From: a virus
Reading direction: 5' to 3' (one strand)
Virus record (IMG/VR): IMGVR_UViG_3300037247_000692
Location: 1-21,981 of that record
Length of the DNA stretch: 21,981 nucleotides
A program made the translations under genes and the position numbers. Below, in pieces: positions 1-21,981 of the stretch. Position 1 is the first letter of the stretch, and every line of letters begins with the position of its first letter. The notes beneath the pieces were generated by a model. The model was not told the origin of the DNA, ran no database searches, and saw nothing but the letters and a program-made list of their open reading frames with translations.

Positions 1-159
1 GCTGATAATTGGGTTAGGTTCCGAGCACCGTTAGGCATGCCAGATCCTGAGGACGTATATCAGCTTTATGAGTGGTCGCCTTGGCTAAGAAAGCCAACGC
101 AGGTCTTAGTTAACTTCGGAGAGAAGTTCCCACGGATCAAAGACGCTAAATTTTGGTAA
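1..159 (+). CDS. 3' end of an unrecognised gene (partial)
   Basis: The frame is open from the window edge to a TAA and gives 52 visible residues. The stretch is rich in Trp, Pro and charged residues and ends in KFW. It has no stop in frame and reads like normal protein, but I recognise no family. The true start lies outside the window. A long, structured noncoding stretch follows directly, so this gene probably closes a transcription unit or lies upstream of a leader. Confidence 0.6.
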   Translation, partial: ADNWVRFRAPLGMPDPEDVYQLYEWSPWLRKPTQVLVNFGEKFPRIKDAKFW

Positions 160-215
160 ATCCTTCGCTAATTCGCCTGCGCACTCAGGACCGTATGCAA
201 CTCGCTAAGAGGGCT

Positions 216-296
216 TCTAAGGATCGCATCTCAGCGACTTTCTCCGAAAGTAGGTATAAGACCTAAGCCTATCCTTAGAACGTCGCTTGCAAGCGA
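216..296 (+). other. Branched RNA-like structure in the noncoding gap 160-345
   Basis: No gene is visible between 160 and 345. Instead there are nested inverted repeats. A perfect 9-bp closing stem (216-224 with 271-279) encloses a hairpin with a 3-base loop (237-242 with 246-251) and a second one (251-255 with 261-265, sharing one base with the first). It is followed by a perfect 14-base palindrome at 283-296. It could be a small RNA, a leader element or a processing site. It does not fold as a tRNA, since I found no anticodon or T arm. Confidence 0.4.
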
Positions 297-306
297 TTCT
301 CAGAGG
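282..306 (+). repeat. Copy A of a dispersed hairpin repeat (TTGCAAGCGA core)
   Basis: The 25 bases from G282 recur at 1445-1469 with few differences. Both copies share a TCGC...GCAAGCGA hairpin followed by a similar CT-AGA tail. In both places a TTTTAGGTCTTTA box lies about 90-130 bases downstream. The copies therefore look like parts of one duplicated regulatory module rather than chance similarity. Confidence 0.45.
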
Positions 307-345
307 TCGATGAAAACCCTTTAAAATCAATGACTTACAGCATTT

Positions 346-564
346 GTGATCATTTACGATTTCATTAATGAAAACAAGCCTTTGCAGCTATCTGGCATTT
401 ATTTTCACTTTATTCATTTTAGGTCTTTAGTTTTTTGCTCAATAGCCGATACTCTTGATATGGTTGACATAAAAGCACAAAATCTGAAAGATGCGCAAGA
501 GCGATGGGATGCCAATCAGCGTAATGGCGGGATGTTCGGTATAGTAGGACCGCGACCTAGTTGA
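346..564 (+). CDS. Doubtful small ORF
   Basis: A 72-codon frame would begin at a GTG with no visible ribosome-binding site. Its first half runs through the AT-rich repeated box at 417-433, so it is probably noncoding there. The C-terminal part, from an internal ATG at 460, has protein-like composition (a DAQERWDANQ stretch, then a Gly/Pro-rich end) and stops just before the strong ribosome-binding box of the next gene. If the gene is real, a 34-residue product from 460 is the likelier form, but that start also lacks a Shine-Dalgarno sequence. Confidence 0.25.
   Translation: MIIYDFINENKPLQLSGIYFHFIHFRSLVFCSIADTLDMVDIKAQNLKDAQERWDANQRNGGMFGIVGPRPS
417..433 (+). promoter_or_regulatory. Repeated TTTTAGGTCTTTA box, copy A
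   Basis: The 17-base string TTTTAGGTCTTTAGTTT recurs with one change at 1541-1557 (C for G at position 14). Both copies are preceded by an AT-rich tract and followed, 80-150 bases later, by a gene with an AAAGGGGTTAA ribosome-binding box. It may be a phage promoter or an operator. No convincing sigma70 -35/-10 pair coincides with it. Confidence 0.35.
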
Positions 565-576
565 AAGGGGTTAAGG

Positions 577-849
577 ATGAAAGTGGAAAGCAAAATTGAA
601 GGTCAAATTTCAGATATCAAAAGGCTGCGTGACTGGGCTATCATGGTTATCCAGGATTGCGATGATGCGTTGAATAATATTGACTCGCCTAATGATGATT
701 GCGATGTGCCTGAAGTTGAAGCGGAACTTTTCCTGAAGAATGCTAAAGAACATTTTACTCAGGGCGATACTTACTCCAAAGTTATTACTTGTTCCGATGA
801 AGTTTGCGCTTTCTGTAATTTGGAGAAAGGTACTATTTACCGTGACTAG
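577..849 (+). CDS. Acidic small phage protein, unrecognised
   Basis: The product is 90 residues from an ATG preceded by AAAGGGGTTAAGG, which fixes the start. It is strongly acidic, with helical-looking N-terminal and central segments. A C-terminal cysteine group (C72, C77, C80; C-x4-C-x2-C) could bind metal or form a small redox site. I recognise no family. It sits first in a group of three closely spaced small genes (577-1407) that are probably co-transcribed. The position and size suit an early host-takeover protein, but nothing in the sequence proves that. Confidence 0.7.
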   Translation: MKVESKIEGQISDIKRLRDWAIMVIQDCDDALNNIDSPNDDCDVPEVEAELFLKNAKEHFTQGDTYSKVITCSDEVCAFCNLEKGTIYRD

Positions 850-868
850 AGGGTAAAGGAGTTAACAA

Positions 869-1150
869 ATGTCAAATACTTCAAACGTATCTATCGAACT
901 AGCAGCAAAAATGATCCAGGCTTTTTCAAATGCTATTTTTGCCGAAACTTCATCTCCCGATAGCGAAGTTGCCGCTGAAAAAATGGATGAAGCTTGGACG
1001 TTAGCTTTGGAATGTGGATACGATTGGCGGGAAGACGGAAATTTCAAAGAATGGCTATACGGAACCGATAGCCCTAGTAAACTTGAAATGCTTATCGGCG
1101 GACTGCATAGAACGATGTACTATGCTTGCGAGACTAGCCTAGACGTTTGA
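869..1150 (+). CDS. Small hypothetical protein
   Basis: The product is 93 residues, starting at an ATG behind AAAGGAGTTAACAA, one of the clearest ribosome-binding sites here. It looks soluble and mainly alpha-helical, with a Trp/Gly-containing middle (GYDWREDG) and no signal peptide or membrane segment. Its TGA overlaps a TTG of the next frame (TTGA), suggesting translational coupling. The opposite-strand frame over this gene looks like its shadow. I recognise no family. Confidence 0.7.
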   Translation: MSNTSNVSIELAAKMIQAFSNAIFAETSSPDSEVAAEKMDEAWTLALECGYDWREDGNFKEWLYGTDSPSKLEMLIGGLHRTMYYACETSLDV

Positions 1151-1407
1151 AATTGGTAGCTATTTCGCTGTACTCTTTTGAGCGTATAGCGAAACAAGTA
1201 CCGATGAAAGTTTGGTGCTGTAAAAGAAAGGGCAGGATGGGGAGTGAAGTGGGATTTTATACCGTAAAAGAATTGAACGAAATACAGAAACGGAAAGATG
1301 AATCTGAAGTTAATCGTAAAATCAAAGAGTACGATGCTTGGGCGGATTGTCTAGAACAATGTATTATTCTTGCGAATCTAGCAAATAGCGCAGGAGCGAA
1401 GTTGTGA
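1147..1407 (+). CDS. Small basic hypothetical protein
   Basis: The product is 86 residues if it starts at the TTG that overlaps the upstream stop (TTGA). The alternative is an ATG at 1204, and neither has a good Shine-Dalgarno site. The N-terminal half is basic and carries a CC pair (WCCKRKGR). A charged helix (EIQKRKDESEVNRKIKEYD) follows and could form a coiled coil. The last helix carries two further cysteines. Its stop is followed directly by a perfect 6-bp hairpin at 1409-1424. No family is recognised. Confidence 0.55.
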   Translation: MKLVAISLYSFERIAKQVPMKVWCCKRKGRMGSEVGFYTVKELNEIQKRKDESEVNRKIKEYDAWADCLEQCIILANLANSAGAKL

Positions 1408-1408
1408 A

Positions 1409-1424
1409 GAGAGTCGATACTCTC
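1409..1424 (+). terminator. Stem-loop just after the 1147-1407 gene
   Basis: A perfect 6-bp stem, GAGAGT/ACTCTC, closes a CGAT loop two bases after the stop codon. No T-run follows, so it is not a standard intrinsic terminator. It may protect a transcript 3' end or mark a processing site. Confidence 0.3.
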
Positions 1425-1444
1425 CTACGGACTACAGGGAAAAG

Positions 1445-1469
1445 TCGCGTTGCAAGCGATCCTGAGAAG
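1445..1469 (+). repeat. Copy B of the dispersed hairpin repeat
   Basis: This is the counterpart of 282-306, with a TCGC(G)TTGCAAGCGA hairpin and a similar CCTGAGAAG tail. A second hairpin follows at once, with GCCT and AGGC arms around an AT-rich centre (about 1470-1486). Together with the box at 1541-1557 it forms the second copy of a composite intergenic module in the 229-base gap 1408-1636. Confidence 0.45.
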
Positions 1470-1520
1470 CCTGTTTTAAATAGGCGGCATAGCTCGAATG
1501 GACCCAATGCAGAGCACTTA

Positions 1521-1557
1521 AATTATTTTAATTATTTTCGTTTTAGGTCTTTACTTT
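1521..1557 (+). promoter_or_regulatory. Tandem AT 9-mers plus TTTTAGGTCTTTA box, copy B
   Basis: Two perfect tandem copies of AATTATTTT (1521-1529 and 1530-1538) lie directly before the second copy of the TTTTAGGTCTTTA box (1541-1557). The AT tract resembles an UP-element-like or protein-binding site beside a promoter. The gene at 1637 follows after about 80 bases of leader. Function is inferred only from the duplication and position. Confidence 0.35.
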
Positions 1558-1636
1558 ATCGGTAAGAGATCTACACTTGTGGCTGGAATAGTAAGGCTTT
1601 GCGCATTCCGCGTAAAGAAAAACAAAGGGGTTAAAA

Positions 1637-2224
1637 ATGGCAGAACCCGCTGTTGCAGCAGAACCTACTGCTGCCGAAGCTGAATTTCAAAAGGCACGCA
1701 AAATCATCGAACCTCTTGCCCGTGGGGGTAAGAGCGATGAAGACATGATTGTCAAACTCATCAACTCAGGCTTCCAAGCAAAGAAGTCTTTCAAACTTCT
1801 GAAAACTGCTCTTGAAGATCTCGGCGTGCGAATGAGCGCAAAGGATCGTTTTGAGCAGGTGAGTGAGCTTCTTCTGAAGAATGACTTTGCGCCTACCGAG
1901 TATAGCGAAGTCAGAGATGTCTGCACTTATCTTACCTCCGAACTGGATGCGACGGATGAGAAGCAGGCGATGGTCGCTGTGCGAAAGTACGCGAAGGTCA
2001 ATAACATCGAACTGCCCAAGAGGCCGAAAGGTGCGGGCGGGCCGAGAAGTGGTGGCAATAGCTTCCTGGCGAGAAAGTACAAGTGGATGATCGAGAACGC
2101 TAAGGAAGATACCGAAGCGTTTGTTGGCTTCCTTCAGAGCGAAGGCAAGAGCCAAGGTGCGATCAACTATCACGTCCGTGATTTCGACGTAGCTAAGCAG
2201 ATGGCGGAGGTCATCAACGGATAA
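1637..2224 (+). CDS. Two-part hypothetical protein, possibly nucleic-acid binding
   Basis: The product is 195 residues, with its start set by AAAGGGGTTAAAA before the ATG. The first 20 residues are an Ala/Glu-rich tail. Residues 30-125 look like a helical domain, 128-141 form a Gly/Pro/Arg/Lys linker (PKRPKGAGGPRSGG), and 142-195 a second helical domain. The segment around EGKSQGAINYHVRDF resembles a helix-turn-helix. Codons are visibly richer in G+C than in the surrounding genes (many AAG, ATC, GGC, CTC). That fits a highly expressed or recently acquired gene. It has its own long leader with repeated regulatory boxes. I do not recognise the family, and DNA binding is only a suggestion. Confidence 0.75.
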   Translation: MAEPAVAAEPTAAEAEFQKARKIIEPLARGGKSDEDMIVKLINSGFQAKKSFKLLKTALEDLGVRMSAKDRFEQVSELLLKNDFAPTEYSEVRDVCTYLTSELDATDEKQAMVAVRKYAKVNNIELPKRPKGAGGPRSGGNSFLARKYKWMIENAKEDTEAFVGFLQSEGKSQGAINYHVRDFDVAKQMAEVING

Positions 2225-2233
2225 TGGTGATGG

Positions 2234-2287
2234 CTCCTGGGCTAATAACTCAGGAGTAAACCGCAGGCTTGGTCCAAAGCCCAAGCC
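2234..2287 (+). other. Two adjacent hairpins before the 2305 gene
   Basis: The first stem is CTCCTG (2234-2239) with CAGGAG (2251-2256). The second is a perfect 7-bp stem (2266-2272 with 2281-2287) whose 3' arm ends about 7 bases before the AAAAGGGG ribosome-binding box of the next gene. Neither is followed by T residues, so translational control or transcript processing is likelier than termination. Confidence 0.35.
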
Positions 2288-2304
2288 GGAAAAAGGGGCA
2301 CAAA

Positions 2305-2676
2305 ATGGCGAATGGCAATAAGGTAAATACTTGGGCAAATGATATTCGACGTAAGCTACAAATCAATAACAGATACGCTGCTGTCTCTGCATATGATCAT
2401 CCTGAGGATCATACCTTTTTGGGATGCATCCACATTTACACACAGCGGTATCTCCTAAGCTTTAACGTTGACTTCAAGAACATCGTTTCTGTGAAGGTAC
2501 GCGGGCGAGCGAATAGGGTGCAGCGAAAGTATATTGCTGATGAGATCCTGTCTGAGTTGGGCTACGCTACGACTCACAGGGGCGATTCTGTGTATACGGA
2601 CGTTAGGCTAACGCGGCATCAGATCGTTCGATTGGTTATGGACCTGGAGCCTTGGTTCATGGTGGAGGCAGCGTAA
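2305..2676 (+). CDS. Hypothetical basic protein
   Basis: The product is 123 residues from the ATG at 2305, chosen over an upstream GTG because AAAAGGGGCACAAA lies at the right distance. The sequence alternates strand-like stretches (FLGCIHIYTQRYLLSFNV) with basic segments (KVRGRANRVQRKY), suggesting a compact alpha/beta fold with possible nucleic-acid contact. It has no membrane segment. A strong stem-loop follows its stop at 2694-2723. No family is recognised. Confidence 0.7.
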   Translation: MANGNKVNTWANDIRRKLQINNRYAAVSAYDHPEDHTFLGCIHIYTQRYLLSFNVDFKNIVSVKVRGRANRVQRKYIADEILSELGYATTHRGDSVYTDVRLTRHQIVRLVMDLEPWFMVEAA

Positions 2677-2693
2677 CTAGATTAACGTTGCTC

Positions 2694-2723
2694 TATCCCT
2701 AGCACGGAAACGTGTTAGGGATA
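2694..2723 (+). terminator. 13-bp stem-loop with GAAA tetraloop
   Basis: TATCCCTAGCACG pairs with CGTGTTAGGGATA over 13 positions (one G-T wobble) around a GAAA loop of the stable GNRA type. No T-tract follows, so an RNA-stabilising or processing role is as likely as termination. It is the most stable-looking simple hairpin of the left arm and lies between two genes. Confidence 0.45.
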
Positions 2724-2764
2724 CGGGAATCTTAACTTGGTTTATAGCGGAGGTACTTAGCTAA

Positions 2765-2950
2765 TTGACCAGATACAAACTCAGGGAAAACGATAGCGAT
2801 GAAACGAAAGTGTGTAAGATCGCGCTCAATATGTTAGAGGATATTGGGGCGCGCAAGAGCGATGATGAATGCGATCGGTGTGGATTGACGCGCGCTCTAG
2901 CGAGATGCGCACTAATAGATGTTGGTGAAATCGGGGTCGATTATGACTGA
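2765..2950 (+). CDS. Very small cysteine-containing protein
   Basis: The product is 61 residues from a TTG start behind GGAGGT at 2749-2754 (10-base spacing). It is charged and helical, with a C36-x2-C39-G knuckle and C48. A half zinc-binding site is possible, but a second pair is missing. Its end overlaps the start of the next gene (TATGACTGA), indicating coupling. No family is recognised. Confidence 0.5.
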   Translation: MTRYKLRENDSDETKVCKIALNMLEDIGARKSDDECDRCGLTRALARCALIDVGEIGVDYD

Positions 2951-3194
2951 ATCTATTTTCGACGAAGATGAAATTGAAATAGCTGAACCAGAAACGTTTG
3001 GTGGATATCAAGCAGCTCAGATAATTGATAATCATTTAGGTAAATTGATCGAAAAATACGATATTACAAAAGAGAATTTGCGCGAATGGTTGTCATTTAC
3101 TAGAGTCATCGAAACAAGTTTGCATCTTATCAACGAAAAAGTAGTACGCGTTGGTAATCTGAAGCAACGTAGATGGGATGATCCTCGGACCTAG
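2943..3194 (+). CDS. Small acidic hypothetical protein
   Basis: The product is 83 residues from the ATG at 2943, inside the last codons of the upstream gene. An earlier in-frame ATG at 2919 is less well placed relative to the GGGG at about 2933. The N-terminus is very acidic (FDEDEIEIAEPE), followed by two helical stretches and a basic end (KQRRWDD). It looks soluble. No family is recognised. It is the last gene before the 426-base structured gap. Confidence 0.6.
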   Translation: MTESIFDEDEIEIAEPETFGGYQAAQIIDNHLGKLIEKYDITKENLREWLSFTRVIETSLHLINEKVVRVGNLKQRRWDDPRT

Positions 3195-3606
3195 CTAGCA
3201 CAAAAGAAATTCGCTATACTACCGCGCAGCGGTATCCTAAATTGCAGGCTAATAAAAGAGGGGTAATTGCCTATGCAGTATCGCTAACCTCATAGAAGGT
3301 TCTCTTATCAACCGTTAGTAGATTGTGTTTCGCCATGCGGTGGCAATAAGTAGCCTTAAATGAAGTTATTAAACTTCGGCCGCAAACGTTTTCGGGTTCC
3401 CTTGTGAGCGTGCTCACCTGGGATTTAAAGCCCTGGCAACTTCATCTCCACGACGAATGTTGCCAGGCGGAGGCAGAAGAGAAGTATCCAAGGGTGGACA
3501 AACTACTGGGCGCCACGACGCTACAGGGACAAACCCACCGCTCTCGTGAGGAGAACAGCGGAACATTGATAGTTCGCCTCTTCTGTCTTTTTCTTGGGGG
3601 TAACTA
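3195..3606 (+). ncRNA. Array of hairpins, candidate noncoding RNA or leader
   Basis: This gap of more than 400 bases has no convincing gene but a dense series of stems. These are TACCGC/GCGGTA (3220-3234), AACCT/AGGTT (3286-3301), GAAGTT/AACTTC (3362-3377), TCCC-GTGAGC/GCTCAC-GGGA with a 2x2 internal loop (3398-3423), and a perfect 9-bp stem extended by inner pairs (3432-3467). A weak terminator follows at 3552-3594. A GTG frame at 3404-3607 (67 codons) lies across the stems and lacks a ribosome-binding site, so I do not call it a gene. A four-codon minigene (ATG CAG TAT CGC TAA, 3273-3287) sits behind AGAGGGG at 3257-3263. The extent of the RNA is a guess. Confidence 0.4.
3552..3594 (+). terminator. 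Imperfect hairpin with T-rich tail
   Basis: AGAACAGCGGAAC (3552-3564) pairs imperfectly with GTTCGCCTCTTCT (3572-3584), followed by a TCTTTTTCTT tract. This is the only left-arm structure that looks like an intrinsic terminator. It would separate the structured region from the long operon beginning at 3621. Confidence 0.4.
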
Positions 3607-3620
3607 AGAGGGGTTGAATA

Positions 3621-3848
3621 ATGATAGCAAAGTGCATTTCATGTCACCACGAAATTCAGTGCGTGACTAACGTTGAGCCTTGCGATTGGTGCGGTCACCC
3701 TATGAAGTCAATAGGAAGTGACTACGTGTCAGATTGCGACGATACCATCACAGATCACAAACGCCCAATGAGTATTCCAGAAGACGACTCAGAACTGCCT
3801 TTAGATTTTATGCTAGATGGAGTTGATTCATCGTTACGGATTAAGTGA
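3621..3848 (+). CDS. Small zinc-ribbon-like protein
   Basis: The product is 75 residues from an ATG behind AGAGGGGTTGAATA. The N-terminus carries two cysteine knuckles, C5-x2-C8 and C21-x2-C24, the layout of a minimal zinc ribbon or rubredoxin-like knuckle. The rest is acidic and probably flexible. Such phage proteins are often adaptors or transcription or replication accessories, but no specific role can be read. It is the first gene of the packed operon running to the DNA polymerase. Confidence 0.7.
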   Translation: MIAKCISCHHEIQCVTNVEPCDWCGHPMKSIGSDYVSDCDDTITDHKRPMSIPEDDSELPLDFMLDGVDSSLRIK

Positions 3849-3856
3849 GGGGAATA

Positions 3857-4354
3857 ATGGAAACAAAAAGTTGGATAACTATAGATAGAAAGGCACAAGG
3901 TTGGCCAAGTGGCGAATGGGATGACGAGCCTGATAAAATACAATGGTCTGATAAAGTAACTGGGCTTCCTTGTTTGGCAGTAAGACATGAAACTTCAGGA
4001 CACTGGTGCGGTTATGTTGGTGTACCAAATAATCATGTACTTTATGGAGTTGAATATAGTGATGTACCGTGGGAAATTCAAGAAGATGTTCACGGTAGTT
4101 TAACATTTTCACAAAAATGCACCAAAGACAAGCTTGAATCAGAAGGAGTATGCCATAGACCTGGAGATGGAGAAACCGACGATATTTGGTGGTTTGGTTT
4201 TGACTGTGCTCATTCTGACGATATAACGCCAATACTTCTTAGTTTGGATAATGGTAGATTCATAGGTAGATTTTCTGCTGGGCACCATTCATATAAATCA
4301 ATTAGATATATTCAAGCAGAATGTAAATCATTTGCAGAAAAACTAGCAGTATAA
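3857..4354 (+). CDS. Conserved phage protein of unknown function
   Basis: The product is 165 residues from the ATG at 3857, preceded by GTGAGGGGAATA. An upstream GTG frame overlap at 3845 is less likely. The pattern of WCGYVGVPNNHVLYGVEY, VHGSLTFS, then WWFGFDCAHSDD resembles, from memory, a hypothetical family common in phages and bacteria, with conserved His, Trp and the FDCAH segment. No biochemical role is known to me. It is soluble, without signal peptide. Conserved His, Cys and Asp residues could form a metal or catalytic site, but that is speculation. Confidence 0.75.
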   Translation: METKSWITIDRKAQGWPSGEWDDEPDKIQWSDKVTGLPCLAVRHETSGHWCGYVGVPNNHVLYGVEYSDVPWEIQEDVHGSLTFSQKCTKDKLESEGVCHRPGDGETDDIWWFGFDCAHSDDITPILLSLDNGRFIGRFSAGHHSYKSIRYIQAECKSFAEKLAV

Positions 4355-4367
4355 ATGGTGAGGGGAA

Positions 4368-4970
4368 ATGATCGAAACGTTAAGGGTAGCAAGAACGCTT
4401 AGCGCAGTCCAAAGATATTCACAAACGCGCCTGTTGAATCCAGAATCCGTTATGGAGCATACTGGATTTAATGGGCTTGTTTGTTATGTGATTTGCGAGA
4501 GACTAAATGAACTAGGTGAAGAACTAAATACTGGATTAGCTGTAATGAAAGCCATAGTTCATGACGTTGATGAAATCATCACTGGCGATATACCTATGCC
4601 AACTAAATATTACAGTAATGACATAACTAAATCGTTAAAGAAACTGGCTAGTGATGCTATTGTTGATATTGCTATGAATCTAAATCTACCTAAAATGATT
4701 AAGCATTGGGAAGAAGCAAAATTTGGAAGAGAAGGTGCAGTAGTTGCCCTCGCAGATATTATCGCTGTGGTTAATAAAGTCTGGCAAGAATCTGTAGAGT
4801 TCAGCAATACAAGTATCGTTTCTCACGTCGGGCCAACGCGCGAAATTGTGTTTGAAAGGATAGACGCGCTTGGAGAAATGTTGGAAACGAAAAAAGGCAG
4901 AGCAGAATTGATTAGGATGGGTGAAGATCTTGACATCCTACTTTCACAAATAGAAGCAAAGAGAACGTAA
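4368..4970 (+). CDS. HD-domain nucleotidase, YfbR-like
   Basis: The product is 200 residues from an ATG behind GTGAGGGGAA. It has the HD phosphohydrolase signature in order: R16-Y-S, M-E-H31, H65-D66, E69-x3-GD74-x2-MPTKY, and a late Asp (D130 in LADII). This matches the YfbR family of 5'-deoxynucleotidases, which hydrolyse dNMPs. Related phage HD enzymes such as DatZ instead remove dATP in phages with 2-aminoadenine DNA. The product would act in the cytoplasm on the deoxynucleotide pool. It shares a TAATG junction with the ThyX-like gene, so the two are probably translated together. Substrate cannot be told from sequence alone. Confidence 0.85.
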   Translation: MIETLRVARTLSAVQRYSQTRLLNPESVMEHTGFNGLVCYVICERLNELGEELNTGLAVMKAIVHDVDEIITGDIPMPTKYYSNDITKSLKKLASDAIVDIAMNLNLPKMIKHWEEAKFGREGAVVALADIIAVVNKVWQESVEFSNTSIVSHVGPTREIVFERIDALGEMLETKKGRAELIRMGEDLDILLSQIEAKRT

Positions 4971-6067
4971 TGGAAATGAACGTTGTTGCTGAAAGCTGGA
5001 CTGGTAAGCTATCGAATGCACATCTTTCCGATATAGCTTGGTCATACTCTAGACCTGGTGATACCGAAACTCACGAAAACATATGCCAACTTGACGCTTC
5101 TATAAATGAAATACCTAGCGTTGTAGTTCAAGTTAAGTCAACAGCTATTGAACGTGAGATAATTACTACGATGCGGGATCACGTTATTTGGGCTAGAACT
5201 TCCCGCGTCGATGATGTGACAAAATTTACTGTACCTAGATTCTTCAAAAATGATTATCCACTCTATTACGATATACAATTCAAAATGCAAAAGGCTAAGA
5301 ACGCTGGAGTTACACAGGATGAATTTAGGCTTATGCTTCCTTTAGTCCATGAGACTCAATACATGGCTAGATTTAGTATGCGTTCTTTACATAAACTCTA
5401 TCACGAATATGAAAGATTGTCAGCTACCTGTATTGCTAACGATGTAGCTATGATGTTCAAAGAAGCTTCCGAAGTTACTTGGGATATTCTAGATGAGATG
5501 GGAATTGTGCATAACGATTGTAAAGAATACGATTTGCTACCTACTCCATCTAGTTTTGTCCACGGCAGAGTGCTTAGGGCAAACTCGATTATTTCTTGCC
5601 AATTGCGCGTGCCATTTTCACTTCGTACACACATAGTTCGGCATAGGAATCTCAATATACTTGATGAACTTCGCAAACTATGTATATTTGGAAGCATGGC
5701 TACTCTTAATTTACATACAGAAATTGAAATGGAAATTTCTGGTACATATTCAGACTGGGATTATGTTTTATCTAAGCGAAGTTGTTGGATGGCGCATCAA
5801 GGTCTTTGGGCACCGTTAGTTAAATTGGTATCATCAACGTTAAATTGTCCAATAACGTTACCGTGTGCGAATGGTAGTTGCCCTTATGAAGTAGATGCGA
5901 AATTGAGACTAACAGATGTTGACCCTGGATCACCTTGCCCTGAATATGCAGAGTTGTATGATATAAAATTAACTAGATCTCAATTGAATGACATGACTAA
6001 AACTGTAGTCTCTGAAGCTAGGTCAAGTTTCTGGACCAATAAAATTCGCAAATTGGAAGCCAAATGA
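4970..6067 (+). CDS. Divergent ThyX-like protein
   Basis: The product is 365 residues starting in a TAATG overlap (a second ATG lies two codons on). Residues 215-235 hold an RHR (224-226) after PFSLRTHIV, as in flavin-dependent thymidylate synthases. The Ser of the classical RHR-x7-S motif is replaced (RHRNLNILDEL). Residues 117-150 (LPLVHETQYMARFSMRSL) look like the conserved C-terminal part of ThyX but come before the RHR. The protein may therefore be rearranged or internally duplicated. Length exceeds a typical ThyX (about 220-250). Extra cysteines (C293, C299, C304, C323) suggest a metal site. It could methylate or hydroxymethylate dUMP, or modify another pyrimidine. The neighbours are all nucleotide enzymes. 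Family assignment is moderate and activity uncertain. Confidence 0.55.
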   Translation: MEMNVVAESWTGKLSNAHLSDIAWSYSRPGDTETHENICQLDASINEIPSVVVQVKSTAIEREIITTMRDHVIWARTSRVDDVTKFTVPRFFKNDYPLYYDIQFKMQKAKNAGVTQDEFRLMLPLVHETQYMARFSMRSLHKLYHEYERLSATCIANDVAMMFKEASEVTWDILDEMGIVHNDCKEYDLLPTPSSFVHGRVLRANSIISCQLRVPFSLRTHIVRHRNLNILDELRKLCIFGSMATLNLHTEIEMEISGTYSDWDYVLSKRSCWMAHQGLWAPLVKLVSSTLNCPITLPCANGSCPYEVDAKLRLTDVDPGSPCPEYAELYDIKLTRSQLNDMTKTVVSEARSSFWTNKIRKLEAK

Positions 6068-6552
6068 TAACTCCTATAAAAGTCTACATAGCAAGTCCAT
6101 TTTTCAATCCTATTCAATTAGAAAGAGTTAAGTGGATTGAAGAGACTCTTGATGAACTTGGCATAAATTTTTTCTCACCTAGATCATTCGGAACACTACA
6201 AGGAATGACGATAGAAGAAAAGCGTATATCATCTAAAAAAATCTATAATTCTAACGTAGATAACATCAAAGATTGCAATGTATTTCTAGCTGTTCTTGAT
6301 GATAAGGATACTGGAACTATATTTGAACTTGGATATGCAGCAGCTTACACGGAATACGCAACTAGTGAAAATGCGTGGCAAGATGCAATTACTATAGTTT
6401 CGATGAGTTTTGAAGGAAAAGGTTTGAACGTAATGCTTCGTGAATGTGTTGACACGCATATTTCTAGCAAAGATAAATTTCGTAGCATACTTTGGAAAAT
6501 TAGAAATGGACAAGAGTTACCTAAGCATCTAGATGAAGGTGATATTGAATGA
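6064..6552 (+). CDS. Nucleoside 2-deoxyribosyltransferase-like protein
   Basis: The product is 162 residues, coupled to the previous gene by ATGA. It begins VYIASPFF, followed by QLERVKWIEETL and FFSPR, the pattern of the NDT/DRTase fold. D66 and D79 lie where family acidic residues sit, and E88 in GTIFELGYAAA fits the catalytic nucleophile. Such enzymes swap bases between deoxynucleosides or hydrolyse the N-glycosidic bond of deoxynucleoside monophosphates. The substrate cannot be read. Placed between the ThyX-like and dehydrogenase genes, it probably acts in salvage or in making an altered nucleotide. Confidence 0.8.
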   Translation: MITPIKVYIASPFFNPIQLERVKWIEETLDELGINFFSPRSFGTLQGMTIEEKRISSKKIYNSNVDNIKDCNVFLAVLDDKDTGTIFELGYAAAYTEYATSENAWQDAITIVSMSFEGKGLNVMLRECVDTHISSKDKFRSILWKIRNGQELPKHLDEGDIE

Positions 6553-7313
6553 AGGAAAAAATCTCAGCTACATATATCCAAGATCAAAAATCACTTCACT
6601 CTCGCAAGCTACTTCCTAAGCCAAGACGTTGTGTTGTCACTGGAGTATCGCCAAATAATATCGGAGAAAAAATTGCCGATTTGCTTGAACGTACAGATTT
6701 TGAAGTATACATTCAAAGTCACGAGAGAGGTGACTTAACGGATATAAATGTAATATTGCGAATGCTTTATGTGCACGAAAATATAGACACTATCATTTTA
6801 TGTCACGCAATAGCTGAATTGAGTTGGATTGAAGATCAAAAACATGAACAAGCTAACAGAATAATTGACGTTAATCTAATCAGCAATATGAAAATCATAG
6901 CTGAATTTGCAAAGATGACTATGAAGTGGTCTTGTCGTAAAACGATTATCGTTATTGGTTCAATGGCAAGTAGTATGGTAGCAAATGGATCTGCTCCATA
7001 TTGCGCTTCTAAAGCTGGACTTCAACATTATATTAAGTGTGCCGCGTGGGAACTTGCGCCAAAAGGATTTGATGTTTATCTCATTAACCCTAGTAACGTT
7101 ATTGATACTCCTATGACTAATCGAATTATTGAAGACCTTGCAGAGTTTCGCAATATCACACTAGAAGAAGCTTACAGTTATTGGGGCTCAACTAGCGTGC
7201 GCGGAGAATTTTTGCAGAAGGGTGAGATAGCTAAATTAACTCGTGACTTAGCACTCGGCAAATTTCCGTATCTATGTGGAACACCTCTAAATATGACAGG
7301 CGGGCAACGATGA
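6549..7313 (+). CDS. Short-chain dehydrogenase/reductase
   Basis: The product is 254 residues, joined to the upstream gene by ATGA. It has a Rossmann cofactor motif T31-G-V-S-P-N-N-I-G39, N109, catalytic S138, and Y151-C-A-S-K155 (YxxxK), so the full active site of a classical SDR is kept. The first 24 residues are an extra basic N-terminal extension. The usual NNAG motif reads LCHA, a divergent feature. It should oxidise or reduce a carbonyl/alcohol with NAD(P)H. The end of the fold (GTPLNMTGGQR) matches SDR enzymes acting on sugars or acyl groups. Context suggests a nucleotide sugar or modified nucleoside, but the substrate is unknown. Confidence 0.85.
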   Translation: MKEKISATYIQDQKSLHSRKLLPKPRRCVVTGVSPNNIGEKIADLLERTDFEVYIQSHERGDLTDINVILRMLYVHENIDTIILCHAIAELSWIEDQKHEQANRIIDVNLISNMKIIAEFAKMTMKWSCRKTIIVIGSMASSMVANGSAPYCASKAGLQHYIKCAAWELAPKGFDVYLINPSNVIDTPMTNRIIEDLAEFRNITLEEAYSYWGSTSVRGEFLQKGEIAKLTRDLALGKFPYLCGTPLNMTGGQR

Positions 7314-7591
7314 GTGTTATAGATATATTTGCGAAAGCTGTTGAAACATTCAAAGAGCGTGAAGAAAAATATGGTGATACTCGCTACCCTGTAACAAAAA
7401 TATTGCGGATATTATATCCAAATGGTATTAGCCTGTCCACTGAGCAAGATTTTCTTGAGTTCCACATCTTCCAATTAGTTATAGGGAAAATAGTGCGCTT
7501 CGCATACAGTGGTGACCAAGATTCAATTCACGATGCTGGTGTATATTCATTTATCCTAGAAGATATTGTTGAGGACAAAAAACGTGGATAA
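7310..7591 (+). CDS. Small phage protein with ERExYG and K/R/D motif (DUF6378-like?)
   Basis: The product is 93 residues from the ATG at 7310 in an ATGA overlap; an earlier in-frame start at 7274 would intrude into the SDR gene. The conserved-looking features are EREEKYGD, FHIFQLVIGKIVRFAY and DSIHDAGVYSFILED. This reminds me of a small all-alpha phage family (DUF6378) whose acidic and Lys/Arg positions resemble MazG-type nucleotide pyrophosphohydrolases. The likeness is from memory and weak. If correct, it would hydrolyse a dNTP, consistent with its neighbours. Confidence 0.7.
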   Translation: MSVIDIFAKAVETFKEREEKYGDTRYPVTKILRILYPNGISLSTEQDFLEFHIFQLVIGKIVRFAYSGDQDSIHDAGVYSFILEDIVEDKKRG

Positions 7592-8306
7592 TATTTTCAT
7601 CGTCAAAAATTTAGAGTGGGCATCAGCATCTATCAAGCAAAAAATAATTGTTGGAATAGCTAAAAAATTCGGTTTGAATATACCAATCGCACAACCAAAA
7701 TATGCTGGAATGTTGTCTACTCTCGAAAAACGCATGAATATGTCAATGCTCATAGATCAAGTTCTTGCATATAATATTGAAGGTGATGTTGTTGAAGTAG
7801 GATGCAACGATGGGAAGTCAGCTTGTTTATTTCAAACTTATTTACAACATTATGATCTGAAAAAGTCATTACATGTTTACGATAGTTTTGTAGGTTTGCC
7901 TACGCCTAGTTATAAAGATGAATTCCATTATTCTACTGGCGATATGGCTGCTAGTGTTGAACAATTGGTGGAAAACTTTCACTCATTAGGCTTAAACGTG
8001 CCAAATATTTATCCTGGATGGTTTAAGGATACTCTCCCTAAAATGCTGCCAGATAAAATTTGCTTCGCACATCTAGATGGTGATTTTTATGAGTCGATTT
8101 TGGAAAGTTTAATCTATGTGTATCCTAGATTAACTATGGGGGCAGTTTGTTTGATAGATGATTATGCAGATCCTGTTATACATAAATCGTCTAATAAACT
8201 TCCTGGTGTCAAGAAAGCGTGCGACAAATTTTTCGAGAATAAAAAAGAATCTGTTTCTATACTCTACGCAGGATATTATTCACACGGGTATTTTAGAAAG
8301 TTTTGA
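7584..8306 (+). CDS. TylF-type O-methyltransferase
   Basis: The product is 240 residues from the GTG at 7584, with GAGGA at 7571-7575, preferred over a TTG at 7566. It overlaps the upstream stop by 8 bases. The SAM-binding segment is GDVVEVGCNDGKS (67-79), followed by VYDSFVGLPTP, then PGWFKDTLP, HLDGDFYES and LIDDYADP. This is the full motif order of the TylF/macrocin O-methyltransferase family, including the metal-binding acidic residues. Family members methylate hydroxyls on sugars of antibiotics and glycans. In this operon it may methylate a nucleotide-linked sugar, a phage DNA modification or a host surface glycan. The target is unknown. Confidence 0.85.
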   Translation: MDNIFIVKNLEWASASIKQKIIVGIAKKFGLNIPIAQPKYAGMLSTLEKRMNMSMLIDQVLAYNIEGDVVEVGCNDGKSACLFQTYLQHYDLKKSLHVYDSFVGLPTPSYKDEFHYSTGDMAASVEQLVENFHSLGLNVPNIYPGWFKDTLPKMLPDKICFAHLDGDFYESILESLIYVYPRLTMGAVCLIDDYADPVIHKSSNKLPGVKKACDKFFENKKESVSILYAGYYSHGYFRKF

Positions 8307-8836
8307 TTTTCATAGACACTGAGACTACAGGGCTATTGAAGCCTGATGCAATAACCATGAACTTGCAACCGTTCATAACGGAATTGTATGCTGTTAAACT
8401 TACTGATAAGCTAGAATTTATTGACGAAGTTGACACGCTTATCAAACCACCTATTCCTATTCCAGAACATATAACTAAGCTAACCGGCATTACAGATGAG
8501 CATGTTGCGAACGCTCCGAAATTCATTCATATTTACCAAAAGCTAGTTGATCTATTTCTAGGCGAACGTGTAGTTGTCGGCCACAACATTTCGTTTGATC
8601 TTGGCATGCTGTATTGTGAACTAACTAGAATTAACTATCAATACCATTTCCCTTGGCCGCAAGTTTGGGTTTGTACTGTTGAGAAATCCGTACCTATAGA
8701 AAATAGACGCTTGACTTTAAGTAGGCTACATGAATTAGCTACGGGAAATCCACACGAAGATTCGCATAGAGCAAAGGCAGATACTCATGCCACAATTCGT
8801 TGCTTTAATTGGCTTAGCGAGCAGGGATTGATATAA
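8303..8836 (+). CDS. DEDDh 3'-5' exonuclease (DnaQ-like proofreader)
   Basis: The product is 177 residues, beginning at a TTG that overlaps the upstream TGA (TTGA). All catalytic residues are visible: D5 and E7 in FIDTETTG, D99 in GHNISFDLGML, and H155 with D160 in SHRAKADTHAT. It is a stand-alone epsilon-type domain without the C-terminal extension that binds polymerase in E. coli. It should remove mismatched nucleotides at the 3' end during replication by the polymerase encoded next. Its stop codon abuts the tRNA without a single spacer base. Confidence 0.9.
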   Translation: MIFIDTETTGLLKPDAITMNLQPFITELYAVKLTDKLEFIDEVDTLIKPPIPIPEHITKLTGITDEHVANAPKFIHIYQKLVDLFLGERVVVGHNISFDLGMLYCELTRINYQYHFPWPQVWVCTVEKSVPIENRRLTLSRLHELATGNPHEDSHRAKADTHATIRCFNWLSEQGLI

Positions 8837-8911
8837 CAGGAGTTAGTTTAACGGGTAAAACAGTGGGTTGTGGCCCCGCAGAAGTCGGTTCTAGCCCGGC
8901 ACTCCTGACCA
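8837..8911 (+). tRNA. tRNA-His (anticodon GTG), CCA encoded
   Basis: The cloverleaf reads as a perfect 7-bp acceptor stem CAGGAGT/ACTCCTG, a D stem GTTT/AAAC with an 8-base GGG-containing loop, and an anticodon stem GTGGG/CCCGC with one G-U pair. The anticodon loop TTGTGGC gives GTG at 8870-8872. The variable loop has 4 bases, and the T stem GTCGG/CCGGC carries the loop TTCTAGC. The discriminator is A8908, followed by CCA. Position -1 is A (the last base of the upstream stop codon), so the usual G-1:C73 pair of tRNA-His is absent. The gene lies inside the operon between exonuclease and polymerase. Confidence 0.93.
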
Positions 8912-8922
8912 TAAAGGATAGT

Positions 8923-11751
8923 ATGATTCACCTAGCACTGAGAACTGAATATAGCTTCAAGAAGTGTTACGGATTCTTGGATGATCTTCCTAAAATAGCG
9001 AGCGATTCTCTAGCAATCGGTATCGCCGACAATAACAATACGTTCGGTCACGTTAAGCATCACAAGAACTGTAGGAAGAATGGAATCAAGCCTATACTCG
9101 GCGTGAGACTTATGGTGTGTGATAGGCCAATAGAAAAGAAAAAGACGTTTGGACCAATCTATATTTTCATAGCCAAGAACGTTGAGGGACTAACCGAAAT
9201 ATACAAATTGGTTAGATTAGCTTATAGCCAATTCTATTATCATCCTAGACTATTTCAATCAGATCTTGTTAAGGTTAGTCCAAATGTTTTCGTAATAGCA
9301 AACAATTTTAACATTTCAAATCGCATAGACTTCATAGCCTTAGATCAAACTACACCTAAAATTTTAGCTAACTTGACAGGTATTCCTAGAGTTGCTATTT
9401 GCTTGAATTGGTACACAAACATTGATGACAAAATAGTGTATCAACTTCACGCTGGCGAACGCGGAATGGAATCGCAAACTTATCCGCAGCATATTTTATC
9501 TGATGAAGAATGGCTGTATATGTGGCCTAATAGGATCAATGAACTATCGCTTACACATGATATCGCAGCGTTGTGTGAAAATTATGATTTACCGCGTGCG
9601 CCTATGGTTAAATACAAAGGCAAAATAACTCTTAGGCAACTATGTGAAGCTGGCGCAAGAACGCGTGGAATAGATCTTAAAAATGGAGCGTATAAAGATA
9701 GATTTGAACGTGAAATGAAGTTGATTCTTGAAAGAAAATATGCCGATTATTTTCTAATCGTAGCACAGATGATCAAGTCAGCTAAAAATAAAATGTTGGT
9801 TGGTCCATCTAGAGGATCATCAGCTGGATCATTAGTGTGCTACCTAGCTAGCATAACTGAAGTAGATCCGTTGAAATTCGATTTGTTGTTTGAAAGATTT
9901 ATCGACATCAATAGAGCTGATTTGCCGGATATTGACATTGACTTTCCAGACCTCAAACGCAAGGTAGTTATCAAAACGTTAGTTTCACTGTACGGTGAAG
10001 AACACGTTAGCAGGATCTCAACAATATCTAAGATGAATCCTAAATCGGCTATCGGCGAATTTGCTATGGGGCTTTGTATTCCAGCTTATGAAACCGATGC
10101 TGTTAAAAATTCTATCATCGAAAGATCTACTGCTGATGCGCGTGCGATGATGAGAATAGAAGATACGTTTGAATCGACAGAAGTCGGCATGGATTTCATA
10201 AAGAAGTATCCTGAAATGATGGTCGTTAAGCAAATAGAAGGACACGCTAGACACGCGGGTGTTCACGCAGCTGGCGTTATCGTTTGTAATGAGCCTTTGA
10301 CAAATTACGGTGGCATAAACGTCAGAAACTCTGCGTTGATGATGGACTACAAAGATGCCGATAGCATAAACCTTTTGAAGATAGACTGCCTTGGACTTAG
10401 AACGCTATCAATTTTAGAATCGGTAGCAGATCAAATCAACATGCCGTATAAAAAATATTACAAGTTACCTCTAGATGATGAAAAGGTATTCGATATTTTC
10501 AATAGTTTGAGGCTAATTGGGATATTCCAATTTCAAGGTAACGCGCTTCAATATGTTACGCGGCAAATGGGAGTGCATAATTTTGACGATATCTGTGCTA
10601 TTGGGGCACTTGGTAGACCTGGCCCGATACACAGTGGCGGAACTAACATATTTATTAGTAGGCGCACTGGTGCTGAGCCTGTTGAATATTTATCAAACCA
10701 TCCAAGCGTCGTTAAGCACACAAAAGAAACCTACGGAGTTATCATCTATCAAGAACAATTGATGATGATAGCTAGAGAATATGGCGGATTGAGTTGGGAA
10801 GATGTAAGTGAGATTAGAAGATCTGCTAGCAAAAGCCTTGGAGAAGAATATTTTGGAAAGTTCAAAGACAAGTTTGTAACTGGCGCAGTCAAAAACGGAG
10901 CTAATGAAGATGAGGCTAGCAAAGTTTGGGACAACATGGTTACATTCGGATCATGGGGCTTTAACAAAAGCCATGCGTATGGCTATGGTCTTATTTCTTA
11001 TTGGACTGCTTGGGCTAAAACTTATCATCCACTTGAATTCGCAGTAGCTAATCTCAATAACGCTAAGAGTGATGAGCAAGCGGTTAAACTTTTGAGAGAT
11101 ATGGTAAGGCACGATGGCCTTGAATATACAGCATTTGACGCTGATCTATCTGTAGAAGAATGGTCAGTACAGGATGGTAAATTGCTAGGCGGGTTGAAGA
11201 GTTTGCACGGTATCGGACCTAAGAAAGCGAAAAATATTTTGGAAGCAAGAGCAGGCAAACGTGACTATACATCAGCTATGATTAGAACTATGATGGATCC
11301 AGAAACTCAATTCAATATTTTGTTCCCGTGCGAACATTGGTGGGGCGATTTCTTTACTAAGCCTCAAGAGTTTGGGCTAACCAAACCACCTGCGGCAATC
11401 GAAACTATCTTGGAGCCTGGTGAATATCTTCTAGTTGGCAAGATGATGGATCGTAACTTACGTGACTTGAATGAAACTCAATCACTAGCACGCAGAGGCG
11501 GTCAATATATTACAGATCACAAATTCTTCCTAAACCTAATTCTTGAAGACGATACTGACACGATTGTTGTGACCGTTAATCGGTACAGATATGAAGAATT
11601 AGGCCGAGAGATAGCCGAGTCTGGCAAAGTTGGTCACGATTGGTATTTAGTAAAGGGAGTCATCAAGGATAAATGGCGTAGGATAGACGTTACCCAAATT
11701 ATGAACTTGAATAATTGGGGTAAAGAAAATCATATGGGGCCAGATTCTTGA
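8923..11751 (+). CDS. dnaE: DNA polymerase III alpha subunit (C family)
   Basis: The product is 942 residues from the ATG at 8923, behind AAAGGA just after the tRNA CCA. Earlier in-frame GTG codons lie inside the tRNA. It replicates phage DNA. The N-terminal PHP domain (about 1-230) is degenerate: the HxHxH motif reads HLALR and the TDH motif reads ADN, so no PHP nuclease is expected. The catalytic core is intact: GPSRGSSAGSL, D336 and D338 (PDIDID), D488 (LLKIDCLGLRT), GRPGPIHSGG, YQEQLMMIA, and GFNKSHAYGYGLISYW. A helix-hairpin-helix (GIGPKKAKNI, about 763) and a C-terminal OB-like domain follow. It is shorter than E. coli DnaE (1160). No intein interrupts it. Confidence 0.95.
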   Translation: MIHLALRTEYSFKKCYGFLDDLPKIASDSLAIGIADNNNTFGHVKHHKNCRKNGIKPILGVRLMVCDRPIEKKKTFGPIYIFIAKNVEGLTEIYKLVRLAYSQFYYHPRLFQSDLVKVSPNVFVIANNFNISNRIDFIALDQTTPKILANLTGIPRVAICLNWYTNIDDKIVYQLHAGERGMESQTYPQHILSDEEWLYMWPNRINELSLTHDIAALCENYDLPRAPMVKYKGKITLRQLCEAGARTRGIDLKNGAYKDRFEREMKLILERKYADYFLIVAQMIKSAKNKMLVGPSRGSSAGSLVCYLASITEVDPLKFDLLFERFIDINRADLPDIDIDFPDLKRKVVIKTLVSLYGEEHVSRISTISKMNPKSAIGEFAMGLCIPAYETDAVKNSIIERSTADARAMMRIEDTFESTEVGMDFIKKYPEMMVVKQIEGHARHAGVHAAGVIVCNEPLTNYGGINVRNSALMMDYKDADSINLLKIDCLGLRTLSILESVADQINMPYKKYYKLPLDDEKVFDIFNSLRLIGIFQFQGNALQYVTRQMGVHNFDDICAIGALGRPGPIHSGGTNIFISRRTGAEPVEYLSNHPSVVKHTKETYGVIIYQEQLMMIAREYGGLSWEDVSEIRRSASKSLGEEYFGKFKDKFVTGAVKNGANEDEASKVWDNMVTFGSWGFNKSHAYGYGLISYWTAWAKTYHPLEFAVANLNNAKSDEQAVKLLRDMVRHDGLEYTAFDADLSVEEWSVQDGKLLGGLKSLHGIGPKKAKNILEARAGKRDYTSAMIRTMMDPETQFNILFPCEHWWGDFFTKPQEFGLTKPPAAIETILEPGEYLLVGKMMDRNLRDLNETQSLARRGGQYITDHKFFLNLILEDDTDTIVVTVNRYRYEELGREIAESGKVGHDWYLVKGVIKDKWRRIDVTQIMNLNNWGKENHMGPDS

Positions 11752-11756
11752 TGCCT

Positions 11757-11802
11757 TACGCGCGCGCGCATACGCGTGCGCATACGCGCGCACGCGCGCG
11801 TA
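11757..11802 (+). other. 46-nt alternating pyrimidine-purine tract (Z-DNA/cruciform prone)
   Basis: From T11757 to A11802 every base alternates pyrimidine and purine, mostly CG with some CA, TA and TG steps. Its two ends are mutually complementary (TACGCGCGCG and CGCGCGCGTA). A further CG tract follows at 11807-11815. It starts 5 bases after the polymerase stop, at the convergence of the two transcription modules. Alternating CG runs favour left-handed Z-DNA under negative supercoiling and could also fold as a long RNA hairpin. No similar tract occurs elsewhere in the window. Confidence 0.75.
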
Positions 11803-11840
11803 GGGGCGCGCGCGCTAGGATCGCCTGCAAGGGGTCTAAA

Positions 11841-11879
11841 GCTAGTCTCTAGCCCCTTACTACCTATCTAGAGACTAGC
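11841..11879. terminator. 12-bp perfect inverted repeat in the convergent junction
   Basis: GCTAGTCTCTAG (11841-11852) pairs with CTAGAGACTAGC (11868-11879) across a 15-base loop. An alternative fold exists in which GGGG at about 11831 pairs with CCCC inside the loop. No T-run follows on either strand. The position between two converging operons suggests a bidirectional terminator or barrier. A protein-binding site is also possible. Confidence 0.45.
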
Positions 11880-11951
11880 GCCTAACAGCGTTAAGCCTGC
11901 CTAGCCTCACTTAAATCTAGAGGGGAGAGTTTCCAATATTGGTTGCCGAAC

Positions 11952-11994
11952 CCAGCCAGGGCCAGCCAGGGCCACCCGCCGCAACCCTGACTGG
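11952..11994. repeat. Tandem CCAGCCAGGG repeats with one complementary arm
   Basis: Two perfect adjacent copies of CCAGCCAGGG (11952-11961 and 11962-11971) face one near-complementary arm, CCCTGACTGG (11985-11994). Either copy can form a 9-10-bp hairpin with it, so two mutually exclusive stems are possible. The stretch is G+C rich, unlike the AT-rich genes to its right. It lies about 30 bases beyond the end of the last lysis gene, read on the minus strand. Confidence 0.45.
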
Positions 11995-12001
11995 GCTGGC
12001 C

Positions 12002-12023
12002 GACGCGCTCGCACCAGCGCGTC
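12002..12023 (-). terminator. GC-rich 8-bp hairpin overlapping the last lysis stop codon
   Basis: GACGCGCT and AGCGCGTC form a perfect 8-bp stem with a 6-base loop. The right arm includes part of the TGA stop of the 12022-12288 gene. On the minus strand it would end the structural transcript, but no T-run follows, so a factor-dependent stop or 3'-end protection is likelier. Confidence 0.4.
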
Positions 12024-12288
12024 AAGAAATAAACAACCACACTACAGAGCCTACGATTGCGCCAACTGGCCATGCGAGCCATTCTTTAATTCTATGATTT
12101 GTAAACCAACCAAACCAACCAACCTTTTCACGATGTAGCTTCCCATCTATCACAGACCAATAGTAACGATGCTGAGTTTTTTCAAAGAAAAATCCTACAA
12201 ATAGAAACGACGGGATTGCTAGAAAAGCGTTAAACGAAATTGCTATTGTAATTGCTATTGCTGCGATAATGTGTAGTGCGATTCCCAT
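12022..12288 (-). CDS. Small membrane protein of the lysis region
   Basis: The product is 88 residues from an ATG in a TAATG overlap with the lipoprotein gene, with AAGGAT ahead of it. Two N-terminal hydrophobic stretches (about 3-20 and 21-35, possibly one long hairpin) are followed by a polar, aromatic segment and a final membrane helix (about 70-87). It ends right after that helix. The multi-span layout and position at the end of the lysis cassette suit a holin or antiholin. No family is recognised. Confidence 0.65.
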   Translation of the reverse strand: MGIALHIIAAIAITIAISFNAFLAIPSFLFVGFFFEKTQHRYYWSVIDGKLHREKVGWFGWFTNHRIKEWLAWPVGAIVGSVVWLFIS

Positions 12289-12551
12289 TATTGTATCCTT
12301 GTTTGATAGCAGTTTTTCTCAAGATACATGATCCTGTGGCCTACAAGTACCTGCTTCGTTGGTTGGTCGTTTTCATCGTACTCGAATATTGAGTTAAGAG
12401 CGATGGCATATTCGAGAGTTGGTTCAGTTTCGCCTTCCCAAAATGCCGCTCGCTCACAGTTACCGCTTGGACTTACGCAACTTGTCACGAACAGCGCCAC
12501 CAAGGCCACCCATCTTATCCCATTTCTCACCAAGCTTCTTGAATTTGACAT
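12288..12551 (-). CDS. Small lipoprotein, possible outer-membrane spanin
   Basis: The product is 87 residues with a lipoprotein signal: a basic n-region (RSLVRNGIR), a hydrophobic core (WVALVALF) and the lipobox VTSC with Cys at 25. The mature part has about 63 residues, including two further cysteines. It overlaps the upstream gene by 92 bases in another frame, as Rz1-type spanin genes overlap Rz. The mature sequence is not proline-rich as Rz1 usually is, so the spanin call rests on lipobox, size and place. The inner-membrane partner could be the 12460-12693 or 13306-13572 product. Confidence 0.65.
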   Translation of the reverse strand: MSNSRSLVRNGIRWVALVALFVTSCVSPSGNCERAAFWEGETEPTLEYAIALNSIFEYDENDQPTKQVLVGHRIMYLEKNCYQTRIQ

Positions 12552-12693
12552 TAGCCTTTACCTTTTCCTTGAGATTCTTCTTGCCTACTCTATCACCACC
12601 AGCTTTATAAATCCAAGCAACAATGCCGACAAAGACAAGTAGAATGGCTAATCCAATTGCGAGTTCAGGCGTTCCAGGTATCAATCCAAGCAT
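12460..12693 (-). CDS. Single-span protein with very basic tail
   Basis: The product is 77 residues starting in a TGATG overlap. A hydrophobic helix (about 11-29, AIGLAILLVFVGIVAWIY) is followed by a Lys-rich tail (about 16 of the last 44 residues basic). The positive-inside rule puts the tail in the cytoplasm, unlike a classical inner spanin, whose soluble part is periplasmic. It may be a holin-type or regulatory membrane protein. The downstream lipoprotein gene begins inside it in another frame. Confidence 0.6.
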   Translation of the reverse strand: MLGLIPGTPELAIGLAILLVFVGIVAWIYKAGGDRVGKKNLKEKVKANVKFKKLGEKWDKMGGLGGAVRDKLRKSKR

Positions 12694-12878
12694 CAGACAT
12701 TCTTAGCTTTGCCATTATTCATAGCAATAAAGTTAATGCCGTCGGCAAGATGCTGAGCAATTTTATCATCTGTAGTATTAGGTGTGTATCTTGCCAAGAT
12801 TGCAAATGCACCAACAACTTGAAGAAGCATCGCTGCGTTCTCAAATACCCAAGTACCTACGCCCATAATCCAGTCCAT
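12693..12878 (-). CDS. Small membrane protein, putative holin
   Basis: The product is 61 residues from an ATG behind TAGGAG. One membrane helix (about 12-30) is followed by YTPNTTDDKIAQHLADGINFIAMN and a short basic end (GKAKN). From memory, this pattern of one helix, then TP-x-DD and a helical tail ending in GKAKN, is common in small phage proteins next to endolysins. Those are often annotated as holin-like. It directly follows the endolysin gene, so a role in releasing the endolysin is likely. Confidence 0.65.
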   Translation of the reverse strand: MDWIMGVGTWVFENAAMLLQVVGAFAILARYTPNTTDDKIAQHLADGINFIAMNNGKAKNV

Positions 12879-12887
12879 TTTTATCTC

Positions 12888-13313
12888 CTAATTTTTATCA
12901 CTTGCGTTCCATACTTCGGAAAATCTCTTACCTCTTGTATCAACAAAATGACCATAATCCCAAGTCAAAGTTTTCTTTAGATCACAAGCAGCACAAATTC
13001 TTCTTAGTCGATCCCAAGGCCAGTCCATGCTCCAGTTCTTTCTACCAGGGAATCGACCTTGTTTCTTGAAGGCCCAGTCAATTGCTCTAGCTTTTGGCTT
13101 ACCATTTTTTCTAAGATTGTGCCAGCCTCTCTTTACCTTAGTAACTATTTTGCCAGGAGTAGTGCGCCCTTGGTTGTAAAGTTTCATCTGACGACTTAAT
13201 TTGTCATATGTTCGTATTCTTTTGAGTGGATACCCATAAGCTGCCATCGCAGCTTCAACAGCTCTACCTCGCATGGCTGTTCCTGGATCTAGATCATCAA
13301 AAGATTTACTCAT
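12888..13313 (-). CDS. M15-type peptidoglycan peptidase (endolysin)
   Basis: The product is 141 residues; its start overlaps the upstream stop region by 8 bases. The segment LYNQGRTTPGKIVT is the characteristic lead-in of phage M15/VanY-type endolysins. Zinc ligands are then expected at H65 (GWHN), D79 (ARAID) and H122, with D119 in DYGH as the catalytic acid. These enzymes cut peptide cross-bridges of peptidoglycan (L-Ala-D-Glu or D-Ala-D-Ala bonds). The spacing from first His to Asp is 14 positions rather than the usual 7, caused by an insertion NLRKNGKPK. No signal peptide is seen, so a holin should be needed. Confidence 0.75.
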   Translation of the reverse strand: MSKSFDDLDPGTAMRGRAVEAAMAAYGYPLKRIRTYDKLSRQMKLYNQGRTTPGKIVTKVKRGWHNLRKNGKPKARAIDWAFKKQGRFPGRKNWSMDWPWDRLRRICAACDLKKTLTWDYGHFVDTRGKRFSEVWNASDKN

Positions 13314-13572
13314 TGACCTTCACACCTACCTTTGCACACTCATCTTTATCCTTCAATTTTTCATTCAAACATAGTTCTTTTGTGAGTGAGGCTTTAGCTT
13401 CATCAGCTGTATCCTGTGAAATATGAATATCACGAAGCTGTTCAATATATGCTTCATTTATGTTTGCTTTATCTTCAGTCTCTTGAGAAGATGAAATATG
13501 ATTAAGACCAAAAGCAACAACTACCACTATAGAGACAATAGCACCAGCCCACTTTGCAATTTTAATAATCAT
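13306..13572 (-). CDS. Membrane-anchored small protein, possible inner-membrane spanin
   Basis: The product is 88 residues from an ATG behind GGGGGAT. Residues 1-8 are basic, 9-24 form one membrane helix (AGAIVSIVVVVAFGL), and the remaining about 60 residues are polar, helical and mostly acidic. Basic-in topology places this part in the periplasm. Two cysteines in the C-terminal part (LCLNEK, DECAK) could form a disulfide. Topology and position just before the endolysin fit an i-spanin, but no family is recognised. Confidence 0.6.
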   Translation of the reverse strand: MIIKIAKWAGAIVSIVVVVAFGLNHISSSQETEDKANINEAYIEQLRDIHISQDTADEAKASLTKELCLNEKLKDKDECAKVGVKVNE

Positions 13573-13574
13573 GG

Positions 13575-13784
13575 CTATCCCCCATTGATTCTCTTTAATT
13601 GACCCTCCACTGATGCAACTCTTTCGCCAAGTTTCATTAAAGTTTTATCACACCTCGCAGTATTCTCTACTGTCTCATTGAGTTTCACTTCAATAGTTGT
13701 AAATTTCTTTGAACCTTTCCATGCTATTGAAGCTACAGATGCCAATACTGCGACGGGTACAAGATCCAAAATAACTTGAAGCAT
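13575..13784 (-). CDS. Small TM plus coiled-coil protein
   Basis: The product is 69 residues, beginning in a TAATG overlap with the tail-fibre gene. A membrane helix (about 5-22) is followed by a heptad-like amphipathic helix (TIEVKLNETVENTARCDKTL, ERVASVEGQLKRI). The layout resembles small phage hemolysin/holin-associated proteins of the XhlA type, though without a clear motif. It is the first gene of the lysis cassette. Confidence 0.6.
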   Translation of the reverse strand: MLQVILDLVPVAVLASVASIAWKGSKKFTTIEVKLNETVENTARCDKTLMKLGERVASVEGQLKRINGG

Positions 13785-15058
13785 TAGATACTCGGCGCAA
13801 AATGATCACGATAACCAAGCACGTTTACTTCCAGCGTACCATTCAACGTTCTAGTAATTGCGTAAGAGAATTGAGGCGAGGCAGGGACTGTGACTGGAAT
13901 ACTCATCTCAGCCAAACCAAAGCCGTTAATATCGCCGCCACTATCCCAAACAGTTGCATAGAGGCAGAAAGGTCCACTTGTTCCCATCGCAGAAATACGA
14001 TTAGCCAACGCCGTAACAGCACCAGTAGCATTACCAACAGCAAAACCAAGTAGGCCAGAAGCAGAAGGTGACTCGCCATGCGCGCTCAAAATTATATGCG
14101 AAGCTGTTTCTGGCAAGTTAACGGCTTGGGTTTTCCAAACTACTGCCGCAGTAGCACTAGGCGAGATTTGGTGATCTCCGTCCATGTTAATAAATCTGAC
14201 TTCTTGGCCAGGGCCCCAAATCGTATTCACAATATCTTCACCAGCATCGTTCCAAAAACTACCAATACAAAGTTCATCTGTACGGGTGGGATGGTATCCA
14301 ACAACTCCAGCAGCACCAGGAAGTACAGGCGGAGTAACTGAAATAACGGGAGTCATAACTCCAGCAATATCATCAATGTATAGATAGTAAGCTGTAGAAA
14401 CAGCTTCAGATCCAACATCAAGAACTGAACCGCCGACACCAAAATCATCTAGTATGAATATTAGATCCGCAGATCTGGTAAGGATCTTGCCATTAATAGC
14501 CATCACAATGTTACCAAATGTACCAGGACTCAACGTTATTGTTGTAACATCTGTTGTAACTAGATGGCCAATTTTCAAATTAGCAGGACTACCTTGTAGA
14601 GCAACAAGTTCATCAGAAGACCATCTTGAAACATTAAATCTATCATTTGATAAATCAAATCTAAGCCAAGTATCACGAGTAGTAGCAATATCACTTGGGG
14701 CCAGAACAGCACCATCCTCTCTTGTGATATTTTTAACACCAAGACCATCTACATTTACAGTAGATGCCCCTGTATTAGCATTAGTTGCTCGGAATCTAAC
14801 TACCATTCCATCAAAATAATTAGGCGGAGCTTGTATGCCAGTTATTCTTGTAGCAACATAAGCGTCAGCTGGACCGCTACCAGTATAAAATTGACTAGCA
14901 GCAGCATAAGCAGCAAGACCTTTACCAAGTTGATCTAGATCAGCTGTGGTAAGAGCTTGACCCCAAGCTTCAATAATATTTTGTAGCTCTGACGGCACCT
15001 CATTCCATTCTGCGGCCGTCAGAGTACCACTAGTAACTTTGTCATTCAGATCTTGCAT
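13784..15058 (-). CDS. Tail fibre protein
   Basis: The product is 424 residues from an ATG behind TAGGAG. The N-terminal part (about 1-160: ADAYVATRITG, DGMVVRFRATNANTGASTVNVDGLGVK) is a repeat-like beta-structured segment typical of phage tail fibre N-termini. The remainder is Gly/Thr/Val-rich, with many short beta stretches and no catalytic motif. It directly follows the gp48-like gene, the usual place of the fibre gene in Mu-like clusters. It probably attaches to the baseplate edge and binds the host surface with its C-terminal half. No chaperone gene follows. Confidence 0.75.
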   Translation of the reverse strand: MQDLNDKVTSGTLTAAEWNEVPSELQNIIEAWGQALTTADLDQLGKGLAAYAAASQFYTGSGPADAYVATRITGIQAPPNYFDGMVVRFRATNANTGASTVNVDGLGVKNITREDGAVLAPSDIATTRDTWLRFDLSNDRFNVSRWSSDELVALQGSPANLKIGHLVTTDVTTITLSPGTFGNIVMAINGKILTRSADLIFILDDFGVGGSVLDVGSEAVSTAYYLYIDDIAGVMTPVISVTPPVLPGAAGVVGYHPTRTDELCIGSFWNDAGEDIVNTIWGPGQEVRFINMDGDHQISPSATAAVVWKTQAVNLPETASHIILSAHGESPSASGLLGFAVGNATGAVTALANRISAMGTSGPFCLYATVWDSGGDINGFGLAEMSIPVTVPASPQFSYAITRTLNGTLEVNVLGYRDHFAPSI

Positions 15059-15067
15059 TACTATCTC

Positions 15068-15676
15068 CTAGAATGGATTTTCAAAAACTACTTCTACATT
15101 AGCTGGTTTAATTTTATCGAACAAGCACTCCAAAAGCGCAAAATCATTTGTTCCAAATGTTATCGGAAACGTATATGGAAATGTTTCACCAATAGGCACA
15201 GTAGCCCTGACTATTATTGTATGAGTAGCTGCTTCACCAGTTGGATAAAATTTGATTGGAAATACAAATGGAAATGCTCCATGTACAGATCCACTTTCTA
15301 CTTCAATTGGTATGCCAAATTTCAACGCAAACGCAACAAACTCTTCAGCAGTCTGAAGATTGGAACATCCAAGTTTTATTACAATATGAAGTCTACGTTC
15401 ATCATCAGTTCCAACAACGCTGAAACAACTATCAGGTATACCAACTGCCTTTTCCCATTCACTGATATAAAATTCAGTCATATCTGGAACGGTATCAACA
15501 CGAAACAAAGCTATAAGAGCATCAACTCTCAAAAATTCTCTAGCAAAACCAAGAAGAAGTTTTCTTATATTTGTACTAACAATATTTTTAGCAGCAAACG
15601 CTTTACCACCAGGCAAATAATTTGCTATTGTCTGAGCTTGTTGCTGCTTTGATAGTACAACGGGAATATTGCTCAT
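15068..15676 (-). CDS. Mu gp48-like baseplate protein (DUF2313/YmfQ family)
   Basis: The product is 202 residues; its ATG overlaps the stop of the J-like gene (ATGA). The pattern QTIANYLPGGKAF, LLLGFAREFLRVDALI, and FYISEWEKAVGIPDSCFSV is that of the DUF2313 family. These proteins lie at the tail-tip edge of Mu-like baseplates and link the wedge to the tail fibre. The C-terminal half repeats FPYTFPI-like strands. Its place between gp47-like and fibre genes matches Mu. Confidence 0.85.
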   Translation of the reverse strand: MSNIPVVLSKQQQAQTIANYLPGGKAFAAKNIVSTNIRKLLLGFAREFLRVDALIALFRVDTVPDMTEFYISEWEKAVGIPDSCFSVVGTDDERRLHIVIKLGCSNLQTAEEFVAFALKFGIPIEVESGSVHGAFPFVFPIKFYPTGEAATHTIIVRATVPIGETFPYTFPITFGTNDFALLECLFDKIKPANVEVVFENPF

Positions 15677-16992
15677 GGGAATGTTACATTTCCAAGTGTG
15701 CCAATTTCACCAGCAGCTATAACAATATCAGCTGGTGGTGTAGTTAAAGTAAAACTAACCAATTTATCACCAGTAACTAAATCAATTGTATTGAAAATAG
15801 CAGCATTATATGCTTCTTCAACTATAGTTACGCCAACCAATGTTCCCTCGGCAAAAAATTGCTTTAGACTATTTTCAATAGCAGTTCTCATAGTTGATGT
15901 ATCTGGAGAGATAGCGCTGAATGTAAAATCAGTTGATACAGGAGTTGGTGCCTCAACAATTACGCTAAGAGTATCTGTGTTAGCTGGCTTGATAGCATCT
16001 ATAGCTGCTTTCACAGTAGCTACTTCAGAAGAATCTGGTATTGTATTTGCATCATTATCTCTCATAAAACGAATAGTAACAGCACCAACTACTGGTGTTA
16101 TTTCTTCAACGAAAACTCTAGTCACTCCAGATACAGCTTTAGCAACATCTATAATCTGAGCTACATTAAAATTAGCAATTGGATTTTGTATACGCTCCAA
16201 CAATCTCAAGCGTAAATCAGCATCACTTTCTTGATCTGCTCCACCTCCCAATGCTCCAAAATCTACGCTAGCATTAGTATCAACATCTGTGATTGGACTC
16301 TGTAAAGAAAGTACAGTATCAAAAAGTTGATTCTGATCCACTCCAAAATCATCAGACTGAACTGGAATAGATACAGAAGTGAATCCAAGAAGAATAGTGC
16401 CAGTAGCTGGAGTTGATGGTGAACCAGTTACTGCATACGTTAAAGTTTTATCACCAGTTACAGTAACCACAGCATCGACTACATTATATTCAGTTTCTAC
16501 AGCTCCTGTTATTGTTATCAAAACGTTTGATGCTATAAGATGATCGTTTACAGTAGTGAGAGTAGCTACAGTACCAACTCTAGTAATTGAGGCAACGTTA
16601 AGAGATTGAAGAACAATGCTACCACCAGCAGTAGCTTTATATTGTTTACCATCACTAGCAACCCAAGTAGTTGCATCAGCTCCTGTGATAATAACTCCGC
16701 CAACAGTTCCGGTGACAGCCAATCTTCCATTAGCTGTGGTAGCTGCTGTTCTAAGAATTTGCCAAATAGCTGCCCATTGCTCCAAGTTAAGAGTAGCAGT
16801 ATCAGGAATTGCTTCTAGCTCAGCTCTTTTAAGAGCAAAGTAAAAATCAAATACTCTATTGGCTAAAGAAGTAGCAAGAGCACCAATCCAACTATTCTTT
16901 AGAAATGGATTAGAGTTTGGCAGCTCTCTACTAATATCAACCTTTATACGTTGATCTACTTCAGTTGCTGTTTCAGGTACATCAAGGGCCAT
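15673..16992 (-). CDS. Baseplate J-like protein (Mu gp47-like)
   Basis: The product is 439 residues, starting in a TAATG overlap. The N-terminus (NPFLKNSWIGALATSLANRVFDFY, then LEQWAAIWQI) and the central region (GALGGGADQESDADLRLRLLERIQNPI) are characteristic of the baseplate J / gp6-like wedge family. The C-terminal part (AVSGVTRVFVEEITPVVGAVTIRFM, EAYNAAIFN) completes the fold. It forms the wedge arms of the contractile tail baseplate. Length is normal for Mu gp47-like proteins, with an extra beta-domain inserted around 110-200. Confidence 0.92.
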   Translation of the reverse strand: MALDVPETATEVDQRIKVDISRELPNSNPFLKNSWIGALATSLANRVFDFYFALKRAELEAIPDTATLNLEQWAAIWQILRTAATTANGRLAVTGTVGGVIITGADATTWVASDGKQYKATAGGSIVLQSLNVASITRVGTVATLTTVNDHLIASNVLITITGAVETEYNVVDAVVTVTGDKTLTYAVTGSPSTPATGTILLGFTSVSIPVQSDDFGVDQNQLFDTVLSLQSPITDVDTNASVDFGALGGGADQESDADLRLRLLERIQNPIANFNVAQIIDVAKAVSGVTRVFVEEITPVVGAVTIRFMRDNDANTIPDSSEVATVKAAIDAIKPANTDTLSVIVEAPTPVSTDFTFSAISPDTSTMRTAIENSLKQFFAEGTLVGVTIVEEAYNAAIFNTIDLVTGDKLVSFTLTTPPADIVIAAGEIGTLGNVTFP

Positions 16993-18146
16993 TATATTAT
17001 ATCCCCAATTATTAAACCCATCAACGCAAAGAATACATCATTACCATTTTTTATAATTGATGGACCTCTTCCGCCACCAAGGCCAGGAGATGTTCCAGCT
17101 CCATCAGTACCAAGTCCATCTCCTAATGCGCCTGCACCATTTCCGCCAGTCCCAACATCTTCTCCACCTCCACCTCCACCTCCAGCTCCACCTGAAATAA
17201 TTCCACGATTTATTATTGTTACATCATGAAATAATTCAAGAGCTGCAAATCCATTATTGCCATTTGTAGCACCGTGAGTAGATGTAGCTCCAGACACAGC
17301 TCCAATACTTCCAAGGCCACCGCTAAATAGCCCTCCAACTAAACCATCATGAGCGCCATCGTCCGATCCACCACCAACACCAAATGTTGCTCCACCACCG
17401 CCTCCACCGCCAATACTACCATCACCAAGATCGCCACCACCGTCGCCACCTTTACCACCACCACCAAAAATTATTGAATTTATTGTGTTACCTGAAATCA
17501 ATATTGTAGTATCTGGATGCCAAGGACCGCCAGTACTCATAGCAACAGCAGCAACTGGCACTATACTAGAAGAATAATTTACAACAACATCAACGGCATT
17601 ACTTGGTTTACCAGCCAACTCAAATATATTTATAGTAGGACCAACACTAGAAACTGGTATAGTAAGCGTTATATTATTTGGTATATCTGGACAAGGTATA
17701 GCGGTATTATCCCATAGCGTGAAAAATCGTCTATCAACTTCAGAGTTTGGACGATTTATTACAACTTCAAGATTTATACCATTAGGAGTTATTACAGCCT
17801 CAACACTTTTAATTGCCGTAGCAAATCCATCGTCTACCAACCATTGCAAAGCATCTCTAGCAGCTATAATTATTCCATTAAGCACAGTTATAGTTAGTCT
17901 AGATTGTTCAAAAAGCCAAATCTTAGAACCTATTTCAAAATCTGGTGTGCTTTCATTACCTATCCAACCACGTCTCAATCTAGATACTGCAACTTCAGAT
18001 TCATTTGCTCTACGCTCAGCAAACAAACTAACTATAATAGCAGAATCGAAAAAATCTACTGATAGAATATCGCCATCTACACCAATATCTAAATCAAATA
18101 GATCGCCAGCTATTTGTTTTAGACAAGCGTCAATTCCAACTGTCAT
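16992..18146 (-). CDS. gp46-like baseplate protein fused to a glycine-rich adhesin-like domain
   Basis: The product is 384 residues. Residues 1 to about 150 (LDIGVDGDILS, ESEVAVSRLRRGWIGNE, GSKIWLFEQSRLT, RDALQWLVDDG) match the Mu gp46 / gp25-like wedge protein, normally a stand-alone protein of about 140-150 residues. Residues about 150-220 form a beta segment (INIFELAGKPSNAVDVVVNY), and 220-384 contain several poly-Gly blocks (up to 7 Gly in a row) separated by Asp/Ser/Ala. The latter resembles polyglycine-II receptor-binding tips of phage adhesins. The fusion suggests that the baseplate wedge itself carries a receptor-binding element. The start follows the spike stop by zero bases, with AAGGGTG ahead. 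Confidence 0.85.
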   Translation of the reverse strand: MTVGIDACLKQIAGDLFDLDIGVDGDILSVDFFDSAIIVSLFAERRANESEVAVSRLRRGWIGNESTPDFEIGSKIWLFEQSRLTITVLNGIIIAARDALQWLVDDGFATAIKSVEAVITPNGINLEVVINRPNSEVDRRFFTLWDNTAIPCPDIPNNITLTIPVSSVGPTINIFELAGKPSNAVDVVVNYSSSIVPVAAVAMSTGGPWHPDTTILISGNTINSIIFGGGGKGGDGGGDLGDGSIGGGGGGGATFGVGGGSDDGAHDGLVGGLFSGGLGSIGAVSGATSTHGATNGNNGFAALELFHDVTIINRGIISGGAGGGGGGGEDVGTGGNGAGALGDGLGTDGAGTSPGLGGGRGPSIIKNGNDVFFALMGLIIGDII

Positions 18147-18773
18147 CTATTCACCCTTCAAAACACTTGTCGTATCAGTACCAATTACAGCTACCGTATC
18201 ATTTGCTCCAGCAGAGGCATGAGAGTGACTATTAAATTTAGCAAGAAATGCTTCATTACAAAGAGATTCAACAGAGCCACCATTACCTGCTTCTATTGCT
18301 GAGGCAATAATATCAACTAACGTATTACCATTAAGTTCTATTGTACCAGTTGCATCAATCGTAGCTTTTCCTGTAACATCAGCAAGCATATTGCCAATAA
18401 CTCTAATATTAACATCCTTCTTTGAGTCTATATCTATAGTTCCATCTTTGAGAAAATGGATAAAAGATTTTGTCTCTGGGTGAAATATTAACACCTCACC
18501 TTCTTTCAATGGCGTCGGAAGCAATGGATCAATTCTATCCTGTGGACTCCCAGGGAACATAACTCTATTTTCAGGATCAGCATCTACGGCAAACATTAAA
18601 CACAAAGCATCCTTACCTGGATTAGCATGATAACCAAACGGATACCAAGCTACAGCATCTGCTGATTTGCCCATATATGTAACTTGGTGTAGTGGAAATG
18701 ATTGATTATCTTTACTGAACGTAGAGATACTTGACCATCTCACCAAAGCTTTAAGCATATTAACTACGCCCAT
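18147..18773 (-). CDS. Baseplate spike (Mu gp45-like)
   Basis: The product is 208 residues, starting in a TAATG overlap with the hub gene. The OB-fold part (QVTYMGKSADAVAWYPFGYHANP, EGEVLIF) is followed by a repetitive beta-helix (DIDSKKDVNIRVIG, KATIDATGTIELNG), as in Mu gp45 and P2 gpV. The end carries H183-S-H185 in FNSHSHAS, the HxH motif that binds iron at the tip of such spikes. It forms the trimeric needle that pierces the outer membrane, which fits a Gram-negative host. Confidence 0.9.
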   Translation of the reverse strand: MGVVNMLKALVRWSSISTFSKDNQSFPLHQVTYMGKSADAVAWYPFGYHANPGKDALCLMFAVDADPENRVMFPGSPQDRIDPLLPTPLKEGEVLIFHPETKSFIHFLKDGTIDIDSKKDVNIRVIGNMLADVTGKATIDATGTIELNGNTLVDIIASAIEAGNGGSVESLCNEAFLAKFNSHSHASAGANDTVAVIGTDTTSVLKGE

Positions 18774-19906
18774 TATCTTTCCGGTGTTCTCAAAAGAGCA
18801 AGTACATCTTCAACATCTTCAGTAAGTCCAATACCAAGCCTATCAACTACATCAAGATCCTCAGAAATTTCAGGATCAATACTCAAAAGATATGAACTTT
18901 TATCAACTAGAGCCAAAGTTGTTAATCTACCCTCGCTGCTTAAATTAAATTCAACTGAACTTACCAACATACGTGAGTTAATACCGGCAAATTCATCATT
19001 AACTTGAATCAATTCATTAACGGCCCAAATATTTCCAGTTTGATTGCGGAAGCCATGTACTGTTGCCGAATAGATTTTCCCACGAGCCCTGCGTACATTA
19101 GCTTCCCATTTTGCTCTATCTATAGGAGTTGATCCAGCATTTTCAGCAACAAGCACCAATTGTCTACCTGCGCGTATCTCTTTATCTGTAGATTGTCCAT
19201 TCTGGGAAACTATTGTTTCATTACTAAATCTTCCAGCGTTAACAAGTGCTACAGGATTAAGTTGTGTGGACATTCTATAGACGTTGTATCTACCAGTGGT
19301 ATCATAACTTACTGAATATTTGAGCACATTATTATCATTGCGTCCAATTAAATGTTGCAATGTAGCATCAACTTCTTCACTTTTTGATCTTGTTATCAAC
19401 ACGTTGCCATCTGCATCTGACGATAGCAATACCTGTCTCTTTCTAGCAAGAGTTTCAATGAAATCCCAAACATCTTGTCCAGGTTCAGGAGATGCTAAAT
19501 CCTCAGCTGTAACATATGGCTTTGGCTCAAATTCTTCTACTACAGAAATTGTGCTTCCAATATGTTTAATCACTATTTCAATAATTCGTTTCAATGTAGT
19601 AACTGGCCTGATATCATCTAACGATCCAAGGTTAGAATCAAGAAGATCACCAGTGTTATCCCTACCAGTTACGCTAATAGAATGATCAGAAGAATCACCA
19701 TCAACATTTACAATTTCTATATGTCCAGTAATTATTTTCTCACCATCAACTTTTACTATACAAGCTTCACCACCACGAAATGGCAGTGGATCACCTTGAT
19801 TTGAAGTCAACGAAAATGAGAATGTATTTGTTAGAGCATCAAGCCTAACTGTAGCAGATGCTGAAGTAAAGCCAGCAAATTCAGTTCCATCAACTTCTAA
19901 AATCAT
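18773..19906 (-). CDS. Baseplate hub (Mu gp44 / gpD-like)
   Basis: The product is 377 residues, starting in an ATGA overlap. The N-terminal segments (FSFSLTSNQGDPLPFRGGE, GHIEIVNVDGDSSDHSISVTGRD) and the middle (GQDVWDFIETLARKRQVLLSSDADGNVLITR) match the Mu gp44/P2 gpD hub family, related to T4 gp27. The C-terminus (NELIQVNDEFAGINSRMLVSSVEF) closes the barrel. It forms the trimeric platform under the tail tube that holds the spike encoded next. Confidence 0.9.
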   Translation of the reverse strand: MILEVDGTEFAGFTSASATVRLDALTNTFSFSLTSNQGDPLPFRGGEACIVKVDGEKIITGHIEIVNVDGDSSDHSISVTGRDNTGDLLDSNLGSLDDIRPVTTLKRIIEIVIKHIGSTISVVEEFEPKPYVTAEDLASPEPGQDVWDFIETLARKRQVLLSSDADGNVLITRSKSEEVDATLQHLIGRNDNNVLKYSVSYDTTGRYNVYRMSTQLNPVALVNAGRFSNETIVSQNGQSTDKEIRAGRQLVLVAENAGSTPIDRAKWEANVRRARGKIYSATVHGFRNQTGNIWAVNELIQVNDEFAGINSRMLVSSVEFNLSSEGRLTTLALVDKSSYLLSIDPEISEDLDVVDRLGIGLTEDVEDVLALLRTPER

Positions 19907-21117
19907 GCCGTAAATATCCTAATATCACCTTGTTGCAACGCTGAGTCAAAAAATTCATTAAGCTCAGCTATTTCTTCACCCAGATCAGATTCACCATAAT
20001 AAGCAAATGCTAGCAACCTAGTGGATGTTGGATTTGTTTGTACAGTTATTATTTGACTAGTAGTTAGTTTTTCTTCTTCAAAAAATTCTTGCGTGACAAC
20101 TCTTAAATCCGTTAGAGCGTCAACAATATCAGGATCTACAACAGGATCAAGTGCCAATTTGTCGAATTGAACTTCAAGATTTGATTCAGCTTCATTGATT
20201 GATTCAACAGTTTCATATTCAACTTGCGAGGCATTTAAGTAACTATAGCTTAACGCTTCTGATTGAACCACAGAATTCATGATATCATTATTTCGTTTTC
20301 TTTCAATGGCAATTGCTGTCGTTTGTGGTAAATTGATATCATCGTCGCCAAAATCATATAGATTTTCAAAGGCCATAAGAGTACCATCTGAAGTAGAATA
20401 TAAACCACCAATGCTACTCATTATGGCATCAACACTATCTGCTAAATCTGATGGCCTACTAACAAGGCCAACAATATCAGCGTTAAAATTTGATAGCAAA
20501 TTAGTATGCTTATTATTTTCATTAGTTAATGTTGCTATTGGACTTGTTGCCTCATCTACTGCTTTAGAAAAATTTATTAGCTTATTTTGAGCAGCTTCAA
20601 AATTACCAGTAGCTGCCTGTGTGACTTCCCATGTTTCAGCAAGGGTATCTCTTGCTAAACCAATCATTGATTCATGTAATGTAGAAACTCTACCAATGAC
20701 ACGTTTATTTTCTACAGGTATACCATCAGTATTTGATACTTCAAAGGTGATAGATATTCTACCGTCACCAAGTCTTGAAACATCTTCTGATATACTAAAT
20801 GTTCTACAAACTATATTATTAAGTCTGCCGTACCAAGGGTGAATTAGAACACCAGTACCACCTTTCTCCAAAGCTGCAATCAATTCATTTCTAACATTGA
20901 GATATGATATAATTATTTCGCCTTCAATATCACGACGAGCGGCTATCGTGCCACTCATACTAAAAATTCTTTGCTTCAAACCTAAATCTTCAATTACTTG
21001 AAGATCAGAATCAATAAATTCCTTTTTAGAATCTTTTCTACCACCAGCTGTATCGGTGCTGGTAATAAAAAATACTGCATTCCTATATGATGCTTCATGT
21101 AATTCATCAATTCTCAA
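19903..21117 (-). CDS. DNA circularization N-domain tail protein (Mu gp43-like)
   Basis: The product is 404 residues from a TTG overlapping the tape measure stop (TTGA). The N-terminal about 130 residues (ASYRNAVFFITSTDTAGGRKDSKKEF, GVLIHPWYGRL) match the DNA_circ_N domain found in Mu gpN. The rest is helical and coiled. Despite the family name, the protein sits at the baseplate and tube end in Mu-like phages, where it acts in tail assembly. Position between tape measure and hub is exactly as in Mu. The non-ATG start is supported by the coupling and by GAAGGG 12 bases upstream. Confidence 0.88.
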   Translation of the reverse strand: MRIDELHEASYRNAVFFITSTDTAGGRKDSKKEFIDSDLQVIEDLGLKQRIFSMSGTIAARRDIEGEIIISYLNVRNELIAALEKGGTGVLIHPWYGRLNNIVCRTFSISEDVSRLGDGRISITFEVSNTDGIPVENKRVIGRVSTLHESMIGLARDTLAETWEVTQAATGNFEAAQNKLINFSKAVDEATSPIATLTNENNKHTNLLSNFNADIVGLVSRPSDLADSVDAIMSSIGGLYSTSDGTLMAFENLYDFGDDDINLPQTTAIAIERKRNNDIMNSVVQSEALSYSYLNASQVEYETVESINEAESNLEVQFDKLALDPVVDPDIVDALTDLRVVTQEFFEEEKLTTSQIITVQTNPTSTRLLAFAYYGESDLGEEIAELNEFFDSALQQGDIRIFTA

Positions 21118-21981
21118 GATGGACCCTTCAAATTTGTACCAACATCAAGTTGTGGAGTATTGCCACTAGTTGTAGTTTTCATATTATCAATTGTCCCACC
21201 TGGGTCATTCATATTAACTTCAACTGTAGCCTTGCTTGATTGGGTTATTTCTCCTGATCCAACGACTTCAGCAGAAAGATCATCGCTACCAAATCCAAAA
21301 AATTTTGCAACTGCTTTACCAAGTTTCTTTATATCATCCCACCACAAAAAGATAGCAACACCGGCGGCTATAATAGCAGCAGCAATAGCAACTGGTACAG
21401 TAAATATAAAGCCAAAAATAACACCAAATGCTGCACCAATACCAGCAAGTACAGTCATCATAACTGCTATGCCGATAATTATAGGTGCCAAAACTGCTAC
21501 AAAAAGCAATCCAAATGAAATCCATTTCTTTGTAGTATCAGACAACGATGTGAACCAATCAATCAATCCTCTTATTGCACCAGCTATAAATAGAAACATT
21601 GGTGCTAGATTCCCACCAATTTCTATTCCTAAAGCTACTATATTGCCTTTAAGCAATTCAGTCGATTTAGCAAACGTTTTCATTTGCTTATCAAATGCAG
21701 GACTCAATTGATCCTTATTCATGGACTTGACTGTTTTGTTAATATTTTGAAGAGCATCACTTTCCAATGATGCTACGGCAGTAAAACCACGAATATTTGG
21801 AATTGCTTTGATTAGCAAATCCTCATTCTTTTCTCTCAATCTATTGATCTGTTCAAGAGTTTTAGTAAATGGTTGAGCACTAAGAGCAGCGGCACCAAAT
21901 GCAATGCCTTCTGCTGCAAGAATTTTTTTAGATTCTTCTGATGGTTTCAACAAACTAGTGATGGCACCTCTTAATGAAGTG
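21114..21981 (-). CDS. Tail tape measure protein, C-terminal part (partial)
   Basis: The frame is open to the right window edge, and 288 residues up to the TGA are visible. The segment LRGAITSLLKPSEESKKILAAEGI is typical of the conserved tape-measure core. Next come hydrophobic spans (MFLFIAGAIRGLI, GLLFVAVLAPIIIGIAVMMTVLAGI, AAAIIAAGVAIFLWW) and an Asp/Gly/Ser/Thr-rich tail. Tape measure proteins set tail length and are ejected to help DNA pass the inner membrane. An internal TTG at 21953 is not the true start. Confidence 0.88.
   Translation of the reverse strand, partial: TSLRGAITSLLKPSEESKKILAAEGIAFGAAALSAQPFTKTLEQINRLREKNEDLLIKAIPNIRGFTAVASLESDALQNINKTVKSMNKDQLSPAFDKQMKTFAKSTELLKGNIVALGIEIGGNLAPMFLFIAGAIRGLIDWFTSLSDTTKKWISFGLLFVAVLAPIIIGIAVMMTVLAGIGAAFGVIFGFIFTVPVAIAAAIIAAGVAIFLWWDDIKKLGKAVAKFFGFGSDDLSAEVVGSGEITQSSKATVEVNMNDPGGTIDNMKTTTSGNTPQLDVGTNLKGPS

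What the first reader, a model, noticed from the sequence alone, without database searches (positions are those of the whole stretch)
4368..8306. Nucleotide-modifying gene set next to a phage replicase: possible pathway for an altered DNA nucleotide
Six coupled genes encode an HD nucleotidase, a divergent ThyX-like protein, a deoxyribosyltransferase-like protein, an SDR, a small protein that may be a pyrophosphohydrolase, and a TylF methyltransferase. They are followed by exonuclease and polymerase. Seen: motifs and tight overlaps. Known: phages with modified bases pair a synthesis enzyme with HD or MazG-type enzymes that remove the normal dNTP. Inferred: this set could build and protect a modified nucleotide, with the SDR and TylF acting on a sugar or base side group. 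The combination is not one I know as a named system.
Basis: partly seen in the sequence, partly recalled or inferred. Interest (0 to 1): 0.7.

Follow-up and report, generated by a model that had tools for sequence, protein, structure and literature searches.

The report
Phage gene set for altered thymine
This fragment of an uncultured phage carries a compact gene set whose central enzyme belongs to the same rare family as one in phages SP-15 and YerA41, both shown to replace thymine in their DNA with bulky modified bases; its constant partner genes suggest that the extra carbon chain could be taken from a nucleotide's own sugar.

Summary
In detail: 4368-8306 encodes, in tight overlap, a YfbR-like HD nucleotidase, a very divergent ThyX-like protein, a nucleoside deoxyribosyltransferase (NDT), an SDR, a small DUF6378-like protein and a TylF-type methyltransferase, followed by exonuclease, tRNA-His and DNA polymerase III. 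The six genes are not one unit. In 50 related viral contigs the core ThyX-like/NDT/HD is constant (NDT 50/50, HD 49/50), whereas SDR (3/50) and TylF (0/50) are variable cargo, and DUF6378 is a general phage protein with no sign of being a pyrophosphohydrolase. The ThyX-like protein is homologous to gp130 of Bacillus phage SP-15 (thymine partly replaced by 5-(4',5'-dihydroxypentyl)uracil) and to a Yersinia YerA41 protein (about 1 kDa added to thymidine). In SP-15 an NDT and an SDR lie beside gp130, as here. NDT is absent from five phages that make hydroxymethyl-pyrimidines with ThyA-type enzymes. Best reading: a pathway for a C5-hypermodified deoxyuridine nucleotide replacing dTTP. I propose, not proven, that HD plus NDT release 2-deoxyribose and the ThyX-like flavoenzyme couples this C5 aldehyde to dUMP, with SDR and TylF tailoring the chain.

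The parts
4368..4970 (+). HD-domain 5'-deoxynucleotidase (YfbR/OxsA/DatZ superfamily), metal-binding residues intact; core gene
   Evidence: present in 49/50 related contigs
4970..6067 (+). divergent ThyX-like protein of the SP-15 gp130 family (365 aa); core gene, proposed dUMP C5-alkylating flavoenzyme
6064..6552 (+). nucleoside 2-deoxyribosyltransferase-like protein (NDT), catalytic motifs intact; core gene
6549..7313 (+). short-chain dehydrogenase/reductase (FabG/YmfI-like); variable tailoring gene
7310..7591 (+). small all-helical DUF6378-like protein (ORF also listed from 7274); part of the replication neighbourhood, function unknown
7566..8306 (+). TylF/MycF-type sugar O-methyltransferase; variable tailoring gene (alternative start GTG 7584)
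8303..8836 (+). DEDDh 3'-5' exonuclease, polymerase proofreading type; conserved neighbour
8837..8911 (+). tRNA-His (anticodon GTG) between exonuclease and polymerase
8923..11751 (+). DNA polymerase III alpha (family C); conserved neighbour

Best explanation
The cluster makes a nucleotide that replaces some or all dTMP in the phage's DNA: a deoxyuridine carrying a carbon chain larger than methyl at C5, of the kind known from phage SP-15 and probably YerA41. Shown by homology: the ThyX-like enzyme is of the SP-15 gp130 family and is inseparable from an NDT and, nearly always, a YfbR-like HD nucleotidase. Inferred: the HD enzyme strips phosphate from a deoxynucleotide; the NDT-like enzyme cleaves the resulting deoxynucleoside and frees 2-deoxyribose, a five-carbon aldehyde; the ThyX-like enzyme activates an aldehyde on its reduced flavin and couples it to C5 of dUMP, giving a 5-(polyhydroxypentyl)-dUMP that is phosphorylated and used by the neighbouring polymerase III; in this phage the SDR adjusts the oxidation state of the chain and the TylF-type enzyme O-methylates one of its hydroxyls.
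For: Family: window protein finds YerA41, GN1, phiXF1, GXN1 and Va2 by tblastn; GXN1's protein finds SP-15 gp130 at 40%; window-group profile against SP-15-group profile aligns over 302 columns, E 1.5e-27; the SP-15 protein is the second structural hit in the viral library, TM 0.66. Chemistry of relatives: SP-15 DNA contains 5-(4',5'-dihydroxypentyl)uracil, and its gp130 was proposed as the C5-modifying synthase and said to have no homologs (PMC5977210); YerA41 thymidine carries about 1 kDa (PMC9023294). Linkage: NDT in 15/15 records and 50/50 contigs, HD 13/15 and 49/50. Control: NDT in 0 of 5 phages with ThyA-type hydroxymethyl-pyrimidine synthases, SPO1, Vi01, M6, phiW-14, T4. Order NDT-SDR-ThyX in SP-15. 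Mechanistic precedent: ThyX can take free formaldehyde through a flavin carbinolamine (PMC8316439). A 1978 title reports label from ribose entering SP-15's dihydroxypentyluracil (reference list of PMC5977210; the paper itself was not readable here). No ThyA and no Thy1 match over the cut-off in 18 records.
Against: No nucleoside analysis exists for this phage. To my knowledge the NDT product, the HD substrate and the ThyX-like reaction are untested in any of these phages. NDT enzymes are usually transferases between bases, so a base-exchange or base-removal role is possible. In SP-15 the HD gene lies 27 kb from gp130, and Va2 lacks a recognisable one. The SDRs of SP-15 and the window are not clearly orthologous. 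The window lies in the YerA41 clade, deeply split from the SP-15 clade, so the product may differ from SP-15's.
Confidence: 0.6

Rival explanations
1. The ThyX-like enzyme is a flavin-dependent hydroxymethylase that makes 5-hydroxymethyl-dUMP, and HD and NDT merely destroy normal thymidine nucleotides so that the modified one is used; larger groups are added later on the DNA, as in phages Vi01 and M6.
For: The SP-15 authors proposed gp130 as hydroxymethyluridylate synthase. HD and NDT could together degrade dTMP to thymine. phiW-14 is known to remove dTTP.
Against: NDT is absent from all five tested phages that make hydroxymethyl-pyrimidines, and YfbR-type HD from four of them, so these genes go with the ThyX-like chemistry and not with pool depletion in general. 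SP-15 retains nearly half its thymine. Kinases or glycosyltransferases of the Vi01 type were not sought in this fragment.
Confidence: 0.25
2. Ordinary thymidylate synthesis and nucleotide salvage: the ThyX-like protein makes dTMP, and HD and NDT recycle host nucleotides; the DNA is not modified.
For: No other thymidylate synthase was found in 18 records, and ThyX plus nucleotide salvage genes are common in phages.
Against: The family never reaches the Thy1 cut-off, has altered the usual RHR motif region, and two members sit in phages with measured hypermodified thymidine. SP-15 has a separate likely thymidylate synthase, gp9.
Confidence: 0.1
3. The SDR and TylF genes have nothing to do with DNA: they decorate a surface sugar or a small molecule and were inserted by chance into this locus.
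For: TylF occurs in none of 50 related loci and SDR in 3; phage TylF relatives are annotated as glycosyltransferase/methyltransferase in mycobacteriophages.
Against: Both sit inside the overlapping gene run between core genes, and SDRs recur beside the core in L002, L013, L052 and SP-15.
Confidence: 0.3

Closest known systems
Bacillus phage SP-15 gp127-gp129-gp130 (NDT, SDR, ThyX-like; 5-(4',5'-dihydroxypentyl)uracil DNA)
   Same: Homologous ThyX-like protein; NDT and an SDR within 2 kb of it; YfbR-like HD gene elsewhere in the genome
   Different: Deeply separate clade; SP-15 NDT has a second NDT-like half; HD gene is 27 kb away; SP-15 polymerase is annotated as DNA polymerase I-like and the phage has a teichuronic-type sugar cluster; no TylF seen beside it
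Yersinia phage YerA41 (about 1 kDa substituent on thymidine)
   Same: ThyX-like protein on the window's side of the family tree, NDT 2.3 kb downstream, YfbR-like HD gene present
   Different: Genes not in one operon; large genome with glycosyltransferases; its modification is only partly characterised
Canonical ThyX flavin-dependent thymidylate synthases (T. maritima TM0449) and PolB
   Same: Fold and the conserved 'LPL...T...RSL' region
   Different: The phage protein is much longer, RHR-type motifs are altered, and scores are below curated family thresholds
ThyA-type hydroxymethyl-dUMP/dCMP pathways (SPO1, Vi01, M6, phiW-14, T4)
   Same: A modified synthase feeding a pre-modified dNTP to the phage polymerase
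   Different: Non-homologous synthase; no NDT in any of the five
PurZ/DatZ/MazZ 2-aminoadenine system
   Same: An HD nucleotidase of the DatZ superfamily next to a replicative polymerase
   Different: No PurZ among the window proteins scanned; HD is closer to YfbR than to DatZ

Membership tests
SP-15 gp130 family of ThyX-like proteins | Significant near full-length homology to SP-15 gp130 | tested here: met
   Profile-profile alignment over 302 columns, E 1.5e-27; intermediate tblastn links
SP-15-type hypermodified-thymine pathway | NDT gene beside the ThyX-like gene | tested here: met
   window 6064-6552 overlaps 4970-6067 by 4 bases; SP-15 gp127 lies 1 kb upstream of gp130
SP-15-type hypermodified-thymine pathway | Modified thymine present in virion DNA | not testable with these tools
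   No culture; needs mass spectrometry
Canonical ThyX (PF02511 / TIGR02170) | Score over curated cut-off | tested here: not met
   Window protein 15.7 bits against 24.8; none of 18 records over the cut-off; no NCBIfam hit for the window protein
Canonical ThyX (PF02511 / TIGR02170) | ThyX fold | tested here: met
   Foldseek top 50 PDB hits are ThyX or PolB, best E 2e-4, partial cover of the query
YfbR-like 5'-deoxynucleotidases (PF12917) | Score over cut-off and HD metal residues | tested here: met
   64.3 against 25.9 bits; H31, H65, D66, D130 invariant
Nucleoside 2-deoxyribosyltransferases (PF05014) | Score over cut-off and catalytic Glu motif | tested here: met
   56.4 against 28.8 bits; D-x-G-x-x-x-E and N-x-M invariant across 14 relatives including SP-15
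MazG-type pyrophosphohydrolases (for the small protein) | Sequence or fold match to MazG/dUTPase all-alpha NTP-PPase | tested here: not met
   No Pfam MazG hit; relatives match DUF6378; no PDB fold match with E below 2
TylF/MycF O-methyltransferases (PF05711) | Score over cut-off | tested here: met
   106 against 23 bits; NovP and MycF among the closest solved structures
ThyA-type hydroxymethyl-dUMP pathway | ThyA-family synthase (PF00303) | tested here: not met
   0 of 18 records that carry the ThyX-like gene; none among 20 window proteins scanned; the window is a fragment
PurZ 2-aminoadenine system | PurZ (adenylosuccinate synthetase family) | tested here: inconclusive
   None among the 20 window proteins scanned with Pfam, but the record is a fragment

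The most novel reading that the evidence does not exclude
A previously undescribed way to build a DNA base: the phage takes 2-deoxyribose out of a normal deoxynucleotide (HD then NDT) and a ThyX-derived flavoenzyme attaches that five-carbon sugar aldehyde to C5 of dUMP, giving a 5-(polyhydroxypentyl)deoxyuridine. This would explain the origin of SP-15's dihydroxypentyluracil and would fit YerA41's nucleoside-plus-spacer unit of nominal mass 346 (5-(3,4,5-trihydroxypentyl)-2'-deoxyuridine, C14H22N2O8, is 346.14 Da). The mass match is nominal only and could be a coincidence.
Probability: 0.3. Interest if true: 0.88.

Novelty: new variant of a known kind. Interest (0 to 1): 0.62.

Why it matters
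How SP-15 makes its five-carbon thymine side chain has been open since the 1970s, and the chemistry of YerA41's heavy thymidine is unsolved. The 2018 SP-15 paper said gp130 has no homologs; here it has several dozen, and its constant partners (NDT, HD) name a three-enzyme pathway that can be reconstituted in a test tube. If right, it adds a folate-free route for C-C bond formation on a nucleotide and gives a recognisable gene signature for phages whose DNA may resist restriction enzymes and sequencing.

Tried and rejected
(1) Close DNA relatives in phages: none. (2) ThyX-like relatives in bacterial and archaeal genomes: none by the pattern search; the family looks viral, though that scan finds only close relatives. 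(3) A six-way alignment was too diverse for collection scans; narrower alignments worked. (4) Small protein as pyrophosphohydrolase: rejected. (5) Tandem duplication inside the ThyX-like protein, suggested by two RHR-like stretches and a repeated strand-helix pattern in the model: not supported by profile comparison of the halves (E 0.73), left open. (6) HD as a 2-aminoadenine-system dATPase: PHROG 7076 carries that name but the solved-structure profile puts YfbR and OxsA well ahead of DatZ. (7) SDR orthology with SP-15 gp129: weak (E 0.003), although both have the EF-P 5-aminopentanone reductase YmfI as best NCBIfam match, below its cut-off. (8) The 1978 SP-15 labelling papers are not held. 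(9) Promoter and terminator scan: no terminator-like site in 3500-9200, promoter-like sites near background.
Full report
What is there. The window is a 21,981-base linear viral record from IMG/VR. Its left half reads on the + strand and ends with replication genes; its right half reads on the - strand and encodes Mu-like baseplate and tail proteins. Domain assignments: YfbR-like HD (PF12917 E 1.5e-17), weak Thy1 (E 0.013), nucleoside deoxyribosyltransferase (PF05014 3.9e-15), SDR (PF13561 2.4e-19), no Pfam match for the small protein, TylF (PF05711 2.6e-30), then RNase_T-type exonuclease (1.4e-22) and PolIII-alpha. A tRNA-His lies at 8837-8911, so the polymerase probably starts at ATG 8923. 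The small gene probably starts at 7310.

What the ThyX-like protein is. By sequence alone it is below the Thy1 threshold, but a model built from 20 viral sequences (pLDDT 84.5, pTM 0.80) matches only ThyX enzymes and the ThyX homologue PolB among the best 50 PDB hits. In phage records it finds Xanthomonas phiXF1 (32%), Yersinia YerA41 and GN1 (28-29%), Streptococcus GXN1 and Vibrio Va2. From GXN1 the family extends to Bacillus SP-15 gp130 (40%), Cobetia Carin-5 and two more Vibrio phages. The window-side profile aligns to the SP-15-side profile over 302 columns with E 1.5e-27. The best hits in the library of predicted viral structures are a 377-residue protein (the length of the Va2 protein) and the SP-15 thymidylate synthetase. 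A maximum-likelihood tree splits the family in two, SP-15/GXN1/Carin-5/Vibrio against YerA41/phiXF1/window and the environmental contigs; window and L002 are sisters.

Why that matters. SP-15 DNA has more than half its thymine replaced by 5-(4',5'-dihydroxypentyl)uracil, and the authors of its genome proposed gp130 as the hydroxymethyluridylate synthase, adding that it has no homologs (PMC5977210). YerA41 carries a substituent of about 1 kDa on thymidine (PMC9023294); that paper's main text does not mention thymidylate synthase or ThyX. So the two members for which I found chemical data on the DNA are both hypermodified at thymine.

Gene neighbourhood. Of 50 viral contigs with the ThyX-like gene, 50 have an NDT, 49 of them overlapping or within 2 bases; 49 have the HD gene; with enough sequence downstream, 32 of 33 have DUF6378, exonuclease and PolIII. 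Two gene orders occur, HD-ThyX-NDT and ThyX-NDT-HD. What lies between the core and the exonuclease changes: HAD-like phosphatases, a phosphoribosyltransferase-like protein, a glyoxalase-like protein, SDRs, and only in the window a TylF methyltransferase (the HAD and phosphoribosyltransferase names are my reading of the sequences, not a library hit). Many of these contigs are near relatives, so the counts overstate the number of independent cases; the stronger evidence is that the association also holds in unrelated cultured phages: over whole records NDT is found in 15 of 15 and YfbR-like HD in 13 of 15. In SP-15 the order is NDT, small ORF, SDR, ThyX-like; in two Vibrio phages HD, ThyX-like, NDT, then an NTP pyrophosphohydrolase. 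Conversely, the window NDT finds only 8 of 50,697 phage records, five with the ThyX-like family and two more (Geobacillus GR1, and Listeria LIS04, the latter filed in the same genus as SP-15) with an NDT a short distance from a ThyX-annotated gene.

A control that separates two readings. If NDT and HD served only to remove normal thymidine nucleotides, they should also accompany other hydroxymethyl-pyrimidine pathways. In SPO1, Vi01, M6, phiW-14 and T4, all with ThyA-type synthases, NDT is absent from all five and a YfbR-type HD match occurs only, weakly, in M6. NDT therefore goes with the ThyX-like enzyme. Five phages is a small control set.

How it probably works. Shown: family membership, linkage, intact catalytic motifs in HD and NDT. 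Established elsewhere: YfbR-type enzymes make deoxynucleosides from deoxynucleotides and NDTs break the deoxynucleoside glycosidic bond (my knowledge of the families); ThyX can dispense with folate and take an aldehyde, formaldehyde, as a flavin carbinolamine (PMC8316439). Inferred: the aldehyde here is 2-deoxyribose from HD plus NDT. That would give a five-carbon polyol chain on uracil C5; loss of one hydroxyl and reduction, for which the SP-15 SDR is a candidate, would give a 4,5-dihydroxypentyl chain. A paper title from 1978 reports label from ribose in the SP-15 base (seen only in the reference list). The nominal 346 unit in YerA41 equals a trihydroxypentyl-deoxyuridine (346.138), but only nominal masses are printed and it is unclear whether 346 is an ion or a neutral loss. 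In the window, SDR and a TylF/MycF-type sugar O-methyltransferase would then have a sugar-like chain to act on. I hold the general pathway at about 0.6 and the deoxyribose donor step at about 0.3.

Right: the gene identities, their coupling, the link to replication, and the inference of an altered nucleotide. Wrong or unproven: the six genes as one unit, and the small protein as a pyrophosphohydrolase. That protein is DUF6378-like, is found by tblastn in 360 phage records, most of them Pseudomonas phages, with matches in E. coli phages annotated as part of a polynucleotide kinase/phosphorylase, and its four-helix model matches no NTP pyrophosphohydrolase.

Limits. The record is a fragment, so genes for sugar transfer or nucleotide kinases may lie outside it. 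No ThyA and no Thy1 match over the cut-off was found in 18 related records, which leaves an ordinary role in dTMP supply possible for some members. The library of papers holds only open-licence texts, so earlier work on this family may exist elsewhere.

Noticed in passing
8837-8911: A tRNA-His gene sits between exonuclease and polymerase, overlapping the start of the longest polymerase ORF, which suggests that the listed GTG start at 8863 is wrong.
   Followed up: yes
3845-4354: Gene just upstream of the HD gene matches phrog_2164 (unknown function, 4.7e-28) and, weakly, a MazG-like family (phrog_28554, E 0.0076).
   Followed up: no
L075 and L077 (Geobacillus phage GR1): Another arrangement of NDT, thioredoxin, HD, glycosyltransferase and, 4-5 kb on, a FAD-dependent thymidylate synthase; a candidate further modified-DNA phage.
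   Followed up: partly
L076 (Listeria phage LIS04) 5968-8620: A phage filed in the same genus as SP-15 with NDT followed by a ThyX-annotated gene of a different type, plus a full-length ThyA elsewhere.
   Followed up: partly
L006 (Vibrio phage Va2) 11818-19530: Downstream of ThyX-like and NDT lie a dUTPase, a TPP-binding protein, ribonucleotide reductase and a phosphoenolpyruvate mutase, hinting at a phosphonate, on the DNA or elsewhere.
   Followed up: no
L060 (SP-15) 2055-2792: 7-cyano-7-deazaguanine synthase is annotated about 8 kb upstream of gp130, so SP-15 may carry a second base modification.
   Followed up: no
L057 (phiXF1), record 30132-30374: A second, weak Thy1-like match in phiXF1 (E 8.3e-5), apart from the family member at 55467-56654.
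   Followed up: no
L054 9932-11603 and L052 14855-18171: The ThyX-like gene in L054 and the polymerase in L052 appear split over two ORFs, by frameshift, sequencing error or true division.
   Followed up: no
window 12888-21980, - strand: Strand switch to Mu-like baseplate hub, wedge, GpP-like, tape-measure and endolysin-like genes: the phage probably has a contractile tail.
   Followed up: partly
window 4970-6067, protein residues 69-79 and 219-233: Two RHR-like stretches and a repeated strand-helix pattern in the model suggest an internal ThyX duplication, but profile comparison of the halves does not support it.
   Followed up: partly
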